A stretch of 64,000 nucleotides of DNA from a virus, in the IMG/VR virus record IMGVR_UViG_3300028559_000033, positions 1 through 64,000 of that record; one strand, given 5' to 3'. This document shows positions 1-64,000 of the stretch, one piece after another. Each line of letters begins with the position of its first letter. The stretch's first letter is position 1. The notes under the pieces are model-generated. The model saw nothing but the letters and a program-made list of their open reading frames with translations. It made no database searches and was not told the origin of the DNA. The translations under genes were made by a program, and so were the position numbers.

Positions 1-44
1 TACGTTTTGAATGTAGTGCCTCCTGCCAATTGGGCTACTTCGGC
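1..44 (-). tRNA. tRNA-Leu(CAA), cut by window edge
   Basis: Only the 5' part is inside the window: acceptor strand GCCGAAG, a class-II-type D arm (3-bp stem GCC/GGC) and an anticodon loop TTCAAAA giving anticodon CAA. The T arm lies outside. It is the last readable member of the leftward tRNA array here. Confidence 0.7.
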
Positions 45-47
45 ATA

Positions 48-122
48 TGTCCATGACAGGATTCGAACCTGCACTGTATTGGGCTTAAATCAATTGCCTC
101 CTACCAGTTGGGCTACATGGAC
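48..122 (-). tRNA. tRNA-Leu(UAA)
   Basis: Cloverleaf by eye: 7-bp acceptor GTCCATG/CATGGAC, D stem GCC/GGC with long loop, anticodon loop TTTAAGC (UAA), T arm GCAGG-TTCGAAT-CCTGT, discriminator A. The variable region is only about 5 nt (ACAGT), although leucine tRNAs normally carry a long variable arm. CCA is not encoded. Confidence 0.8.
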
Positions 123-126
123 AAAG

Positions 127-200
127 TGGGCGTGAGAGGATTTGAACCTCCACTGTTTTGCTTCTAAGGCAAATGTCTCCTGCCGTTGGACTACACGCCC
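127..200 (-). tRNA. tRNA-Leu(UAG)
   Basis: Acceptor GGGCGTG/CACGCCC, D stem GTC/GAC, anticodon stem TTTGC/GCAAA with loop CTTAGAA (UAG), T arm GGAGG-TTCAAAT-CCTCT, discriminator A. As in the neighbouring Leu(UAA) gene, the variable region is short (ACAGT), which is unusual for leucine. Confidence 0.8.
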
Positions 201-246
201 CTAACCACTTGAACAATATAGGACGAAATGCCCTGTTTGTCAAAGC

Positions 247-254
247 TATTTATG
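247..254 (-). promoter_or_regulatory. late-promoter-like CATAAATA
   Basis: The minus strand reads CATAAATA, a match to the T4-like late promoter consensus NATAAATA. No protein gene begins 20-40 nt downstream; the next feature is tRNA-Leu(UAG). It may be fortuitous or may give late transcription of the distal tRNAs. Confidence 0.25.
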
Positions 255-282
255 CCAGTTTGAAAAGTGGCACGGGGACACG

Positions 283-540
283 TTACTCAATATAAGGCTT
301 ACAAATTGTCCAGGACTTCCATATTGAATTTGAAGAGTTTCTGAAGTCCATAGAAGTCTTTATAAGTTCATTCGCTAGTTTAAATCTCTCGCGTTCTTTA
401 TCAGATTTAGAATCAAGTTCAATTTTTTCTGCAAGCTCCCATAAAAAATCAGACAATACATCATAACGAAGATTTGAAACATCGTGTGCTAAATCTTTCA
501 TAGATTCATAATCTTTAATTGTAATTGGATGCTTAGTCAT
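283..540 (-). CDS. small conserved-type phage protein, function unknown
   Basis: This 85-residue protein is mostly helical and charged. It has an N-terminal block (YDVLSDFLWELAEKI), a central acidic/basic stretch and a C-terminal IWKSWTICKP end. The pattern of a Leu-rich helix followed by an Asp/Lys/Arg-rich helix recalls small accessory proteins of T4-like cyanophages, but I cannot assign a function. Its start overlaps the end of the upstream gene (533..904) by 8 bp, so the two are probably translated together. It sits inside the tRNA array, in the same direction as the tRNAs. No signal peptide or membrane segment is visible. Confidence 0.75.
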   Translation of the reverse strand: MTKHPITIKDYESMKDLAHDVSNLRYDVLSDFLWELAEKIELDSKSDKERERFKLANELIKTSMDFRNSSNSIWKSWTICKPYIE

Positions 541-904
541 TTGTCCACTCTACTGTCACTTTAAATGTTCCTTTTACAAAACCATCTTCATCTGTCGGTA
601 AACCTCTAAGAGCTGAAGTAAAATCTAAAGAAAATGCTTCGTCAACATCTCTACTAGCCTCACTCCACGAGTCTTGATTATATTTTCTATTCAAAAGAAC
701 CTTACTTTTAGAAAAGACCTCATCATAAGTAGAACCGTGATTTAAAGGATGGTCATCTTCCCATTCTTCAATTTCAGATGATTCAATTGTATTCACTTTA
801 GTCATACAGTAACGAGTATTCTCAATCTCATAAATGACTTCATCTTTACCCATATTCTCAAAATCAAGAACCGTGGATACAACTTTATATGCTGTGACTT
901 TCAT
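533..904 (-). CDS. hypothetical phage protein
   Basis: This 123-residue acidic protein opens MKVTAYKVVSTVLDF and ends VTVEWTND. It looks like an alternating beta/alpha fold: a beta-like N-terminus, an acidic middle (EIEEWEDDHP) and beta-strands at the end (GTFKVTVEW). I recognise no family. It lies between the zinc-ribbon pair (908..1315) upstream and the 85-residue gene downstream, all leftward, with 3-4 bp gaps or short overlaps that suggest one operon. No targeting signal is seen. It is probably an accessory early or middle protein; that role is inferred from position only. Confidence 0.7.
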   Translation of the reverse strand: MKVTAYKVVSTVLDFENMGKDEVIYEIENTRYCMTKVNTIESSEIEEWEDDHPLNHGSTYDEVFSKSKVLLNRKYNQDSWSEASRDVDEAFSLDFTSALRGLPTDEDGFVKGTFKVTVEWTND

Positions 905-907
905 GAT

Positions 908-1114
908 TTAGATTCCAAGCGTTGTAATGGTTTCCATCTTACCACATCGCCTACAAGTTCGAATAGTTTCTGTATATCCAAGTAATGCTCTTGAGAGAGT
1001 TATTGGTGTGCCTCCAGATTTATTCAGAATTGATTCTGGATGTGGGCCAACAGAGCTAACGGAACTAGTTCTATATTCATGACCAAAAATTACACATCGT
1101 AAAAATTTAATCAT
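908..1114 (-). CDS. zinc-ribbon mini-protein (tandem copy A)
   Basis: This 68-residue protein begins MIKFLRCVIFGHEY and ends with TCRRCGKMETITTLGI. The N-terminal Cys plus His (C-x4-H) and the C-terminal CxxC form a likely four-ligand zinc site, as in the short DUF1660-type phage proteins, an assignment I make from the C..GH...CxxCG layout. The gene just upstream (1118..1315) is clearly a paralogue with the same start (MIKFL.C...GHEY) and end (TCRRCGK..T.TTLG). Function is unknown. Confidence 0.75.
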   Translation of the reverse strand: MIKFLRCVIFGHEYRTSSVSSVGPHPESILNKSGGTPITLSRALLGYTETIRTCRRCGKMETITTLGI

Positions 1115-1117
1115 AAG

Positions 1118-1315
1118 TTAAACTCCAAGAGTTGTAGTGGTTTTAATTTTACCACAACGCCTACAAGTTTGAATAGTTTTTGCATATCCAACAACTATCA
1201 TCTCAAGAGAAAATGATAAATCACCCTGAGCCTCCAGTGGTTTTGGAGGAACAGAAGTATGAGAAGCGATTTCATACTCGTGGCCAAGAATGAGACACTG
1301 TAAAAATTTAATCAT
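1118..1315 (-). CDS. zinc-ribbon mini-protein (tandem copy B)
   Basis: This 65-residue paralogue of the next gene shares MIKFL.C...GHEYE at the start and TCRRCGKIKTTTTLGV at the end, while the middle has diverged. C-x4-H plus CxxC suggests a bound zinc ion. The two copies are separated by 3 bp, so this is a recent-to-moderate tandem duplication within one operon. It is the first protein gene after tRNA-Gln(UUG) in the direction of transcription. Confidence 0.75.
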   Translation of the reverse strand: MIKFLQCLILGHEYEIASHTSVPPKPLEAQGDLSFSLEMIVVGYAKTIQTCRRCGKIKTTTTLGV

Positions 1316-1341
1316 AAAATAAGACTCAAATGAATATAAAC

Positions 1342-1411
1342 TGCGGAAATAAGATTCGAACTTATGTCTCTTGTTTCAAAGACAAGGATATTCCCACTAT
1401 ACGATTCCGCA
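1342..1411 (-). tRNA. tRNA-Gln(UUG)
   Basis: Acceptor TGCGGAA/TTCCGCA, anticodon stem CTTGT/ACAAG with loop CTTTGAA (UUG), T loop TTCGAAT. The 5' U and A end are typical of glutamine tRNAs. It is compact, about 70 nt. Confidence 0.85.
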
Positions 1412-1416
1412 TTGAA

Positions 1417-1488
1417 TGTAGAAATAGGACTCGAACCTATATTGTCTCCTTCAGAGGGAGCCTTCCTTCCCGATTAGAAGATTCTACA
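1417..1488 (-). tRNA. tRNA-Gln(CUG)
   Basis: Acceptor TGTAGAA/TTCTACA, anticodon loop CTCTGAA (CUG) on a CTCC/GGAG stem, T loop TTCGAGT. Lies 5 nt upstream of tRNA-Gln(UUG), giving both glutamine anticodons side by side. Confidence 0.8.
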
Positions 1489-1514
1489 TTAAAATATGAT
1501 TCTTGTGAATCAAA

Positions 1515-1591
1515 GTCCAGGACAGGATTCAAACCTGCGGCGATTTATTAGTTTTGCAGACTAACCCCTTCGTTCACTCGGGCACCTGGAC
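1515..1591 (-). tRNA. tRNA-Cys(GCA)
   Basis: Acceptor GTCCAGG/CCTGGAC, anticodon stem TTAGT/ACTAA with loop CTGCAAA (GCA), T arm GCAGG-TTTGAAT-CCTGT. The variable region is about 9 nt. Confidence 0.8.
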
Positions 1592-1595
1592 ATTA

Positions 1596-1669
1596 TGGGC
1601 CTGGCGAGATTTAAACTCGCAACCTATTCTTTAAGAGAGAATTACTCTAATCAATTGAGTTACAGGCCC
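1596..1669 (-). tRNA. tRNA-Lys(CUU)
   Basis: Acceptor GGGCCTG/CAGGCCC, anticodon stem ATTCT/AGAAT with loop CTCTTAA (CUU), T arm GCGAG-TTTAAAT-CTCGC, discriminator A. The stretch 1670-1812 upstream shows no gene. Confidence 0.85.
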
Positions 1670-1812
1670 GATTATGTAAGTAAATATTGTGAGGGGTCGG
1701 ACCTCACTTTTCTACCAAACCACGGATATTTACTTACATCACGAAAACTATTCATCATAGTGTTGACCGTCGCCAACGTATTTCGTGTCATCAGAGTCAT
1801 GAGTTCTGACGA

Positions 1813-1883
1813 AGCCCAATGAGAGAATCGAACTCTCCTCTGGAATTTACAGGATTCCTGCATCACCACAATGCTTATCAGGC
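1813..1883 (-). tRNA. tRNA-Thr(UGU)
   Basis: Acceptor GCCTGAT/ATTGGGC with two wobble pairs, D stem GCAT/ATGC, anticodon stem GGAAT/ATTCC with loop CCTGTAA (UGU), T arm GAGAG-TTCGATT-CTCTC. Confidence 0.85.
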
Positions 1884-1914
1884 GTAATTTTAAAATTTGA
1901 GAATAAATCTCAAG

Positions 1915-1985
1915 AGCCACTAATGAGAATCGAACTCACGAAATATTCTTACCAAGAATACAGTTTACCACTAGCTTATAAGGGC
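1915..1985 (-). tRNA. tRNA-Thr(GGU)
   Basis: Acceptor GCCCTTA/TAGTGGC (one mismatch), anticodon stem TATTC/GAATA with loop TTGGTAA (GGU), T arm GTGAG-TTCGATT-CTCAT. Immediately after its 3' end lies a 6-bp hairpin (TTGAGA/TCTCAA, 1897-1913). Confidence 0.8.
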
Positions 1986-1992
1986 AGTTAAT

Positions 1993-2021
1993 TTGGTCTT
2001 ATTTAATAAATAAGGTATAAT
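1993..2021 (+). promoter_or_regulatory. sigma70-type promoter for HNH gene
   Basis: TTGGTC (1993-1998), a 17-nt spacer and a perfect TATAAT (2016-2021) lie about 27 nt before the start codon of the rightward HNH gene. This gives the inserted gene its own promoter against the leftward tRNA array. Confidence 0.55.
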
Positions 2022-2047
2022 AGTTAAATATACCTGAGAGTTCAATT

Positions 2048-2791
2048 ATGAAGAAACAAAGAAGAAAAAGAAGCAAAGTTTGGGAAATCCCACACGAAGA
2101 AATTCAACTTGCTTTGAATACATTCAATACATATACAAAAATTTTAGAACACTTTGAATTAAATGCGTATTCAGGAGTTAGAACTACTTTTATGAGTAGA
2201 ATGAAGTCTGAAGAATATGATTTAACTAAATTCAAGAAGAATCATAGCGAATATAGAAAACAATATTCAACCGTTGGGCAATTTAGTAAAGATAATGTAC
2301 TAGAATTAGAAGCAATACTTACAATAAACTCCGACTATTCTAGAAGACGCATAAAAACAAGATTGATTGATGAAAATCTTCTAGAAAATCAATGTTCAAT
2401 ATGCTCCCTCTCTAATATTTGGAACAACAAACCTCTATCATTACAATTAGACCACATAAATGGAATCAGAGATGATAATAGATTAGAAAATCTAAGGTTA
2501 TTGTGCCCAAATTGTCATACACAAACACCCACATTTGGAACAAGAAATTTAAAAGTATCACATAAATGTGTAGACTGTGGAGCTAAATTATGTAAAAAAT
2601 TTACACGATGTAAAAAGTGCTCATCAATTCAAAATGGACTCAACGCCAGAAAATTTGAAATCTCCAAAGAGGAATTAATAAATCTTGTGAGGCAATACCC
2701 AATGACTAAAGTTGGTCAAATTCTAGGCGTTAGTGATAACGCCGTGAGAAAAAGATGCTTAAAGTTGGGTATTGATCATAAGAATTTATAA
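2048..2791 (+). CDS. HNH homing endonuclease
   Basis: This 247-residue protein has a zinc-coordinated HNH nuclease core: CSIC...LDHINGIRDDNRLENLRLLCPNCH at about residues 117-157, then a second Cys pair set (CVDCGAKLC...CKKC) and a C-terminal helix-turn-helix-like region (TKVGQILGVSDNAVRKRCLKLGI) that probably reads DNA. The histidine of LDH, the Asn of the RLENL block and the paired CxxC motifs are present, so it looks intact. Free-standing HNH enzymes of this kind cut alleles lacking them and spread by homing. It is oriented against the tRNA genes on both sides and has its own promoter. The true start is taken at the ATG 20 nt past the predicted transcription start. Confidence 0.9.
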   Translation: MKKQRRKRSKVWEIPHEEIQLALNTFNTYTKILEHFELNAYSGVRTTFMSRMKSEEYDLTKFKKNHSEYRKQYSTVGQFSKDNVLELEAILTINSDYSRRRIKTRLIDENLLENQCSICSLSNIWNNKPLSLQLDHINGIRDDNRLENLRLLCPNCHTQTPTFGTRNLKVSHKCVDCGAKLCKKFTRCKKCSSIQNGLNARKFEISKEELINLVRQYPMTKVGQILGVSDNAVRKRCLKLGIDHKNL

Positions 2792-2796
2792 TAAGG

Positions 2797-2867
2797 GGTA
2801 GGATGAGGAAATCGAATCCTCGTAAATCGCTGCACAGGCGACCGCTTTACCACTAAGCTAATCCTAC
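2797..2867 (-). tRNA. tRNA-His(GUG)
   Basis: Acceptor GTAGGAT/ATCCTAC, D stem GCTT/AAGC, anticodon stem GTCGC/GCGAT with loop CTGTGCA (GUG), T loop TTCGATT. Discriminator C, as expected for histidine. Confidence 0.85.
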
Positions 2868-2895
2868 AATGACCCAATTCACCAATAAAGGTGAA

Positions 2896-2970
2896 TACCC
2901 TGTAAAGGATTTGAACCTTCGACCCAAAGTTTAGGAAACTTTTGCTCTCTCCAGACTGAGCTAACAGAGT
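2896..2970 (-). tRNA. tRNA-Arg(CCU)
   Basis: Acceptor ACTCTGT/ACAGGGT, D stem GCTC/GAGC, anticodon stem AAAGT/ACTTT with loop TTCCTAA (CCU), T arm GAAGG-TTCAAAT-CCTTT, discriminator A. A 7-bp hairpin (ATTCACC/GGTGAAT, 2877-2896) abuts the 3' end. Confidence 0.85.
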
Positions 2971-2998
2971 ATGACGTTCGCTATTTCCGAATAGCGAA

Positions 2999-3070
2999 TG
3001 GCTCTAGCAAGAATCGAACTTGCGACAAGAAGGGTATGAATCTTCTGTTCTTCCACTGAACTATAGAGCC
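2999..3070 (-). tRNA. tRNA-Met(CAU), elongator-like
   Basis: Acceptor GGCTCTA/TAGAGCC, D stem GTTC/GAAC, anticodon loop TTCATAC (CAU), T arm GCAAG-TTCGATT-CTTGC, discriminator A. The fully paired first base pair (G-C) argues against an initiator. A CAU anticodon could also be modified to read AUA as Ile. A perfect 9-bp hairpin with a 4-nt loop (2977-2998) abuts the 3' end. Confidence 0.8.
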
Positions 3071-3073
3071 GAA

Positions 3074-3158
3074 CGGAGAATAGAGGATTCGAACCTCTGG
3101 TGGTTTTATCCACACAAACTTTCCAAGTTTGCACCATAAGCCTCTCGGACAATTCTCC
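3074..3158 (-). tRNA. tRNA-Ser(GGA)
   Basis: Acceptor GGAGAAT/ATTCTCC, anticodon stem CAAAC/GTTTG with loop TTGGAAA (GGA), a real long variable arm (GTGG/CCAC), T loop TTCGAAT, discriminator G. Confidence 0.85.
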
Positions 3159-3159
3159 A

Positions 3160-3260
3160 TTTGGTGGACTGGTGGACTGGTGGGATTTGATACCCACAGC
3201 TTCAGTAGTGCATATGACACTCAAAACCTGATAGTTTAACTTGAACCTACAAGTCCATGA
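3160..3260 (-). other. tRNA-like remnant with tandem 9-mer
   Basis: The minus strand has a T-arm-like hairpin (GTGGG/CCCAC, loop TATCAAAT, one base too long) and possible acceptor halves GGACTTG/CCAGTCC, but no proper anticodon arm. The 3' side carries a tandem CCACCAGT repeat. It looks like a decayed tRNA gene. Nothing else is seen up to 3360. Confidence 0.35.
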
Positions 3261-3360
3261 TTCGGTGAGAAAAGAAGGTGTGGGCCATCTTTTCCAACGC
3301 TTCGAGGTCAATTGAACTATTACATTAAAGCAAAAGCTAAGATAGTCATAGTGACCTCAA

Positions 3361-3449
3361 CGGAAGTGGCTGGATTTGAACCAGCGGTGCCGAATAAACG
3401 ACACGGAAGTTTAGCAAACTTCTGCAATAAGCCTCTCTGCCACACTTCC
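3361..3449 (-). tRNA. tRNA-Ser(GCU)
   Basis: Acceptor GGAAGTG/CACTTCC, D stem GCA/TGC, anticodon stem GAAGT/ACTTC with loop TTGCTAA (GCU), long variable arm, T arm with loop TTCAAAT, discriminator G. Confidence 0.85.
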
Positions 3450-3471
3450 AAAAATTTCTCATTTCTGAGAA

Positions 3472-3543
3472 TAGGAACTATTGGAATTGAACCAATGACT
3501 TCTTTCGAGTCAGAAAAGAACTCTACCACTGAGTTAAGCTCCT
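3472..3543 (-). tRNA. tRNA-Val(GAC)
   Basis: Acceptor AGGAGCT/AGTTCCT, D stem ACTC/GAGT, anticodon stem CTTTT/GAAAG with loop CTGACTC (GAC), T arm ATTGG-TTCAATT-CCAAT, discriminator A. A TTCTCA/TGAGAA hairpin (3456-3471) abuts the 3' end; an almost identical sequence follows tRNA-Ile. The 5' end overlaps the end of the upstream protein gene by 10 bp. Confidence 0.85.
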
Positions 3544-3785
3544 GTAAAGTAATCATTCATAGCTGAACGTTCTTCTTTGCGAAGAGAAGTTCGTGAGTTG
3601 TCAAATCTCTTTTCCCAACTACAATACTTACACTCGGGAACACCACAATCTTGTGGGTCTTTTGTATAAATTCTACCAAAAGTAATACATTCAAGATTTC
3701 TATTCGGAGAAATTTGTTTGAGAATTCTATTCCACTTATCTTGAAGTCGTTGAGCGTGATGCCTACGAATTGCAGATTTAGCCAT
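3534..3785 (-). CDS. small basic Cys-containing phage protein
   Basis: This 83-residue protein begins MAKSAIRRHHAQRLQDKWNR, a strongly basic helix with an RRHH motif, followed by a possible metal site CGVPECKYC. I chose this start over one 6 codons upstream because its ATG overlaps the stop of the preceding small gene (TAATG), a common translational coupling in phages. A similar basic RRHH..R opening occurs in other short phage proteins. Nucleic-acid binding is plausible but unproven. The last 10 bp overlap the 5' end of tRNA-Val, so message and tRNA come from the same transcript strand. Confidence 0.7.
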   Translation of the reverse strand: MAKSAIRRHHAQRLQDKWNRILKQISPNRNLECITFGRIYTKDPQDCGVPECKYCSWEKRFDNSRTSLRKEERSAMNDYFTGA

Positions 3786-3931
3786 TAGTCTTCTTTCTCC
3801 CAAGGATGAATTTGTTTGTTGAACCTTCGTGAAACTCTACGAACTATCTTCTTTAGAAGCTGAATGCTCTTAGAAGAAACCGTAGTATTCATCATGGCCT
3901 GCCATTCTCTTTTGGATTGAGGTTTAGCCAT
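3785..3931 (-). CDS. 48-residue basic protein
   Basis: Short gene MAKPQSKREWQAMM... ending FNKQIHPWEKED. It is rich in Lys/Arg with a central amphipathic helix and has no recognisable family. It is coupled to the next gene through a TAATG overlap. It also opens MAKxxxxR, like its neighbour. The stretch 3932-4019 upstream holds no further gene. Confidence 0.55.
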   Translation of the reverse strand: MAKPQSKREWQAMMNTTVSSKSIQLLKKIVRRVSRRFNKQIHPWEKED

Positions 3932-4019
3932 AAAAAATAATCTCAATAATTACTTAAAGTTTTTAGTTCAAGTTTCATACTCTCCACATATAAACAATCA
4001 AAGAACTCAACTATTTATT

Positions 4020-4787
4020 ATGAAATGTAAGAATGTAGAATGTTTAAATGAAACTCTAGGGAATAGAGTATATTGTTCGTGGAAATGTAGAAACTACTAC
4101 GTGAACAAGTATCTCCGAGATTATAGTAAATGTAAAGAAACAAATGCCGCCAAAAGAAAAGAATCTGAAGAATTATATCTTAAAGCTCCCAAATTATGCA
4201 AGCAATGTAATAAGCCAATTTCTTTTGTAAAAAGAAAATATGATTCAATTTTTTGTGGCCGCTCTTGTTCTGCAAAGTTCAATAATAAATTGCGACAATA
4301 TACTTGGGGCGATAAAATTAGTCAATCGATGTTGAGATACAATGAGCTTAACAAAAAAGAACCTAACTATAAGTATTGTATAAATTGTAATGCCCCATTC
4401 TTAAAGAACAAAATTCATTGTTCACGAAAATGTAAGAGTGAATACGAAAGAAAATCAATACCTGAATTTCAAAAATACAAATTAGATTGTAAATTTAAAT
4501 TTGGTCTTTCTAGTTTTCCTGATGAATATGAATTTACATTAATTGAAAATTATGGTTGGTATTCTCCGACAAACAAAAATAATATAGGTGGAGTTAGTAG
4601 AGACCATATATTTTCAATTCGAGAAGGATTTGAATTAGGAATTGACCCTAAAATTATATCCCATCCAGCAAATTGTCAACTAATGATACATTCAAAAAAT
4701 ATATCCAAACATAAAAAGTCTGACATATCTATAGAAGAACTGATGAATAAAATCCAAAAGTTCAATTTAAAATACTCCTATGAATAG
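4020..4787 (+). CDS. HNH-type homing endonuclease with zinc fingers
   Basis: This 255-residue protein has three or four Cys-rich knuckles in the N-terminal two thirds (CKNVEC...YCSWKC, CKQCNK...FCGRSC, CINCNA...CSRKC) and a C-terminal HNH-like catalytic region, VSRDHIFSIREGFELGI...HPANCQLM...N.SKHKKSD (about residues 195-240). The DH pair, the Asn of NCQLM and the downstream Lys are in the usual places. Knuckles plus HNH are typical of phage-borne homing enzymes. Like the gene at 2048, it is rightward among leftward tRNAs and flanked by them, so it probably arrived by homing. Codon use is AT-rich like the host phage. Confidence 0.85.
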   Translation: MKCKNVECLNETLGNRVYCSWKCRNYYVNKYLRDYSKCKETNAAKRKESEELYLKAPKLCKQCNKPISFVKRKYDSIFCGRSCSAKFNNKLRQYTWGDKISQSMLRYNELNKKEPNYKYCINCNAPFLKNKIHCSRKCKSEYERKSIPEFQKYKLDCKFKFGLSSFPDEYEFTLIENYGWYSPTNKNNIGGVSRDHIFSIREGFELGIDPKIISHPANCQLMIHSKNISKHKKSDISIEELMNKIQKFNLKYSYE

Positions 4788-4793
4788 GAGCAA

Positions 4794-4865
4794 TGGAGCG
4801 TAAGGAAATCGAATCCTTATTTATGGTATGCAACACCATTGTAATTGCCGTTATACGAACGCCCC
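4794..4865 (-). tRNA. tRNA-Ala(UGC)
   Basis: Acceptor GGGGCGT/ACGCTCC (one G-T), anticodon stem ATGGT/ACCAT with loop GTTGCAT (UGC), T arm AAGGA-TTCGATT-TCCTT, discriminator A. Confidence 0.8.
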
Positions 4866-5049
4866 GTAAATATAGAGTGAACGGTCAACCCTGGCCAGGA
4901 TGTTTACTATTTGTGCCCGTTCCATTTCACATTCAGAAGGTGGTTACGTTCCCACTTCCCCATACTTTCTATACTCTATAGGTTTAAAGTTAATTGGTCA
5001 ACCTTGTGCTAGGTTTGAAGCACATTCCAGACTCAGTTTAACTCTAGAT
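4866..5049 (-). other. decayed tRNA-like stretch
   Basis: Between tRNA-Ala and tRNA-Ile the minus strand has paired ends AGTTAA/TTAACT around a 5-bp stem GTGCT/AGCAC with an 8-nt loop, and twice the string GGTTGACC where a T arm would be. No standard cloverleaf can be built by eye. It is either a pair of degenerate tRNAs or spacer; no protein gene is supported. Confidence 0.3.
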
Positions 5050-5065
5050 TTCTCATTTCTGAGAA

Positions 5066-5141
5066 TAGGAACAATCAGATTTGAACTGATGGTCTCTCGG
5101 TTATCAGCCGAGTGCATTAAACCAGGCTATGCTATGTTCCT
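5066..5141 (-). tRNA. tRNA-Ile(GAU)
   Basis: Acceptor AGGAACA/TGTTCCT, D stem GCAT/ATGC, perfect anticodon stem CTCGG/CCGAG with loop CTGATAA (GAU), T arm ATCAG-TTCAAAT-CTGAT, discriminator A. A TTCTCA/TGAGAA hairpin (5050-5065) abuts the 3' end. Confidence 0.9.
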
Positions 5142-5229
5142 GAGACCCTGGATTTCTCCAGGAATTACAACATTCTGCGAATCATCTCTGTGCGTTATGT
5201 TGTTGGTGGTTTGAGAATTTGGTTCTCAA

Positions 5230-5304
5230 TGATCGGTCTGAGAATCGAACTCAGTTCTTCAGTTCTTCAAACAGACGCTAAATCACCAGACTAGCTCACC
5301 GACC
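5230..5304 (-). tRNA. tRNA-Phe(GAA)
   Basis: Acceptor GGTCGGT/ACCGATC, D stem GCTA/TAGC, anticodon loop TTGAAGA (GAA), T arm CTGAG-TTCGATT-CTCAG, discriminator A. A 7-bp hairpin TTGAGAA/TTCTCAA (5211-5229) abuts the 3' end. Confidence 0.8.
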
Positions 5305-5410
5305 AAAATAGATGTTCAACACACCGCCGACTTTTACGGCTTGAGGTATTAATACTCCGTATACTGAACTAAGGTATCTAATTACCTTTGAGAAGCTCGA
5401 ATCTTCTCAA

Positions 5411-5482
5411 TCGGAATGGAGAATGTCGAAATCTCGGCCCCTAATTCCCAAAATTAGTGCTCTTCCTCTGAGCTACATTCCG
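5411..5482 (-). tRNA. tRNA-Pro(UGG)
   Basis: Acceptor CGGAATG/CATTCCG, D stem GCTC/GAGC, anticodon stem CTAAT/ATTAG with loop TTTGGGA (UGG), T loop TTCGACA, discriminator A. An 8-bp hairpin TTGAGAAG/CTTCTCAA (5388-5410) abuts the 3' end. Confidence 0.85.
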
Positions 5483-5510
5483 TTAAATTATTCTCAAATA
5501 AATGAGAAAA

Positions 5511-5585
5511 TCCGCAGACGGGATTCAAACCCGCAAAATAATAGGGTGAAAACCTACCGACTTTAATCAATTTGTCTACTGCGGA
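5511..5585 (-). tRNA. tRNA-Glu(UUC)
   Basis: Acceptor TCCGCAG/CTGCGGA, anticodon loop TTTTCAC (UUC), T arm GCGGG-TTTGAAT-CCCGT. A 6-bp hairpin TTCTCA/TGAGAA (5491-5508) follows the 3' end. Confidence 0.85.
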
Positions 5586-5643
5586 ATGCACAGAACAATA
5601 TAAAAGAGCGTATATTGCCTGGAACATAGAGATAAATCTCTAA

Positions 5644-5716
5644 CGACCCATATCGGGGATGATCCGATATTACATATTAGACAGATATGCGTCCTAACCA
5701 ATTAGACGAATGGGCC
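5644..5716 (-). tRNA. tRNA-Asp(GUC), odd T loop
   Basis: Acceptor GGCCCAT/ATGGGTC, D arm GTC...GAC, anticodon stem CATAT/ATATG with loop CTGTCTA (GUC). The T stem ATCGG/CCGAT is perfect but the loop is ATCATCC, lacking the usual TTC. A 6-bp hairpin (TAGAGA/TCTCTA, 5627-5642) follows the 3' end. Confidence 0.75.
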
Positions 5717-5859
5717 AGGTTGATAGGGACCACCTATCTCGGGACTTTCCCCTTGGTCAGAGACACAATTTATCAGAATTTATCTCTTTAAACTGGACTA
5801 GAAAACAACGCGCACCAGACAACGCTGCTGAGTTTTGGTTAAGGGCTAAGCATACCCAA

Positions 5860-5936
5860 TACGTGGTAGAGGATTCGAACCCCTGATGAATAGTGGTGTT
5901 GGAAGCCACCGCAATCGTCCACTCTGCCAACCACGT
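5860..5936 (-). tRNA. tRNA-Trp(CCA), possibly Gly(UCC)
   Basis: Acceptor ACGTGGT/ACCACGT, D stem GCA/TGC, T arm AGGGG-TTCGAAT-CCTCT. With the stem GTGGC/ACCAC the loop is TTCCAAC and the anticodon CCA (Trp). Shifting one base gives a Gly UCC reading but breaks the stem. Confidence 0.65.
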
Positions 5937-6001
5937 AAGTAATATACCACGGTTTCCCGCAGCTTTCACGGAGAGTGTGACAGTTCAAAGACTGGCACAA
6001 G

Positions 6002-6073
6002 AGAGAAATATCGGATTTGAACCGATGACGACAATCTTGGCAGGATTGCATTCTACCGCTGAATTAATTTCTC
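6002..6073 (-). tRNA. tRNA-Gly(GCC)
   Basis: Acceptor GAGAAAT/ATTTCTC, D stem ATTC/GAAT, perfect anticodon stem CAATC/GATTG with loop CTGCCAA (GCC), T arm ATCGG-TTCAAAT-CCGAT. An 8-bp hairpin (GTGACAGT/ACTGGCAC, one wobble, 5977-5998) follows the 3' end. Confidence 0.9.
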
Positions 6074-6191
6074 ATTTGGCGGCCATTTTGTTAAAGCAGT
6101 ATAGCCGAACTGCATCAATGGAGAATGTTTGGACCATTCTCAAGTAAAATACCTTCTATGTCGTAATAACGATTAGTGTAGTATTTCAAAG

Positions 6192-6282
6192 TGGGAAAGA
6201 GAGGAATCGAACCTCCGATGGTGCTAATGTAACAGTTTTACAGACTGCCGCCCCACATATTGCCGACAGGAGCCACTTTCCC
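6192..6282 (-). tRNA. tRNA-Tyr(GUA)
   Basis: Acceptor GGGAAAG/CTTTCCC, anticodon stem GCAGT/ACTGT with loop CTGTAAA (GUA), long class-II variable arm, T arm GGAGG-TTCGATT-CCTCT, discriminator A. The D loop is longer than usual. Confidence 0.85.
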
Positions 6283-6343
6283 ATTAACTAGACGATGTTT
6301 TTTCTACCAAAAAGAAATTTTGTAGTTGCTGAATCGTCTAAAG

Positions 6344-6658
6344 TGGGACATCTGCGATTCGAACGCAGGACTAATCGGTTAACCTACTACTTCTACTCTC
6401 GTAGACCATCAAAGATGTTGTAGTCTGGACTATATCATCATCTACAGCATTATCCGTTTAGATGCCTTTCGTTTAGTCTCTGAGGCTCCCACTAACGGTT
6501 GCCTGCTGATTGCCCAATCTTTAGAATTATTACTACTTTACAGTGAGTATCTAAAGCTCTAAGGGTGTTCCAGCATACAGAAAGGTTCTACTTTACATAT
6601 TTCGATGTAAGCACTCCTAACAAAGCCGAATACTCTGACCAGACTGAGTTAATGTCCC
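6344..6658 (-). tRNA. tRNA-Lys(UUU) split by group I intron
   Basis: The 5' exon (6623-6658) gives acceptor GGGACAT, D arm ACTC...GAGT and half the anticodon arm (TTCGGCTT). The 3' exon (6344-6382) gives TTAACCGAT, T arm CTGCG-TTCGAAT-CGCAG and acceptor ATGTCCC, discriminator A. Joined, the loop reads CTTTTAA (anticodon UUU). The exact splice site can shift by one T. It is the promoter-proximal tRNA of the array, and a long hairpin (arms TAGACGAT and ATCGTCTA, about 6289-6340) follows the 3' end. Confidence 0.85.
6383..6622 (-). other. group I self-splicing intron (~240 nt)
   Basis: Inside the anticodon loop of tRNA-Lys(UUU). The minus strand carries the group I core: AATCAGCAGG followed by GCAACC (P4-P6 side), the R-type element CAGAGACTAAAC (about 6474-6485) and the S-type element GATATAGTCC (about 6427-6436) that together form P7. 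The 5' exon ends in T and the intron ends in G, as group I splicing requires. There is no endonuclease ORF inside. The class is strongly supported; the boundary is good to about 1 nt. Confidence 0.85.
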
Positions 6659-6824
6659 AAAAAAGATGTGTATTTAGTTGTCAAGGTTCTGGTTGAAAAG
6701 CTGTGTTTCTCTCACCACCCAATCAATATACCACCTCTGGTCGTCCAGTGGGGACATAGTGTGCCAGTTCAGAAATTGGCCTTCGGGCGGTGCATATAAT
6801 AAGGAACGCCTGCGCGTATCATTA

Positions 6825-6853
6825 AAAGTAACTCACATTGGCTGAGAAGTCAA
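6825..6853 (-). promoter_or_regulatory. sigma70-type promoter of the tRNA array
   Basis: Minus strand TTGACT (6848-6853), 17-nt spacer, TACTTT (6825-6830). It lies between the terminator at 6890-6925 and the first tRNA. The -10 box is weak, so the start is tentative. The leader from here to 6659 holds no gene that I can support. Confidence 0.4.
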
Positions 6854-6889
6854 GAGTGAGGAGGACAGTGTGAAAAGTGGCTAAACTAC

Positions 6890-6925
6890 AAAAAAAGAGA
6901 GGTCTTTTTAGGTCCCTCTCTTTTT
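6890..6925. terminator. bidirectional intrinsic terminator
   Basis: Near-perfect inverted repeat AAAAAGAGAGG...CCTCTCTTTTT. It ends in a T run on both strands and so can act in either direction. It separates the tiny unit at 6951-7097 from the tRNA array. Confidence 0.85.
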
Positions 6926-6950
6926 GTTGTTTGTATTTTTAGCTTTTCTT

Positions 6951-7043
6951 CTAACTATACAATTCAACAAAAAGAGACTCGCCCATAAACCAATCGGCTT
7001 TAGGGGAATAATCTGTTTTTGGTTGAATATGTAGAGTCTTCAT
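6951..7043 (-). CDS. 30-residue peptide gene candidate
   Basis: Reading frame MKTLHIQPKTDYSPKADWFM... ending LFVELYS, 30 residues. It fits exactly between a strong promoter (7069-7097) and a terminator (6890-6925), which makes a dedicated mini-transcript likely. No clear Shine-Dalgarno sequence is present just before the ATG, so the RNA could instead be non-coding. No family is recognised. Confidence 0.4.
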   Translation of the reverse strand: MKTLHIQPKTDYSPKADWFMGESLFVELYS

Positions 7044-7068
7044 TGGAGGTTCAATTTGTCCTATAGTA

Positions 7069-7097
7069 TATATACAAGTTTTTTCTTATTTTGTCAA
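7069..7097 (-). promoter_or_regulatory. strong sigma70-type promoter
   Basis: Minus strand TTGACA (7092-7097), 17-nt spacer, TATATA (7069-7074). The -35 box lies within the last codons of the 252-residue gene. Transcription would start near 7062 and end at 6890-6925, a transcript of about 170 nt. Confidence 0.6.
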
Positions 7098-7844
7098 CTT
7101 TGAAGTTGAACTAAAAACCTTAACCTTTTTCTTCAGATACCTCTCAACTGCTGTTTTCGCTGGTGCATCAGGATTTTCTTTATACTTTTGTTGAATCTTT
7201 CTTAAATTTTCAATCTCAGCACCCTCAACTCTCAATCCTGCTTTTCTATCACTTTCGGCTTTAGCTCTAAGAGTATCGGAATTTGCACGACCTAAAAGTT
7301 TTGCAGTTTTAGTTTGTCTCTTTTGTCTTGAAGAGCCTGGTTCTTTTTCTCTCAACTCATCACTTTTTCTTAGTGCTTTACCTGCTGGAGAAGAAACTCC
7401 TTTAGGATGATTATAAGTAGCTGGACGAGGACTATAAAGATTTACTGCTCCTTCAAGAATACTTTCTCTCCAATCTTCACTCATTGCAGACATAATTGAA
7501 TTTGCGGATTCTTCTGTATTCGCATATCCTTCATCAAGAAGATGAGTAAGAATGATATCATAGATGTCTAAATCTTCTTTTCTATACTTAGACTTAGCTT
7601 TGGCTGATTTTTTATTATGAGAATTTGCAATTTTTTCCATTTTATTGATGTGGTCAAATTGTTTCTGAGAAGCCTCAAATGGGTCTTCATTTCCCTTAGG
7701 GTCTATGTGCTCATCTTCATATCCATGAGCATCTGAAGTCTTTCTAGAAGCCTGACGAATCATTTTACCAACAGGAAGCTTCTTATAACCTTCACAAACT
7801 TCTAAATAAGCTTCTTGTAAATTGTGAATATCAATATGGTCCAT
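7086..7844 (-). CDS. phage protein with MSExW-type motif
   Basis: This 252-residue, very basic protein is rich in Lys, Arg, Ser and Gly. Residues about 94-130 hold a segment IYDIILTHLLDEGYANTEES followed by SIMSAMSEDWRESIL. The same pattern (HLLxxG...T..A.SI..AMSExW..SI) recurs near the N-terminus of the protein at 9484. The remainder is low-complexity and basic, suggesting contact with DNA or packaging inside the head. A T4-like late promoter (TATAAATA) lies 30 nt upstream, so it is probably a late, possibly virion-internal protein. That is inference; I recognise no named family. Confidence 0.7.
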   Translation of the reverse strand: MDHIDIHNLQEAYLEVCEGYKKLPVGKMIRQASRKTSDAHGYEDEHIDPKGNEDPFEASQKQFDHINKMEKIANSHNKKSAKAKSKYRKEDLDIYDIILTHLLDEGYANTEESANSIMSAMSEDWRESILEGAVNLYSPRPATYNHPKGVSSPAGKALRKSDELREKEPGSSRQKRQTKTAKLLGRANSDTLRAKAESDRKAGLRVEGAEIENLRKIQQKYKENPDAPAKTAVERYLKKKVKVFSSTSKLTK

Positions 7845-7868
7845 ATTTTTAGATACTTTTAGATACTT

Positions 7869-8504
7869 TTAACTATTTATATTAGCCAATATATAGGCCC
7901 ATAGGGTATGAGAAAAACTTTCAGCTTGGATAGGATGGAATGTTTTCCCAATTTTAGCTGAATATTGTCTTCCACTCCTTTCTCCCTCAACTCCAAATCC
8001 ATGCTTTCTATAAATAGATGCTCTCGTATTCTTTTCTGGGTTTCTTCTATTCTCTGAAGCATAAGAAAAACTGTCAGGGTCATTAGACACTAAATGCCCC
8101 GCAGGAATTCTATCTTTGATATGCTTATCCCACACTCTCTTGGCGTCTCTTGCGAGTTTAAATCTTTGCCCATGAGAAAGAGTGCTAGGAGGTATCCTAC
8201 TATCATTACCCCAACTAACATGATGAGCAGGCTTATGTCCATGAGTTTTCACTTCATCAGAATGAATACGGCTATACCCGTGCTGAGAATTATAGCTTGG
8301 TTGATGATCTATCTCATAAGAGATCCCCGACTTTTTATGCTTTATATAAGTATGACCTGACGGAGACTTATGTGGGGATGACCTAATATCAGAAGGTTTA
8401 TCATAAGATAATTCTAAATCCTTATGAGGAGTTCTATCAAAATCATAAGACTTATCATCAAATTTCTTTCTTTCTTCTAAAAATTGCTTAAAAGTTTTCA
8501 TCAA
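7869..8504 (-). CDS. putative internal virion protein with capsid-targeting-like N-terminus
   Basis: This 211-residue protein opens MMKTFKQFLEER. This closely resembles the T4 capsid-targeting sequence (MKTYQEFIAE) that directs internal proteins into the prohead before cleavage by the gp21 protease. The body is His/Lys/Ser rich, with the segment SIYRKHGFGVEGERSGRQYS near the C-terminus. A CTAAATA late-type promoter lies 22 nt upstream, and the TATAAATA promoter of the next gene overlaps its end. I infer that it is packaged in the head; its biochemical role is unknown. The second Met is an equally possible start. Confidence 0.7.
   Translation of the reverse strand: MMKTFKQFLEERKKFDDKSYDFDRTPHKDLELSYDKPSDIRSSPHKSPSGHTYIKHKKSGISYEIDHQPSYNSQHGYSRIHSDEVKTHGHKPAHHVSWGNDSRIPPSTLSHGQRFKLARDAKRVWDKHIKDRIPAGHLVSNDPDSFSYASENRRNPEKNTRASIYRKHGFGVEGERSGRQYSAKIGKTFHPIQAESFSHTLWAYILANINS
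7874..7881 (-). promoter_or_regulatory. T4-like late promoter TATAAATA
   Basis: Perfect TATAAATA on the minus strand, 30 nt before the start of the 252-residue gene. Confidence 0.75.
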
Positions 8505-8524
8505 TAAACAGAAGTTTCTTCAAA

Positions 8525-8893
8525 CTATTTAGTCATCATAGAAAATCCCCAACCAGTTGTAATCCAAATTCTATCTGGCTTATATCCAAAATATCCTTGT
8601 AGCCAAGGACACAACCAAACTTTCATTTGAGTTAAATTGTCAATATAAACCGTTCCATACTCATCTGTGAATTGAAATTTTAGAACAGTATCACAGATTT
8701 CAACATATTCTGTGTTCAAATCTATTCTTAGTATATCACCAGGAAATGCTTCTCTACCTGAACGTAAAGTGAAGAAGTGGTCAAGAACAAGTTCGGTTCC
8801 ATTGCATAATAATTCTTCTTTTGTATTGTGATGCTCGTGGTCAAAATGCCAAAGTGAATCGGCACGTTTCTGAGCTAAGATTGAGAGTTTCAT
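8525..8893 (-). CDS. conserved-type hypothetical phage protein
   Basis: This 122-residue protein is rich in aromatic residues (KADSLWHFDHEHHNT...; VWLCPWLQGYFGYKPDRIWITTGWGF). The layout of a WxFD motif, a charged helix and then beta-strands recalls small conserved cyanophage proteins of unknown function, but I cannot assign a named family securely. It is separated from the upstream 95-residue gene by 3 bp and is therefore co-transcribed. No membrane segment or signal is visible. Confidence 0.7.
   Translation of the reverse strand: MKLSILAQKRADSLWHFDHEHHNTKEELLCNGTELVLDHFFTLRSGREAFPGDILRIDLNTEYVEICDTVLKFQFTDEYGTVYIDNLTQMKVWLCPWLQGYFGYKPDRIWITTGWGFSMMTK
8526..8532 (-). promoter_or_regulatory. 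late-type promoter CTAAATA
   Basis: Minus strand CTAAATA, 22 nt before the 211-residue gene (start 8504). It overlaps the stop codon of the preceding gene. Confidence 0.5.
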
Positions 8894-8896
8894 AAT

Positions 8897-9184
8897 TTAT
8901 CTCTTAGAATAATGTGATTGGTAAAGGTCATAATACGGAGTTTTTGAGATTTTATCTATTGGTGGAATTTGTGGAGCAACTTTCCAAATTCTACTTGGAT
9001 TATATCTCCAGATTCTTGCAGCTTCAGCTACCGCAAGAGTTGCCTCCATAATATCCCAAGTATATTTGGGCAGTCTATGTCCACAAAAATATGAACCAAC
9101 TGGAAATTGTGAGGGCGGTTGATATCTGCATGAAAAACATAATTCATTCACTCTTCTCCGTTTTAATGATTTCAAGAATTCCAT
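8897..9184 (-). CDS. hypothetical Cys/Trp-rich protein
   Basis: This 95-residue protein starts MEFLKSLKRRRVNELCFSC, has a CFSC pair and a later Cys/His (YFCGH) that could bind zinc, then a Trp/Tyr-rich C-terminal half (ARIWRYNPSRIWK). Its 5' end overlaps the 3' end of the KTSC-domain gene by 41 bp in another frame. The overlap is longer than usual; the true start could be a little downstream, though no better ATG is obvious. No known family. Confidence 0.6.
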   Translation of the reverse strand: MEFLKSLKRRRVNELCFSCRYQPPSQFPVGSYFCGHRLPKYTWDIMEATLAVAEAARIWRYNPSRIWKVAPQIPPIDKISKTPYYDLYQSHYSKR

Positions 9185-9392
9185 CTTTGCGAAGACTATG
9201 AATCAATTTACCCACACTCCCACCAGTAGTTTCGGCAATCATAATCTGGGATTTAGTATCTTCAATATTTTTACATTTGTAATTATACACTTTATCACTA
9301 TTTGAAGTGAAGGCTACTCCTACAACACTTTCTTCAGTATCAAATATAATTTTAGAAATTGCAGACGAGTTTTGAATTTCAAGAGTTTCCAT
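9144..9392 (-). CDS. KTSC-domain protein
   Basis: This 82-residue protein has an N-terminal half, SSAISKIIFDTEESVVGVAF...DKVYNYK, that matches the KTSC domain pattern (a serine-alanine-isoleucine start, a YD turn, a beta-hairpin, then VYxY). KTSC is a short domain found in phages and bacteria, sometimes fused to nucleic-acid enzymes; its role is not settled. The C-terminal 40 residues are helical and may extend the domain. Transcription is leftward with the following 95-residue gene. Confidence 0.7.
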   Translation of the reverse strand: METLEIQNSSAISKIIFDTEESVVGVAFTSNSDKVYNYKCKNIEDTKSQIMIAETTGGSVGKLIHSLRKDGILEIIKTEKSE

Positions 9393-9483
9393 AATGATTC
9401 TCAGACACCTTTATAGTCTATCACAGACTCAGGCTGTAAATGTCTTAAGTAGACAGTTGTTCAACTGACCACCAGTCTAGATT

Positions 9484-10203
9484 TTAGAGAAAATCAGAAT
9501 TCAATCGTTCGGCTGCTCTAGACATTCTTGTTTGAGTATTTTTTCTTTTTGCGTTGAATCTTGCACCAGCATCATTCATACGTTCACGAGTTTCTTTTTG
9601 CTTGCGCTTTTTAGCAATTTCATTTTGAATCTTAGTAAAAGTTTTTGAAGCTTTATTGAAATTATCAGTATCTTTAACTTTAATCTCAGTTGAATAAAAC
9701 ATACCTCCTATTCTTGGAGAATTATTTCTTGCATTATATCTTGCTCGTTCTTTCGCATCTTGAATATGAAGCTCATATGGTTTAGTCTGTTCACTCTTCT
9801 TTTTTCCACGATTAATTCCACCAGTTCCGTGTGGTTGAGGAGCATATCCCATCGTCATTCCTGTGGTGTATGAATTTCTATATGTTCTATGACCTTGCTT
9901 CAATCTTCCAAAACTTACTTCAGGATTTACTGTTTTCTTAGAAACTGTTTCTCCACCAAGTTTTTTCCACTTATCTCCAGATTTTACTAACTTTTTTTTA
10001 CTCGTTTGAGTAAGATTTATAAATTCTGGAGTTTTTTTCTTACCCTTAACTTTATCCTCCTTTCTCATTTCGGATAAATTTACAATAGAATATATCCAAG
10101 ACTCAGACATAGCAGGAATAATAGAAACTGCCTCACTTAATGTATCAGAAAAACCATTTTCTAATAGATGTTCTACTACAATCTCCAAGTATTCCTGATA
10201 CAT
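9484..10203 (-). CDS. basic phage protein, paralogous motif with the 252-residue gene
   Basis: This 239-residue, highly basic protein has its N-terminal 35 residues (YLEIVVEHLLENGFSDTLSE ... SIIPAMSESW) repeating the motif seen in the gene at 7086. The rest is Lys/Arg/Gly/Thr rich (TTGMTMGYAPQPHGTGGINR) and ends in Arg-rich helices with MSRAAERLNSDF. A CCTAAATA late-type promoter lies 25 nt upstream. A shared N-terminal module joined to basic tails suggests a family of DNA-associated or head-internal proteins; this is inference. Confidence 0.7.
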   Translation of the reverse strand: MYQEYLEIVVEHLLENGFSDTLSEAVSIIPAMSESWIYSIVNLSEMRKEDKVKGKKKTPEFINLTQTSKKKLVKSGDKWKKLGGETVSKKTVNPEVSFGRLKQGHRTYRNSYTTGMTMGYAPQPHGTGGINRGKKKSEQTKPYELHIQDAKERARYNARNNSPRIGGMFYSTEIKVKDTDNFNKASKTFTKIQNEIAKKRKQKETRERMNDAGARFNAKRKNTQTRMSRAAERLNSDFL

Positions 10204-10227
10204 ATGAATAAAAATTTACTATATTTG

Positions 10228-10234
10228 TATTTAG
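10228..10234 (-). promoter_or_regulatory. late-type promoter CTAAATA
   Basis: Minus strand CCTAAATA, 25 nt before the 239-residue gene. Confidence 0.5.
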
Positions 10235-10241
10235 GGTAAAT

Positions 10242-10412
10242 TTAATTTAAAGAAAACTCACATTGCATTAGCGACTTCACGAATAGTTCAGTATATCGCT
10301 CTTGTTTTTCTGGAACTACTGCTGAGGGATATTCAGAAATTGCTTTTCTTAATGCCTCTAGTTCATACAGTTCGTCGTTCGTCATTTGTATCAGCAATTG
10401 CACACAATTCAT
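10242..10412 (-). CDS. 56-residue hypothetical protein
   Basis: Frame MNCVQLLIQMTNDELYELEA... ending SLMQCEFSLN. The protein is acidic and helical; an internal Met (MTNDELYELEALRK) 9 codons in is a possible alternative start. It belongs to the run of short leftward genes. Not recognised. Confidence 0.55.
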   Translation of the reverse strand: MNCVQLLIQMTNDELYELEALRKAISEYPSAVVPEKQERYTELFVKSLMQCEFSLN

Positions 10413-10418
10413 AATTAT

Positions 10419-10562
10419 TTAGTCTGGAATTTCATCAATGTGAGTAGATTTAATAGGTTTTAATTTTTCCAAATGTTTCTTATATTGTAAATCTTGAAAC
10501 TTTTCACTATCTACAAGTTCTCCTGTAGAAACTTCTTTGGAGCAATTCGGTTTAATCTTCAT
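10419..10562 (-). CDS. 47-residue hypothetical protein
   Basis: Frame MKIKPNCSKEVSTGELVDSE... ending STHIDEIPD. It overlaps the end of the upstream 80-residue gene by 11 bp, which is consistent with coupled translation. No family recognised. Confidence 0.5.
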   Translation of the reverse strand: MKIKPNCSKEVSTGELVDSEKFQDLQYKKHLEKLKPIKSTHIDEIPD

Positions 10563-10794
10563 CGTGAATGTCTCTAATTCTAGGTTTAGTTTGCTCTACT
10601 TTACAATCAACTTTTTTGAGTTTATTCTTTTGAATATACTTCTTCATATGTTCTACGCACGAGAAATAACAAGATTTTTTATCTTTTCCATCCTTATGAT
10701 GTAAAGTATAAGGAAATCCAATATGAAGTGGTGGAACTACCAATAAATCTATCAGTTGTGCTTTTGTGAGTTTAGGCTTTATTTTTTTAGTCAT
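10552..10794 (-). CDS. 80-residue basic protein
   Basis: Starts MTKKIKPKLTKAQLIDLLVV and contains YTLHHKDGKDKKSCYFSCVEHMKKYIQKNK. HH...C..C..H could bind a metal ion. Its start overlaps the stop of the upstream gene by 4 bp (ATGA type), so the two are coupled. Function unknown. Confidence 0.65.
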   Translation of the reverse strand: MTKKIKPKLTKAQLIDLLVVPPLHIGFPYTLHHKDGKDKKSCYFSCVEHMKKYIQKNKLKKVDCKVEQTKPRIRDIHDED

Positions 10795-11027
10795 AGAATA
10801 TTATGATACTCCAAAATTTCTTTCATTAATTTTGGTTCAATCATATAAAATTCAGCTATCATATCAATAGTCCAATGATTTGAATTCTTGAGTTGTGCTA
10901 ATTCTCTCTGACTAAAAGCTTCACATATAAAGTTCTCAGAACCAAAGCACGAAGTTCTAGTTTTCATACCCTCAAAAGATAGAATGTTTCTAAGTACGGT
11001 TTTTAATTTTTGAATAATAAAGTTCAT
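10791..11027 (-). CDS. 78-residue hypothetical protein
   Basis: I chose the ATG opening MNFIIQKLKTVLRNILSF rather than an upstream GTG, which would add 19 hydrophobic residues. The protein then has a basic amphipathic helix and a C-terminal half (NHWTIDMIAEFYMIEPKLMK) like a small helix-turn-helix. It overlaps the next gene by 4 bp. Not recognised. Confidence 0.55.
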   Translation of the reverse strand: MNFIIQKLKTVLRNILSFEGMKTRTSCFGSENFICEAFSQRELAQLKNSNHWTIDMIAEFYMIEPKLMKEILEYHNIL

Positions 11028-11096
11028 AATGTTTTTAAGTAATTCACATAATATAAAGTAAAAATAAATTGGGAGCCCCCCCACGTATCATAAAAT

Positions 11097-11348
11097 TCAG
11101 TCGTCAGTTTCCAACAATCCAAATTCCTTACGAAGAAGTTTAGTTGACTTCTCTGCGTTACGATACGTTACAATTCTGAGAATTGGACTTTCTGGATGAT
11201 ACCTCAGCCAAAAGAAGAATCTACGAAACTTAATCTCAACTAAACTGGCCCACAAACTAATAAACACAGGTCCAAGTTCTTCCAAGAACAAAATATAAAG
11301 TGATATTCCAGTTAGAACTAGAAAAAGTATGTATTGTGGCTGCATCAT
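11097..11348 (-). CDS. small membrane protein
   Basis: This 83-residue protein has a strongly hydrophobic N-terminus (YILFLVLTGISLYILFL), probably one membrane-spanning helix, followed by a second hydrophobic patch and a basic tail. It may sit in the host membrane. Its start overlaps the stop of the upstream gene (ATGA). It could affect lysis or the host envelope, but no holin signature is clear. Confidence 0.6.
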   Translation of the reverse strand: MMQPQYILFLVLTGISLYILFLEELGPVFISLWASLVEIKFRRFFFWLRYHPESPILRIVTYRNAEKSTKLLRKEFGLLETDD

Positions 11349-11521
11349 TTTAATCCAATCTCCCGAAGATAACTATGATAACGAAGAAAAGACCCCAAGC
11401 GAACTGGTCTTCCTAGACTCCAACAGCACTCTTGATAAGATAAAAATTCGTAATATGGCGTTGTGGGGTCTAAAACTGGAAACTCACTTGAAGTTCCCAC
11501 ATATTGTCTAAGATTAAACAT
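11345..11521 (-). CDS. 58-residue hypothetical protein
   Basis: The start is set at MFNLRQYVGTSSEF because this ATG overlaps the end of the upstream gene by 8 bp, the coupling pattern used throughout this operon. Residues PYYEFLSYQECCWSLGRPVR form an aromatic, Cys-pair segment. No family recognised. Confidence 0.5.
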   Translation of the reverse strand: MFNLRQYVGTSSEFPVLDPTTPYYEFLSYQECCWSLGRPVRLGSFLRYHSYLREIGLK

Positions 11522-11735
11522 TTTCCCAATCTGGAACGAACACATCCCAAACTAGATGCTTATCCTCAAGATAATAGCACAAATCATCCTCATCTTCTGG
11601 AAGCAATTCAGAACTCAAAAGTATGAAGTCTGTAATTCCGAGAAATGTGTCTCCAGATGAATCTTCAACAGTTGCAATAACCTCTACTTGTTGTTTGATT
11701 TGTGTTAATTGCTCAACTAATTTCACATAGGTCAA
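11514..11735 (-). CDS. 73-residue acidic protein
   Basis: Starts MTYVKLVEQLTQIKQQVEVI and continues with an acidic loop (LLPEDEDDLCYYLEDKH). The mix of helix and beta-strands resembles small phage accessory proteins. It overlaps both neighbours by a few bases in an ATGA-coupled operon. Confidence 0.6.
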   Translation of the reverse strand: MTYVKLVEQLTQIKQQVEVIATVEDSSGDTFLGITDFILLSSELLPEDEDDLCYYLEDKHLVWDVFVPDWENV

Positions 11736-11929
11736 TTTGATGATTTCCTCAATTGTTTCTGTATAAAAGATTTTGCAGTTTGAAAAGACCGAGCCAAATG
11801 CACTTGAAATCCATTGTGTATTACAATGTATTGCTTATCACCATATGGAATTGCCGCCCAAGCTAAGTCTTTTGTGACGTAAGATGGAAATTGCGGTTTC
11901 AATGTAGGTGAGAAGTTAACAAGCGTCAT
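11732..11929 (-). CDS. 65-residue hypothetical protein
   Basis: MTLVNFSPTLKPQFPSYVTK... with beta-strands WAAIPYGDKQYIVIHNGFQV and a basic C-terminal helix. It has the look of a short alpha/beta domain. ATGA overlaps at both ends tie it to its neighbours. No function can be assigned. Confidence 0.6.
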   Translation of the reverse strand: MTLVNFSPTLKPQFPSYVTKDLAWAAIPYGDKQYIVIHNGFQVHLARSFQTAKSFIQKQLRKSSN

Positions 11930-12069
11930 TGAGAACAGTCATCAAATTCCAATTCAGACTGAACGTCCTCAAAATCTTCAGGGTCAATACCCAAATACTT
12001 CAAGAACTCATCGTAGTATCTAGCGTGAACCTCGTCAAGAATTTGTTGTTCAACAGAGTTAGTCATCAT
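11926..12069 (-). CDS. 47-residue acidic protein
   Basis: Frame MMTNSVEQQILDEVHARYYD... ending LEFDDCSQ. The ATGA overlap with the next gene and strong acidic, helical character support it. Too short for a family call. Confidence 0.6.
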   Translation of the reverse strand: MMTNSVEQQILDEVHARYYDEFLKYLGIDPEDFEDVQSELEFDDCSQ

Positions 12070-12075
12070 AATTCC

Positions 12076-12213
12076 TCAATACCCGTATCTAGAAATCATT
12101 TGCTCCATTCTATCTTCACGATAGTCATCCTCTTCAAAATCATTACTCTGAACATCTTGCAGTTCTTCGTAAATCTCATCTGCAGTCATTTCATAGAATA
12201 AATCAGAAGCCAT
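12076..12213 (-). CDS. 45-residue acidic protein, first gene of operon
   Basis: Frame MASDLFYEMTADEIYEELQD... ending MISRYGY. It has a good Shine-Dalgarno GGAGG 7 nt before ATG and a CTAAATA promoter motif 24 nt upstream, so it heads the small-gene operon running to about 10242. Very acidic, helical; function unknown. Confidence 0.7.
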   Translation of the reverse strand: MASDLFYEMTADEIYEELQDVQSNDFEEDDYREDRMEQMISRYGY

Positions 12214-12236
12214 AACTATCCTCCAAAATTATATTG

Positions 12237-12243
12237 TATTTAG
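12237..12243 (-). promoter_or_regulatory. late-type promoter CTAAATA
   Basis: Minus strand ACTAAATA, 24 nt before the 45-residue gene that heads the small-gene operon. Confidence 0.5.
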
Positions 12244-12255
12244 TATACATATTTC

Positions 12256-12289
12256 TTAAAAAGAAAAAAGGCAGAGTTCCAAGTCTGCC
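12256..12289 (-). terminator. intrinsic terminator
   Basis: Minus strand stem GGCAGA/TCTGCC with an 8-nt loop, followed by a long T-rich run. It ends the candidate small RNA unit that starts near 12359. Confidence 0.8.
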
Positions 12290-12359
12290 AAATATGTATA
12301 ATCGCATATTACCACCACTAGACGAGACCGAAATCTCGAAACTACAGAGACTTCAGGAC
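12256..12359 (-). ncRNA. candidate ~100-nt small RNA
   Basis: A strong promoter at 12366-12394 and the terminator at 12256-12289 frame about 100 nt with no convincing reading frame. The RNA would hold a GAGATTTCGGTCTC hairpin plus the terminator hairpin. T4 makes stable small RNAs of unknown role, so a phage small RNA is plausible. The sequence upstream (12395-12475) holds no gene. Confidence 0.5.
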
Positions 12360-12365
12360 CTTTCT

Positions 12366-12394
12366 AATATAGGGCCTATGATACGAGAAGTCAA
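12366..12394 (-). promoter_or_regulatory. strong sigma70-type promoter
   Basis: Minus strand TTGACT (12389-12394), exactly 17 nt, TATATT (12366-12371). The -35 context TTGACTTCTC is the same as in the tRNA-array promoter. Confidence 0.65.
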
Positions 12395-12475
12395 GTCTTA
12401 GGAATTATGTAAAATTTGACAACTCTCTCAAACCCATTATAATAAATCTGTTGATTTCAAGCCTATCTAGAACCT

Positions 12476-12628
12476 TTAGTCCTCTAGTTCAGATAGAGCC
12501 TGTAAAGCTCCTTCAAGACGAACAAATTCTTCTTTCTTCACATTGAAAGCTCTCTCCATTTCCAATAACTCATCTCGGAGTTTAGTTGCTCTCTCAGTGA
12601 TAGTTTCAGTCAATTGTTTTTTATTCAT
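12476..12628 (-). CDS. 50-residue coiled-coil protein
   Basis: Frame MNKKQLTETITERATKLRDE... ending GALQALSELED. It is almost entirely heptad-like charged helix, so it probably forms a coiled coil. A perfect TATAAATA late promoter lies 25 nt upstream, so it is expressed late with the structural genes. It could be a small virion or chaperone protein; not recognised. Confidence 0.7.
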   Translation of the reverse strand: MNKKQLTETITERATKLRDELLEMERAFNVKKEEFVRLEGALQALSELED

Positions 12629-12652
12629 ATTGAATTTAAATAATTACGAATG

Positions 12653-12660
12653 TATTTATA
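12653..12660 (-). promoter_or_regulatory. T4-like late promoter TATAAATA
   Basis: Perfect consensus on the minus strand, 25 nt before the coiled-coil gene and just after the stop of the giant fibre gene. Confidence 0.75.
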
Positions 12661-12663
12661 TGA

Positions 12664-15600
12664 TTAGTAACGAATAATAGGAATCATTTGTCCTGTATAT
12701 GGACTCACTCCACCTAAAGAACTTGGAGCAATTACAGGATAATATGCGAGTAAATTGGGTAGTTGTCCATTGCGACCATAAGTTCCACGTAAAAGAACTC
12801 GGAGTTCCTGTAACAATATAGCATCAACTCCTTGACAAACTCCATTAATAGGAATATCCCCACCATTACAAATTAGATACCCTGGAGGTGCATATTGAAT
12901 TACTGCAGAAAATCCATAATCTCTTAAGTTTGCTCCTCCAGAAAATGGGCTGTATTCATAAGAGTTTGCCACATATCCAACTGAACCGAGAGGACCACCA
13001 GGAAAGTCCCACTTAACTCCAGATGGTTGTGTACTATCCGCAGTTAAAATGTTTCTATTTGCACCTACAGTTAATCTAATTGCTGAGTTATCAGCAGAAC
13101 CGATAAACAAATCACCTTTAGCATTCCAATCCACATTTGAACTAATTGAACCTTGACCACCTAAAGCAATAATGAAGCAAGAAGTTGCTGCTAATGGAGC
13201 AACTGTGAATCGAATTATATTTGTATTATTCTGTCCAGTCATCACAATTACATAATCAGTTCCTGGTTGCTTAATTACTCCACCTAAAGATACTAATAAG
13301 TTTGCAGGTCCACCAGCAGGAATAAAGTTTACACCATTAATTCTTAAATTGAAATCTGTAGAGCTATTATTAAATCCAGATGAAATATCATCACAAACCA
13401 ATGAATTTCCAACAGGAGCATCACCAGAAACAGAAGCAATGTTTGCAGGAATAAATCCCAATGCAGATGTGACTTCACGAGAGGTTACAAAATCTTGAGT
13501 TCCATCTGACCTGAGGAATTTATACGTCAGAATTGAATTTAACGTTCCACTTTGTGGAGATAGTGTTGTGAATTTCTGAGCAAATATACCACTCGCAGAA
13601 GAAACCGTAGTTATTCCTGTAAGTACAGAATTACCAGAAATATTCAATCTACTTCCAGAAATTTCACCTCCAATAAATGAAGTTCCAGTAATTGCTCCAG
13701 CAGTTAGAGAATTTGAGAACAAATTAAGAGTGGTATTATCAAATGTTGCACGAAGATTAGAACCATTTGTAAATAGATTAAATGCACCTTGACTACGAAG
13801 TGCTAATCCAGAGGCACTTCCAGAACCTAAGGCAGAACCTTGACCCAGATAACCAATAGTTCCTGTTCCAGTAACTGCAAATCTTAAATATGAAACTCCA
13901 TTAGGTCCTTCAAAAGAACCATATGAATCACTTCCTAGAGAAAGAACGGACAACTTACCAAAATTAGAGCCACCAGAACTTGTGGTTCCTAATCCTAAAG
14001 TATTATTGATATATGAACTTCCACCAATACTCAGAGTATTATAAATTGAGGTAGCACCAGAAGGCTCAACTTTTATTTTGGTGTCTATATCAAAGTTTTC
14101 ATTTCCGTATGGAACTATTGTAGTTGGAGAAGCTAATTTCCAAGAATACCCATCACTGGTATCAATTCCCGCATACCATCTACGATTTGCGTTCGCATTT
14201 GTAATGTCCCAAGACAGCACAACATCTCCAGTACCAGCCTGAGTAAGTCTTAGATGCCCACCCTTAGTATTGACGCCTGAACTATTTTGAAACACTGTAA
14301 CGGTTCCTGAGCTTCCTACACGAACTCTTTCAGTGTTTCCAGTTAATAGTCGTATATCTGAACCATTATCAATAGTATTCAGATTTAGAGAACCTGACCC
14401 TCTATGAATTAGCTCGGAACCCACACTTCCAATTCCAGAATTACGAATCAATCTCAATCCAAAATCTGAGAAAACTCGGCTATCATTATTCAAATCAAGA
14501 TATGAGTTTTGATTTGTATTACCCACACCAAGACGAACGATACTCGCATTGGTAACATATGCTGTTGCAACTCCAGAAGACCTTATAGAAGTGATGGCTA
14601 CATTACCACTGGATAGACTTAAATCGGAAGAGAGTGTAAGATTTGAAGATACAAGAGTGTTATTATTATTGGAAGTTAAAACTAGACTTCCAAATTTTGT
14701 ATCAATCGTATTTGAATTTGCCATTCCAACACGAATATTATTGGTCTCAATACTATTACTGAACAGAACAACATTGGGGTCATTTGGAAGTACCTTCTGA
14801 ATAAACACATTATTATTAAATGTAGATACTCCAACTACTTCTAGTTGATTTAATTTTGACGTTCCAGTTTGATGTATTTGACTATAATCTGTACTAACTC
14901 CAGAAAAATATGCAGTTTTATTAATATAAATATCCTCAAAATTAACATCACTCAAAGTGACTGCTTGAGAAAAAGAAACATTTCCAGTAACAACTAGATT
15001 ATCAATTTGAGCAGACCCTACAACATTCAATCTAAATGAATTTGTTGGATTAACTCCAATTCCGAGTTTATCTACACGAAGACTTAATTGATTTGGTTCA
15101 ATACTAATAGGTCCCCAGGGTCTCCAAGTATTACCTTTGTAAACATATCCAATATGATTTACATTAATTGGGTCTAATTCATATGAAACGTATCCAGATT
15201 TTGGATTTGCAAGAGTATTGGTGGTTGGTGTAGATATTCCAACGGTAAATAACTTATCGGTAGAATTCGAAACAGACCTCAAAGAAATATTTCTAGCCAA
15301 TATTCCTTCTGAAGAAAGATTGGTTAGTCTTCTATTGAAACTTGCTGGTCCATAGAACTGAGAACTCTGGTCGTTATTCTCTCCACCCTCTACGGTAATT
15401 CTATTTCGTACTAATATCTCATCATACACTCCAGTCTGACGAGAGGAACTGGTACTATCTACGTCATCTCCAGTATATGTTAGAATTGGAGATTCAACGA
15501 TGGTTTCTTTTCCTGTAGTAGATGAAACTTTTTTACCTCCAGTAAAACTATCTCCAGAATCATTAATACCATCATAAACAATCAAACCACCTTGTTCTTT

Positions 15601-18600
15601 TCTAGTCTGAGCTAAGAATACTTCAGTTTCACTTAATACTCTGTCCTGTCTTTGTGGTAGTGCAGTAGAATAATTTCCTGGTCCCCATCCGACATAATCA
15701 AAAGTATGACCAGAAGCAAATAGGAAGGATGGTCTTCTTAGTTCTGTGGGAATGACTTCTATCTTTTTAACTAGTGTACCTGAAATTGCATCTGTTCTAG
15801 GAGTTCCCAACTGACCACGAATTACATAAATTTGATTAGTATTCGGATATCTGGATACTCTAAGAATTTCATTGTTTATGGATATATAATCACCTTGTAC
15901 AAATGTGGTAAAGTTAGTTACTGTAATCGTAGTTTCTAAATTCGTATTTTTTACTAATGCCGCACCTAAAGTTGTAACTGCTCCAGAATAGAATACATTT
16001 CCTCGTGAAACTAAATTCTCCTCAGACTTTCCAACAGGTAAATCGTTTGAAGAAACTGCATATTTTAATAATGTACCAGAAACTGGAGTTCTTGTGGTTG
16101 TTGCAACTCCAACATTTATGGAGAACGTAGTAGTTCCAACTCCACTACTTACAACAAAATTCTTATTATCATAAAAACTCAAATCTGACCTAGTGAATTT
16201 GAATTTATTTCCAACTACAAATCCGTGTGAAGCTCTAGTGACCACTGTAGCCAGTCCAACACTTATATTGGATAAGGTCATAGAATTTATTCCAACTCCA
16301 GGACCACCAATAACACCTATGGGAAGCTTTCCATTAGTATTTCTTGAATATGTAGAAATACCACTTGGAGAATATAGTACAATAGACTTCTTACTAGGAA
16401 CACTTAGAATTTCGTATACGTCATTAATACTTGCTGGAGTTGCACCTAAGATTTGTAGAGAATCCCCGATATTATTATTGATGTCCGTAATTTCTAGCAC
16501 AGCATTTGAAGGAATACCACCAAGAACTCCAAGTTGTTCTCCTACAGTATGACCAGTTCCTGCATCTACAAGTCTAAATGAACTTGGAATAATTTGACCA
16601 CTTCCGTCAGTTGAAACTTTACAAGTAGGATTTTCTTCGCTAAACTTCAAGTCTAACAGTTCTCTAGAATAGAATGTACTGTTTATTCCATATCCCGCAC
16701 CAACTGTAAGAAAGTTCACACTCTTAATGGAGTTTAACTTGTGTTCTACATCAGTAAAAAGTGTGAGAGTGGTATTACCCAAACCACTTAAGGTAATATT
16801 GGTAATTCCAAATCCAACTTTAGTATTTTGAAGATAATCAATAAGAGATTCTAATGTAATAGAATTCTTTTTATTATCTGTTGCAACTTTACCAATAATG
16901 GATAAATCCGCAAAACTCACTGCAGGATTTGGGTCAGATACTGCATTGTCTCTATCTATTTGTGGATATAAATTGCGAATATCTTGAGAGAAATACTTAT
17001 TAGATAATCCATATCCTACATTGGGAGAAATTCCAACTGAGGATTTGATAATGGTTAAATGATATACTCCGTCCTGTCCTTGAGTTCCAGGAATGTATGA
17101 TTTAATTTCATCTATATCATAAATATAGAATTTTTCTTTATATGATTGACGAGAAACTGAAGGTATACCATCTCTTTGTTGTCTTGTGGTTCTAGAATCT
17201 ACTAAATTTGTAAACGAACCTGGATTTATTTTCAGTCCGTCTAGTCTATATGTGAAAATTCTAGAAGATGGAGTGTCTAGAACAGAATAAGAACCATTGT
17301 AAGTACTTACAATTCCAATTCCAGATGAGTTGTTGGTACTTCTAATATTATTTAATTTAACTATATCTCCGGGAACAAATCTGTGTGGTAATTCTGTAGT
17401 AACCGTAACCAACTGAGAACCGCTCACAGTGCCTGCAGCACTTACTCCCACAATAACTCTATCATTTCTAAGTTCAGTAGAGTTTAAAATTGGACTTGCT
17501 TCAGATACGCTTGCCGTTGTGATTGCTACATTATCACTTTCTTGTATGATATATCCAAGTTGTGGTGGTCTTGCAGAAATGAATTCCTTTGGAATCACAT
17601 AACGAAGTTTATAGATACTATCGTCAATTGAACGAAGCTCAGAAATTCTATTAATGTATGTTACAGGAGTCTCATTTCCAAATGTACTTACATCATAGGT
17701 TAAAATCTTAGTGTATATTTCATTTATTGATGTAGAAGCAGTGTTCAGATACCACTGTAGATTTACAGAATCCCATTGAATTGGGTGTCCAAAATCTCCA
17801 GGAATTTTATCCGTAACTGAACTTACTATTGTAATAACTCCACCACTTCTGGTTAATCCAAGAATTGGAATATTAGATTGCGCATCAGACAAAGACAGTG
17901 CTAATTTAATCTGATTTGAAGATAATGTATTGTCTACTGTATTTGTAATTGCATAATATAAAGTATCGGAAGCAACTCCATCAAAAACTTGTCCAGTATC
18001 ACTGAACAATCTAAGATTTTCTCCAGAAAATAGATTATGATTTTGAGTTAGTGTGATAATATTGCTTGTGGAAATATTATTTAAATTCCCACTTCTAGAG
18101 ATTGTATATTCTTTTCTTGCAACCAGTCCTTCTTGACCATTTGGTGTGGCCATATAGATTGGAGATGAGTATGTAATCTGAGATTCGGTTAAAAATAATT
18201 TAGCTGAAACTCGGGCACCAATTTTATATCCTTCCAGTTTATAATTCGGAAGAACATTAATATCATTATATGAGTAGAGATATAATTTTTTAGCGTCTGC
18301 AACTGATTGAGTTTTAGGAATATCCAAAGATACCCAGGAGATTTGATTCTCAACTGAAGAGAGTTCTTTTGGAGGAATGATGTGAGTGATATATCCAGTA
18401 TCATCTCTACTAAATGCTTCAGCTTTAAATCCAAGGCTACTTAATGCGTTTGCACCAAAGTTGGAATTAGCATTAGTAATTCGAATATCTCCACCACTTT
18501 CAGATACAAATTGCTCTGCATATCCAATAGCAAAAACTGAAACTGCCTGAACGAATGCATTATTCGTGACTTTAATATGAAAGTTTTCGTATTCTGGCTT

Positions 18601-20001
18601 GTATATCGCTCTTGAGTTTTGATATAATGGCCTCAATTTACTGGAACTAGGAAGAGTTATATTGTCGTAATACACACCATTATCATATATGAGATATGCA
18701 TTGTCGTCATTTTGTAATGAAATTCCAGTATATTCCTTTACCACCATAGACCTAAATCCAGTGGCCTTAGAGCCATCGGCAATCATACCACACATTCCTT
18801 TTGTGGATTTTAGAGAACACTCAGCAACATATGGAGATGAGGACGAAACAGTATCACTTTCTACCGATACTGTAGCTATATCAAATGAACTTGGTGCTGG
18901 TAATACTTCTGCAGGTAATATGGTTGTGACGTAAGTGAAGGTGTTAATTCCAACAACTTCTCTTACAGTAAATGTTCCATTATATGCAGTTGTAGATTCA
19001 GTAATTCCACGAATCGTAATCTGAGTATCTACTGAAAAATTATGAGGAATTTCAGATTTGGATTGTAAATCTGCAGTCGTAACGGTAATAATACTATTGT
19101 CTCCAGTACCATTTCCATTACCTGCTCGGATACTAGAAATACCTATTAGATTGTCCTGAAGAGGTCCAACAATACGATATTCTTCTACACTGGGCTCAAA
19201 ATCTAAATTAGAAGGATAATCTTCAATATTTCTACCTGATAGACTATTATAAGCTCTAGTCAGCTTATAATAGTACATTTGTAAATCTGTGAGATTAGTT
19301 TGAGTTGCTCCCAATCTAACTGGATTTACTCCATCTGCAAATACAGCAGTAACTAACTTGTGATGTGAATATGTAGGAACACTTCTACTGTCAGAATAAT
19401 TTTTATATGAGAACTTACTTATATCCGCATCAAAAAATGTAACCTTATTCAGATAACATCCACCAGTAAGATTAAATATACTTGAACTTTCTACAGTGGA
19501 ATCTGTTGGGTCAGGAACATACAGTGGTCTAATTTTTGTTTTACGTGGGTCTATTGCTTTAATAGAAGTTCCTTTGGGTAGAATTAATCCACCATTGACT
19601 GAGTTATACTTGTATAAATCATTGTTTGAATCAAAACTATCGAAATTTGTATTTTCTCCAAACGGGTCTAAGGTAACAACTGTCCAAGTATCAGGCCCAG
19701 TTCTTTTCTTAAATACTGCGGCTCCATTTATATTTTCAACACTAAATCCTGGTCTATTGTCTATATAATGAACCGCAGGAGCTAGGAGAATTGTTGTTCT
19801 ATCGTTTCTATCGTTATTTCTTCCTGGTTGATAACTAAAGACGGCACTTTCTAAAACTGCTCTAGCAATTGAAATAAATGGTCGGTTTGGAGACGTTCCT
19901 CTATTTTCTACACCATCAGTAGCATCAAAATTATTTGGGTCTACATAGAGCTTGGCTCCAGTTGGGTCATTATTCAGATTTGCTAATCTAGAAAGAGCCA
20001 T
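12664..20001 (-). CDS. giant tail fibre with tail-collar C-terminus
   Basis: A 2445-residue late structural protein. The N-terminus (KLYVDPNNFDATDGVENRGT...PFISIARAVLES) looks like the entry of a right-handed beta-helix. The middle is mostly beta, with repeats of T-V-G-T/S and VGIST-type turns, and segments like FRLNVVGSAQIDNLVVTG typical of fibre shafts. The final 90 residues carry a phage tail-collar-like domain: PPGYLICNGGDIPINGV, then YGRNGQLPNL. The domain, the length and the position next to baseplate genes support a long tail fibre or baseplate-attached fibre. It probably binds host surface sugars. A CTAAATA promoter lies 27 nt before the start and an AGGAG ribosome site is visible. 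An inverted repeat (20007-20017/20054-20064) surrounds that promoter. Confidence 0.85.
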   Translation of the reverse strand: MALSRLANLNNDPTGAKLYVDPNNFDATDGVENRGTSPNRPFISIARAVLESAVFSYQPGRNNDRNDRTTILLAPAVHYIDNRPGFSVENINGAAVFKKRTGPDTWTVVTLDPFGENTNFDSFDSNNDLYKYNSVNGGLILPKGTSIKAIDPRKTKIRPLYVPDPTDSTVESSSIFNLTGGCYLNKVTFFDADISKFSYKNYSDSRSVPTYSHHKLVTAVFADGVNPVRLGATQTNLTDLQMYYYKLTRAYNSLSGRNIEDYPSNLDFEPSVEEYRIVGPLQDNLIGISSIRAGNGNGTGDNSIITVTTADLQSKSEIPHNFSVDTQITIRGITESTTAYNGTFTVREVVGINTFTYVTTILPAEVLPAPSSFDIATVSVESDTVSSSSPYVAECSLKSTKGMCGMIADGSKATGFRSMVVKEYTGISLQNDDNAYLIYDNGVYYDNITLPSSSKLRPLYQNSRAIYKPEYENFHIKVTNNAFVQAVSVFAIGYAEQFVSESGGDIRITNANSNFGANALSSLGFKAEAFSRDDTGYITHIIPPKELSSVENQISWVSLDIPKTQSVADAKKLYLYSYNDINVLPNYKLEGYKIGARVSAKLFLTESQITYSSPIYMATPNGQEGLVARKEYTISRSGNLNNISTSNIITLTQNHNLFSGENLRLFSDTGQVFDGVASDTLYYAITNTVDNTLSSNQIKLALSLSDAQSNIPILGLTRSGGVITIVSSVTDKIPGDFGHPIQWDSVNLQWYLNTASTSINEIYTKILTYDVSTFGNETPVTYINRISELRSIDDSIYKLRYVIPKEFISARPPQLGYIIQESDNVAITTASVSEASPILNSTELRNDRVIVGVSAAGTVSGSQLVTVTTELPHRFVPGDIVKLNNIRSTNNSSGIGIVSTYNGSYSVLDTPSSRIFTYRLDGLKINPGSFTNLVDSRTTRQQRDGIPSVSRQSYKEKFYIYDIDEIKSYIPGTQGQDGVYHLTIIKSSVGISPNVGYGLSNKYFSQDIRNLYPQIDRDNAVSDPNPAVSFADLSIIGKVATDNKKNSITLESLIDYLQNTKVGFGITNITLSGLGNTTLTLFTDVEHKLNSIKSVNFLTVGAGYGINSTFYSRELLDLKFSEENPTCKVSTDGSGQIIPSSFRLVDAGTGHTVGEQLGVLGGIPSNAVLEITDINNNIGDSLQILGATPASINDVYEILSVPSKKSIVLYSPSGISTYSRNTNGKLPIGVIGGPGVGINSMTLSNISVGLATVVTRASHGFVVGNKFKFTRSDLSFYDNKNFVVSSGVGTTTFSINVGVATTTRTPVSGTLLKYAVSSNDLPVGKSEENLVSRGNVFYSGAVTTLGAALVKNTNLETTITVTNFTTFVQGDYISINNEILRVSRYPNTNQIYVIRGQLGTPRTDAISGTLVKKIEVIPTELRRPSFLFASGHTFDYVGWGPGNYSTALPQRQDRVLSETEVFLAQTRKEQGGLIVYDGINDSGDSFTGGKKVSSTTGKETIVESPILTYTGDDVDSTSSSRQTGVYDEILVRNRITVEGGENNDQSSQFYGPASFNRRLTNLSSEGILARNISLRSVSNSTDKLFTVGISTPTTNTLANPKSGYVSYELDPINVNHIGYVYKGNTWRPWGPISIEPNQLSLRVDKLGIGVNPTNSFRLNVVGSAQIDNLVVTGNVSFSQAVTLSDVNFEDIYINKTAYFSGVSTDYSQIHQTGTSKLNQLEVVGVSTFNNNVFIQKVLPNDPNVVLFSNSIETNNIRVGMANSNTIDTKFGSLVLTSNNNNTLVSSNLTLSSDLSLSSGNVAITSIRSSGVATAYVTNASIVRLGVGNTNQNSYLDLNNDSRVFSDFGLRLIRNSGIGSVGSELIHRGSGSLNLNTIDNGSDIRLLTGNTERVRVGSSGTVTVFQNSSGVNTKGGHLRLTQAGTGDVVLSWDITNANANRRWYAGIDTSDGYSWKLASPTTIVPYGNENFDIDTKIKVEPSGATSIYNTLSIGGSSYINNTLGLGTTSSGGSNFGKLSVLSLGSDSYGSFEGPNGVSYLRFAVTGTGTIGYLGQGSALGSGSASGLALRSQGAFNLFTNGSNLRATFDNTTLNLFSNSLTAGAITGTSFIGGEISGSRLNISGNSVLTGITTVSSASGIFAQKFTTLSPQSGTLNSILTYKFLRSDGTQDFVTSREVTSALGFIPANIASVSGDAPVGNSLVCDDISSGFNNSSTDFNLRINGVNFIPAGGPANLLVSLGGVIKQPGTDYVIVMTGQNNTNIIRFTVAPLAATSCFIIALGGQGSISSNVDWNAKGDLFIGSADNSAIRLTVGANRNILTADSTQPSGVKWDFPGGPLGSVGYVANSYEYSPFSGGANLRDYGFSAVIQYAPPGYLICNGGDIPINGVCQGVDAILLQELRVLLRGTYGRNGQLPNLLAYYPVIAPSSLGGVSPYTGQMIPIIRY

Positions 20002-20027
20002 CTACAATATAACTATACTATACTCCT

Positions 20028-20034
20028 TATTTAG
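20028..20034 (-). promoter_or_regulatory. late-type promoter CTAAATA
   Basis: Minus strand CCTAAATA followed by AGGAG, 27 nt before the giant fibre gene. It is flanked by an 11-bp inverted repeat, ATATAACTATA (20007-20017) and TATAGTTATAT (20054-20064). Confidence 0.5.
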
Positions 20035-20076
20035 GAAAACGAAAGAAGTGTAATATAGTTATATGATTAACTAAAA

Positions 20077-20238
20077 TTAGTGAAATGCTCCTCGTAGTTC
20101 AGCTAATTTTGCGGTTGCTAAACTTTCAACTATAGTCCAATACGTTTCTCCACTTACTCGGTTTTCATCAGTAAAGTATTCAGCAGTATCTTCTTGAAGT
20201 TCTGTTAGGTCAACAAATAAATCTGGGTCTAGGTGCAT
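20077..20238 (-). CDS. 53-residue acidic protein
   Basis: Frame MHLDPDLFVDLTELQEDTAE... ending TAKLAELRGAFH. It is acidic, with a C-terminal half (TYWTIVESLATAKLAEL) like short proteins I associate with T4-like cyanophages. It sits alone between the giant fibre gene and the hydroxylase gene. Function unknown. Confidence 0.65.
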   Translation of the reverse strand: MHLDPDLFVDLTELQEDTAEYFTDENRVSGETYWTIVESLATAKLAELRGAFH

Positions 20239-20296
20239 AAGTGTTCATACAGGGTACATATCTATGTTATCACAGTTCAAATCCAATGTCAAATAT

Positions 20297-20947
20297 TTAG
20301 CATACACCATATTTTTTAATGAGTTCTTGGTCTTCCTCTTCTTTTGTGAGAAATCCAGAAATCCTTGCCCAAGTTACAATTGAAAATCTTTCTCCAGATT
20401 TAACAGGATTTACTCCGTGAACATAATTTTGGTCGGATGGAAATGCTACTAATAATCCAGGCTTAGGTTTAACTTGAATATGTAAGTCAGGAAATATAAG
20501 TTCTCCACCTTCAAAATCGTCATTCAAATATAATACAAACGTTAAATCTCTATCGGTAGATTTTCTCCAAATCTTATCTCCAGTAGGAGAAAGCCAGAGA
20601 GACCTTCCATCGATATGAGGGCTATAATGACCACCCACGCCATATCTCAAACATTGTGGAAATTCACTGTCTCTTAATTTAACATCATAAAATGGATTAA
20701 CAATATGAGAAACAATATTTTTAAATAAATCTTCAATTTTGGGAACCAAATCATCAAATGGAATCATTTGAGTATCTCTAACTTTCTTATCTACCTCCCA
20801 AGAAGTTTTCCCAGTAGTATTCGTCTTCTCCGGGTCAAAGACTGATAAATCCTCATACGTAGAAGTTTTACAATGAGTTAACAATTCATCAATTGCTTCT
20901 GAAGTTAATACATCTGATTCAATTAAAATATTAGACAATAAATTCAT
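20297..20947 (-). CDS. 2-oxoglutarate/Fe(II) dioxygenase, prolyl-4-hydroxylase type
   Basis: This 216-residue protein hydroxylates a substrate side chain using Fe(II), O2 and 2-oxoglutarate. The C-terminal half has the family fold: RYGVGGHYSPHIDGRSLW (iron-binding His and Asp of HxD, near residues 108-110), LTFVLYLNDDFEGGELIFPD, then YVHGVNPVKSGERFSIVTW with the distal His and the Arg that binds 2-oxoglutarate. All catalytic residues are present, so it should be active. Such enzymes occur in many cyanophages. It lies between the giant fibre and the first propeller protein, all leftward. I infer that it hydroxylates prolines of virion adhesion proteins; a host target cannot be excluded. Confidence 0.9.
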   Translation of the reverse strand: MNLLSNILIESDVLTSEAIDELLTHCKTSTYEDLSVFDPEKTNTTGKTSWEVDKKVRDTQMIPFDDLVPKIEDLFKNIVSHIVNPFYDVKLRDSEFPQCLRYGVGGHYSPHIDGRSLWLSPTGDKIWRKSTDRDLTFVLYLNDDFEGGELIFPDLHIQVKPKPGLLVAFPSDQNYVHGVNPVKSGERFSIVTWARISGFLTKEEEDQELIKKYGVC

Positions 20948-20974
20948 AGTATGAAATAAATACTAAGTTATATA

Positions 20975-22951
20975 TTAGGAATTTCTACCATTTGTTAAAC
21001 CTCTAGAAAACCAATAATTTACGGTACTATTTCCTCTTCTACTTGTAGTGGCTACGTCATTTGAATAATCTAATCTATCTGTAGAACTGATGATATTATC
21101 TCCCGCCGTTCTTCCTCCCATAGAGAAGTATCCAAAGTTAGAATTTCCAGTATTTGCAACTCGAAATGTATCTAAATTAATCCGAACACTGGCTACATTG
21201 GTATCATTAGAGTAATCAATTCTTTCGATAAATGTTATTTGTATTGGAGATACTCCTCTAGCGGCTCCGATATATCCAAAATTATTGTTCCCGACAGCAG
21301 TAGACTCAGATTTAGCAAAAATTAACTTACCCTTATTTAAAGTAGTTGAAGTATCATTTGAAAATTGGAATCTATCAATATTTGAACGAGCATTTCCTCC
21401 ACCAATATCACCACCGCCAGAATAATATGCAAAGTTTGAGTTTTGAGAAATTGCATAATGATTTGAGCCTACAACTCGGTTTCCCCGAACTACAGTGGTT
21501 ACACTATCATCAGAATAGCTTAATCTACTAATACTCGTATACTGATTAAAATATGCAAAAGAACTTGATGTGCAACCTCTTGTATAGTACGAAGCAGAAC
21601 TTAATGGCCCTCTATCTATTGAACCTGAAATGTCATTTGCATAATCTACTCTGTCTACGGTAGTAATAATTGCGGAAGGTATGTCAACTCTTCCTCCCGC
21701 AATATATCCAAAATTTGAATTTCCTGTTGTTTGATGCTGCCATCTATTCTGAGAAAGAGGTCCTCTATTAGTAGAAACTACTGAATCATTTGAAAATTGT
21801 ATACGAGTATTTGTAGAAAATATAGTAGGTCCATTCGTTCCGCCCACAAAATATCCAAAACTTCCTAAAGCTCTTTTTTGTGGAACGGTTGAAGCATTAG
21901 ATAAATTATAGTTTATATTATTTTGAATTTGTGTAGGTAGAGTTGTGATATTGGAAGTGTTTGGAGCACCACCAAAGTATGAAGATGAATGTGCAACTCT
22001 CCCACTCGTAGATGAAGTAGGAAAAACTGAGCGTGTGGGCGTTACAATAGTATCATTTGAATAATCTATTCTTAATATGTTACTAGTACTAATACTTTGA
22101 AAGCTAACATCACCAAGCCAACCGAAATTTGAATTTCCTTCTCCACTATATTGTGCGAAAAGTTTAGATATAAATCCTCTTGATGAAAATCCAGAAGTAT
22201 CATTTGAAAAATCATTACGAGAAATTTGAGTAAAACTAATATAAGTAATCCAACCATATATAGAATTCCCCACACCTCCACCAACATCAGTACGAGATAG
22301 AGTTCCTCTAAAAGATACTAAATTGGTGTCATTTGCATAGGAACTTCTATTAAAAGTGGTAGTCCCCAAGGAAGTTGCAGTAAATTTACCATAATTACGA
22401 CAATAATTGATATCTCCACAAGAAAGTCCTTGATACGAGGGTATATTTAAATTTCCTCTAGATATTGCTGCATTGCTATCATTAGCATAATTAATTCTAG
22501 AGATTGATGAAGATGCCATTGCAGCTGGTATGTCAGATCCACCCAAAACATATCCAAAATTCGAATTTCCAGCGGAAGTAGCCCATCTACCAATACTATG
22601 AGCAAGTGAACCACGAATTGTAGCTATGGTTATATCTGACTTGTAGTCTATACGATATACACTTGAAATTAGTTTACCAGCACAATAGTATCCAAAATTT
22701 AAATTGCTACACGCAGTTCCATCTCTAACATTAGCAGGAATTCCTGAACGTTGGGAAACTCCTCGAGTATCATTAGAGTGGTCAAATCTAAATATTGTAG
22801 ATATTCTCGAAAAAGTTCGAAGTACATATCCACCAGAAAAATATCCATACTCACTATAAGATTCTCTAGTTCTAGATGAAATTCTATTATCTAAGGAACG
22901 ACTTCTATGTTGCCCTAGCGAAAATATTCCTTGTGTATTAATTTCCGCCAT
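20975..22951 (-). CDS. Kelch-like beta-propeller adhesin, two propellers (A)
   Basis: This 658-residue protein is built from 12 repeats of about 45-50 residues. The unit is [FY]G[YW]xxGG...(I/V)xRxDYSNDT...RGxLS.........GNSN, a Kelch-like blade ending in NSN and beginning with FGY. Six blades form residues 31-320; a linker with GGAP and PQKRALGSFGYF then starts a second set of six. Six is a normal propeller blade number. The first 30 residues (IFSLGQHRSRSLDN...RTRESYSEYGYFSGG) are shared with the two paralogues and probably attach the protein to the tail. No signal peptide is present. A late promoter lies 23 nt upstream. It is likely a receptor-binding or decoration protein; the propeller fold is inferred from the repeat pattern. 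Confidence 0.8.
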   Translation of the reverse strand: MAEINTQGIFSLGQHRSRSLDNRISSRTRESYSEYGYFSGGYVLRTFSRISTIFRFDHSNDTRGVSQRSGIPANVRDGTACSNLNFGYYCAGKLISSVYRIDYKSDITIATIRGSLAHSIGRWATSAGNSNFGYVLGGSDIPAAMASSSISRINYANDSNAAISRGNLNIPSYQGLSCGDINYCRNYGKFTATSLGTTTFNRSSYANDTNLVSFRGTLSRTDVGGGVGNSIYGWITYISFTQISRNDFSNDTSGFSSRGFISKLFAQYSGEGNSNFGWLGDVSFQSISTSNILRIDYSNDTIVTPTRSVFPTSSTSGRVAHSSSYFGGAPNTSNITTLPTQIQNNINYNLSNASTVPQKRALGSFGYFVGGTNGPTIFSTNTRIQFSNDSVVSTNRGPLSQNRWQHQTTGNSNFGYIAGGRVDIPSAIITTVDRVDYANDISGSIDRGPLSSASYYTRGCTSSSFAYFNQYTSISRLSYSDDSVTTVVRGNRVVGSNHYAISQNSNFAYYSGGGDIGGGNARSNIDRFQFSNDTSTTLNKGKLIFAKSESTAVGNNNFGYIGAARGVSPIQITFIERIDYSNDTNVASVRINLDTFRVANTGNSNFGYFSMGGRTAGDNIISSTDRLDYSNDVATTSRRGNSTVNYWFSRGLTNGRNS

Positions 22952-22973
22952 AAAATTATTGATACTTTTTTAG

Positions 22974-22980
22974 TATTTAG
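22974..22980 (-). promoter_or_regulatory. late-type promoter CTAAATA
   Basis: Minus strand CCTAAATA, 23 nt before propeller protein A. It overlaps the stop of the sulfotransferase gene. Confidence 0.5.
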
Positions 22981-23825
22981 GCCTTTAAGTAATGATTGAA
23001 CTTTATATCTCTCCAGAATTCCAAATTATTATACTTATTCAAAACATAATCACTCAATACCTCTTCTGGAGCGTTACTTATTTTTTCAATTTTTCTTCTA
23101 ACAGAGTGCATTCCCGCAAGATTATAATAAAAGATATCATCCTCAGGAAATTCATTCTCTAAATTATTCAATGAATACTCATATCTTTCAAGATTTAAAA
23201 AATCATGAATTTCATTTAAAATTTCAACTGGAGTTTTCACCAAGTCATCATACTCATAGACATATAAGCAATTCTGCTCACCAGTCTTATATGCTCTAGA
23301 GAGAGCCCATAGAGATTCATCTACAATTCCAATTCCAGGACTCATTAAGTAATCACACCGATTATCATCCGTTAATTCAAGATTTTTTTCTTTTAAATAC
23401 TGGTCTATAAAAGAGACTGAATCTGAATTTTTATGAATCAGAGTAATAAAACTGGTAAGAATATCCAAGACTCCTCTCACTGGGCAAATGATTTTAATAT
23501 CTTCAGTTACATATTGACGAAATCTTTCAATATTATTTGGAATTGCCCGATTATGGTCCAAAATAATAGACTTACCATTTTGATTCATTATAGGCTCATA
23601 AAAATTATTCACAATTTGAGAAAGAACATTATAACAACTTTCTGGTCTTGGATAAGACTTCATCATTTCACTATGATTATCAAAATAACTCTGAGTGTAA
23701 TAGAGTAATTCAACTGATGGTGAAATTGGTCCTGCGTAAATTTCTGAATGAGTATTTAAAATTGTTCTGGTTAATGTGGACCCACTTCTTGGAAGTCCAG
23801 CCATAAATCTATAAGTATATTTCAT
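22977..23825 (-). CDS. sulfotransferase
   Basis: This 282-residue protein begins MKYTYRFMAGLPRSGSTLTR. PRSGST is the 5'-phosphosulfate loop that binds the donor PAPS in sulfotransferases. Later LDHNRAIPNN and a region ICPVRGVLDILTSFI match the 3'-phosphate-binding PVR..D...S pattern. Overall length fits the family. It would move sulfate to a hydroxyl or amine of a sugar or tyrosine. It is sandwiched between propeller proteins A and B in the same operon, so I infer that virion adhesins, or glycans on them, are the substrate. An alternative is modification of a host surface polysaccharide. Confidence 0.85.
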   Translation of the reverse strand: MKYTYRFMAGLPRSGSTLTRTILNTHSEIYAGPISPSVELLYYTQSYFDNHSEMMKSYPRPESCYNVLSQIVNNFYEPIMNQNGKSIILDHNRAIPNNIERFRQYVTEDIKIICPVRGVLDILTSFITLIHKNSDSVSFIDQYLKEKNLELTDDNRCDYLMSPGIGIVDESLWALSRAYKTGEQNCLYVYEYDDLVKTPVEILNEIHDFLNLERYEYSLNNLENEFPEDDIFYYNLAGMHSVRRKIEKISNAPEEVLSDYVLNKYNNLEFWRDIKFNHYLKA

Positions 23826-23844
23826 AATTTAAAATTTTCAATTA

Positions 23845-25848
23845 TTATAGCATAGAATTGGTAGTTGCAGCGTGACTATTTACACCAAAACTCAATGGTC
23901 CTCTTATGGATGGTGAATTTGTATCATTCGCATAATCAATTCTTTCAACTCTAGTCAAAAGTCCATCAAGAACTCCTCTTCCTCCAGAAAAATATCCGAA
24001 ATTAGAAGTTCCTGTTGCAGCTGACGCATATGTACTTCCACTCAATGTTCCTCTAGTGATAGAAATTGTAGTATCATTTGAATAATCTATACGGTCAATA
24101 GTTGAATGATTACTCCCAGAAGTACCACCTGCAACATAACCAAAATTTAAATTCCCAGAAGCTCCAGACAATCTTCTCGCTAAAGTTATATTTCCACGAA
24201 CTGATGCCGTTGCTAAATCATTTGAATAATTGATTCTATCAACTATAGAATAATACGAAGCAGAGTTTCCTCCAACAGTGTATCCAAAATTTAAAATTCC
24301 TAATCCACACGCACTATTACGCAAAATCGAGCCATTTCCTCTTTGAGTAGAGTTTAAATTATCATTAGAGTAATTATATCTTTCTATAGTTGTAGTATTA
24401 GTTCCACTCATTATATACGAAAACTGATTAGAACCAGTTGCAATACAATTATGACGAATAGTCACTAACTTAGCTCTATCTACCGAACCTAAAGTATCAT
24501 TTGAATATTGAATTCTGTCGATATTTGATATTAGTGTAGCTGGCTCCGCGAATCCACCATAATGATACCCAAAATTTTTATTTGAAGAAGAAGCTAAATT
24601 TCTTCGCCCAAGTGCAATTGACGACCGAATGGGTATGTTTAATGTATCTGTGGAGTATTGTAATCTTGATATACAACTAGTGTTTGTAACACTTGGAGTA
24701 TATGCCGTAAGTCCTCCTCCAAAGTATCCATAAGAAAGTAAAGCATTTTTTCTGACGCTATATGATGTGGTATCTGAAGGCGACTTCATTCTCTGATTAT
24801 CAAAGAAACTTTGCCTTCCTGCTCCAGAATATTGTGAGACTGACGCACCACCAAATGAACCTTTAGTTATATTAGCTTGAGTGGAATTTCTATTTTGAAA
24901 TAATGGCCCACGAATACTCATAATATTAGTATCATTTGAGTAATCCAATCTCTCTACGATTGAATTGTCTACACCACCATTAATTTGAACCCCACCAGAA
25001 TAATATCCAAAACTAGAAGTACCTGAAGCAGACAAATATCCACGAGCAGCACTCAACGAACCTCTTATAACTGGAAACACTAAATCATTTACATATGTAA
25101 TTCTACCCGTGGTTGATATTATAGCAAATGGGGGAATATACTGTCCACCCGAAACGTATCCAAAATTCTCATTTCCTGTAGTTGCATTCAATCTACAGGC
25201 AAATAAGAATGAACCACGTGAACTAACTGTAGCTAAATCATTGCTATAATTGAATCTTCTTATAGTACTGGTTGCGAATCCACCACCACCACTAAGGCTT
25301 GCAGTATCTCCACCAATACTCCAAGCATAGTTTATATTTTGCCCACTAGTACCACGAATTCCCCAGACTAAATCATTTCCACGAATGAGAGTAGGAACAG
25401 TGTCATCTGAATAATTAATACGACTGATTTTTGATGTAGCTCCAGCAATAAACCACCCATAATCTTTAGTTCCTCCTACGTTTCCACCACGCCTGTTTAA
25501 AATAGAATCCACACATCTGAATTGAACCGAAGCAGTATCGTTTAAATAATTTAATCTATATATTCTACTGAACCCATAATCATCCGAATGATATGCAAAA
25601 TTGGAATTTCCAACCACAGAGGTATATATAGAAGGTGCAAGTATAAATCCCCTGTTAGAATTAGTTGTTGTATCAGTACTATAATCCTTTCTTTCAATAT
25701 TGGTTGGAAAGAAATTCGCCAGCCGATTCCGACCAGAAAATAAATACCCATACTCACTATAAGATTCTCTAGTTCTAGATGAAATATCTAAACTTAAATT
25801 TTTATTATAATGAGTACTTAGGGAGAAAATCCCAGCATTATTAGGCAT
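23845..25848 (-). CDS. Kelch-like beta-propeller adhesin, two propellers (B)
   Basis: This 667-residue paralogue of the protein at 20975 has the same N-terminal anchor (GIFSLSTHYNKNLSLDISSR then TRESYSEYGYLFSG), then 12 Kelch-like blades in two groups of six. The groups are separated by GGASVSQYSG...RKNALLSYGYFGGG. Blades end in GNSN or a close variant and restart FGY. Many blades hold RIDYSNDT and RG(P/S)L. Sequence between blades is variable, as expected on a ligand-facing surface. An AATAAATA late promoter lies 26 nt upstream. It is probably a virion surface adhesin, and the modification enzymes around it could act on it. Confidence 0.8.
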   Translation of the reverse strand: MPNNAGIFSLSTHYNKNLSLDISSRTRESYSEYGYLFSGRNRLANFFPTNIERKDYSTDTTTNSNRGFILAPSIYTSVVGNSNFAYHSDDYGFSRIYRLNYLNDTASVQFRCVDSILNRRGGNVGGTKDYGWFIAGATSKISRINYSDDTVPTLIRGNDLVWGIRGTSGQNINYAWSIGGDTASLSGGGGFATSTIRRFNYSNDLATVSSRGSFLFACRLNATTGNENFGYVSGGQYIPPFAIISTTGRITYVNDLVFPVIRGSLSAARGYLSASGTSSFGYYSGGVQINGGVDNSIVERLDYSNDTNIMSIRGPLFQNRNSTQANITKGSFGGASVSQYSGAGRQSFFDNQRMKSPSDTTSYSVRKNALLSYGYFGGGLTAYTPSVTNTSCISRLQYSTDTLNIPIRSSIALGRRNLASSSNKNFGYHYGGFAEPATLISNIDRIQYSNDTLGSVDRAKLVTIRHNCIATGSNQFSYIMSGTNTTTIERYNYSNDNLNSTQRGNGSILRNSACGLGILNFGYTVGGNSASYYSIVDRINYSNDLATASVRGNITLARRLSGASGNLNFGYVAGGTSGSNHSTIDRIDYSNDTTISITRGTLSGSTYASAATGTSNFGYFSGGRGVLDGLLTRVERIDYANDTNSPSIRGPLSFGVNSHAATTNSML

Positions 25849-25873
25849 TATTCCCCATAAGAACTATAATAAG

Positions 25874-25881
25874 TATTTATT
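25874..25881 (-). promoter_or_regulatory. T4-like late promoter AATAAATA
   Basis: Minus strand AATAAATA, 26 nt before propeller protein B. Confidence 0.6.
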
Positions 25882-25887
25882 TCCTTA

Positions 25888-26820
25888 TCATTCTTTCACA
25901 ACCTCAGTGGAATCTTCTAGTTGTGGAACTTCTTCAACGGAACCCGAGAGTGAAAGTTCACGAAATGCTTTCATTCGTTCTTGAATAAGTTGCGCTCTTT
26001 CCTCAGTAGGTAGAAAATTACCCGCACCCAGATTTACTCCCATTACATCTTCATAACCTTGAATTACATTCTTCTCTAGTTCACTTACGAACTTCATACG
26101 ACCTTCTGTGGAAGTTAATGCTTCTCCTAGAGATGGGAATCCATTGTTGAATTGATTTCTCTTATCCACCAAAGCAGGAGCAGTAGACCTACGAACACTG
26201 TGAATGTTACCAATACTACATCCAAGTTGAGAACCAAGAATTTCGTCTAACATCTGTTCACTAAATCTACCCTTCCAGTAATTCTCTTCATTCGCAAGGA
26301 ATTGTTCTCTAGATACGGGATTTCCTCCATTACGTTCAGTAAGTTCCGCAAGCATTTTATCCAAATGTTCAATTTGATAAAGCCTATCTCTCACTTCTAG
26401 TTCACTAGAGCGTAGAAAATGTTCCAATTGCATTTGGTCCAAATCATACCAACACAACTTCTTTCCACCGCCTCCCATTGCGCTATATTCCCATTGAATA
26501 GGTTCAGAATGGCTCTGGTCTTTCCACTTATATTCAAATTCTCTGACCTTTTCTTGCATTTCAAGAAGTTTACTCATCAATCCTTCCGCCATCTGACGAC
26601 GAGATTTGAGAACACTTTCATATGCACTTTCTAAAGTGTAGGTTTCTAGAAGTGCAAACTTTTCTAATTGGAAATTAGTTCTACCTTGAGCAAGCTCCTT
26701 ATCAATCTCGTGGTATCTATAAACATTTTCAAATGCTTTTTTGAGATATTCACCAGATTTATCTCCAACTGCTTCTTCAACTGTTCTAAATCCTAAACTA
26801 TTTTCAGGTAATATGGACAT
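25888..26820 (-). CDS. coiled-coil hypothetical protein in adhesin region
   Basis: This 310-residue, mostly helical, charged protein contains long amphipathic helices (ESAYESVLKSRRQMAEGLMS; RSSELEVRDRLYQIEHLDKM) that suggest a coiled coil. It has no transmembrane or signal segment and no enzymatic motif I can see. It lies between propeller gene B and a glycosyltransferase, in the same direction. It could be a structural adaptor, an assembly chaperone for the large fibres, or an enzyme of unknown family. I do not recognise it. Confidence 0.65.
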   Translation of the reverse strand: MSILPENSLGFRTVEEAVGDKSGEYLKKAFENVYRYHEIDKELAQGRTNFQLEKFALLETYTLESAYESVLKSRRQMAEGLMSKLLEMQEKVREFEYKWKDQSHSEPIQWEYSAMGGGGKKLCWYDLDQMQLEHFLRSSELEVRDRLYQIEHLDKMLAELTERNGGNPVSREQFLANEENYWKGRFSEQMLDEILGSQLGCSIGNIHSVRRSTAPALVDKRNQFNNGFPSLGEALTSTEGRMKFVSELEKNVIQGYEDVMGVNLGAGNFLPTEERAQLIQERMKAFRELSLSGSVEEVPQLEDSTEVVKE

Positions 26821-26851
26821 AAAAATTCAACTCCAATAAAATTCAAACGAT

Positions 26852-27904
26852 TTAACTACCGTATTTAGCAAAGTTAAAATAACTTATACTGGGTTTAGTC
26901 ACACTTGGTGATGTAAATACTACATCTTCTGTATAAGTCTGACTCAATCTACTTGATGACTTTAATATTTTATTTCCAAATCCTACGCCAGAGGATTTAT
27001 TTTGCAATTTATGAATTAAGTTTTCCCAAGTTTTTGCGATATTCTTCCAATCATAAGATTTTTCAATCCAATCACTACAAGACTGAGATACTTGATTATA
27101 GATTTCTTTTTCATTATCAAAATAATCCAAAGCCATACAAGTTGCCTCTACAAAGTTGGAGATAAACTTCTCTGTAACTTCATAACCTTTTGGTGTTCGG
27201 GTTCCTTCAATTGGAACTACTGTCGCTAAATTTGGACCTGCAATTTCCTCTAAAGCTCCAATATCAGTAATAATGGGATATGCTCCACATCTCATTGCTT
27301 CACACATTGAAACTCCAAAAGTTTCTTCCCAAATACAAGGACTTATAAAAAATGCAGACTCTTGATAATGAAAAATCAATAATTCTCTATCTATTGCTCG
27401 GGAATATTTCACATTTGGAAGTGCTTTGAGTTTTTCGTATAATTCAATATATGAATCAATTTGTGGACCATATAAAGACATAGATGAAAATATTCTAAAG
27501 ATTGCGTCTGGATGTCTTTGATGAACTAATGGAATAATCTGAGCAAGAATGGGAAGTGCTTTATAAGGAATAGAGGTATATATGAGTTGCTTTTGTTTCT
27601 GATTTGAATATGTGTAAATTGAATCCACTCCATTTGGAATGACTGTAATTTTATTTTCTGGAACTTTATGATATTTTTGAAGAGTTTCCTTTGCCCAATA
27701 TGATGGAGTAACAATATGAGTTATATCATCGTGAGTAAAATTATGATAAACCTGCTGGTCATATGCGTGATGAGCCCAGAGAATTTTAATTGAAGAGGAT
27801 TTACTTTTAAGTTTCTGTGGTAAATGTGAAACTAAAACATTCTCTGGAAATTGATAATATTGTGAAAGATACGTATACGCAGTCTCAGTAGCACCAGAAA
27901 TCAT
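26852..27904 (-). CDS. glycosyltransferase, GT-B fold (family 4 type)
   Basis: This 350-residue protein transfers a sugar from a nucleotide donor. Residues about 80-125 (THIVTPSYWAKETLQKYH...ITVIPNGVD) and about 190-225 (CIWEETFGVSMCEAMRCGAY) give the E-x7-E motif and the PNGVD signature of GT4-like retaining enzymes. It has no transmembrane segment and probably works in the host cytosol. It is flanked by the coiled-coil gene and propeller protein C, in the same operon. I infer that it glycosylates a virion protein of this cassette. The other option is making a host surface sugar; no polysaccharide export gene is present to support that. Confidence 0.85.
   Translation of the reverse strand: MISGATETAYTYLSQYYQFPENVLVSHLPQKLKSKSSSIKILWAHHAYDQQVYHNFTHDDITHIVTPSYWAKETLQKYHKVPENKITVIPNGVDSIYTYSNQKQKQLIYTSIPYKALPILAQIIPLVHQRHPDAIFRIFSSMSLYGPQIDSYIELYEKLKALPNVKYSRAIDRELLIFHYQESAFFISPCIWEETFGVSMCEAMRCGAYPIITDIGALEEIAGPNLATVVPIEGTRTPKGYEVTEKFISNFVEATCMALDYFDNEKEIYNQVSQSCSDWIEKSYDWKNIAKTWENLIHKLQNKSSGVGFGNKILKSSSRLSQTYTEDVVFTSPSVTKPSISYFNFAKYGS
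26861..26867 (-). promoter_or_regulatory. late-type promoter CTAAATA
   Basis: Minus strand CTAAATA inside the end of the glycosyltransferase gene, 41 nt before the coiled-coil gene. Confidence 0.4.
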
Positions 27905-27933
27905 TGTGAATTATAATATAAGTATAGTATATA

Positions 27934-30843
27934 TTAGGAATTTCTTGCATTTGTGGTTGCAACAAAATCAGAACCAGATAATAGTATTGGGCCTCTAATT
28001 GATGCCAATAAAGTATCATTAGAATAATTTATACGGTCGGTTCTTGTACTAACTGAAGCAAACCATCCAAAATTGGAATTTCCAGTCGCTACCAATGCAT
28101 TAATACTTTGTGTTAATGGACCTCTTGGTAATAATATTTGTAGGTCATTGGAATAATCTATACGTTCCAATGAAGATAGCGTACTTACTCCATTATTTCC
28201 ACCACCAAAATACCCAAAATTGGAGTTTCCTGCGGCCCCAAATGTTGTAATAAAGTTAAGATTTCTTACAGACAATAAATTTGCTCTTATATTTGGGACA
28301 ACCCCATCATTAGAATAACTCAATCTTTCTATCATCGTAGTTCTAACGTTGCTGACATTTAAAACCCCTCCCCCATAATACCCAAAATTTATATTTCCAA
28401 CAGGGCTCATTACACATTTACTTTGTATTAAATTTGTGCGGAGAGTGCCGATAGAAGTATCATTAGAAAAAGTTAGTCTAGCTATATTTGTTCTAGTAGT
28501 TCCAAGAGCAATACCTCCAGCAAAATACCCAAAGTTAGTTCCACATAATCCAGACCTAAATCTAAAAGAAGACTCCAATGGACCCCTAGTATTAACTATA
28601 TTGTCATTAGTGTAATTTAATCTCTCTACAGTAGATACTCCCGATGTGTCTGAAAGATACCCACCACCAAAGTAGCCATAATTTCTATTTCCAATTGCAC
28701 TAATATTCTGTCTAACCAACGATAAGAAACTTCTGGGTGATGCAGCAACCAAATCATTTGAGAAATCCAATCTTTGTTGCCCAGAATTTGATGTAGTACC
28801 AACAAAGTATCCAAAACTACCTAAAACTCTTTTTTGAGGAACGATTAATGCATTATTCGGGTCTCTATTCAACATAGAATTAATATATGTCGGAATAGGA
28901 CTGGTAGTGGTACTCGGGGCACCTCCATAAGATTGAGACGATGTAGATGCAATATATTCCCGAGTTACAGTAAGAGGCCCACGTATTGTAGAAATCTGAG
29001 TATCAGAAGAGTAGTCAATCTTATCTATCGTACTATATCTTCCAATAGAATTAAATCCTCCAGCAAAATATCCAGAATTTGAATTTCCAGTAGCTCCCAT
29101 TGCGGACCTATCATTAGAAATTGTGCCTACTCTCAATAAACTTGCAGTATCATTTGCATAATTTATTTTTTCAGTGAGTAAAATATTTGTGGGACTTGTG
29201 GTTGTACCATTTACAACATAGCCAAAGTTTTCATTTCCAGTAGCACTGGATGAAAATCTTTGAGTAGAAACATTTCGGACTTGATTTACACTGGTATCAT
29301 TTGAGTAATCTAATCTACTTAAAATCGTAGTAGATGCCGAAGCTCCACCAGTAAAGTATCCATAATTTATATTACTCAATCCAATCAAATCCTGTCTTCC
29401 CACATTCAATGGACCACGAGTAATTGCAGCAACTAAATCACTGGAGTATGAGACTCTATCAATAGAGGAGATTCCATTAGACCCAGCAAAATACCCAAAG
29501 TTTGAAGTTCCAGTCGCAGCAAATCTTGTTCGGACAATAGAGAGTGGTCCTCTTAAACTTGTAGTATTGGTATCTGTGAGATAATCTAAACGAGAGATAC
29601 TTGAAACAGTTGGAGAACCTCCTCCCGCAAACCAACCAAAACTTGAATTTCCAGTGGAAGCCATTGAATTTAATGCTGAGAATAGCGTTCCACGTAGAGC
29701 AGCATTTTCAGTATCATTTGCATAATCAATTCTACCCATATGAGAATAAATAGTAGAAATAGAGCCATCTATACCTCCACCAAAATATCCATATGGAGCG
29801 GTAGAAATCCAAGATTTTCCAAGATATGATTGGGGAGCACCACCAAATGAGTATGCTCCAACAGCAGCAAATCTACCCCAAGAAGAAGAAACCTTATTAA
29901 TATCTCGATATACGGGAGTATTTGTATCATTTGAATAATCTATTCTATTTGATTGCGTATTATTATTAGATTGATATACTGAATTATGAGATAAAGCATA
30001 ATTTGAATTTCCACTAGAAGCTACCACTCCACCAGCAGCATATGGTAATGGCCCACGAATTTGTGGAGTAACTAAATCATTGGAGTAATTTAAACGAGCG
30101 ACTGTGGACAAGGATGAATAACTCACTTGTTGACCACTAATTATCCAACCAAAATTTGAGTTCCCAGCTCCTTGTGCAAACCGATGTATCGTAGGTAGAA
30201 AACTTCGGACTCTAGCAACATTCATATCATTCGCATATGTAATTCTAGATATTTTTGAGATGCTGATAGGAGATGAAATTCCTCCTCCTCCTGTTACCCA
30301 ACCGAAATCTGAAGTACTATATGAACCTTGAAGTGCTATAGCTTGCTCTAATGGTCCTCTCATTGTTGGAGAAACTACATCATTTGCGTAATTGAGTCTC
30401 TCAACATTTGATATTAATTGCGGATTTTCATTCCATCCTCCAGAAAAATATCCGAAATTTATATTTCCAAAACCTGATCTACCTCTGCGAAGAAAAGTTG
30501 GAATCAAAGAAACAGACCTAAATTGTGAAGCAATTAAATCATTTGAATAAGATATTCTTTGGAATGTAGTTTCAGGGTTTATATCTAAATATGCAAAATT
30601 TAAATTTGAACTGATTGCGCCAAGCCGCCAAGCAAGTGTACCTCTCCTAATTGTTCGGGTATCATTTGAAAAGTCAATTCGAAATGATGAAGACACGCCA
30701 ATAGTAGGAACACCATTGATGGCTCCTCCCACAAGATATTGATAGTTTCTATATGCTTCTCTGCTAGTATTCACCCAAAATCCTTCCTTCTGAAGTTCAT
30801 AAACCTCACTTAAACTAAAAATATTAGTTCTTAGGTCAGACAT
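27934..30843 (-). CDS. Kelch-like beta-propeller adhesin, three propellers (C)
   Basis: This 969-residue protein is the largest of three paralogues. Its N-terminus (NIFSLSEVYELQKEGFWVNT) is a diverged version of the shared anchor. It then has 18 Kelch-like blades in three sets of six. Sets end with GGAPQSY or GGAPSTT and restart with a linker (STAPYGYFGGG; VPQKRVLGSFGYFVG). The extra propeller shows that these proteins grow by whole six-blade units rather than single blades. Its 3' end is 30 bp from the start of the glycosyltransferase gene. It is likely an adhesin on the tail; biochemical evidence is absent. Confidence 0.8.
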   Translation of the reverse strand: MSDLRTNIFSLSEVYELQKEGFWVNTSREAYRNYQYLVGGAINGVPTIGVSSSFRIDFSNDTRTIRRGTLAWRLGAISSNLNFAYLDINPETTFQRISYSNDLIASQFRSVSLIPTFLRRGRSGFGNINFGYFSGGWNENPQLISNVERLNYANDVVSPTMRGPLEQAIALQGSYSTSDFGWVTGGGGISSPISISKISRITYANDMNVARVRSFLPTIHRFAQGAGNSNFGWIISGQQVSYSSLSTVARLNYSNDLVTPQIRGPLPYAAGGVVASSGNSNYALSHNSVYQSNNNTQSNRIDYSNDTNTPVYRDINKVSSSWGRFAAVGAYSFGGAPQSYLGKSWISTAPYGYFGGGIDGSISTIYSHMGRIDYANDTENAALRGTLFSALNSMASTGNSSFGWFAGGGSPTVSSISRLDYLTDTNTTSLRGPLSIVRTRFAATGTSNFGYFAGSNGISSIDRVSYSSDLVAAITRGPLNVGRQDLIGLSNINYGYFTGGASASTTILSRLDYSNDTSVNQVRNVSTQRFSSSATGNENFGYVVNGTTTSPTNILLTEKINYANDTASLLRVGTISNDRSAMGATGNSNSGYFAGGFNSIGRYSTIDKIDYSSDTQISTIRGPLTVTREYIASTSSQSYGGAPSTTTSPIPTYINSMLNRDPNNALIVPQKRVLGSFGYFVGTTSNSGQQRLDFSNDLVAASPRSFLSLVRQNISAIGNRNYGYFGGGYLSDTSGVSTVERLNYTNDNIVNTRGPLESSFRFRSGLCGTNFGYFAGGIALGTTRTNIARLTFSNDTSIGTLRTNLIQSKCVMSPVGNINFGYYGGGVLNVSNVRTTMIERLSYSNDGVVPNIRANLLSVRNLNFITTFGAAGNSNFGYFGGGNNGVSTLSSLERIDYSNDLQILLPRGPLTQSINALVATGNSNFGWFASVSTRTDRINYSNDTLLASIRGPILLSGSDFVATTNARNS

Positions 30844-30846
30844 TCA

Positions 30847-31500
30847 TTATTCTCCAAAAATATGTGAACCAGTATGTGAAAGAGAAATACTCTTGTCTAA
30901 CCAACAATCATAACCTAAACTACGAGCCCGAAAGAAGAAACTAATATCTTCGGCCATATAATTTGGTCCATATTTATATTCTAGAAAGTAGTGATATGAA
31001 TTATGATATTCGGCTTCAGTGGGCCTCACATTACTATCTTCAAGAGATGGATAATATTTTAATTCTGGATAAGCACTCGCAATTGTATAAAATACTCTGC
31101 GATGAATCATCACGAATCCCATTCCATTATGCTCAATTTTAATTAAATCTCCTTGAGTTTCTTCTGGCTCTAAAATTTTATAATTATATCTTAGAGGTAT
31201 AGACTTCATTGGATATGGAGCGGCAATAACATCTTTATCGTGCCTTAAGAGTTGAAGAACAGATGTTGGGTCAAATCCAATATCACTATCTAGAAAGAAT
31301 AGATATTCGTGCTCAGTATTATTTAAAAAGAAATTTGCAATTTTACTTCTTCCCTGAGAAATCAAAGATGAATTTGCAACTGTGAATAGTCCGTGAGGCA
31401 CACCTTCTCTTACTAATAATTTTCCCAGATTAAACAGACTCATTGTAGTCTTTTCACAAACTAATCCACCGTAGCAAGGTAAAGCAATAAAAATACTCAT
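30847..31500 (-). CDS. glycosyltransferase, GT-A type
   Basis: This 217-residue protein begins MSIFIALPCYGGLVCEKTTM and has a Rossmann-like half with FLNNTEHEYLFFLDSDIGFD; the DSD is a DxD metal/nucleotide-sugar motif. The region DVIAAPYPMKS and later GMGFVMIHRRVFY are typical of small GT-A enzymes. The length (about 220) fits single-domain phage GTs. Located at the head of the propeller cassette, it would give a second, different sugar transferase alongside the GT-B one. Target assigned by neighbourhood only. Confidence 0.8.
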   Translation of the reverse strand: MSIFIALPCYGGLVCEKTTMSLFNLGKLLVREGVPHGLFTVANSSLISQGRSKIANFFLNNTEHEYLFFLDSDIGFDPTSVLQLLRHDKDVIAAPYPMKSIPLRYNYKILEPEETQGDLIKIEHNGMGFVMIHRRVFYTIASAYPELKYYPSLEDSNVRPTEAEYHNSYHYFLEYKYGPNYMAEDISFFFRARSLGYDCWLDKSISLSHTGSHIFGE

Positions 31501-31509
31501 AATAATTCC

Positions 31510-33018
31510 TCAGAATGTAATTGTTCTACCAGATAATTGAATATCTATGGTTTGTGGTAGATTGTCGTCAACTCCAACAGTTTCGTTATCTAACAATAGC
31601 TGGTCTCCAATTTGCAATCTTCTTGGAGTTTCACACAATTCAACCGAAGAAAATGCTGGAAGCATCAAATTTCTCACTAGATAAAATGTCTGTCCAACTC
31701 CAGTCACAACTTTTACTGAAATATCATAATCTCCCACAAACTCAGTATTTGTAAATCTCAATGATTCTACCAAAATTGGACGAGTTGTAGCAGAAATAAT
31801 TCCCACATTTAGAATTGCCGTTCCCAGACCAGAATTAACTCCAGTAATGGTTCCAAATCCAATAAAATTAAGATTTGTAGTTTCTTCATAAGAGATACAC
31901 ACATCAATTGCATTAGACAATCCAGAACCATCAAAATCAATTCCCCGAAGTTGAATAATATCATTTGGATTTAAGACTGCTGGCTTCTTGAGAATCTCCA
32001 CAGACCCACCAATGGGAATAGGAACGTCAAAAGCTAGATAACTCTCAACCGTAGTTCCTCCTCCAACTGGAAATCTATCAATTCTTACATCTACTCCTAC
32101 TTCAGTCTTAGCCAATCCTGGAAGAGAAATATAAACCTCATTCTCTTCATTATTTCCTAAAACATTCAATCTAGAATATCCATATCCTCTCTCAGTCACG
32201 GCTAAATTTAAAAGCTTTCCATCAGAATCTACTTGTGGAATGATAGTCGCAAAGGTTCCTGTTCCAGAAAGAATTGAAACCACAGGAGGCTCTACATAGC
32301 CTGTTCCTGGAGTAGTAAGAAATGCCGACACTACTTCACCGTATGTAACTGTCGCCACTCCTGTAGCCTGTGTACCACCTCCCACAGGAGGACGAATAGT
32401 TACGATTGGAATATTCGTATACCCAAATCCACCATAAGTAATTGCAACTCCTGTAATAGCTCCTCCAGAAACCGCAGTAATAATACCGATTGCACTCGTA
32501 ACTCCGATATATTCTGGGTCTCCTACAGTTCCTAGTCCAATAAATGTAGTCGTCGCAAAAGAAATCAATCCTGGAACTAAATTCTGAGCATTCGTTGTAC
32601 CAAATCCAACAAATGTATCTGCAGAAGTATATCCAGTTCCTGCACCAGTAAGAGTTAAGAACGTAACTGCTCCCGTTGCGGTAGAAATGGATACCGTAGC
32701 TCCAGCTCCTTGAGGTTGAAATCTTGCCTTATTTGCTACATTAATTGAGTGTATAATATATCTTCTATTCGGAGTAGGTGAGAATTGCAATACTGGAGTC
32801 ATAATTCCAGATGGAGAGGCATAGGTAGAACTCGTGACTCCAGAATAAAATGGATATGCATTATAGTTGTCGCCAGAGAATGCTGAAGATGTGATTACAC
32901 CAACAACGTTTACATCACCAAGTACAGAAAGCTTTGATATTGGATTTGTTGTTCCAATTCCAACTTTACCATCGGTTAATGTAAATTGTGAACTAAACCC
33001 AATCCGATATTTAGCCAT
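31510..33018 (-). CDS. virion structural protein with GxGY repeats
   Basis: This 502-residue protein begins MAKYRIGFSSQFTLTDGKVG, then IGTTNPISKLSVLGDVNVVG, a short version of the fibre repeat found in other large proteins here. The middle has several copies of a beta motif ending in G-x-G-Y-x-x-x-P (GAGTGYTSADTFVGF; TPGTGYVEPPVVSILSG; GYGYSRLNVLG). The C-terminus (LRNLMLPAFSSVELCETPRR...LQIGDQLLL) looks like a separate beta-domain. Probably a fibre-associated or baseplate protein. A CTAAATA promoter lies 24 nt upstream. Confidence 0.75.
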   Translation of the reverse strand: MAKYRIGFSSQFTLTDGKVGIGTTNPISKLSVLGDVNVVGVITSSAFSGDNYNAYPFYSGVTSSTYASPSGIMTPVLQFSPTPNRRYIIHSINVANKARFQPQGAGATVSISTATGAVTFLTLTGAGTGYTSADTFVGFGTTNAQNLVPGLISFATTTFIGLGTVGDPEYIGVTSAIGIITAVSGGAITGVAITYGGFGYTNIPIVTIRPPVGGGTQATGVATVTYGEVVSAFLTTPGTGYVEPPVVSILSGTGTFATIIPQVDSDGKLLNLAVTERGYGYSRLNVLGNNEENEVYISLPGLAKTEVGVDVRIDRFPVGGGTTVESYLAFDVPIPIGGSVEILKKPAVLNPNDIIQLRGIDFDGSGLSNAIDVCISYEETTNLNFIGFGTITGVNSGLGTAILNVGIISATTRPILVESLRFTNTEFVGDYDISVKVVTGVGQTFYLVRNLMLPAFSSVELCETPRRLQIGDQLLLDNETVGVDDNLPQTIDIQLSGRTITF

Positions 33019-33041
33019 ATTATAAAATAAACTCCGTATAT

Positions 33042-33048
33042 TATTTAG
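33042..33048 (-). promoter_or_regulatory. late-type promoter CTAAATA
   Basis: Minus strand TCTAAATA, 24 nt before the 502-residue structural gene. Confidence 0.5.
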
Positions 33049-36000
33049 ATAGTTATTGTAGTTCTAGACAATTTAACTGTATTATTGTTGTATTTAGGCG
33101 TTGCCTTTAATCTCGCAGTTGTACCAGATAAATCAGAATCAAATTCCAGTAAATCGTTCAAATTTGAAATCCCTATACTTTCTGCAATATCCACACTTGT
33201 ATTTGCCGAGCCTACAGATTGTAACATCATAATATCACTGGTTTGATAATTTTGAATTACTCTAGATACAGTACCACTAAATCCTGTTCCTACATAAGAA
33301 ACGAAAGTATTTCCTATTCCAGCAGAAGTTATACCCAAAATATTTCCAACTGAATATCCAGACCCATCAGAAGTCACGGTAACGCCAGTTACTCTACCAC
33401 CAATATATCCAATCGGATTGCCCAGAGTTGAAATTCCAATAACAATAGGAGAAGTTAGTGCCGCATCACGATATAATCTGAATGAATTTGAATTAACTGG
33501 AGAAATATAATATACAAAAGTTGAGCCATAACCAGGACCAGCATAAAGACTAGATTCTGGTCCAAATTGTGCTAAACTAGAACTTAGTGCCGCTCCAACT
33601 CCACCAATCAATAATGACGAAATTCCTACAGTTACTGTCGGGGCAAAACTATATCCAAGACCAGGATTTGAAATATTAAATGACTCCAATCTCATACCAA
33701 CATTAGCACTTAGTGTATTATTACTAAATGTAGCAGCAATAGGTAAATTACCAACAGTATATCCTGAACCAGAATTTGCAACAAATATTCCAGTTAAACA
33801 TATAGTATCAACTTGTGCCTGAGCTGGAATTGATGGAATATTTCCACCATCTGAAAATGTAAATGTTGGATTACTTCCAGAATACGTTCCAGGAGAAGTA
33901 ATGGACAATCTAGAAACTCCAATTCCAACGACAGCAGTTGGAGCTTGTCCTCCAACATTTGGAGGAGTAATCAATATATTAGGAATTGTAGCAGTATATA
34001 TTCCTGGATTTGTGATAGAGAAACAGTTTGTAGAAATTCCCAAAGAATTTACGACAACCGAAGCTCCAACACCTGCACCACTAATTGTTATGGTAGGAAT
34101 CGCAGTATATCCAGCTCCAGAAGCATTATTCCAAACAGAAACCTGACCCACTCCCATCAATGCCGTGCCGTCTAATCCAAATCCCGATATTGCTGTAATA
34201 TCTGAGAATGTAAACGAGGAAGTAGAAATTGAAGAGTTTATAGAAAATTTATCTAAATTCACTCTTCCGTTAGATATAGAGCTTACATTTGTATTTGTAG
34301 TTAAAACTCCAATATTTGTAACTCGTTGTCCAACTACAACTCCACTGGTAGTAATACCAGAGATGAAGTTAGCTGTGATGCTTCCTGGAGTGGTTTGATT
34401 TGTTCCAAAACTAAATACTGAAGTTTGAATTCCAGAATTTAAAGTTGATGTTGAAATGAATACTTGACTATTTCCAATAGCAGTAACTATTGTTCCATTT
34501 ATTGTCGGATTGATGTTAGTTCCAGAAACACCCTGGCCAACAATAATACGAGAAGATAGAGTATCGGAGATAAAGAATGTTAGGCCAAATCCAACTTCAG
34601 AGTTCGTCATAGACCTAGATAATCCAACTGTTCCTCCTCCACTAGATGATATAGAGTTAATTAGAGTATTTGATTGAACATTTGTTCCTGTAATTCCAAA
34701 TCCAACTATAATTGAAGTAGTATCTATTCCAGAAATGGATGTAGCATTAATTGCGGACAAGTCTCCATTTCTTTGTAGAATTATGGTTGCGAATGTGGAT
34801 ATTCCACTAATAATTGTAGTAGAAGCGATAGATAAAGTTCCCTGAGATGAAAATATTACTGAATTTACAACGGAGGTGGTAGCAAATCCAACAGTTCCAG
34901 TTTTTGTTGAATTGAAATCAATAAATTCTGCAGTTGTTCCAGGAAAAGAAATAGGAACAACAGTGGACACTCCATATCCAGGATTTGTGACCACATAGGA
35001 CAATCCGAGCATAGAACGAATAGTTGCGGCAGCAGAAACACTAGGTCCACCACCACTGAAATTGATTATTGGAGGAGTGCTATATCCAGACCCAACATTT
35101 GTAATGGTGATAGTGTCTACCTGACCTCCAACATTAATATTTGCGTTTGCAGCAGCTCCAGTTCCAATTCCTCCGACTGCAGTAAAACTTACTGATGGAG
35201 GACTCACATATCCAACTCCACCAAAAATACGTAAACCAAAACTACTCACTCCCATCGCAACATAACCAGCAAATCCAATTAATGATGGGTTAATATTAGG
35301 ACCAAGAGATATATTAGGAGAAACAGAATATCCAAATCCTGGACTTGTGATAATTACTGAAGATATACCTAAAGTTGAGGTTAATATTCCAACCTCAGAC
35401 CCAACATTTGGAGAACTTACCGTAAAATTTGGAGGAGTTGTATAATTAAATCCTGGAGTCACAATAGTATATCCAAGAGGTGAGGATGGTAAACTGAAGT
35501 TTGTATTTGCCGCTGCTGCATTACCAGAGCTAAATACCACTACTTTATTCAACTCTCCAACAGTATATCCAAATCCTGAGCTTGTAGTAAATATTTTAGT
35601 TATAATTACACTTGATACTCCCACCACAAGAGGAGTTTGTGGGAATTGAACAGTGGGAGTAACAACAGGAATACCCCGATATCCCGACCCAGGATTTGTA
35701 ACTAATATTGAAGATACTCCAAATGAAACTGTAGCAATTGCAGTAGTTCCGATTCCACTAGAAGAACTTACAGTTATTGTTGGAATACTAGAAGTTATAA
35801 CTCCAATACTATTCAAGTTAATATTGGAGACATTTCCAGTAAGAACACTTACAATAGCAGTAGAGCCTACTCCAACTCCCTCAATCGAATTACCTGAAAT
35901 GATTGGACTACTTAAAGTTAACGAAGGAAATTGCGTATATCCAATTCCAGGATCTATGATATTAATAGTTGTAACTTTACTATTTTCAAATTGACTTGGA

Positions 36001-38000
36001 GAAATTGTCCTATCAAATACTATAAATTGCGAGGACACTATTCCTGTTATATTTGCACTTGTGCTTAGTATTCCGACATTAGACCTTACAATCTCAGTCG
36101 TGACTTCTGGAGAAACTGTAACTTGTGCAACAGCATCTGAACCTATTCCAGTTAACCTATTCAATGGAATATTTGAATATACTCCTGGATAATAATTTCT
36201 ACCAGAAGAAGAAATACCTACAGAAACATCACTATTGAGCACAAGTTGACCAATACTATTGACTTGAACCGTATACCTAGCACTACGAAATTGAGAAGTA
36301 TCTAAGATATCCAAAATAACTTCATTTTTATTTGTGGTCGTGACGACACCAACGGTTTGTCTATTTAATCCAGTTAATTGAATGTCGTTCACCACGAGCG
36401 AATTCACACTCAATTGGTCTTTAAATGGATTATATAAAATTGCACCAGAACTATCTAAGAAAATACTCTGATTTCCTGAAGTATTTTGAACGAAAGTTAC
36501 ATAATAATCTCTATCAATTCCATTTCGGTCCACAGTAGAAACAGCAGTTGCAGAACCTGTATTTACTTGATCGGAACTTCCCCATCTTGGAGGTAGTGCA
36601 GCTCCTTGTGAAAGTAGAACCTCACCTACTGCTCCAGGATTATACTCTTGAAGATCAGTATCATATAAAATTAAACCATTAAGTAGTCTGGTGGTTCCAT
36701 TTACATCTAAATTATACCTAGCAACAGTAGTTCCAATTCCGATAGATGCGCCAACACTTATATTAGCAATCGTAGCCATTCCAACTACGTTCAAATTCCG
36801 AGTTGTAGTTAATCCAGAAACTCCTAAAGTATTTACTGTAGCAATACCCAATACATTCAAATTCTGAGTGGTTGTTAATCCAGAAACACCCAGAGAACTA
36901 ATGGTAGCAAATCCAACAACTCTTAGGTTTGAAACCTGTAGAGAACTAATCGTAGCAATTCCCGTAACATTAAAATCTTTGGTTGTAGCAATTCCAGTAA
37001 TCAGAACGGTAGATAATGTGGTTAACCCGACTACAGCTAAATCGTCAAATGAATTCGGAGTAGTACGAATTGCTAAATCGATTGTATTTTTTGTGACTGA
37101 ATCTATAGATGTGATATTTTGAAGCTGTCTATCTGAACTGAATACTTGAGTATTTCCAATACTTATGGAACCAAAGCTAGAGGCAGAGGATACTACAATA
37201 TTTTGCGAAAATAATCTAGGTATTGTAGAAATTCCACCAATTGAAACGTCTCCACTAATTATAGCACTACCGATTACATCTAGATTGGACCTAGCTAAAG
37301 TAGTTCCGATACCAATAGTATCGGATGAAAATGATGAAAATGCAGTTTCATCAATAGTTAATTTACCGACTCTAAATTCTTTTGAAAATAACCGATTAGT
37401 CGTTAATATTCCAGAAACCGTAGCATCACCACTTACATCCAGTAATTGAGTTGGAAGAGATGTTCCAATTCCAACTCTACTTGTAGATGGATTATAATAA
37501 AAATTAGGTGCTGCTTGAGCTAATTTAGTATTGTCTCTATAAATGACTGAATTTGTATTTCCAGAATTGACCGAAACATCACTAACAGAAATACTAATAT
37601 CAACAGAACTGAGTCCAGCTCCAGAAAAAGACCCTGGACTTACAATGGTTACTCCAGAACCAATAAAGTTTAAATCCGTAATTTGATTAGCCAGTCCTTT
37701 AATAACTCCAGTATCTCGTATGGTAACAGAACCAGGACTAACTACTCCTCCACTAATAATATTTTGTTGATTTAACCAGTATCTTTTTCCATTATTGCTA
37801 TCATCAGATACTAAAATATATGCATCTTGAATTAGGCCAGTATATGGATTTGCACCAACAGAAGAAGGACCTACATTCGGGTCTCCCAAATCTGGTTCAG
37901 CTTGGTCCAACCCCAAAAATTGGTATCTATCTGAACGTATTCCAGATTGTGGTATTCTCTTAACTCTTTTACTAGAATATCTTGAGGGTGAATTGCTCAT
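33045..38000 (-). CDS. very large repeat-rich fibre/structural protein
   Basis: This 1651-residue protein has residues about 160-440 with fibre-type repeats such as VGIGTSLPTQLLDVSGDATV, IGIGTTLARSNLDVIGSAII and IGIGTTVARYNLDVNGTTRL. From about 680 to 1550 there are many beta repeats of the type xITNPGSGYxxxPxVxxxxP, as in SPGFGYSVSPNISLGP and VGSGYSTPPIINFSGGG. These give a long, repetitive beta structure that probably forms a shaft. No enzymatic motif is visible. The same two modules occur in the neighbours at 31510 and 38396 and in gp5, so they are widely reused in this virion. Late structural gene; attachment point unknown. Confidence 0.8.
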   Translation of the reverse strand: MSNSPSRYSSKRVKRIPQSGIRSDRYQFLGLDQAEPDLGDPNVGPSSVGANPYTGLIQDAYILVSDDSNNGKRYWLNQQNIISGGVVSPGSVTIRDTGVIKGLANQITDLNFIGSGVTIVSPGSFSGAGLSSVDISISVSDVSVNSGNTNSVIYRDNTKLAQAAPNFYYNPSTSRVGIGTSLPTQLLDVSGDATVSGILTTNRLFSKEFRVGKLTIDETAFSSFSSDTIGIGTTLARSNLDVIGSAIISGDVSIGGISTIPRLFSQNIVVSSASSFGSISIGNTQVFSSDRQLQNITSIDSVTKNTIDLAIRTTPNSFDDLAVVGLTTLSTVLITGIATTKDFNVTGIATISSLQVSNLRVVGFATISSLGVSGLTTTQNLNVLGIATVNTLGVSGLTTTRNLNVVGMATIANISVGASIGIGTTVARYNLDVNGTTRLLNGLILYDTDLQEYNPGAVGEVLLSQGAALPPRWGSSDQVNTGSATAVSTVDRNGIDRDYYVTFVQNTSGNQSIFLDSSGAILYNPFKDQLSVNSLVVNDIQLTGLNRQTVGVVTTTNKNEVILDILDTSQFRSARYTVQVNSIGQLVLNSDVSVGISSSGRNYYPGVYSNIPLNRLTGIGSDAVAQVTVSPEVTTEIVRSNVGILSTSANITGIVSSQFIVFDRTISPSQFENSKVTTINIIDPGIGYTQFPSLTLSSPIISGNSIEGVGVGSTAIVSVLTGNVSNINLNSIGVITSSIPTITVSSSSGIGTTAIATVSFGVSSILVTNPGSGYRGIPVVTPTVQFPQTPLVVGVSSVIITKIFTTSSGFGYTVGELNKVVVFSSGNAAAANTNFSLPSSPLGYTIVTPGFNYTTPPNFTVSSPNVGSEVGILTSTLGISSVIITSPGFGYSVSPNISLGPNINPSLIGFAGYVAMGVSSFGLRIFGGVGYVSPPSVSFTAVGGIGTGAAANANINVGGQVDTITITNVGSGYSTPPIINFSGGGPSVSAAATIRSMLGLSYVVTNPGYGVSTVVPISFPGTTAEFIDFNSTKTGTVGFATTSVVNSVIFSSQGTLSIASTTIISGISTFATIILQRNGDLSAINATSISGIDTTSIIVGFGITGTNVQSNTLINSISSSGGGTVGLSRSMTNSEVGFGLTFFISDTLSSRIIVGQGVSGTNINPTINGTIVTAIGNSQVFISTSTLNSGIQTSVFSFGTNQTTPGSITANFISGITTSGVVVGQRVTNIGVLTTNTNVSSISNGRVNLDKFSINSSISTSSFTFSDITAISGFGLDGTALMGVGQVSVWNNASGAGYTAIPTITISGAGVGASVVVNSLGISTNCFSITNPGIYTATIPNILITPPNVGGQAPTAVVGIGVSRLSITSPGTYSGSNPTFTFSDGGNIPSIPAQAQVDTICLTGIFVANSGSGYTVGNLPIAATFSNNTLSANVGMRLESFNISNPGLGYSFAPTVTVGISSLLIGGVGAALSSSLAQFGPESSLYAGPGYGSTFVYYISPVNSNSFRLYRDAALTSPIVIGISTLGNPIGYIGGRVTGVTVTSDGSGYSVGNILGITSAGIGNTFVSYVGTGFSGTVSRVIQNYQTSDIMMLQSVGSANTSVDIAESIGISNLNDLLEFDSDLSGTTARLKATPKYNNNTVKLSRTTITI

Positions 38001-38027
38001 ATCTGGCTATCTATATTTTATGTAGTA

Positions 38028-38381
38028 TTAGTTTGAAGTTTCAATGACGGAACACAAAAACTTCAAAGTTGAGTTTGTATTCGCATTTATAGTAACGAAA
38101 TCATCAGTTTCTAGAACCAATTTTCCAGATAGCAGATTTGCAGTATCTTTAGTTGGAATATCAAAATCCTTTACAATTTCAGTAGTTATAGTTCCAATTC
38201 CAGAGACAACTCTATTATGATAAAAGCTAACTTGTTGTGTATCTGCACTAATGTTTACACATTGAGCCATCAAAAATACTCCAACGTATCCAATAGGAGC
38301 ACGATAGACCTCATCTACAGTAGTGGTAACTACCTTAGAAACTGTTCTAAAATTATTAACTGCGGCTGCGGCAATAGCCAT
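38028..38381 (-). CDS. small structural protein (117 residues)
   Basis: Begins MAIAAAAVNNFRTVSKVVTT. Its body is beta-rich (VDEVYRAPIGYVGVFLMAQC; QQVSFYHNRVV...FDIPTKDTANLLSGKLVLET). Such a short protein between two giant structural genes, with the same direction and tight spacing, is probably a virion component or a capping subunit. I do not recognise a named family; function inferred from position. Confidence 0.65.
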   Translation of the reverse strand: MAIAAAAVNNFRTVSKVVTTTVDEVYRAPIGYVGVFLMAQCVNISADTQQVSFYHNRVVSGIGTITTEIVKDFDIPTKDTANLLSGKLVLETDDFVTINANTNSTLKFLCSVIETSN

Positions 38382-38395
38382 TTAATTAAACCTCC

Positions 38396-41300
38396 TTAAT
38401 CGGATAATGCAAGAATGAGTGGAGTCATTGTGGTGAACAATGCTTTAGTGAAATCTCTTCCAGTAATTTGACCTGTAGCTTGATTGATAATAATACCATC
38501 ACCAATTTTAAAGTTACCAGCTTGATTGGTTGAAGTGTATATGACTATGCCTCCGTCTTTTTGAACGGTTTCATTTTCGGGAACAGTGACTCCTCCAAGA
38601 GCTGGCTTTGCTCTATTTATATCATTTCCAGAGCCCACCCATTCAAAAGAGTGAGAACAAACAATTTGCTGACTTACTCTTGAAAAATACACAGTAGTTC
38701 CAACACTAATTGTATTGTTAAAGGATTGTAAAAAGGATACTGTAGAAATTCCAGAAGATGGAAGTGTTGCACTATCTACTTTATAGTAAATTGGCTGCAT
38801 ACTACTCACTGTAGCCGTGGCCTGTGTTCCACCAACAAATGGTGGTGCAATAGTAATGATGGGTGGAGTTCTATATTGAGAACCAGAATTTAGAATATTT
38901 ACGGAAATAACACTTCCATTTTGTATTGTGGTTGTAGCTTGAACCGTGATTCCATTTTGACCTTCTGGTGCAGAAACCGTAACTCTTGGTGCCGTAGTAT
39001 AATTAGACCCACCATTTGTAACACTAATTGTCTCAACAAAGAAGAATTTCTCACCAAAATAGCAAACTTGACCATCATATGGACGATAATTTCCAATTCC
39101 AGAGACAGTCAAAACATTTGTTCTCGCCAATGCTTCAACTTCTACAACTCCTGTAGAATGATAGGTAGACCCAGTAGTAGCATCACCAATACCATTCGCA
39201 TACAAACCAAGTCGTCCAAATGAAGAGTTAGAGTTAACAATATCACATTGTCCGCCTGAACCCGTAAAAATTGCAATATCATCACAAATGGTGAAGATTG
39301 AAACTAGCTGAGCATAGGCACCATTTGTAATAGAAACTCCAATACCTCCTTGATTAAATTGTGTATAACTATCTACACTCATTGTTCCCGTCACGCCAAT
39401 ATCATCCTTATCTCCAGGTTCGGCATCAAATCCATTCACTTTCATTCCGATTGAGCCAGAAATAAAGTTAGTACAGTTCTTTACATATGGACCTTGTGGA
39501 GTAATTCCAACTCCACGAGAGAATGGAGGAATAGCAACTCCTCCTGAAACATAACTATGAGTTATTGTAGATGGACCAACTTGAATAGTAAAAGTATTAC
39601 CTGCAGTTTGAGTTCTACCAATGGCTACTCCACCAGACACATAAGTATGACTAATTGTAGATGGCCCTACGTTTACAGTAAATGTAGACCCAACTGAAGT
39701 TAATACTCTAAATCTAGTTCCATTTTTTCCTGATGGGAAGAGTAGATTTGGAGGACTTCCTGGGCAACTAAATTCTAAATTCTGAAGTTCTACTAAATCA
39801 TTAACCGTAATTCCAATTCCAGGAGCTGTAATATTTGCAATTCCAGTAGTATTATTATATGTTGCTTGAGTTACCGCTCTAGGCTTATCCGAAACTATAT
39901 CCAATACTTTAAATCTATATCCCTGACTACCAGTAGGATAAATTGTAGTCGTTCCACCACCACTACTGCAGGAGAAGTTTAGATTACGAATTGTAACTAG
40001 GTCTCCAGTTTTTATAGATAATCCGCTTGCGGTTATTGTTACAATTCCAGTAGTATTTTGATAAGATGCCGTAGAAACCGAAACTGTTCTCTCCACAACA
40101 ACTCCTCCACCCACGTAAGTATGAGGAAGTGTGGACGCTCCTACATAAACTTGAATTGCTCCATTTGAGTTAGTCTTAATAATTGGAAAATCGTATCCAT
40201 AAACTCCAGAAGGAAAGATTTGTGTCGTACTACCACTTCCAGAATTACAACTAAAAGTCAAATCTCTCAATTCAATCGTTTCTCCAACAATAGCTCTTAA
40301 TCCTGGAGCCAGAACTGTGGTAATTCCACTAGTATTATCATAGGTTGCAGAAGTAACTCTTACGTGTGAGGTAAATCCAATTCCACTATTTCCTGGATAC
40401 GTAGTACGAATACCAACTACAGTAAATGCAGAAGACCCAAGACCCACTATATTGGTCACAATTCCCACACAGGAGCGAATTGCAGAAATTACATTTGAAC
40501 AACCAGTAATACCATTATTAAATCCAGTCAATGGGTCGTTTGGTAGCTGTAAATCTTTAACTTGATAGAAATCATTCTGAATATTGGTATATCTTTGAAC
40601 CGTTCCACCTGAAACATAAGTATGAGGTAAAGTAGATTGTCCAACCACGGAAGAGAAAGTATTTACACCAATCACATTATGAACATTGAAAATACTTCCC
40701 TGACTTCCAGTAGGATAAACTAATGTTCCAATACCAGAAGGACAAGTAAATCCGAGTCCGACTATTCTCACGGAACTATCTTTAACTAATCCGTGATTTG
40801 TTGCAGTAATTGTAACAATTCCAGAAGTTGCATCATATACGGCATCTGATACATTAATTCCAAGTCCAACTGGAAATCCACCCCAGGTTACATTATTAAC
40901 AATTGCTCTGGCTACATTGAAGGAATAATCCACAGCAGAAACTGTCTGGGCTCTTTCTTGTGGGTTTTTTAGTATTCCTGGCTTTAAATTCCAATTAGAA
41001 TCATAATATATTCTACCAGAATCTATAGACCTTGAATTTCCACCCCGAGTAATATCGTGAATAATACATTTCCAAATATCTTTAACATCACTCACACATT
41101 TATCACTCTCTAACATTACTCCAAATCTTAAAGCTGGAACGCTATTGGTATTTCCAATTCCAATTGAAGTGGTAACTATTCCAACTAACTGTCTGATAGT
41201 TGTCGCAACCGCCACACATCCTCCCACAACAGGTACAACTGAAGGAATTAAAGTTTGGCGAATACTTCCAATTCCAGATTGATATGAAATTGGAGGAGAA

Positions 41301-43573
41301 ACATTATTAATTACAGACTGAGCAATTCCTATAGAGTATTGTACTGCGTTAACTGTAGCCTGACTTACTCCAATTCCAGTAATATATTGAAGCGCACCAG
41401 ATGAATTAAAATAAGTTGATGCAGCACCAATAGTTTTTCTATTACTATTAGCCTTCAAATCATACAATACAGAATTATAAATATCCCGAATATCATCAAA
41501 GCAATCTAAAGTTGTTCCTGGTCCAGGAACACTAAAATTCAATCCAGATACGGAGGTTAAGAACCCAACTGTTTCTGCTGCGATATAGCTTAAATTATTC
41601 TCTAAAAGCCTAGCCGCATCTTGTTCTCTGTGATTTCCCGCAAATCCACTAAATCCACTAGTTAGAAATCCAACAGATTCTTTTGCAATATAATCTAAAT
41701 TTGTGCGAATTAGATTTGCAGCATCAAAAAATCTATTTACCGCAACTCCTAGAAGTGGCTGAAATGCGACTACTGCAGCACCATCAGTCATACTCTGAGC
41801 CTGATTCTCTCTAAAGCTCATATCTGCAATATGACAACCGTTATTAACTTGATATAAATCAAGATTTGGATATTTTGGCGCAACTACAACGTTTCTAAGT
41901 TCTCCCCCCTCAACTGAGACTGTAGGCTTCAATACAATTGGGTTTTCTTCAACGTAAAATCCAGGAAATACCTTAATAGTATCACCAAAAACTGCTATAG
42001 CAGCCGCTGCTTTAATTGTTTTCTTTGCGTGATTCTCCGCCAATCCAGTATTATTATCATCTCCAGCTTGAGTAACAAATATAGTCTTGCCATTAGGCTT
42101 ATATGCATCTACTCTAACTCTACCTTTACCATTAGCTGGGTCAAGTACAACTCCAATTCCAGAAGTAATGTGTGTTACAATTCCAGTTAGATTAACACCA
42201 TCTCCAAATAGAGTAGTTGCGACAAGAATATCGGCATTTACATCATTTAATAGAGAATCTCCAGAAACTTCCAATGTCTGAACATCTGCAATCCCACCAA
42301 TCACATCAATAGCTGTTGAGGCAATACCAGTTAAATTTCCAATAAATCTTGGAGATTCAACAGAACCCGAAACGGCTAATCTATTACTAGTAGAATTGAA
42401 GGTTAAGTCTGCTGTATCAGTTTTCAACTGTACTTGAGAAGATGGGTTCTCCGCTAATACTAATTTATACTCTACATTATTATTCGCTTCTGAAACTTCT
42501 ACCGTGATTGAGGCTACAGCATCTGCCCAAACAGGAGGTAGTGTGTCTCCTCTAGAAGTTAGGACTTGAGTTGTGGCTCCCGTTCCAACTCTAGGTCCTC
42601 TATCAAATCGTATTGTTCTACTTTCCGAACCACCAACTAAATGATTTTTAGTAAGAACAACAAACCCACCTCCAATAGATTGAATATATGTATCGTTAGG
42701 GATTCTCAGTTGAGGAGAATCAACAACAAAATCTCCAGGTAATAGTGAACTTGTGTCTATACTTATAATATTGGGAGTAGCTCCAGATAGAGTTCCAGTT
42801 GCAAACTTTACTAAGCCAGGTAGGACTGGAGCATATAGATACCCATCAAATGCAATATCACCACGAACATCTAAATTATATTCAGGTAAACTAGTGTTGA
42901 TTCCAAGTCTTCCAGTACTTGGTATAGCTGAAAATTTTGATGAACTCGCATTTAATTGAACCGTTCCAATTCCTGGAGCAAGAGCTGGATAAAATGTTGA
43001 TGCTGAGTTAGTATCAACAATTGTAACATCCCGAGTTGTAGTTGATGCGCCAGAAACATTAGAATAATTTGACGTTCCCGCTACCGAAATATCATATGTT
43101 CTTGAAGGTATGTCTAATGCGAATGAAGAAATTCCAGAGATATCAATATTATACAGTCCAGATAATCTGGCTGCATCTACTGTACCACCTACTATATTTT
43201 CTGCAAATGGTAAATAGATTGCAGTCTGAGCAATACCAAGAATATTGATATCATAATTTCCAGAAAGTCTATCTGGAGATATAATACCATCTAATATATT
43301 TTCCGCATTTTGTAAATTTTCGGCTGTTGTAACGCCAATATAATATCTACCAGAAAGTCTTTCTGTACTTATTGTTCCTGTTAATATATTCTTCGCATCC
43401 GTTAAGGTGATTGCATATCCTGCTGTTCCTTCCAAATCACCAACGAATAATTCCGAGGTAATCGTAGTCGCTCCAACAATACCACTATTTTCTAAGTTTA
43501 AATTATCACCAGTTGCTAATTCTTCAATCCTACTTGTAGTAGAATTAGCTATAAGTGGATATCTATCAGACAT
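38396..43573 (-). CDS. very large structural protein with beta-helix domain
   Basis: This 1725-residue protein has its first part (about 1-480) with beta repeats and segments like RLGINTSLPEYNLDVRGDIA. At about residues 490-600 (GKTIFVTQAGDDNNTGLAEN...TIKAAAAIAVFGDTIKVFPG) it has the signature of a pectate-lyase-like right-handed beta-helix. Later it has repeated VRIVGLGFTCPSGIGTLVYP and VTASYQNTTGIVTIT-type units, then two GxGY-like repeats (TNGGSNYTTAPRVTV; LNSGSQYRTPPIITI). The last 120 residues (GGVTVPENETVQKDGGIVIY...GQITGRDFTKALF) form a distinct C-terminal domain. It probably forms a fibre or baseplate appendage. A GATAAATA promoter lies 32 nt upstream. Confidence 0.8.
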   Translation of the reverse strand: MSDRYPLIANSTTSRIEELATGDNLNLENSGIVGATTITSELFVGDLEGTAGYAITLTDAKNILTGTISTERLSGRYYIGVTTAENLQNAENILDGIISPDRLSGNYDINILGIAQTAIYLPFAENIVGGTVDAARLSGLYNIDISGISSFALDIPSRTYDISVAGTSNYSNVSGASTTTRDVTIVDTNSASTFYPALAPGIGTVQLNASSSKFSAIPSTGRLGINTSLPEYNLDVRGDIAFDGYLYAPVLPGLVKFATGTLSGATPNIISIDTSSLLPGDFVVDSPQLRIPNDTYIQSIGGGFVVLTKNHLVGGSESRTIRFDRGPRVGTGATTQVLTSRGDTLPPVWADAVASITVEVSEANNNVEYKLVLAENPSSQVQLKTDTADLTFNSTSNRLAVSGSVESPRFIGNLTGIASTAIDVIGGIADVQTLEVSGDSLLNDVNADILVATTLFGDGVNLTGIVTHITSGIGVVLDPANGKGRVRVDAYKPNGKTIFVTQAGDDNNTGLAENHAKKTIKAAAAIAVFGDTIKVFPGFYVEENPIVLKPTVSVEGGELRNVVVAPKYPNLDLYQVNNGCHIADMSFRENQAQSMTDGAAVVAFQPLLGVAVNRFFDAANLIRTNLDYIAKESVGFLTSGFSGFAGNHREQDAARLLENNLSYIAAETVGFLTSVSGLNFSVPGPGTTLDCFDDIRDIYNSVLYDLKANSNRKTIGAASTYFNSSGALQYITGIGVSQATVNAVQYSIGIAQSVINNVSPPISYQSGIGSIRQTLIPSVVPVVGGCVAVATTIRQLVGIVTTSIGIGNTNSVPALRFGVMLESDKCVSDVKDIWKCIIHDITRGGNSRSIDSGRIYYDSNWNLKPGILKNPQERAQTVSAVDYSFNVARAIVNNVTWGGFPVGLGINVSDAVYDATSGIVTITATNHGLVKDSSVRIVGLGFTCPSGIGTLVYPTGSQGSIFNVHNVIGVNTFSSVVGQSTLPHTYVSGGTVQRYTNIQNDFYQVKDLQLPNDPLTGFNNGITGCSNVISAIRSCVGIVTNIVGLGSSAFTVVGIRTTYPGNSGIGFTSHVRVTSATYDNTSGITTVLAPGLRAIVGETIELRDLTFSCNSGSGSTTQIFPSGVYGYDFPIIKTNSNGAIQVYVGASTLPHTYVGGGVVVERTVSVSTASYQNTTGIVTITASGLSIKTGDLVTIRNLNFSCSSGGGTTTIYPTGSQGYRFKVLDIVSDKPRAVTQATYNNTTGIANITAPGIGITVNDLVELQNLEFSCPGSPPNLLFPSGKNGTRFRVLTSVGSTFTVNVGPSTISHTYVSGGVAIGRTQTAGNTFTIQVGPSTITHSYVSGGVAIPPFSRGVGITPQGPYVKNCTNFISGSIGMKVNGFDAEPGDKDDIGVTGTMSVDSYTQFNQGGIGVSITNGAYAQLVSIFTICDDIAIFTGSGGQCDIVNSNSSFGRLGLYANGIGDATTGSTYHSTGVVEVEALARTNVLTVSGIGNYRPYDGQVCYFGEKFFFVETISVTNGGSNYTTAPRVTVSAPEGQNGITVQATTTIQNGSVISVNILNSGSQYRTPPIITIAPPFVGGTQATATVSSMQPIYYKVDSATLPSSGISTVSFLQSFNNTISVGTTVYFSRVSQQIVCSHSFEWVGSGNDINRAKPALGGVTVPENETVQKDGGIVIYTSTNQAGNFKIGDGIIINQATGQITGRDFTKALFTTMTPLILALSD

Positions 43574-43604
43574 TATGTATATGAATTGATTTATGTTCTT
43601 AAGA

Positions 43605-43612
43605 TATTTATC
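43605..43612 (-). promoter_or_regulatory. T4-like late promoter GATAAATA
   Basis: Minus strand GATAAATA, 32 nt before the 1725-residue structural gene. Confidence 0.65.
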
Positions 43613-43630
43613 AACTTTATAAACCCAATA

Positions 43631-45262
43631 TTATTCCGTTTCATATGAAGTAAAGTCAATTCTCTCCAACTCATCAATATCTTGTTCTAAAGTTGAAATA
43701 TTTTCAGTTAATCCACCAATTCCTTGAAGAACTGACCAAGCTTCCAGTTGTTTTCTGTCTCTATCTCTACGAAGTGCATTCGTAGACCCAATTAATGGTT
43801 CCAAAATTGGAGAATTTTGAGCCAAAATAACAGTTAGAGTTGATAATGCATCATCAATATTTTGTTGCAATTGATTACAAGAAACTCCATCAGTAGCAAT
43901 ACCTATATTACTCGTATAAGCCAATCCAACAGCAGAATATTGAGTAGTAGAACCAATTCCTGTTGTAATGATACTAGTAGTGATAGCTACTGTTCCTTCA
44001 GGAGCAATGGACGATGCACATCCAATTAACAATATATCAGAACAATCTCTAAATATTGGCCAGGAAAATGTACCAAAATAAAATTCAGCTCTACCTGCTC
44101 CAACGGAAGGTTCTGGATTTACTATAGCCGAAATTGATTCGTCAAAATAAGACTGACTTGGACTCCAAGTTTGAGTTGGAGTTGGACTTCCAGAAGAATC
44201 TAAATATGCGCTATATCCTACACCTAAAGTTTCCGAAGAAACCACTCCAATTGATAGTGGTTCAAACGGATTTTGAGTATAATCAAAATCAAGTTGAACC
44301 GTATTTTGTCGTATTGCGGAAAAATTTGTATTTTCGGTAGAGGTATTGGCCACCGTAGAAATAAAAATTGCGGGATACTTCGCAACAATTCCAACAGTAA
44401 ACTCTGCCTCACTAATATTCTGTGAAGCTGGAGAATCTAAAATTAAACTATTGCATTGTAATGAACTCGTGGAATATCCACCAATGGTGTTTAAATAAGT
44501 GATGTTAACCGAAGTTGTTCCAAATCCAACAATTGAAGAATTAATTAAATTTTGGTATTGAAATCTCATACCTGTAATAATGCCCACGGACGAGACTCCA
44601 GAACCATAATGTTGAAAAATGGTTGAGCCAGAAGAAATTCCACCAACTAAAGTGGTCACGAGACCCACTCGTTCGGTTACTCCAAAACCAATAACAGTAG
44701 GCAAGGGTATTATTGGAATAGCACTAGGAGTTCCTAAGGTATCTACAATTAAATCTCCAGTAGAGATATTATTAATCAGATTTTCATTGAAAGTTACGGC
44801 AATTACATTGCTATTAGTATCAATTGCTCCAGAAAATCCAGCTACAATATTTGACCCGTATTCTCTGTCCAATGGTTTTTTATAATATTTGATTCCTCTA
44901 TATGGAATATAAGAATAGGTATTGATATTCTTTTTAACCTCATACTTATAATATGTTAAACTCTCTGTTGGACTAACCGAAAACTCAGAATTCGGTGCCC
45001 AAGATTCAATAAAAACCCAAACTAAATCACTTCTACAGCCCGCAGAAATTCGTGCATCGTATGCAAGCTTTACTTGCACAATGTAATCGTTAATAATTTT
45101 TATTGTCTTCTTAGCATCTTCATCAATTTTACTGACTAAATTTGTATACTTATCTAAGTCTATATCCAACAGAGTTAACCTACTAATAAGAGAATCTCTT
45201 TGATTTCTCTTGTTTAGTAGCTCCTGCTGTAAATTAGCTATAATTTCCTTAGATGAAGACAT
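43631..45262 (-). CDS. virion structural protein with N-terminal coiled coil
   Basis: This 543-residue protein has an N-terminal heptad-rich helix (KEIIANLQQELLNKRNQRDS...LVSKIDEDAKKTIKIINDY, about residues 4-65) and a C-terminal helical tail (NALRRDRDRKQLEAW...NISTLEQDIDELERI). The middle is beta-rich (FDYTQNPFEPLSIGVVSSET...EFYFGTFSWPIFRDC). This two-helices-around-a-beta-domain layout suits a connector between baseplate and fibre. I recognise no T4 equivalent. It overlaps the start of its upstream neighbour by 1 bp (ATGA-like). Confidence 0.7.
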   Translation of the reverse strand: MSSSKEIIANLQQELLNKRNQRDSLISRLTLLDIDLDKYTNLVSKIDEDAKKTIKIINDYIVQVKLAYDARISAGCRSDLVWVFIESWAPNSEFSVSPTESLTYYKYEVKKNINTYSYIPYRGIKYYKKPLDREYGSNIVAGFSGAIDTNSNVIAVTFNENLINNISTGDLIVDTLGTPSAIPIIPLPTVIGFGVTERVGLVTTLVGGISSGSTIFQHYGSGVSSVGIITGMRFQYQNLINSSIVGFGTTSVNITYLNTIGGYSTSSLQCNSLILDSPASQNISEAEFTVGIVAKYPAIFISTVANTSTENTNFSAIRQNTVQLDFDYTQNPFEPLSIGVVSSETLGVGYSAYLDSSGSPTPTQTWSPSQSYFDESISAIVNPEPSVGAGRAEFYFGTFSWPIFRDCSDILLIGCASSIAPEGTVAITTSIITTGIGSTTQYSAVGLAYTSNIGIATDGVSCNQLQQNIDDALSTLTVILAQNSPILEPLIGSTNALRRDRDRKQLEAWSVLQGIGGLTENISTLEQDIDELERIDFTSYETE

Positions 45263-46095
45263 TATATCATTTCCTCACTTGTGTATTCAACTTCTAACTT
45301 ATTTACATCAATTCTCTCAGCATACACTATGTAACTACAATCTATTGAATTAAATGAATGATTTGAAATAACTATAGAATTATTATTGCGTTCCATACCC
45401 AAAACATATAATTTTTGAAATTTATTGTGTGATGTTAGATGAACGGTTATAGTATCATAATTTACCAATCCTCGCCAATACTCAGGAAGGTCAATTACAT
45501 CATTTCCCAATAATCTTCCTCTACAATATACCCCAATTTCTGGTCCTTCCAAACAGGCGTGTCTTAATCTCATTCCCGACTTATTTGGATGCGGAATATC
45601 AAATTTTTTAAATGGGGCAGCAACAGAGGAAAATGCTCCATATGCTGCAATAATTTTTGGAGTAGTTATAATTTGTGTGACATTCAATGGTCCATTTATA
45701 TTAACTGGGCCATTAGCGATTGAATTTGAATTTGAGATATTTTGTGAATTCTTCAAATCCAATCCATTCTTAATTGCAATTGCATTTACTGTAATCGTTC
45801 CAGTAAAATTACTCACTGCTGCAACATTTAGATTTCCCAGAACATTTGTTACTCCATTTATATTTGAGATTCCTAATACTTCTAAAGATGCAGGAAGAGC
45901 CAATCCAGGAAGTGGTGGCCCAATCATACAAGTAGCTCTAGCAACTCCAATTTGCGGTGTTGCTCCAATATAAACTGGTCCATTTAAAACCACAGTTCCA
46001 GGAGTCACTCTAGAAGTTCCAGTTAAAAATGAGGTATCAACTTGACCAACAACTAATTTGTCACCAACATTGGCGATTGAAGCAATATGGGCCAT
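45262..46095 (-). CDS. structural protein with conserved LRHA-EGPE domain
   Basis: This 277-residue protein has a beta-rich N-terminus (TRVTPGTVVLNGPVYIG..., residues 25-150) with N-G-x-x-N-V-x type turns. The C-terminal half holds KKFDIPHPNKSGMRLRHACL then EGPEIGVYCRGRLLGNDVI, a pattern repeatedly found at the end of phage fibre or tip proteins (I know it as the K-x-F-x-I-x-H-P...LRH...EGPE...Y.RG motif). It lies directly upstream of the coiled-coil protein and downstream of the spike-like protein. I infer a virion tip or fibre role. Confidence 0.7.
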   Translation of the reverse strand: MAHIASIANVGDKLVVGQVDTSFLTGTSRVTPGTVVLNGPVYIGATPQIGVARATCMIGPPLPGLALPASLEVLGISNINGVTNVLGNLNVAAVSNFTGTITVNAIAIKNGLDLKNSQNISNSNSIANGPVNINGPLNVTQIITTPKIIAAYGAFSSVAAPFKKFDIPHPNKSGMRLRHACLEGPEIGVYCRGRLLGNDVIDLPEYWRGLVNYDTITVHLTSHNKFQKLYVLGMERNNNSIVISNHSFNSIDCSYIVYAERIDVNKLEVEYTSEEMI

Positions 46096-46665
46096 TTAAC
46101 TCAATGTACCATTCTGAAAGAATTTCTTAAGAGATTGCAATCCACTTAAGATTTGACCAAAAAAACTACCCTGCAATAAATCCGTCGCACTAGAATCTGC
46201 ATTTAGAATTTGTGCAGATGAAGATTTGGTTCCAGCCAAAGTTTCTAGATTTCCAGTAGCAGTTACTGTAATATTTGTACCATTTTCTTTAATGTATGGA
46301 GCACGAATATCAATAATTTTTCCAGAATTAATGGTAATTTCACCACTTCCATCTTCAGCAACAATACGAATATTTCTAGCTTTCAGTATAATATCACCAT
46401 TTTGAGCTTCTAGATGAAGATTTCCATTCTCTACAAGAATCACCTTACCAGGCTCTCCCACATTACATTGTTTGCCTACATATTCACACGAAGTACTTGG
46501 AACAACTTCAATTCTCTTCCCATCTTTCTGCATCAATTGAACATTCCCACCATCAGTGGTCAAGCCATATTCTATAACATTTCCATCTTGTGAAACATTA
46601 CTATAAACTTTAGCTGCAGCTAGAGTTTCAATATCATAACCTTCATTATTCTGCGTCATACACAA
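46096..46665 (-). CDS. beta-helix spike-like hub protein
   Basis: This 189-residue protein has a central part (LHLEAQNGDIILKARNIRIV...ITINSGKIIDIRAPYIKE) showing the alternating short-strand pattern of the triple beta-helix that forms the needle of T4 gp5 and VgrG tips. The N-terminus (TTDGGNVQLMQKDGKRIEVV) is also typical of a spike entry. The 10-bp overlap with the gp5 gene ties it to the hub. I infer that it supplies the spike as a separate chain, since the gp5 here has no long beta-helix of its own. Not experimentally shown. Confidence 0.7.
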   Translation of the reverse strand: MCMTQNNEGYDIETLAAAKVYSNVSQDGNVIEYGLTTDGGNVQLMQKDGKRIEVVPSTSCEYVGKQCNVGEPGKVILVENGNLHLEAQNGDIILKARNIRIVAEDGSGEITINSGKIIDIRAPYIKENGTNITVTATGNLETLAGTKSSSAQILNADSSATDLLQGSFFGQILSGLQSLKKFFQNGTLS

Positions 46666-49106
46666 TCCACCACATCTATAACTCCGAGTTGATTTAATAT
46701 AATTCCAGGAGTATTAGTTTTTGGAATATATTGTAAGACAGGATAGAATTCAAGTCCTTCTCCAGTCTTACTATCTATACCATAATTAGGAATCTCCGTA
46801 AATTCTTTGGTATTAGGTATAGAAGTTACTCCAACAATTGCACCAATTGGACTTACAATTGGAGTAACTGAAACACCACCAATATCAATTACGTCTCCAG
46901 AAGTATATCCAATTCCAGGAGATATAATCACAACTGAAGTTATAATTCCAACAGGAGATGAAAATTCTGCTGAATTTGGAGGAAAATACGTAGAGACTCC
47001 CAATAGTGGAGGCTTAGTTAAAGTAGGTTGTACTATTGGAGAAAGTTTATCGTTAATTAAGATTTTCGCTCTTGCAACAATATTTTGGTCAGAATCCAAT
47101 AGGTCAAATACAAGTTCCTCCAACTGCTCATTTAGAGTATCTTGTGAAATTGTTATGGGAACAATTGCTTGATTATTAAAAATTAAAACATTCCCAACTA
47201 AATCATTAACTACATCATCACTTGAAATATCTCCTCCCAATGAATATGTTAATATAGTTCCATCTAAAACATTTTCTGTAAATATTGAAAATTCACAAGT
47301 TTCTCCTTCATATAAAGAATACCGATTTGGAATAATTACATAGTACGGAATCCGAATAATATTGTTTAAATTGGTCTCACAATACCCTGAACCCGCAGAA
47401 GTAAGGTAAATTTGAGATATTTTTCCATTTTCAAGAATAGCATTTGCCTTTGCACCTGAACCATAATTAGTGTTATCAATAATGTTAATATTTGGTAGGA
47501 CTGAATATCCGTAACCAGAATTGATAAGCTCTATAGATAAAATTGACCCATTTGTTCCCACTACAGGAATTGCATAGGCACCAAATCCATCTCCATAAAT
47601 TTCTACCTCAGGAGGCAAACAATTTACGTATAGAGTATTATTGCTTACTAAATCTGACTGAGATTGTGGAGAATTTACTCTCTGATAACATTCGTTGAAA
47701 AGTCCCGCATCAGAACCATACCCATATATGGATAGTGAATTTATAGATACATTCAGATTTTCACCGAATCCATCAATAATGTTCATCTTACTCACTACTC
47801 GGTTCCAATTATCATATTGACCTGCACTAGGCCCAGAATTCAAGGACCATTCAGATGGAGCTTCGCACTTTAAATTATCACATCCAATTAAGTTAAAAAT
47901 CTGAGTTGCAATTGAACTCGCTTGAGATAATATACTAGAAATCTGAGATGCTCCACTCATTAACCAATCCAATCCACTCACAACAGGACCTAACAGTTCA
48001 TCAATGATACTTAAGACTTGACTTAAAATTGCTGCAATAAATTCTTCAATTGCACATAATGGAGCATTTATAACATTTCCAACCAATCTGCTGAGTAAAT
48101 CTTCAATAAACGGTGAAGCAATATCTAGAATATTCTCAAATAAACAGAAGATAATATTGATAATATTTTTTGCCGCCTCACCAACAATTGGTTGTTGAGG
48201 AATGGGAACTACTAGTCCAACAAATTGTGAAAATAGATTTCCCACAATTTTCATCAAAACATTTCTCATATTATTGATAAGAAACTTCATTGCTCCAACA
48301 ATAATTCTGGTAGTATTCCGAATTTCATTTTGAATATCTACAAAAACATTCAAAACTGGGTCAATATAAGTATTCAAATAACTCTGAAGCCCTGTAACTG
48401 TTGCAATAAAATTTTGAATTGCAGATGTAATTTTTCCAATGATATTATCATTGCAGCCATTCTCCGAGAGTATCTTTTTTGACCCCACAGTAGCATATGC
48501 TACCTGTAGAGCCTTATCATTTGGAAAGAATTTATCTGAGGCATTCTTAACATTTGATACAGTTGATGAAATGGGAGAATTGGTATTTGAACTAATACCA
48601 GAAGCTGGATTGGGCGGAGAAAGTTGTGTACTTACATTGAGTTGTTTAGTAGGACCTTGAGTAATTCGGGAATTCGCTCCAGTTCCAGGGAATGGTTTAA
48701 ACGCAATATCATCTATTGGAAAATTTTGAACATTTGAATTACGATATAAAACTCCAGAAATTACGGGTTGTTGAGCATCGTCACCATCTAGAAAAAATCC
48801 AAATACTGTTTCTCCTCCAACTAACTTATGTGTCTTTCCATATCCACCCTGAGCATTCCCATCAGTTGGTCCCATCATAATATGTGCCCAAGGCAAATCA
48901 TTATCTGAAAGCTCATTTCTATCATAAGTATGATATCCAATGATTCTCACTTTACATCTAGCAGCCCAGGCTTTCTCATTCTCTACGAAATTGATACTAA
49001 CTTTACTTGGAATATCCCAAACTTCTGGTGGTGCTACTTGTCCTAACCACCAAATAAATCCATCCTTACCTAGAAAGTTTGATTTAAATAAAGTCTCTTC
49101 AATCAT
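46656..49106 (-). CDS. 5: baseplate hub protein gp5, OB-fold, no lysozyme domain
   Basis: This 816-residue protein has residues 10-125 (FIWWLGQVAPPEVWD...ARCKVRIIGYHTYDRNELSD...LPWAHIMM...VFGFFLDGDDAQQPVISGVL) matching the N-terminal OB-fold of T4 gp5/VgrG, which sits on the gp27 ring at the tail tip. The T4 lysozyme domain that normally follows is missing. Instead there is a large helical region of about 200 residues (LNTYIDPVLNVFVDIQNEIR...) and a C-terminal beta part with GxGY repeats (ELINSGYGYSVLPNINI). Peptidoglycan cleavage may be taken over by the neighbours at 50659 and 52482. Confidence 0.8.
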   Translation of the reverse strand: MIEETLFKSNFLGKDGFIWWLGQVAPPEVWDIPSKVSINFVENEKAWAARCKVRIIGYHTYDRNELSDNDLPWAHIMMGPTDGNAQGGYGKTHKLVGGETVFGFFLDGDDAQQPVISGVLYRNSNVQNFPIDDIAFKPFPGTGANSRITQGPTKQLNVSTQLSPPNPASGISSNTNSPISSTVSNVKNASDKFFPNDKALQVAYATVGSKKILSENGCNDNIIGKITSAIQNFIATVTGLQSYLNTYIDPVLNVFVDIQNEIRNTTRIIVGAMKFLINNMRNVLMKIVGNLFSQFVGLVVPIPQQPIVGEAAKNIINIIFCLFENILDIASPFIEDLLSRLVGNVINAPLCAIEEFIAAILSQVLSIIDELLGPVVSGLDWLMSGASQISSILSQASSIATQIFNLIGCDNLKCEAPSEWSLNSGPSAGQYDNWNRVVSKMNIIDGFGENLNVSINSLSIYGYGSDAGLFNECYQRVNSPQSQSDLVSNNTLYVNCLPPEVEIYGDGFGAYAIPVVGTNGSILSIELINSGYGYSVLPNINIIDNTNYGSGAKANAILENGKISQIYLTSAGSGYCETNLNNIIRIPYYVIIPNRYSLYEGETCEFSIFTENVLDGTILTYSLGGDISSDDVVNDLVGNVLIFNNQAIVPITISQDTLNEQLEELVFDLLDSDQNIVARAKILINDKLSPIVQPTLTKPPLLGVSTYFPPNSAEFSSPVGIITSVVIISPGIGYTSGDVIDIGGVSVTPIVSPIGAIVGVTSIPNTKEFTEIPNYGIDSKTGEGLEFYPVLQYIPKTNTPGIILNQLGVIDVVDCV

Positions 49107-49108
49107 AA

Positions 49109-49318
49109 TTACACATCATATTGTCTGCATTCTGGAGCTTCTGGATTACTATCGCAGTAAATTTCAAGTGAACTCGGCACATCAACAGCATCTGGATGAT
49201 GAGTTTGATACGTTACCAGTTCATCCAAATAGTTTTCTAAATATCTTCGTCTTTGACTACCTAGATTGGATGATTCTAAGGTAATTGTAATTTCGGAAAT
49301 TGCGTGTTGAATTTTCAT
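49109..49318 (-). CDS. 69-residue hypothetical baseplate-region protein
   Basis: Starts MKIQHAISEITITLESSNLG; a basic helix, QRRRYLENYLDELVTYQTHH, follows. It is squeezed between gp27 and gp5, with 2 bp on each side, so it is co-translated with hub proteins. The size and helical content fit a small assembly factor. I recognise no family. Confidence 0.65.
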   Translation of the reverse strand: MKIQHAISEITITLESSNLGSQRRRYLENYLDELVTYQTHHPDAVDVPSSLEIYCDSNPEAPECRQYDV

Positions 49319-49320
49319 AG

Positions 49321-50658
49321 TTAATTAGTGTTAGATGAGCCATATAGACCATAGCTATCTCGTATTAGTTTTAAACTAGTTAGGCACATAGCAGGTTCAA
49401 TGTGATGTCTAAGTTCCTTAATGAGATAATTTCCACTTTGTTGGTCGTCAGCCTCGAATTTATCTCCAATTTGGATTCGTGGAAATTCGGCATAAATTAT
49501 ATTACCAACAGTCAAATTTATATTCATTGGAACTGTCATATTTAGTGATTGAGTAAATAATAAATTATATCTAGATATGGATTTGGACATATCTGCAATG
49601 TCTCTCATAGGAGTGGTATCAGTAATTCCATCAGTTGTACTAGAATTATCCATCACTCCAATATCAGAAGTCCGAACCATAATTCTTGAAATTGAATCTC
49701 CAAGACCATCGGATAATGCAACATTTGCATCCTGACCTAAAATTGAAGAATTTTTCAATTCGGTTTTCAAATTATACTTATATATTGAAAATTGATTTGA
49801 GTATAGATTGTAGAAATATGTAGCATTAGAATACATACCCACTCGTAAATTTTTAAGCAAGTCTGTATTTTTATCAAATCCATAGCTCAGAATTCTATAT
49901 TCATTTAGTGGAGAATTTGCAGTTGTAATCTGAGAATAGTAATATTTGTAGATAATCTTTGAATTTGACGTTCCTGGTTGAGTGTTTTTAACTAATCCTT
50001 CTACACTCTTAAAATTAAATCCATCTTTATTTTCATAAAATAAAAATCCAGCAACACCCTTTGCTGCTCCAGATAAACTGTCACCACTAGTATTTGTAGC
50101 CGAAGTTCCTTGAGGAATAGACTTTGGGCCTAACCAAGTTAAAATATGAAATGGTTTCTTCTGATTACTAATGAACGAATAGCTATTTGCAGTCTTTTCA
50201 ATATTCTCTTCTAAATAACGAGAAGTTTTCAATACATCTTTAAGTATTGACGTTACAGATTGGTCTATAGTTCCATCATATCTTCGTCTACATCTAATAG
50301 TTTCATTCGTAATTCCCTCTCTTGAAATGAGATTGAGTGCAAATGTTTCTGCATTGGTATCTTGTGAGATATTGGAAACCTTATATACATACAACGAACG
50401 GTCTCCTTGACAATCAAACTCACCAAATGGAGTTTCTATCAATAATTCCACCGATTCTCCTCCACGAATAGGAAGAGTGTTCAACATTGAAGTTGAACAT
50501 AGTATTCTAGCAGTTATGGTAATTGCTGGAGACAGTAAATCCTCATAATAATCTAAAAATAGGAGTGAAGACGACCCCATTAAATCTACAGTAATGCCAC
50601 CGTCTAATGTGGTTATTGTAAATAACTTCGGTTCAAATGAGGTTACTGAATCAGACAT
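49321..50658 (-). CDS. 27: baseplate hub protein gp27-like
   Basis: This 445-residue protein has an N-terminus (ITVDLMGSSSLLFLDYYEDL...ITITARILCS...RGGESVELLIETPFG) and a segment VYKVSNISQDTNAETFALNL that match the first beta-domain of T4 gp27. T4 gp27 (391 residues) forms the trimeric ring that joins tail tube to gp5. The middle (FHILTWLGPKSIP) and C-terminus (PMNINLTVGNIIYAEFPRIQ...DDQQSGNYLIKELRHHIEPA) fit the hub family (gpD/gp44 fold). Gene order gp27-small-gp5 supports the call. Length is slightly above the T4 protein. Confidence 0.8.
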   Translation of the reverse strand: MSDSVTSFEPKLFTITTLDGGITVDLMGSSSLLFLDYYEDLLSPAITITARILCSTSMLNTLPIRGGESVELLIETPFGEFDCQGDRSLYVYKVSNISQDTNAETFALNLISREGITNETIRCRRRYDGTIDQSVTSILKDVLKTSRYLEENIEKTANSYSFISNQKKPFHILTWLGPKSIPQGTSATNTSGDSLSGAAKGVAGFLFYENKDGFNFKSVEGLVKNTQPGTSNSKIIYKYYYSQITTANSPLNEYRILSYGFDKNTDLLKNLRVGMYSNATYFYNLYSNQFSIYKYNLKTELKNSSILGQDANVALSDGLGDSISRIMVRTSDIGVMDNSSTTDGITDTTPMRDIADMSKSISRYNLLFTQSLNMTVPMNINLTVGNIIYAEFPRIQIGDKFEADDQQSGNYLIKELRHHIEPAMCLTSLKLIRDSYGLYGSSNTN

Positions 50659-52482
50659 TTATGTGGAAGATAGGCTTGTGAGCAAAATACTTTTCATCAC
50701 ACTATTTAACACCTGAGCACCACCGTCCGCTACTACAACTACAGAATCTCCAGAACCACCACCCCCACCTACTGGAACAATAGCAGGAGCAGACCTACCT
50801 CCACCACCACTTGTAGCAGATATGATAGACTGTTTCTCTATAATGTAAGTCTTTCCTTCCGAGTATATCGGATACTTTTCTATTTTAGGAAGTGGTCTAG
50901 GCGCAGAAGCCATCACATTTTGTGGTAATATTGAAGATTGTAGCTGATTTGAAGTTGATTTGATAGGTGTTGACCTAACAGGTTGACTTCTTGAAGCTGG
51001 CTGTGATGAAGCAACAGTTGGAGGTTTCTGTGATTCATTCATTTTGGGAAGATGAATATCAACTCCTGCTCCTTGAGTTTTATTTTCCTTATTATTCTTA
51101 TCACTATTTTGCTTCGCCTTATCCTTAGCTAAAGGAGAAGGTAATCTTATTGCACTTCCTCCAGGACCAATCCCTGCGTTTAGCGGATTTATAGCAGAGT
51201 TACCCTTAATCACTTCAAAGTGTAAATGTGTGGCACGTCCTGCAGGAACTAACTTAGCTATTTGTTGGCCACCATATACTATATCACCAACTCCTACAAG
51301 AGGAGTTATATGAAAATATCTAGTTCTTGTTCCATCTCCGTGATCTATTGCCATTCCTGTGTCATGACCTTTTCCTGTAATATAAATAACTTTTCCTGTT
51401 TTATATGCAACAACAGGAGCATCTAGAGCACCTTTCTGATTCGTCATATCCAAACCTTGATGTGGCCCGTGCCATCTAGGAGCACCAAAAGCCTGCCCCT
51501 TACCTACTATTCCATTAGTTCCAACATCTCCCCCAGGAAGAGGAAAAAATGTAGTTCCATCAACTGGACCACCATAACCCTCTTCAGGAGAAATTTCTGG
51601 GTCTTCTGGGTATTCTGCAGGCTCATCATATGGATTATTCTCATCTACTCCCATAAGTGAGCCAATATTTTCGACAAAATCCACAAATTTAGAAACAGAT
51701 TGCTCAAAATTTTTCAGTATCATATCAAATGAATTGTCCATGATACTTGTGGACGAAGTTCTATTGAGTTTAGATCTACTTGCATTCTGAAGTTTTTCTT
51801 TCTGCTTCTGTTCTACTCTTCCAGCTCCAGATATAGAATCATAGATTCTATCACCAGTCCATCCTCCTAGAAACCCTCCCGCAGTTCCTAATGCGGCACC
51901 TAATACAAAGCCTAAGCCTGGAACTGGAACTAACGCCTGTCCAATAGCACCCGCAAGTAGAGTTCCTGCAAGTCCACCCGCAACTCCCCCTACTAATGAC
52001 CCAGCAGCACCAGAACCAGCTTTTCCAACACTTTCTCCTGAAGAAATTCCCTGGGCAAAATCAATGCCCGCAAATAATGTATTAATGATTCCTAAGCCGC
52101 GAATTCCACCAAGCTTAAGTTTGTTTCCAGTTAATTTTGGTTTAGGTTGCGCCCCGCCAGATTTTGGTGGCTTTCCTATTTTCTCACCTTTACCTGGGAA
52201 AAATCCAGAAATAAGTCCACCAATATCTAATGCACCATTAAATAAACTGGATAATAATCCTCCAATAGACCCAAAGGTATTCACAATATTCAAATTACCA
52301 AGCTCTTTCACCTTCCTCTTACTTGGAAGTTTAACTTGCTCTAACTCAATCTTACGAATACTCAAAAATGAAGAGAAATCATCAAAATCCTTCTGCATTT
52401 TAGGTAAGACTCCCTTAGAACTTACACCGAAGTTTACAATATTATTTGCAGCAGAACCTAAAAGAGAAGAAGTAATAGCCAT
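50659..52482 (-). CDS. virion-associated M23 endopeptidase-like baseplate protein
   Basis: This 607-residue protein has residues about 140-215 forming a Gly/Ala-rich hydrophobic stretch (GVAGGLAGTLLAGAIGQALV), which may cross a membrane. Residues about 325-430 hold a peptidase M23 domain: HQGLDM near 340 (first zinc ligands), then GDGTRTRYFHI, and HLHFEV near 419 (second ligand pair). Such domains cut peptide bridges in peptidoglycan. In a hub operon, it is probably a virion enzyme that opens the cell wall. A tape-measure or hub-interior role is also possible, because these proteins are often internal to the tail tube. Confidence 0.8.
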   Translation of the reverse strand: MAITSSLLGSAANNIVNFGVSSKGVLPKMQKDFDDFSSFLSIRKIELEQVKLPSKRKVKELGNLNIVNTFGSIGGLLSSLFNGALDIGGLISGFFPGKGEKIGKPPKSGGAQPKPKLTGNKLKLGGIRGLGIINTLFAGIDFAQGISSGESVGKAGSGAAGSLVGGVAGGLAGTLLAGAIGQALVPVPGLGFVLGAALGTAGGFLGGWTGDRIYDSISGAGRVEQKQKEKLQNASRSKLNRTSSTSIMDNSFDMILKNFEQSVSKFVDFVENIGSLMGVDENNPYDEPAEYPEDPEISPEEGYGGPVDGTTFFPLPGGDVGTNGIVGKGQAFGAPRWHGPHQGLDMTNQKGALDAPVVAYKTGKVIYITGKGHDTGMAIDHGDGTRTRYFHITPLVGVGDIVYGGQQIAKLVPAGRATHLHFEVIKGNSAINPLNAGIGPGGSAIRLPSPLAKDKAKQNSDKNNKENKTQGAGVDIHLPKMNESQKPPTVASSQPASRSQPVRSTPIKSTSNQLQSSILPQNVMASAPRPLPKIEKYPIYSEGKTYIIEKQSIISATSGGGGRSAPAIVPVGGGGGSGDSVVVVADGGAQVLNSVMKSILLTSLSST

Positions 52483-54383
52483 TATCCGTCAACTATATTA
52501 TACACAATGCGAGAATACATTGTTAGAAAATTATCTGGATTTCCAGTTGGTAATGCTGGTAAGTCTAGAGTTCCACCATCATCATTTGAAGGAGGACTGA
52601 CAATTCCTCCAGGACTGGCCTGAGACTGTTCTTGACCTCCACCAATGTTGACCACATTAGGGGGTAGTGTAATGGTTGTAGGTGTCTGCTGAGCTGGCTT
52701 AGAGATAGTTTGGGCTCTTGCGGCTTGTCTAGTTGCTGTTGATTTTGGAGTGGTTATTGCTGAAGTTTGAGTTGCTGTTGATTTTGGAGTGGTTATTGTT
52801 GAAGTTTGAGTTGGAGTTGGTATTGTTGAAGTTTGAGTAACTTTTCCAGTTGGTTGTGAACCTAAGGTTCCTACTGGACCAGTAAAGTTATAAAAATAAT
52901 TTCCACCAGCTCTGATATTAACGTCTCCTGGTTTTGCAATAGATTTGGCTCCAAAATTTAAAGCACCCTTAACATTTTTTCTTGAGGCTTCCAAATACTT
53001 AGGGTCATTCAATATTGTTCCGGCAACATTAGGTGAACCTCCACCAAGAATTTTCTGAAGTCTATTGAATCCATCTGGTTTTTCTGCCTCTTGCTGCAGA
53101 TATTTAAATTTTTCATTCGGAGTGTTTCCAGGTATTTTTGATGCAATTGGACCATATTTTGCTCTAGCATCTGGGTCTTCGCTGTTTCCAAAAATTGCAG
53201 CAGAAATTGGAGAAAATTGGTCAAATCCAGATAAAACTCCTGCTAACCCTTTACCATATTTTCCAGATGCTGAACGATTTAGCATTACTTGCAACGCATC
53301 GGCAGCATTTTCTGGAGAAGACGCCTCCATAGATGCGACAAATGCTGCTAGTTTTTCATCTCTTGGAGCAGAACTTACTGCGGTTAACTCACCTTCACCA
53401 CTAGGACTAGGACCTCTACCCTTGCTTCTACTCCCAGAACCACCTCCACCTCTACTATTAGAAGAAGATTTAGAACCTTTTATCAGTCCTTCAATTGCAG
53501 ATGAGAATTTATCAATAATACTCATCATAGAATTTACAAATCCTTCTGGTATACTTTGCTCTGATGGAGCAGCATCAACTCTTGAACTCAACAATTCATC
53601 CTGATATTGTTGAGCTTTAGCTGCTCCAGAAGACATCATACCTGCCGCTGTTGTTCCTGCGCCTAATAACCCAAGTCCAGCCATTGCCCCATAATTTGCT
53701 CCTCTGGAAACATTACGAACAGCAGAACCACCAGCTTTTTTTAGATTTGCTCCTGGAATATTTACATCAAGATTCAATCCTCCAGAATTTGGAGAAGCAC
53801 TAGGAAGATTGGATAACTGCTTTACAATCTTTACAATAGTTTCACGTAAAACTTTGGCGATATCAAAAGTTTCAGTAAAAATTTCTCTCAAAGAGCGTAA
53901 ACTATTACGAACTACTTCAATATTTTTCTTATTACCAAAATAATTGATAAATTCAATATTAGTTTTATACGAATCTAAAGATTTTCTTAAGCTTGTGCTC
54001 TGTATCTGAGAAACTGGTGAATTTGAACTTACAACAGAATTGAGAGATTTACCAGAAGACGCTCCAGATTCAAGTGTAGCTAGTCTAGACTCAAGTTCTT
54101 TTCTTAGATTTTGAATTTGCCCGTCATAATCATTTTTTGTAAAATTTACTGCAGTCTGCAAAGTACTATCTACTTGACTGAGTATATTCTTAGAAATATT
54201 TGATATTAATTGACTAAGATTACTGGAAGAAGCGGATACTCCTGACCTAGAAAAATTAACTATCTTATTTGCCGCATCTTCAACACTAGATGAAGAATTT
54301 TGACCCAACATAAATCTACCAAAGTCACCAGAAGATGACTTCTTATTGATAATATTATTCGGATTTAATGTGCTTGTAAGCAT
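52482..54383 (-). CDS. hub/tape-measure-like protein with SleB-type hydrolase domain
   Basis: This 633-residue protein has an N-terminal helical region with coiled-coil parts (NFTKNDYDGQIQNLRKELES), a membrane-like Gly/Ala patch (GAMAGLGLLGAGTTAAGMM, about 225), then residues about 335-470 resembling the SleB/cell-wall-hydrolase domain: FVASMEASSPENAADALQVM, LNRSASGKYGKGL and FDQFSPISAAIFG. The catalytic Glu of the M-E-A segment is present. The C-terminal tail is Thr/Pro/Gln rich and repetitive. Together with the M23 protein it could replace tail lysozyme. A tape-measure role is an alternative. Confidence 0.7.
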   Translation of the reverse strand: MLTSTLNPNNIINKKSSSGDFGRFMLGQNSSSSVEDAANKIVNFSRSGVSASSSNLSQLISNISKNILSQVDSTLQTAVNFTKNDYDGQIQNLRKELESRLATLESGASSGKSLNSVVSSNSPVSQIQSTSLRKSLDSYKTNIEFINYFGNKKNIEVVRNSLRSLREIFTETFDIAKVLRETIVKIVKQLSNLPSASPNSGGLNLDVNIPGANLKKAGGSAVRNVSRGANYGAMAGLGLLGAGTTAAGMMSSGAAKAQQYQDELLSSRVDAAPSEQSIPEGFVNSMMSIIDKFSSAIEGLIKGSKSSSNSRGGGGSGSRSKGRGPSPSGEGELTAVSSAPRDEKLAAFVASMEASSPENAADALQVMLNRSASGKYGKGLAGVLSGFDQFSPISAAIFGNSEDPDARAKYGPIASKIPGNTPNEKFKYLQQEAEKPDGFNRLQKILGGGSPNVAGTILNDPKYLEASRKNVKGALNFGAKSIAKPGDVNIRAGGNYFYNFTGPVGTLGSQPTGKVTQTSTIPTPTQTSTITTPKSTATQTSAITTPKSTATRQAARAQTISKPAQQTPTTITLPPNVVNIGGGQEQSQASPGGIVSPPSNDDGGTLDLPALPTGNPDNFLTMYSRIVYNIVDG

Positions 54384-54389
54384 TTGAAT

Positions 54390-54551
54390 TTACTTTTTGT
54401 TGGATTCATCTTCTATATGTTGCTCTAGAAGTCCTAAATATATCTCTCTTTCCCAGGGAACAATATCATCAAGTTCACTAATTGGCCATTTGTGAAACTG
54501 TCTCACAGCAAAATTAATCTTAAACACACTTTCAAGGTCAATATAACTCAT
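54390..54551 (-). CDS. small hub protein, gp51-position
   Basis: Frame MSYIDLESVFKINFAVRQFH... with WPISELDDIVPWEREIYLGL and ending EDESNKK, 53 residues. It starts 2 bp after the gp26 stop codon. In T4 the hub assembly factor gp51 follows gp26, so position suggests a gp51-like role. Sequence evidence is weak because the T4 protein is far longer. The W-x-I-x-x-L-D-D-I-x-P-W-E-R-E motif resembles small chaperones that bind tape-measure proteins. Confidence 0.6.
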   Translation of the reverse strand: MSYIDLESVFKINFAVRQFHKWPISELDDIVPWEREIYLGLLEQHIEDESNKK

Positions 54552-54553
54552 AC

Positions 54554-55282
54554 TCAAGTAAAAAAACTGGTCAGTCCCTTTAACTGAACTGCATTTTTAA
54601 CTTTAGTTTTGGGATTCACTACCTCAAACTCATAGGAAAGAACAGGCATTGTTTGAAAAAAGTTTTCAATGGCTGAAAACTGACTATTCGTCATAGTTTC
54701 AATGTAATCCATCAGTTCCTTCTTTGAACAATCCTTGGCGCTCCAGCTCTCATCTTCACTGAAAACTACGTCCATACAAGAGGATATAATTTCAAGAGAC
54801 CTATCAATATTTGCAACTGAATTTTCCTGAGTAAATTCAAAATTGTTGTTTATAAATTCTTCTAATGAGGGATATTTCATTCTCAATATTAAATCCGAAC
54901 CCAAAGATATATCTTGAGTATGATTAGGATTTTTTACAACCTGAATTTGGTCGATAAAAATTGTGACTGGAACTTGAGTTTCACCATCATCTGCACAAGT
55001 TACAATCAAATCAATACTTTCACCAACAGACTTACCTCTCACATTTAGAAAAATATATTCAATATCAAATGTTGGAAGTTCTTCAACTTTTATATTCCGA
55101 GTTAGAATACAAGCTTTCAGAATTTGCTTAATAGCAGAAGTAATTTGCTTCACATCCTTACTCTCTAATGCAATTAAAAGAATTTTCTCTTCTTTCACTA
55201 GAAATGGACGATATTTTATACTTTTTCCAGTAGACGGAAGCTCTAATGAAAACTCTTGAGTCACAATTTTTGGTAAAGGCAC
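54554..55282 (-). CDS. 26: baseplate hub assembly protein gp26
   Basis: This 242-residue protein opens PLPKIVTQEFSLELPSTGKS, continues KYRPFLVKEEKILLIALESK, and has VGESIDLIVTCADDGE. All these are hallmarks of the T4 gp26 family of baseplate hub subunits. T4 gp26 is 208 residues, so length agrees. It acts in assembly of the central hub before the wedges join. A late promoter (AATAAATA) lies 26 nt upstream, and the small gp51-position gene follows after 2 bp, which suggests translational coupling. Confidence 0.85.
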   Translation of the reverse strand: MPLPKIVTQEFSLELPSTGKSIKYRPFLVKEEKILLIALESKDVKQITSAIKQILKACILTRNIKVEELPTFDIEYIFLNVRGKSVGESIDLIVTCADDGETQVPVTIFIDQIQVVKNPNHTQDISLGSDLILRMKYPSLEEFINNNFEFTQENSVANIDRSLEIISSCMDVVFSEDESWSAKDCSKKELMDYIETMTNSQFSAIENFFQTMPVLSYEFEVVNPKTKVKNAVQLKGLTSFFT

Positions 55283-55307
55283 TTTAATAATCTAATACAC
55301 TTACGTT

Positions 55308-55315
55308 ATTTATTA
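55308..55315 (-). promoter_or_regulatory. T4-like late promoter AATAAATA
   Basis: Minus strand AATAAATA, 26 nt before gp26, overlapping the stop of gp54. Confidence 0.65.
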
Positions 55316-56104
55316 AGGTGGTAGCTCCCGTCGATTTCTCTCAATCACATATCTAGAATATTTAAATTCAATAATAGATTTTGTTACTATACTACCTTGA
55401 TATGTAACAGGTATAGATGCAATATTTGATGGAAATGCATCAATCATACGATATGTAATGGAAGTTTGCCTATTTGCGCCCGTTCCTAATATACCCAGAG
55501 ACTTAGACTTATCTATGAAAAAATCTCGTTCAAACTTAGTTACCGAAATGATTCTTTTATATTCATTTGGGTATCTTAATCTGAAAAAATCTGACCTATT
55601 CTTAGCACCCCCATATCCAGACCCAATAGAATTAGGAGTTGCCTCGCCAGCAGAAGTATAAATTGGATTGATAAAATTCATCCACTCTTCAAATAGCCGA
55701 ATCATACGATATTCACTATCTACATAAAACTCCATACTAAATGGAGGAAACTCTCTTCTTGCTGGAAACGTCTCCTTAACTCCCTGACGACTTCCAATTT
55801 CATCAAATGTATTAAATGCTGCTCCAGGAAGACTGGTATCCGAGCACATAAAGTCATATGATGTAACTTTATCCGAATTATCTAATAATCCATCTTTCGC
55901 TAACCAACTCTCCAAATCGGAGATTCCATTTGGAGATAAATGTAGAGAAACTTTAAATTGACTGGTGACGGAAATTTCACCAATCATATCCAATGCCGAT
56001 TTCAACAGAGCACGGTCAGACCTAACCTTCCCAGAAATTGGTGTATAAAATAATCCAACTGAAGGTTGTCCTGAACTTACCAACTGGTCTTTTTGAGCGG
56101 GCAT
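55313..56104 (-). CDS. 54: baseplate tail-tube initiator, gp54-like
   Basis: This 263-residue protein has residues 30-260 resembling the tail-tube fold shared by gp19 and gp54: EISVTSQFKVSLHL, FMCSDTSLPGAAFNTFDEI, FPARREFPPFSMEFYVDSEY and a C-terminal IIEFKYSRYVIERNR. T4 gp54 (320 residues) starts polymerisation of the tube on the baseplate. It lies next to gp26 and divergent from gp4/gp48/gp53, as expected for the same assembly step. A tail-tube gp19 assignment is less likely because the major tube gene usually lies with the sheath gene. Confidence 0.75.
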   Translation of the reverse strand: MPAQKDQLVSSGQPSVGLFYTPISGKVRSDRALLKSALDMIGEISVTSQFKVSLHLSPNGISDLESWLAKDGLLDNSDKVTSYDFMCSDTSLPGAAFNTFDEIGSRQGVKETFPARREFPPFSMEFYVDSEYRMIRLFEEWMNFINPIYTSAGEATPNSIGSGYGGAKNRSDFFRLRYPNEYKRIISVTKFERDFFIDKSKSLGILGTGANRQTSITYRMIDAFPSNIASIPVTYQGSIVTKSIIEFKYSRYVIERNRRELPP

Positions 56105-56111
56105 CTAAATA
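56105..56111 (+). promoter_or_regulatory. late-type promoter CTAAATA (rightward)
   Basis: Plus strand TCTAAATA, 22 nt before gp4. It overlaps the leader of the divergent gp54 gene. Confidence 0.5.
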
Positions 56112-56125
56112 CTATGAAGCTTCTT

Positions 56126-56133
56126 TATATTTA
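56126..56133 (-). promoter_or_regulatory. T4-like late promoter CATAAATA (leftward)
   Basis: Minus strand CATAAATA, 22 nt before gp54. With the rightward site it makes a compact divergent late promoter pair in a 28-bp gap. Confidence 0.65.
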
Positions 56134-56579
56134 TGGTGTCTTATCGTCAGGGTAAATTTAAACCCAAGAATCCAGATAAGTATGGTGGAGACCCAACAAA
56201 TATAGTTTTTAGAAGTTCATATGAACTTAAGATGTTTGAATACTGTGATTTAACAGAAAGTGTTAAATCTTGGGGAAGTGAAGAAAAATTTATAGTCTAT
56301 CTTGACCCAGTATCTGGAAAATATAAGAGATACTTTCCCGACATTTTTATGAAATATATAGACGCAGAAGGAAAACTAAAGAAATTGGTAGTAGAAATTA
56401 AGCCAAAAAAAGATTTGATTGAGCCAGAAAAAAATCCAAAACGAAAAACTAAATCTTGGGTATATCAAGTTCAAATGTGGGCAAGAAATCAGGCAAAATG
56501 GTCTGCGGCAAAAGAATGGTGTAAACATAATGACCACGAATTCAGAATTTTCAGCGAATATCAGTTGGGAATAAAATGA
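56133..56579 (+). CDS. 4: head completion protein gp4
   Basis: This 148-residue protein matches T4 gp4 (150 residues) along its length. It opens YRQGKFKPKNPDKYGGDPTN, contains FRSSYELKMFEYCDLTESVK and RRYFPDIFMKY-type elements (KRYFPDIFMKYIDAEG), then VVEIKPKKDLI and a C-terminal AKWSAAKEWCKHNDHEFRIF. The D..F..K...E-I-K pattern is a nuclease-like (TnsA-type) core. T4 gp4 acts when the head is sealed and joined to the tail. It begins the rightward set gp4, 173-residue protein, gp48, gp53. Confidence 0.9.
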   Translation: MVSYRQGKFKPKNPDKYGGDPTNIVFRSSYELKMFEYCDLTESVKSWGSEEKFIVYLDPVSGKYKRYFPDIFMKYIDAEGKLKKLVVEIKPKKDLIEPEKNPKRKTKSWVYQVQMWARNQAKWSAAKEWCKHNDHEFRIFSEYQLGIK

Positions 56580-57097
56580 ACATCTACGAAGAAATACGAA
56601 AAAGTGCAGGGAAATCTGGGTATAAGTCGTCGGATTGGTATACCAATTCTCTAATGAATTCTCTAAAAGACTATCAGAAAAAGAATATCAATCAAGCAGA
56701 CACCTTCTTTATTGACCCAGGAGACTTCGTATTTTTTCTATACTCAGCAAAATACCCACAAAAATATAAATTTTGGGACCAACATCCATTGGTCTATATT
56801 ATAGAAATTAATCCAAGACAAGGAATATTCCTAGGGTCCAATGTTCACTATTTAAATCCAAGCTATCGCAAGGGAGTAGCTGAATCATACCTAAATAAGA
56901 AAGGCCAAGTTAATGCTCCAAGAAAAACTTTGAAGAATTATCTCTTCGGAAATGTAATTACTGATTTCTTCAAAGTTCCAGACAATCAATGGGGAGATAT
57001 TTCACTACTACCAACTGAAAAATTTGTAAATTCTTTAGGACAATCTGTTCCAAAATATAAAGTATGGGATTACCCAGATAGCCTATCCTCACCATAA
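56576..57097 (+). CDS. conserved T4-type protein of unknown function
   Basis: This 173-residue protein begins MNIYEEIRKSAGKSGYKSSD. It has FIDPGDFVFFLYSAKYPQKY, QHPLVYIIEINPRQGIFLGS and NVHYLNPSYRKGV, a pattern of conserved beta-strands that I have seen in T4-like phage proteins of unknown role. The 4-bp overlap with gp4 (ATGA) and 0 bp before gp48 imply co-expression with head completion and tube-cap genes. An end-protection or connector function is possible but not supported by motif. Confidence 0.7.
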   Translation: MNIYEEIRKSAGKSGYKSSDWYTNSLMNSLKDYQKKNINQADTFFIDPGDFVFFLYSAKYPQKYKFWDQHPLVYIIEINPRQGIFLGSNVHYLNPSYRKGVAESYLNKKGQVNAPRKTLKNYLFGNVITDFFKVPDNQWGDISLLPTEKFVNSLGQSVPKYKVWDYPDSLSSP

Positions 57098-58603
57098 ATG
57101 TCATATATCACGATAAACGAAAATTTTTATAGGTGCGAAACTTGTGGTCCTGGAGGATTGAAGCTTGCATTGCAATATGACCCAACAACGGGAGTGCATA
57201 GGCTTATTGAAAAAAATGCATTTGGTATAGGCCCTGCAGTGTTTTATCAAAATGGAACATATTATTCAGATGCAGTTCAAGACCCAAATCTATTCACAAA
57301 TAAAGACCCTACTAAACTGACTCCAGCAGGACAGGAGCTAAGTGATAAAATACGAACAACAGTATATTCCACATATACAACTTTAGGTGGGCAGACTAAA
57401 GGTAATGTAACAGATGATAGTACAAAGCCACCCAATCAATCAGGTACACCAAAAGTTACAAATGCTGCAGTAGGCACTTCTCCTGGAATTGCGGGAAATG
57501 CTCCAGGATTATCAAATCCACCAGGACAAGGAAATTTAGTTGACATAATATCTCCACTAGAGCCTCTCAAACCATTCAACTATGCACAAAGCCCATCGTC
57601 AAGAAAACAAGAAATAATATCATATCCAGATGGATTGCTTAAAAATAATCAAGATACACTCAAAATTCAAGAAATAATTTATAAGCCACCCAATGAAAAT
57701 CTATTCACTGGGACGACTACAAATATTAAAGATTTACTCAGTAAAGGATTAACTCGTGGAACTACAATTGCAGATACTGGAGCCACAATTTATCTACCTA
57801 TTCCAAATAATGCTAGAGATAGTAATAATGTGAGTTGGGGAGATGATAATATGAATTCTACGACCGCTGCTGCTGCTTCATTGGTATCTCAAAAACCCGC
57901 AGACTTCACAGCAGGACTCGTAGGAGCAGAAGGACTTCAATCAATATTAAATCAAGCTGGACTTGGTGGATTAGCAGAATTAGCGGGAAGAATTCCACAG
58001 GCAGCAATGCTTGGTATGTTAGCAAGTAATGCAGTAGGAAGTAATGATGGCTTAAATCTACTCAAAACCTCTCTACAGTCATTAATTTTGAGTAAATATG
58101 GATTTGATGTTTCTCCAGAAAGCATACTCGCCAGAGGATTTGGAGTAGTGCCCAATACTAATTTACAACTACTATTTAATAATGTAACTCTCAGGTCATT
58201 TACTTTTCCATATATTATGAGTCCAAGAACTAAAGACGAATCCATAAAAGTGAATAAAATTCTAAGAGTATTTAAGCAAGGAATGGCCGCAAAAAAGAGA
58301 ATAGCTCAAGCTGGAGGGCCTTCATTATTTCTAGGAACACCCAATGTATACAAATTGGAATATTTGACAACAGGAGGAAGCTCAATCAAAGGAATAAATA
58401 AATTTAAAATATGTGCGTTAACTTCATTTAATGTAAATTATACTCCAACAAATGAATGGTTAGCATATAATGAAGGACAACCAGCTTCCGTAATTATGGA
58501 ATTAACCTTCAAAGAAATTGAGCCCATCTTTGATAATGATTATCAAGAAAATCCTGAACTAAAAGATTTGGCTTCTGTACCAGACGACCATATAGGATAT
58601 TGA
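57098..58603 (+). CDS. 48: baseplate tail-tube cap protein gp48
   Basis: This 501-residue protein has a C-terminal half (about 340-490) that fits gp48 of T4 (364 residues): LQLLFNNVTLRSFTFPYIMS, PRTKDESIKVNKILRVFKQG, VYKLEYLTTG, FKICALTSFNVNYTPTNEW and SVIMELTFKEIEPIF. The N-terminal 200 residues are an extra, low-complexity Pro/Asn/Thr-rich segment. gp48 caps the baseplate and recruits gp54. The context is gp4-173 aa-gp48-gp53, rightward, with gp54 transcribed divergently. Confidence 0.85.
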   Translation: MSYITINENFYRCETCGPGGLKLALQYDPTTGVHRLIEKNAFGIGPAVFYQNGTYYSDAVQDPNLFTNKDPTKLTPAGQELSDKIRTTVYSTYTTLGGQTKGNVTDDSTKPPNQSGTPKVTNAAVGTSPGIAGNAPGLSNPPGQGNLVDIISPLEPLKPFNYAQSPSSRKQEIISYPDGLLKNNQDTLKIQEIIYKPPNENLFTGTTTNIKDLLSKGLTRGTTIADTGATIYLPIPNNARDSNNVSWGDDNMNSTTAAAASLVSQKPADFTAGLVGAEGLQSILNQAGLGGLAELAGRIPQAAMLGMLASNAVGSNDGLNLLKTSLQSLILSKYGFDVSPESILARGFGVVPNTNLQLLFNNVTLRSFTFPYIMSPRTKDESIKVNKILRVFKQGMAAKKRIAQAGGPSLFLGTPNVYKLEYLTTGGSSIKGINKFKICALTSFNVNYTPTNEWLAYNEGQPASVIMELTFKEIEPIFDNDYQENPELKDLASVPDDHIGY

Positions 58604-58604
58604 T

Positions 58605-59465
58605 ATGGCTTATTTTAAAGAGCTTCCAGCTATAAAAATTAAATCTCAAGTTATAGATAAAACTTCGTCAGAAGAATATGCTACAATTAAAAACTTCTGG
58701 AGAAGAGCTAAACTTCGTGAAGATATTGGAAATTTTAGTGATATTTTTGCGCCTTATCAAATTAGTGAAAACGAACGCCCAGACCAAATTGCGGAGAAGT
58801 TCTATGGAGATTCGGAATTAGATTGGGTAATTCTAACCACCAATAATATTATAAATTTAAACAATGAATGGCCATTAGATAATAACACTCTATATGAGTA
58901 TTTGTTGGAAAAATATGGAAGTGAATCTGCACTTCTAGCTACTCATCACGTAGAAACTAATGAACTCCGAGATAACTTTAACCGAATTGTATTACCAAAA
59001 GGTCTTCAAGTAGACCCAGCACAAAACATTCCTACATCCGTAACTACAGAAGATGGTAAGACTAGTTATGAATTAGATGCATATCCACCACAAGACAATT
59101 TAACGACAATTGAAATTAATTTAATTCAAGTTCTGCCCGTTCTTCAGAGAGAAGAAGGTATTGTTCTTTATCCCATTCCTGATATAAATATAGAAACATC
59201 AAAACTTAAAGTATATCCTAGAATAAATCCAATTATTGATGTGAATATAGATAATGATTTAGCAACATTCTGGCCATCTGGTTGGGGAGGGTCCTTTGAG
59301 GTATATGGTAGAGATGAAAACAAACTAATTATTGTGGAGGACTCCATCAATACCATATACAAAATTACATTAACGAATAGGCTATATGAAATTGTTGAAG
59401 TATTAGACCCCATTACTCAAAAAATGATTCCTACATTCCGATTCAGATACCTACCACCTAGCTAA
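58605..59465 (+). CDS. 53: baseplate wedge protein gp53
   Basis: This 286-residue protein has residues about 45-105 (APYQISENERPDQIAEKFYG then DSELDWVILTTNNIINLNNE) matching the LysM-like N-terminal domain of T4 gp53 (the ADKYYG-x-x-x-x-W-x-I-L-x-x-N pattern). The rest is a longer beta-rich extension compared with T4 gp53 (196 residues), ending TFRFRYLPPS. gp53 is the outermost wedge component joining wedges to the hub. It follows gp48 directly. Confidence 0.85.
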   Translation: MAYFKELPAIKIKSQVIDKTSSEEYATIKNFWRRAKLREDIGNFSDIFAPYQISENERPDQIAEKFYGDSELDWVILTTNNIINLNNEWPLDNNTLYEYLLEKYGSESALLATHHVETNELRDNFNRIVLPKGLQVDPAQNIPTSVTTEDGKTSYELDAYPPQDNLTTIEINLIQVLPVLQREEGIVLYPIPDINIETSKLKVYPRINPIIDVNIDNDLATFWPSGWGGSFEVYGRDENKLIIVEDSINTIYKITLTNRLYEIVEVLDPITQKMIPTFRFRYLPPS

Positions 59466-59466
59466 T

Positions 59467-59730
59467 ATGATTGGACCATTACCAAACATTCAAATTGATT
59501 TTACCGTTGAAGATTTTGGAGTAAACATCTCTGGGTCTGGAGGTGCAAGCAGATATTCTGGATTAACTTCAGTAACAAATTATGACTATGAAGTACAAAA
59601 AAATGAGGGTAAGAGAACTATCCTCATTCTTAAGCCCGAATTTCTCGGAGTATTCATATCTGATTTAAAAAATGTAATGAAGTACGATAAATCTTCTCAA
59701 TTTGAAGATAGCACAACAAAGAAAGTTTAA
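59467..59730 (+). CDS. 87-residue conserved-type protein
   Basis: Begins MIGPLPNIQIDFTVEDFGVN and contains TNYDYEVQKNEGKRTILILK, giving a compact beta/alpha protein. It ends 1 bp from the end of the convergent gp32 gene. Found with baseplate wedge genes in this layout, it is probably a small tail or baseplate factor. Not recognised. Confidence 0.65.
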   Translation: MIGPLPNIQIDFTVEDFGVNISGSGGASRYSGLTSVTNYDYEVQKNEGKRTILILKPEFLGVFISDLKNVMKYDKSSQFEDSTTKKV

Positions 59731-59731
59731 C

Positions 59732-60649
59732 TTACATTGCAGCTAACTTTGAGAAATAATCCAGTGCTGAATCAGCATCCTCGTCATCCTCATCATCAGA
59801 AACTTTAGCTGAAGCGGACTTGTTTACAGAATCATATTCCTGTTGAATTTCTTCTTGAAGTTCAGAATCAACTTTCTTTCTAGAAGCAGGAGCAGAGGTA
59901 TTACCTAATACTAGGTCCAATCTTTGTTGAAGTGTATCATAGTCCTTGAAGTTAGTTTCTGCAACCAACTCAGTAATATTATGAAGCTGAGAATAAATTT
60001 TCTTCAATTCTGCCTCATCTCCACCTAGAAGTTCAGTGGAGGGTGCAAATTCAGAACTATCATAATTCCAATAACCATCCTTCTTCAAAACTTTAAGCTT
60101 GAAGTCTGCACCAGTCCAAAAATCAAATGGATTTAATGGAGTTTCGTCTTGAAATTTAGGACGAAGTGCAGCATCAATCTTTTCAAAGATTTTTTTACCA
60201 AACTTATAGATTTTAACTGTTCCTTCATTTTCTGGAGAATCCGAGTCCTTAAGAACTAGAATATTTGCATAATAGGAGAGTTTACGCTTACGTTCTCTCA
60301 CGATATTCTGTTTTTGCTTGTCCCCTGTTGCCCAATCTACGGAATTGTTCGCACAAATCGCACATTTGCGACCAATGCTTGTGGGACAATTTTCAATTAA
60401 CCATTGGCCACCAGGACCCTGAAATGCGTGACTAAACATTTGCACGTATTCATCTTCCCAATCAGCTCCTGCTGGAAGAAAACGAATCACGGCATAGCCA
60501 GTTTCGGTTTTCTTGCTTAGAGTAGGTTTCCAGAATCTCTCGTCATCCCTAATTTCTCCCGAGCCACTATTTAGTTTTTCAACTTGTTTAATGAGCTTCT
60601 CAGTCAGTGAGCCCATTTTTGATTTCTTTTTAAGTTCTTGAAAGTTCAT
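59732..60649 (-). CDS. 32: single-stranded DNA-binding protein gp32
   Basis: This 305-residue protein matches T4 gp32 (301 residues). The N-terminal LKKKSKMGSL basic patch gives cooperative binding. A zinc site H-x13-C-x7-C-x2-C (SHAF...ENCP...KCAIC) is followed by RKRKLSYYANILVLKDSDSP, ENEGTVKIYKFGKKIFEKID and the acidic tail (DDEDDEDADSALDYF) that touches partner proteins. It coats single-stranded DNA in replication, repair and recombination and interacts with gp59. The 3' end meets the rightward wedge genes tail to tail. The 76-nt leader (60650-60725) has a small hairpin and may carry its own control site. Confidence 0.95.
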   Translation of the reverse strand: MNFQELKKKSKMGSLTEKLIKQVEKLNSGSGEIRDDERFWKPTLSKKTETGYAVIRFLPAGADWEDEYVQMFSHAFQGPGGQWLIENCPTSIGRKCAICANNSVDWATGDKQKQNIVRERKRKLSYYANILVLKDSDSPENEGTVKIYKFGKKIFEKIDAALRPKFQDETPLNPFDFWTGADFKLKVLKKDGYWNYDSSEFAPSTELLGGDEAELKKIYSQLHNITELVAETNFKDYDTLQQRLDLVLGNTSAPASRKKVDSELQEEIQQEYDSVNKSASAKVSDDEDDEDADSALDYFSKLAAM

Positions 60650-60725
60650 TGTGTTTAATGTTCGTATAAATTGTATATGGCCTGTTGGATTAGCTTTAAG
60701 TGGATTTCCTAGCCACGATATTATT

Positions 60726-61067
60726 TTAGTCTAAGGTTATCAATTTAGCAAGTTCTGTTATAGTCTTCTCAAGAGATTTAAATAAATCTTCAGTATTATC
60801 TTCTTCAATAATTCCAAGAATTTTAGCTTGTTTAATAATCAACTCCTTCACTTCTTTAGCTTCCTCGTCATCAGATAGTGTGAGCCTAAAGAAGAACAAT
60901 TTCTGCTTCTCTAAAAATTCTTTCATTAAATTTATATATGCTACTCTAGTTTCTTTTGTCTCCATCGGAGACGTGAACATCTTCACTAACAATTCTTCCT
61001 GCATATCCGCCAATTCTACCATTGCAGCCGCGACTACTTCAGAGTCAAAAAACTTATTCACAAACAA
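60726..61067 (-). CDS. DUF1825-like protein between gp59 and gp32
   Basis: This 113-residue, acidic, helical protein has an N-terminus (VNKFFDSEVVAAAMVELADM) and mid segment (FFFRLTLSDDEEAKEVKELI) that recall DUF1825, a small family in cyanobacteria and their phages (FFDSEIV....LSDD.EA). It is placed inside the T4-type gp33-gp59-gp32 block, where T4 has no such gene. A TATAAATA late promoter (61098-61105) lies within the gp59 gene 31 nt before it. Function unknown; host-like origin likely but unproven. Confidence 0.7.
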   Translation of the reverse strand: MFVNKFFDSEVVAAAMVELADMQEELLVKMFTSPMETKETRVAYINLMKEFLEKQKLFFFRLTLSDDEEAKEVKELIIKQAKILGIIEEDNTEDLFKSLEKTITELAKLITLD

Positions 61068-61647
61068 TTTCCCTCATAATTTCTAGGTATATATCTCTAT
61101 TTATACTCAAAAATGGAGAGTATTTTTTAACTTTTAGACTTACTATCTCCCAAATTGGGTCAGTTAATATTTTATCATAGGAACTCACAAAATTTAATAG
61201 CTTATCAATAATAACTAAAGTTTCAAGTGATATTGCAGAGGAAATATATTTTCTGAGCAATGGAGAATGTTGGCCAGGTTCGCATTTCATAAATTCGTTT
61301 AGATTTCTATGAGAGATAAAAACCTCTAATTCAGTTTTAAACAAATAGGATAAACTCTGAATATTCCTTTTCCATTTTAAATATGTTTCCTCACCTTCCC
61401 GAATCAAGTCTGGAATATAAACACCCCTCGCATTTTGCGAATATGCAAAATTTGATACAAAGAAATCCTTTATTTCCTGTTCATTTTTCTGTCGGGAGAG
61501 CTTCTCGAAAAAATATCTGTCTTTTCTGACATTATAGGATTTGATAGATGCCCGAGTTTTCCAATTATATTTAAAAATATCATAACTGGGTTTAGTAAAG
61601 TGCTGCTTCACACATAAAAAGGCACAAAAAACCTCAAATGGAGTCAT
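61054..61647 (-). CDS. 59: helicase loader gp59
   Basis: This 197-residue protein aligns with T4 gp59 (217 residues). Both share an IKQH or VKQH start, KQHFTKPSYDIFKYNWKTRA, KDRYFFEKLSRQKNEQEIKD and the NFAYSQNA..PDL region. gp59 binds fork DNA covered by gp32 and places the gp41 helicase. It overlaps gp33 by 4 bp (ATGA) and the next gene by 14 bp, matching the T4 order 33-59-32. Missing some N-terminal residues compared with T4 but otherwise complete. Confidence 0.9.
   Translation of the reverse strand: MTPFEVFCAFLCVKQHFTKPSYDIFKYNWKTRASIKSYNVRKDRYFFEKLSRQKNEQEIKDFFVSNFAYSQNARGVYIPDLIREGEETYLKWKRNIQSLSYLFKTELEVFISHRNLNEFMKCEPGQHSPLLRKYISSAISLETLVIIDKLLNFVSSYDKILTDPIWEIVSLKVKKYSPFLSINRDIYLEIMREIVCE
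61098..61105 (-). promoter_or_regulatory. T4-like late promoter inside gp59
   Basis: TATAAATA on the minus strand within the gp59 coding region, 31 nt before the DUF1825-like gene. It could allow late expression of that gene and gp32. Confidence 0.5.
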
Positions 61648-61913
61648 AGAACAGATTTTGTCTTTGTCTTTGTAGTTTTCTTCAGATAGTTCAGTTTATC
61701 AGCATTAAACTTGATTCGTTCTTTGAGTGGTTTAGAGATTAACTTTGGAACTGTCTCCAATTCAATACTATTATCATCACAATAAGCGATGATAGCTTCA
61801 ATATAATCACAATGATTATCTCTCACATAAGTTTCAATATCTAAAGAAAATTTTTCTGAGGATAAGAATTTAGATTCAAGTACATTTTCTATCGCCGTGG
61901 TAGTATCAGTCAT
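61644..61913 (-). CDS. 33: late promoter coactivator gp33
   Basis: This 89-residue protein has FSLDIETYVRDNHCDYIEAI, YCDDNSIELETVPKLISKPL and KERIKFNADKLNYLKK, matching the conserved core of T4 gp33 (YLEATTAFLEENSI...SG..EKIQSEA...LL). gp33 sits on host RNA polymerase and connects it to the sliding clamp gp45, allowing gp55-dependent late transcription. Late promoters of the matching type are found throughout this window. It lies in the T4 order 33-59-32. It is shorter at the N-terminus than T4 gp33. Confidence 0.85.
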   Translation of the reverse strand: MTDTTTAIENVLESKFLSSEKFSLDIETYVRDNHCDYIEAIIAYCDDNSIELETVPKLISKPLKERIKFNADKLNYLKKTTKTKTKSVL

Positions 61914-62574
61914 TTACATTTTCATTCACGTAGGTTTTGATATATTTTACCAGAAGCTTAATGTATTTTGCAAGGTCTTTTTCCTCGTAAATAATCAATT
62001 CTCCATTTTCACAAGACATAATGATGACCAATCTCTTAACCTCTATTCCCGTCATTTCCTTCAACATAAAGGCATAAGCACAACACTGAACAAAATAATG
62101 CTCTAACCAAGCTCTAGGCTTGGGTTTCACCGAAGTTTTATAATCGATGATTGCTAAATCTCCATCATATTCTGCAACCAAATCACAAGTTCCAGCGATA
62201 CCGAGATAATCGCTATACATTGTTAACTCAATGCCGAGTATTCTTCCAATTCGGTCTAGAGCTGGCTTATTGAGTTTAAATAATTTAAGTGCTAGTTCTG
62301 TCGTTTCTGGAAATTCTATTCCTTGAAGATAACACTCATTTAATGTGTGTAAATTTGTACCTCTTGTAGTAGAGGCTTTGATAACTCTATCCGCCTCCAC
62401 ATTTCCAACTTTCTTTCTCCAGTTTACAAAAATATCACGATTGAAAAAACTTGTGACCGTAGTGACGGAAATATAAGTTTTATTCTCATCATCAGGTTTG
62501 AAGTATAATCTTTTCTCTCCAATATGCTTTCTCTCAAGCTTAGGTAACTCTAATGGACAATAATCAAATTTCAT
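61906..62574 (-). CDS. PD-(D/E)XK exonuclease, MGME1/RecB-like
   Basis: This 222-residue protein has a nuclease core with RGTNLHTLNECYLQG, then YLGIAGTCDLVAEYDGDLAI and IDYKTS (D-x-x-x and [D]YK motifs of the PD-(D/E)XK fold), with VQCCAYAFML after it. All catalytic residues are visible: the His in the first helix, the Asp in AGTCD and the Asp-Lys pair in IDYK. It is a predicted single-strand or DNA-end exonuclease of the MGME1/RecB type found in T4-like cyanophages. Next to gp33 and PhoH, it likely supports genome maturation or recombination. It overlaps gp33 by 8 bp. Confidence 0.85.
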   Translation of the reverse strand: MKFDYCPLELPKLERKHIGEKRLYFKPDDENKTYISVTTVTSFFNRDIFVNWRKKVGNVEADRVIKASTTRGTNLHTLNECYLQGIEFPETTELALKLFKLNKPALDRIGRILGIELTMYSDYLGIAGTCDLVAEYDGDLAIIDYKTSVKPKPRAWLEHYFVQCCAYAFMLKEMTGIEVKRLVIIMSCENGELIIYEEKDLAKYIKLLVKYIKTYVNENVND

Positions 62575-62609
62575 AATTTTAATCTTCCTTTAGTATATCC
62601 ACACCGTAT

Positions 62610-63297
62610 CTATTCGCCAACGACAATTAGGTTTTCTATAATACCATTATTGACCCAAATTCTCTTAGGGCGAAGTTTTGCTTTTTGACTTAGTTTTGTA
62701 ATAGTTTCAGGTGAATGTTTTTTCCCATACATTGGATTATTTTTTCCACTAACATTGTGGTGGTTTCTACTTATCCGTTTTCTAGTCTCATAACTAAGTT
62801 TTTTCCCCAAATGTTTAGCTCTTATTTTTTCTTTAGTCTCATCCAACATACTTCTACCAATTAACCAAGGTTTGGGCTTCCCCCTAACTGCCTCACTCAT
62901 TCGCTTCTTTGTTTCATCACTATGTAATTTACCGTACATTCCAGTTCTACGTTCCTTATGTAATTGTTTGGAACGTATAGAACATTTTTGTCGGTATTCC
63001 TTAGTTCTTTCCCACCCAAAAACCATATCTCCACCATCAGTTAAATTGTATCCATGTGGAACTTTACTATTATATTTTTTAATATAATACTGTTCCAACT
63101 CATACGCCTTTTCTATAGCATTAACATCTTCAATTAAATTAATATGAAAATTGCCCATACCATATTTTTTAATTGCTTTAGTTAAAAGAAATCCCCCTAT
63201 AAGTATGTTGGCAAAATCTCTTGACAATATCAAATTTTGTCATCCCAACATAATGTTTTCTATTATTCAAATTAGTAATTAAGTAAATATTGTACAC
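62610..63297 (-). pseudogene. frameshifted GIY-YIG homing endonuclease
   Basis: A GIY-YIG nuclease is split by a frame change near 63205. The upstream frame (from a GTG at 63297) reads MYNIYLITNLNNRKHYVGMT and KFDIVKRFCQHTYRGISF before a stop. The downstream frame resumes FLLTKAIKKYGMGNFHINLI and YELEQYYIKKYNSKVPHGYN, then has four NUMOD3-like repeats (MYGKLHSDETKKRMSEAVRG). The shift is at a run GGGGG, so a one-base indel or a sequencing error is likely. Located between phoH and the exonuclease gene, leftward. Confidence 0.8.
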
Positions 63298-63298
63298 G

Positions 63299-64000
63299 TT
63301 AAAGATTTAAAGTTTCTTTAGCAATTAGGAATTCTTTAACTAGCCCAGACCTTACTATGTCATCAATACCGAACTCAATAATATCAAAAGAAGGCATAAT
63401 TTGCAAAATTCTCATAAAGTCCACCGTACCCATTCTTTCGGTAACATTAGTTAAATCAGATTGAGCTGCATCTCCTGCAAATACAATCCTACAATTTTCA
63501 CCTACTCTGGTGATGATGGAACATAATTCGTGAAAATTTAGGTTGGAGAATTCTTCAACAATTATCACACAATTATCAAAAGTTAATCCACGTAAAAATG
63601 ATGTATTATAAAATTTAATTGACTTCTGATTTTTAAGATTATCATAAAGCATATCAAAGTCTGCATCATTTGAGAGCTTAAACATATACTTAACCATATT
63701 GCGATATGGTGTTTCAAAATATCCACTCTTTTCATCCGAACGGCCAGGCATAAAGCCAATTGAACGAGTTTGAACCAATGAACGAATAATGTATATCGTA
63801 TCCTTCTCACTAAACTCATCAAATATTTCTTTTATAGCGTTGTATAGTGCTATAAAAGTTTTACCCGTTCCTGGTGTTCCATGTGCGACAAGATGTTTTC
63901 CTTTGGAATAACTATCAAAGAATCTTCTCTGGTTTTCCGTCATTGGGTCTATATCTAACAAAAAGTCTTTACCAATTGCTGGTTTTCTTTTTGCAGATTT
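63299..64000 (-). CDS. phoH: PhoH-like ATPase (5' end outside window)
   Basis: The coding frame runs past the right edge, so the gene is longer than the 221 residues with an internal start. Visible: MTENQRRFFDSYSKGKHLVA, Walker A GTPGTGKT, PGRSDEK, CVIIVEEFSNLN (Walker B) and FAGDAAQSDL. This P-loop NTPase family is widespread in marine T4-like phages, with RNA-helicase-like or phosphate-linked roles proposed. The right-most bases still code in frame (KSAKRKPAIGKDFLLDIDP), with no start codon seen. Confidence 0.9.
   Translation of the reverse strand, partial: KSAKRKPAIGKDFLLDIDPMTENQRRFFDSYSKGKHLVAHGTPGTGKTFIALYNAIKEIFDEFSEKDTIYIIRSLVQTRSIGFMPGRSDEKSGYFETPYRNMVKYMFKLSNDADFDMLYDNLKNQKSIKFYNTSFLRGLTFDNCVIIVEEFSNLNFHELCSIITRVGENCRIVFAGDAAQSDLTNVTERMGTVDFMRILQIMPSFDIIEFGIDDIVRSGLVKEFLIAKETLNL

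Follow-up and report, generated by a model that had tools for sequence, protein, structure and literature searches.

Three proteins encoded in the 64,000-nucleotide viral sequence analysed here (positions 1 to 64,000 of IMG/VR record IMGVR_UViG_3300028559_000033, hereafter the window) are, by homology, strings of two, two and three Kelch-type six-bladed β-propellers. Their genes are interleaved with genes for glycosyltransferases, a sulfotransferase and an oxygenase (Table 1). We propose that the three proteins, P0001, P0002 and P0003, are probably tail-associated multivalent receptor-binding proteins of a T4-like marine phage, a reading to which we give a probability of about 0.6.

Table 1. 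The propeller cassette and the tail fibre genes around it, in window positions and in the direction of transcription.
Feature	Position	Strand	Details
Tail fibre gene upstream of cassette	38396..43573	minus	phrog_17885 tail fiber, E=6e-274
Probable GT-A type glycosyltransferase GT_A217	30847..31500	minus	217 aa; DSD motif; phrog_34859 glycosyltransferase, E=4e-4
Propeller protein P0003	27934..30843	minus	969 aa; 18 blades, predicted 3 propellers; phrog_19111, E=7.9e-78
P0003 propeller 1	29851..30744	minus	aa 34-331
P0003 linker 1	29794..29850	minus	holds GGAP
P0003 propeller 2	28933..29793	minus	aa 351-637; A2 profile aligns KLHL12 in this part
P0003 linker 2	28816..28932	minus	holds GGAP
P0003 propeller 3	27937..28815	minus	aa 677-969
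GT-B glycosyltransferase	26852..27904	minus	350 aa; PF00534, E=2.4e-11; fused to ORF310 domain in many relatives
ORF310, conserved helical 310-aa protein, cassette marker	25888..26820	minus	152 loci; A3 alignment
ATAAATA late-promoter-like motif	25874..25880	minus	26 nt upstream of P0002
Propeller protein P0002	23845..25848	minus	667 aa; 12 blades, predicted 2 propellers (aa 33-331, 373-667)
P0002 inter-propeller linker	24733..24855	minus	GGAS
Sulfotransferase	22977..23825	minus	282 aa; PF13469, E=6.4e-12; PAPS-loop-like motif RSGST; phrog_27463
Propeller protein P0001	20975..22951	minus	658 aa; 12 blades, predicted 2 propellers (aa 35-325, 365-658)
P0001 inter-propeller linker	21860..21976	minus	GGAP
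2OG-Fe(II) oxygenase	20297..20947	minus	216 aa; PF13640, E=1.6e-19; HxD motif present
Tail fibre gene downstream of cassette	12664..20001	minus	phrog_529 tail fiber, E=0

The original prediction had counted 12, 12 and 18 blades by eye. We set blade boundaries by the motif FGYxxGG...RxDYSND...RGPL...GNSN and, to avoid circularity, built a blade HMM from two of the proteins and scanned the held-out third. This reproduced the counts of 12 in P0001, 12 in P0002 and 18 in P0003, with 16–58 bits for each blade; the top blade score in shuffled controls (200 per protein) was 9.5 bits. A thirteenth match in P0001, at −1.3 bits, corresponds to its linker. A broader HMM made later detected 17 of the 18 blades of P0003 and missed one weak blade. 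The GGAP linker that had been described after blades 6 and 12 is present in three of the four linkers, the one in P0002 reading GGAS. We also found the common N-terminus (IFSL...) and the strongly differing blade loops as described. Interspersed with the propeller genes in this interval are those for the sulfotransferase, ORF310 and a glycosyltransferase, which had gone unmentioned. In HMM searches, phrog_19111, a family of unannotated function, matched P0002 (3.1e-41) as well as P0003, and no match to it was found for P0001.

Pfam gave no curated match to the three proteins. Kelch_1 (PF01344) reached a subthreshold 11 bits in P0003, against a cut-off of 20.1, and nothing in P0001 or P0002; we do not assign Kelch_1 membership and name the proteins Kelch-type by profile. 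A single protein used as query matched the designed Kelch propeller SAKe6FR (E=0.0018), and a profile of 18-blade relatives (A2) matched KLHL12 (5e-5 to 7e-5). With a profile of 17 single propellers (A4), the matches to solved structures were in register and stronger for both (SAKe6FR, 1.8e-11; KLHL12, 1.2e-7), and KEAP1 followed at ~1e-3. The A4 match to KLHL12 spans most of the ring, and Kelch-type propellers were the only structures with convincing E-values. From these matches we conclude that P0001, P0002 and P0003 are Kelch-type six-bladed propellers by homology, with a predicted closed ring. Structure prediction, which had been suggested as a check, was run on full-length P0003 with an 11-sequence alignment and yielded no usable model (AlphaFold, pLDDT 33.7) in which separate propellers could be resolved, so the fold assignment rests on the profiles. 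The modelling of repetitive propellers is a known difficulty (PMC9218822).

The relatives support whole six-bladed units far more strongly than the window alone. Among complete propeller ORFs, 298 of 338 have 6, 12, 18, 24, 30 or 36 blades, and after clustering at 70% identity exactly these totals are found in 179 of 205 non-redundant propeller proteins (87%). The median blade-to-blade distance is 66 aa after each sixth blade versus 48 aa elsewhere, and distances of at least 62 aa account for 59% at propeller boundaries versus 0.2% within propellers. Propellers are encoded as at least five separate single-propeller genes in L062 and L067–L069 and as one 36-blade protein in L021 and L033. Many of the totals that are not multiples of six come from an internal gap one blade long or from frameshift-broken ORFs; the remaining exceptions, L129 (5+6) and L092 (6+4), are either real or assembly-collapsed, and the proteins of single-cell phage AG-345-L05 are too divergent for a reliable blade count.

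Growth by complete propellers, as originally proposed, agrees with totals quantised in sixes and describes the copying itself only in part. For propeller pairs within one protein, the in-register alignment was the best one in 120 of 360 cases versus 60 expected by chance; in the window, where the register test is weak, shift 0 was best in 8 of 21 pairs. Blades are slightly more similar inside one propeller than between propellers. Taken together, the register figures and the likeness of blades within a propeller suggest that growth appears to be partly whole-propeller copying and partly blade-level exchange, with the rings kept intact.

The cassette is transcribed in the order GT_A217, P0003, GT-B, ORF310, P0002, sulfotransferase, P0001, 2OG-Fe(II) oxygenase, and its position between the phrog_17885 and phrog_529 genes places the propeller genes inside a tail-fibre module. 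Catalytic motifs of its enzymes (HxD, PAPS loop, DxD) are present. GT_A217 also matches phrog_1574, whose function is unannotated, and its Anp1 match is below the Pfam cut-off. ORF310 has neither a Pfam nor a PHROG match, and its AlphaFold model (pLDDT 53.7) is of moderate confidence only in two long helices and a hairpin. The ATAAATA motif before P0002 may be a late-promoter-like element, a weak assignment by analogy with T4 late promoters: 6 of the 12 minus-strand matches in the window, counted by hand, lie 24–38 nt upstream of a gene start, and the motif has no overall enrichment. Elsewhere in the window, an array of 22 tRNA genes occupies positions 47–6073 of the minus strand.

In ~50,700 phage records, relatives of ORF310 were found only in Synechococcus phage S-SKS1 and in AG-345-L05; another single-cell phage, AG-345-O18, gave a weak match, to the propellers. 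S-SKS1, whose propeller genes are annotated 'hypothetical', is the sole cultured relative found, and it alone matched a cyanophage repeat (RGVFGGG...IDYITIATTGN). ORF310 found no relative in GTDB genomes. ORF310 queries against IMG/VR added ~145 further loci. Propellers are held by 149 of the 152 ORF310 loci, and among the 58 with long flanks the cassette is well conserved: all 58 have propellers, the 2OG oxygenase is present in 55, the sulfotransferase and GT-B in 53 each, and GT-A in 52. A DUF6445 protein lies in the cassette of 34 of these 58 loci (L014, L018, L023 and others), often beside the sulfotransferase. psbA is carried by the records of S-SKS1, AG-345-L05, L019 and L020, which makes the viruses of these four records, to which the claim is limited, most likely cyanophages.

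In 56 loci GT-B and ORF310 are fused in a single open frame, the strongest indication that ORF310 may work with the glycosyltransferase. An FkbM methyltransferase domain is inserted between the two in L019, L020, L025 and one more locus; the 801-aa open frame at L019:8396–10798 comprises glycosyltransferase, FkbM methyltransferase and ORF310, and L020 and L025 have the like. No GT-B was found near ORF310 in S-SKS1-like loci such as L082, L086, L087 and L145, which weighs against the proposed reading.

We compared contigs at the gene directly downstream of ORF310; the best-match version of this comparison is biased by short contigs that have no true counterpart. Where ORF310 is 95–98% and the oxygenase 97% identical, the downstream propeller protein has a median identity of 66%, and in 62 pairs ORF310 is at least 97%, the oxygenase at least 90% and the propeller less than 60% identical. 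The propellers thus diverge much faster than the neighbouring genes, as a description and not a test, because contig pairs are not independent. Within the blade, the B-C loop (columns 8–14, bar one proline) and the D-A loop (38–43) have high column entropy, and the A-B and C-D turns have low entropy. In Kelch proteins, KEAP1 for example, the ligand face is made up of the B-C and D-A loops. Loop variability is a general tendency of repeat proteins and does not on its own prove binding.

Two loci, L061 and L080, are without these propellers and have other content in the propeller slot. At L061:2660–3586, the 16-residue leader of the propeller proteins is followed by a different repeat (IFGYG...TNLVSNTGVVATDTTGVGTAR), apparently in six copies. 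At L080:1705–3775, two Gly_rich_2 (PF21722) adhesins, which have an unrelated glycine-rich domain but share their leader with the L073 propeller, occupy the slot. Exchanging heads behind a constant leader is how tail adhesins behave. A protein at L011:7863–8891 starts with VNDGGTWKEV-type repeats, ends in a six-bladed propeller and adjoins collagen-like fibre genes.

From these features of the locus and its relatives, we infer virion location and receptor binding as follows. Each protein would dock on the tail-fibre apparatus through its short N-terminal leader, behind which linkers would connect two or three whole six-bladed Kelch-type β-propellers. The variable B-C and D-A loops, on the one face of each propeller that is the classical Kelch ligand face, would give multivalent binding of host surface structures. 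A ring that is not closed would fail to fold, which would keep blade totals at multiples of six. GT-B with ORF310, GT-A, the sulfotransferase and the 2OG-Fe(II) oxygenase may glycosylate, sulfate and hydroxylate the propellers while the virion is assembled or earlier; ORF310 would serve the glycosyltransferase as the part that recognises the substrate or as a chaperone. The modular receptor binding of the original prediction gains from the loops, divergence and head swapping seen among the relatives, and its decoration idea is strengthened because decorating enzymes are encoded in the same cluster. A more far-reaching version, which we put forward tentatively and at slightly less than even odds, is a dedicated phage decorated-propeller system, in which ORF310 recognises propellers on behalf of the glycosyltransferase fused to it or encoded beside it. 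Serial Kelch rings would then carry hydroxylated, methylated and sulfated glycans, and these rings would serve as interchangeable multivalent receptor-binding heads.

Across loci, none of the modification sites looked for in the blades proved strictly conserved. Many blades have no NDT-like sequon, which is missing entirely from L153, and in many sulfotransferase-bearing loci strand C has F in place of Y as its aromatic. NDT as a general N-glycosylation sequon and DY as a general tyrosine-sulfation site were both rejected; neither the sequon nor the tyrosine is conserved across the sulfotransferase-bearing loci. Because a universal acceptor site was not found, either Ser/Thr modification or action of the enzymes on host glycans is possible. 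The latter would leave the propellers as virion adhesins and assign the sulfotransferase, glycosyltransferases and oxygenase to the host surface, for example against superinfection or re-adsorption. Precedents exist in the well-known O-antigen-modifying genes of phages and prophages (PMC11990801) and in cyanophage glycosyltransferase clusters interpreted as polysaccharide-modifying (PMC7824862), and the finding of no universal site in the blades also favours this reading. However, in nearly every locus the enzyme genes alternate singly with propeller genes, GT-B is fused to the ORF310 domain, which occurs almost only beside propellers, and the cassette showed neither a flippase nor a polymerase; we consider action on host glycans rather unlikely.

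Other readings concern the propellers themselves. Decoration of the capsid or tail sheath, as whiskers or head fibres that aid diffusion or particle adhesion and not host receptor binding, would suit proteins of up to 36 blades, which would form long chains, and the passage on the Kelch protein CBB_552 places it in the virion of a whiskered phage (PMC5259590). The tail-fibre and baseplate gene setting, the fast divergence and the swap with a glycine-rich head nevertheless fit tail adhesins better, and we regard this decoration as unlikely. An intracellular host-binding or scaffold role outside the virion is improbable: cellular Kelch propellers are mostly protein–protein interaction modules, but the genes lie in the tail-fibre module, a late-promoter-like motif precedes P0002, and Gly_rich_2 heads are exchanged behind the same leader. 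With no usable structure prediction, one could still think of an open solenoid or other repeat fold whose six-fold count has another cause. The in-register profile match to solved Kelch propellers, the share of clusters at multiples of six and the longer spacer at every sixth blade make this very improbable.

Among the closest known systems to the tail-associated propeller proteins proposed here is S-SKS1 (SWZG_00001/00291, 00289 and 00287; phrog_19111). It has the blade type of the window proteins and the window's cassette order (propeller, ORF310, propeller, sulfotransferase, propeller, 2OG oxygenase), but no GT-B between the propeller genes, and its blades are more alike (median identity ~0.7 versus 0.42). 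Its cassette adjoins tail-fibre and baseplate genes, and the other end of the record runs on into a propeller gene and into tail-fibre/baseplate genes. The S-SKS1 propeller ORFs are interrupted by frameshifts or record ends; at ~201100–206350 of NC_020851.1, propeller and 2OG oxygenase ORFs are frameshift-broken and partly unannotated, which could be repeat sequencing error.

CBB_552 of phage vB_PcaM_CBB is a Kelch-domain protein that, in the passage describing it, was detected in the virion by mass spectrometry (PMC5259590), a finding that also counts in favour of the tail-adhesin reading. It resembles the window proteins, whose place in the virion is probable, in being a Kelch-type propeller in a phage; it differs, by description, in that InterPro Kelch models recognise it, and that passage mentions neither serial propellers nor a decorating cassette (PMC5259590). 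KLHL12 and KEAP1, whose in-register match to the phage propellers covers most of the ring, are eukaryotic and have a single propeller per protein; the phage proteins do not reach the cut-off of Pfam Kelch. Multi-blade propellers of recent amplification, WRAP among them, also form more than one propeller from one chain, with amplification ongoing; these are WD40-like and other types, have totals such as 14, 15 and 47 that are not strict sixes, and are not phage adhesins (PMC9218822).

The original prediction knew of no described phage system of this design. In open-access literature excluding preprints, we found no paper on such serial propellers, the cassette or the S-SKS1 propeller genes, so that the cassette is undescribed in what was searched; on the other side stand CBB_552, a virion Kelch propeller by the passage cited above, and the S-SKS1 homologues, which carry no assigned role. 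What is new is probably not the fold, a known one in a probable phage adhesin, but the unusual architecture and the undescribed conserved enzyme set.

Little is known about host choice in marine T4-like phages, since most tail-tip proteins lack a recognisable domain. More than 140 other viral contigs carry such a gene cluster, with propeller blades nearly always in sixes, which suggests that host-binding proteins of this undescribed kind are widespread. The family, in ~150 viral contigs with one cultured member, offers a definable fold, a variable face and a conserved enzyme set. Its near-strict multiples of six are a natural experiment in how repeat proteins grow while closed rings are preserved, and with S-SKS1 on Synechococcus WH7803, both receptor binding and the modification of virion proteins can be tested directly.
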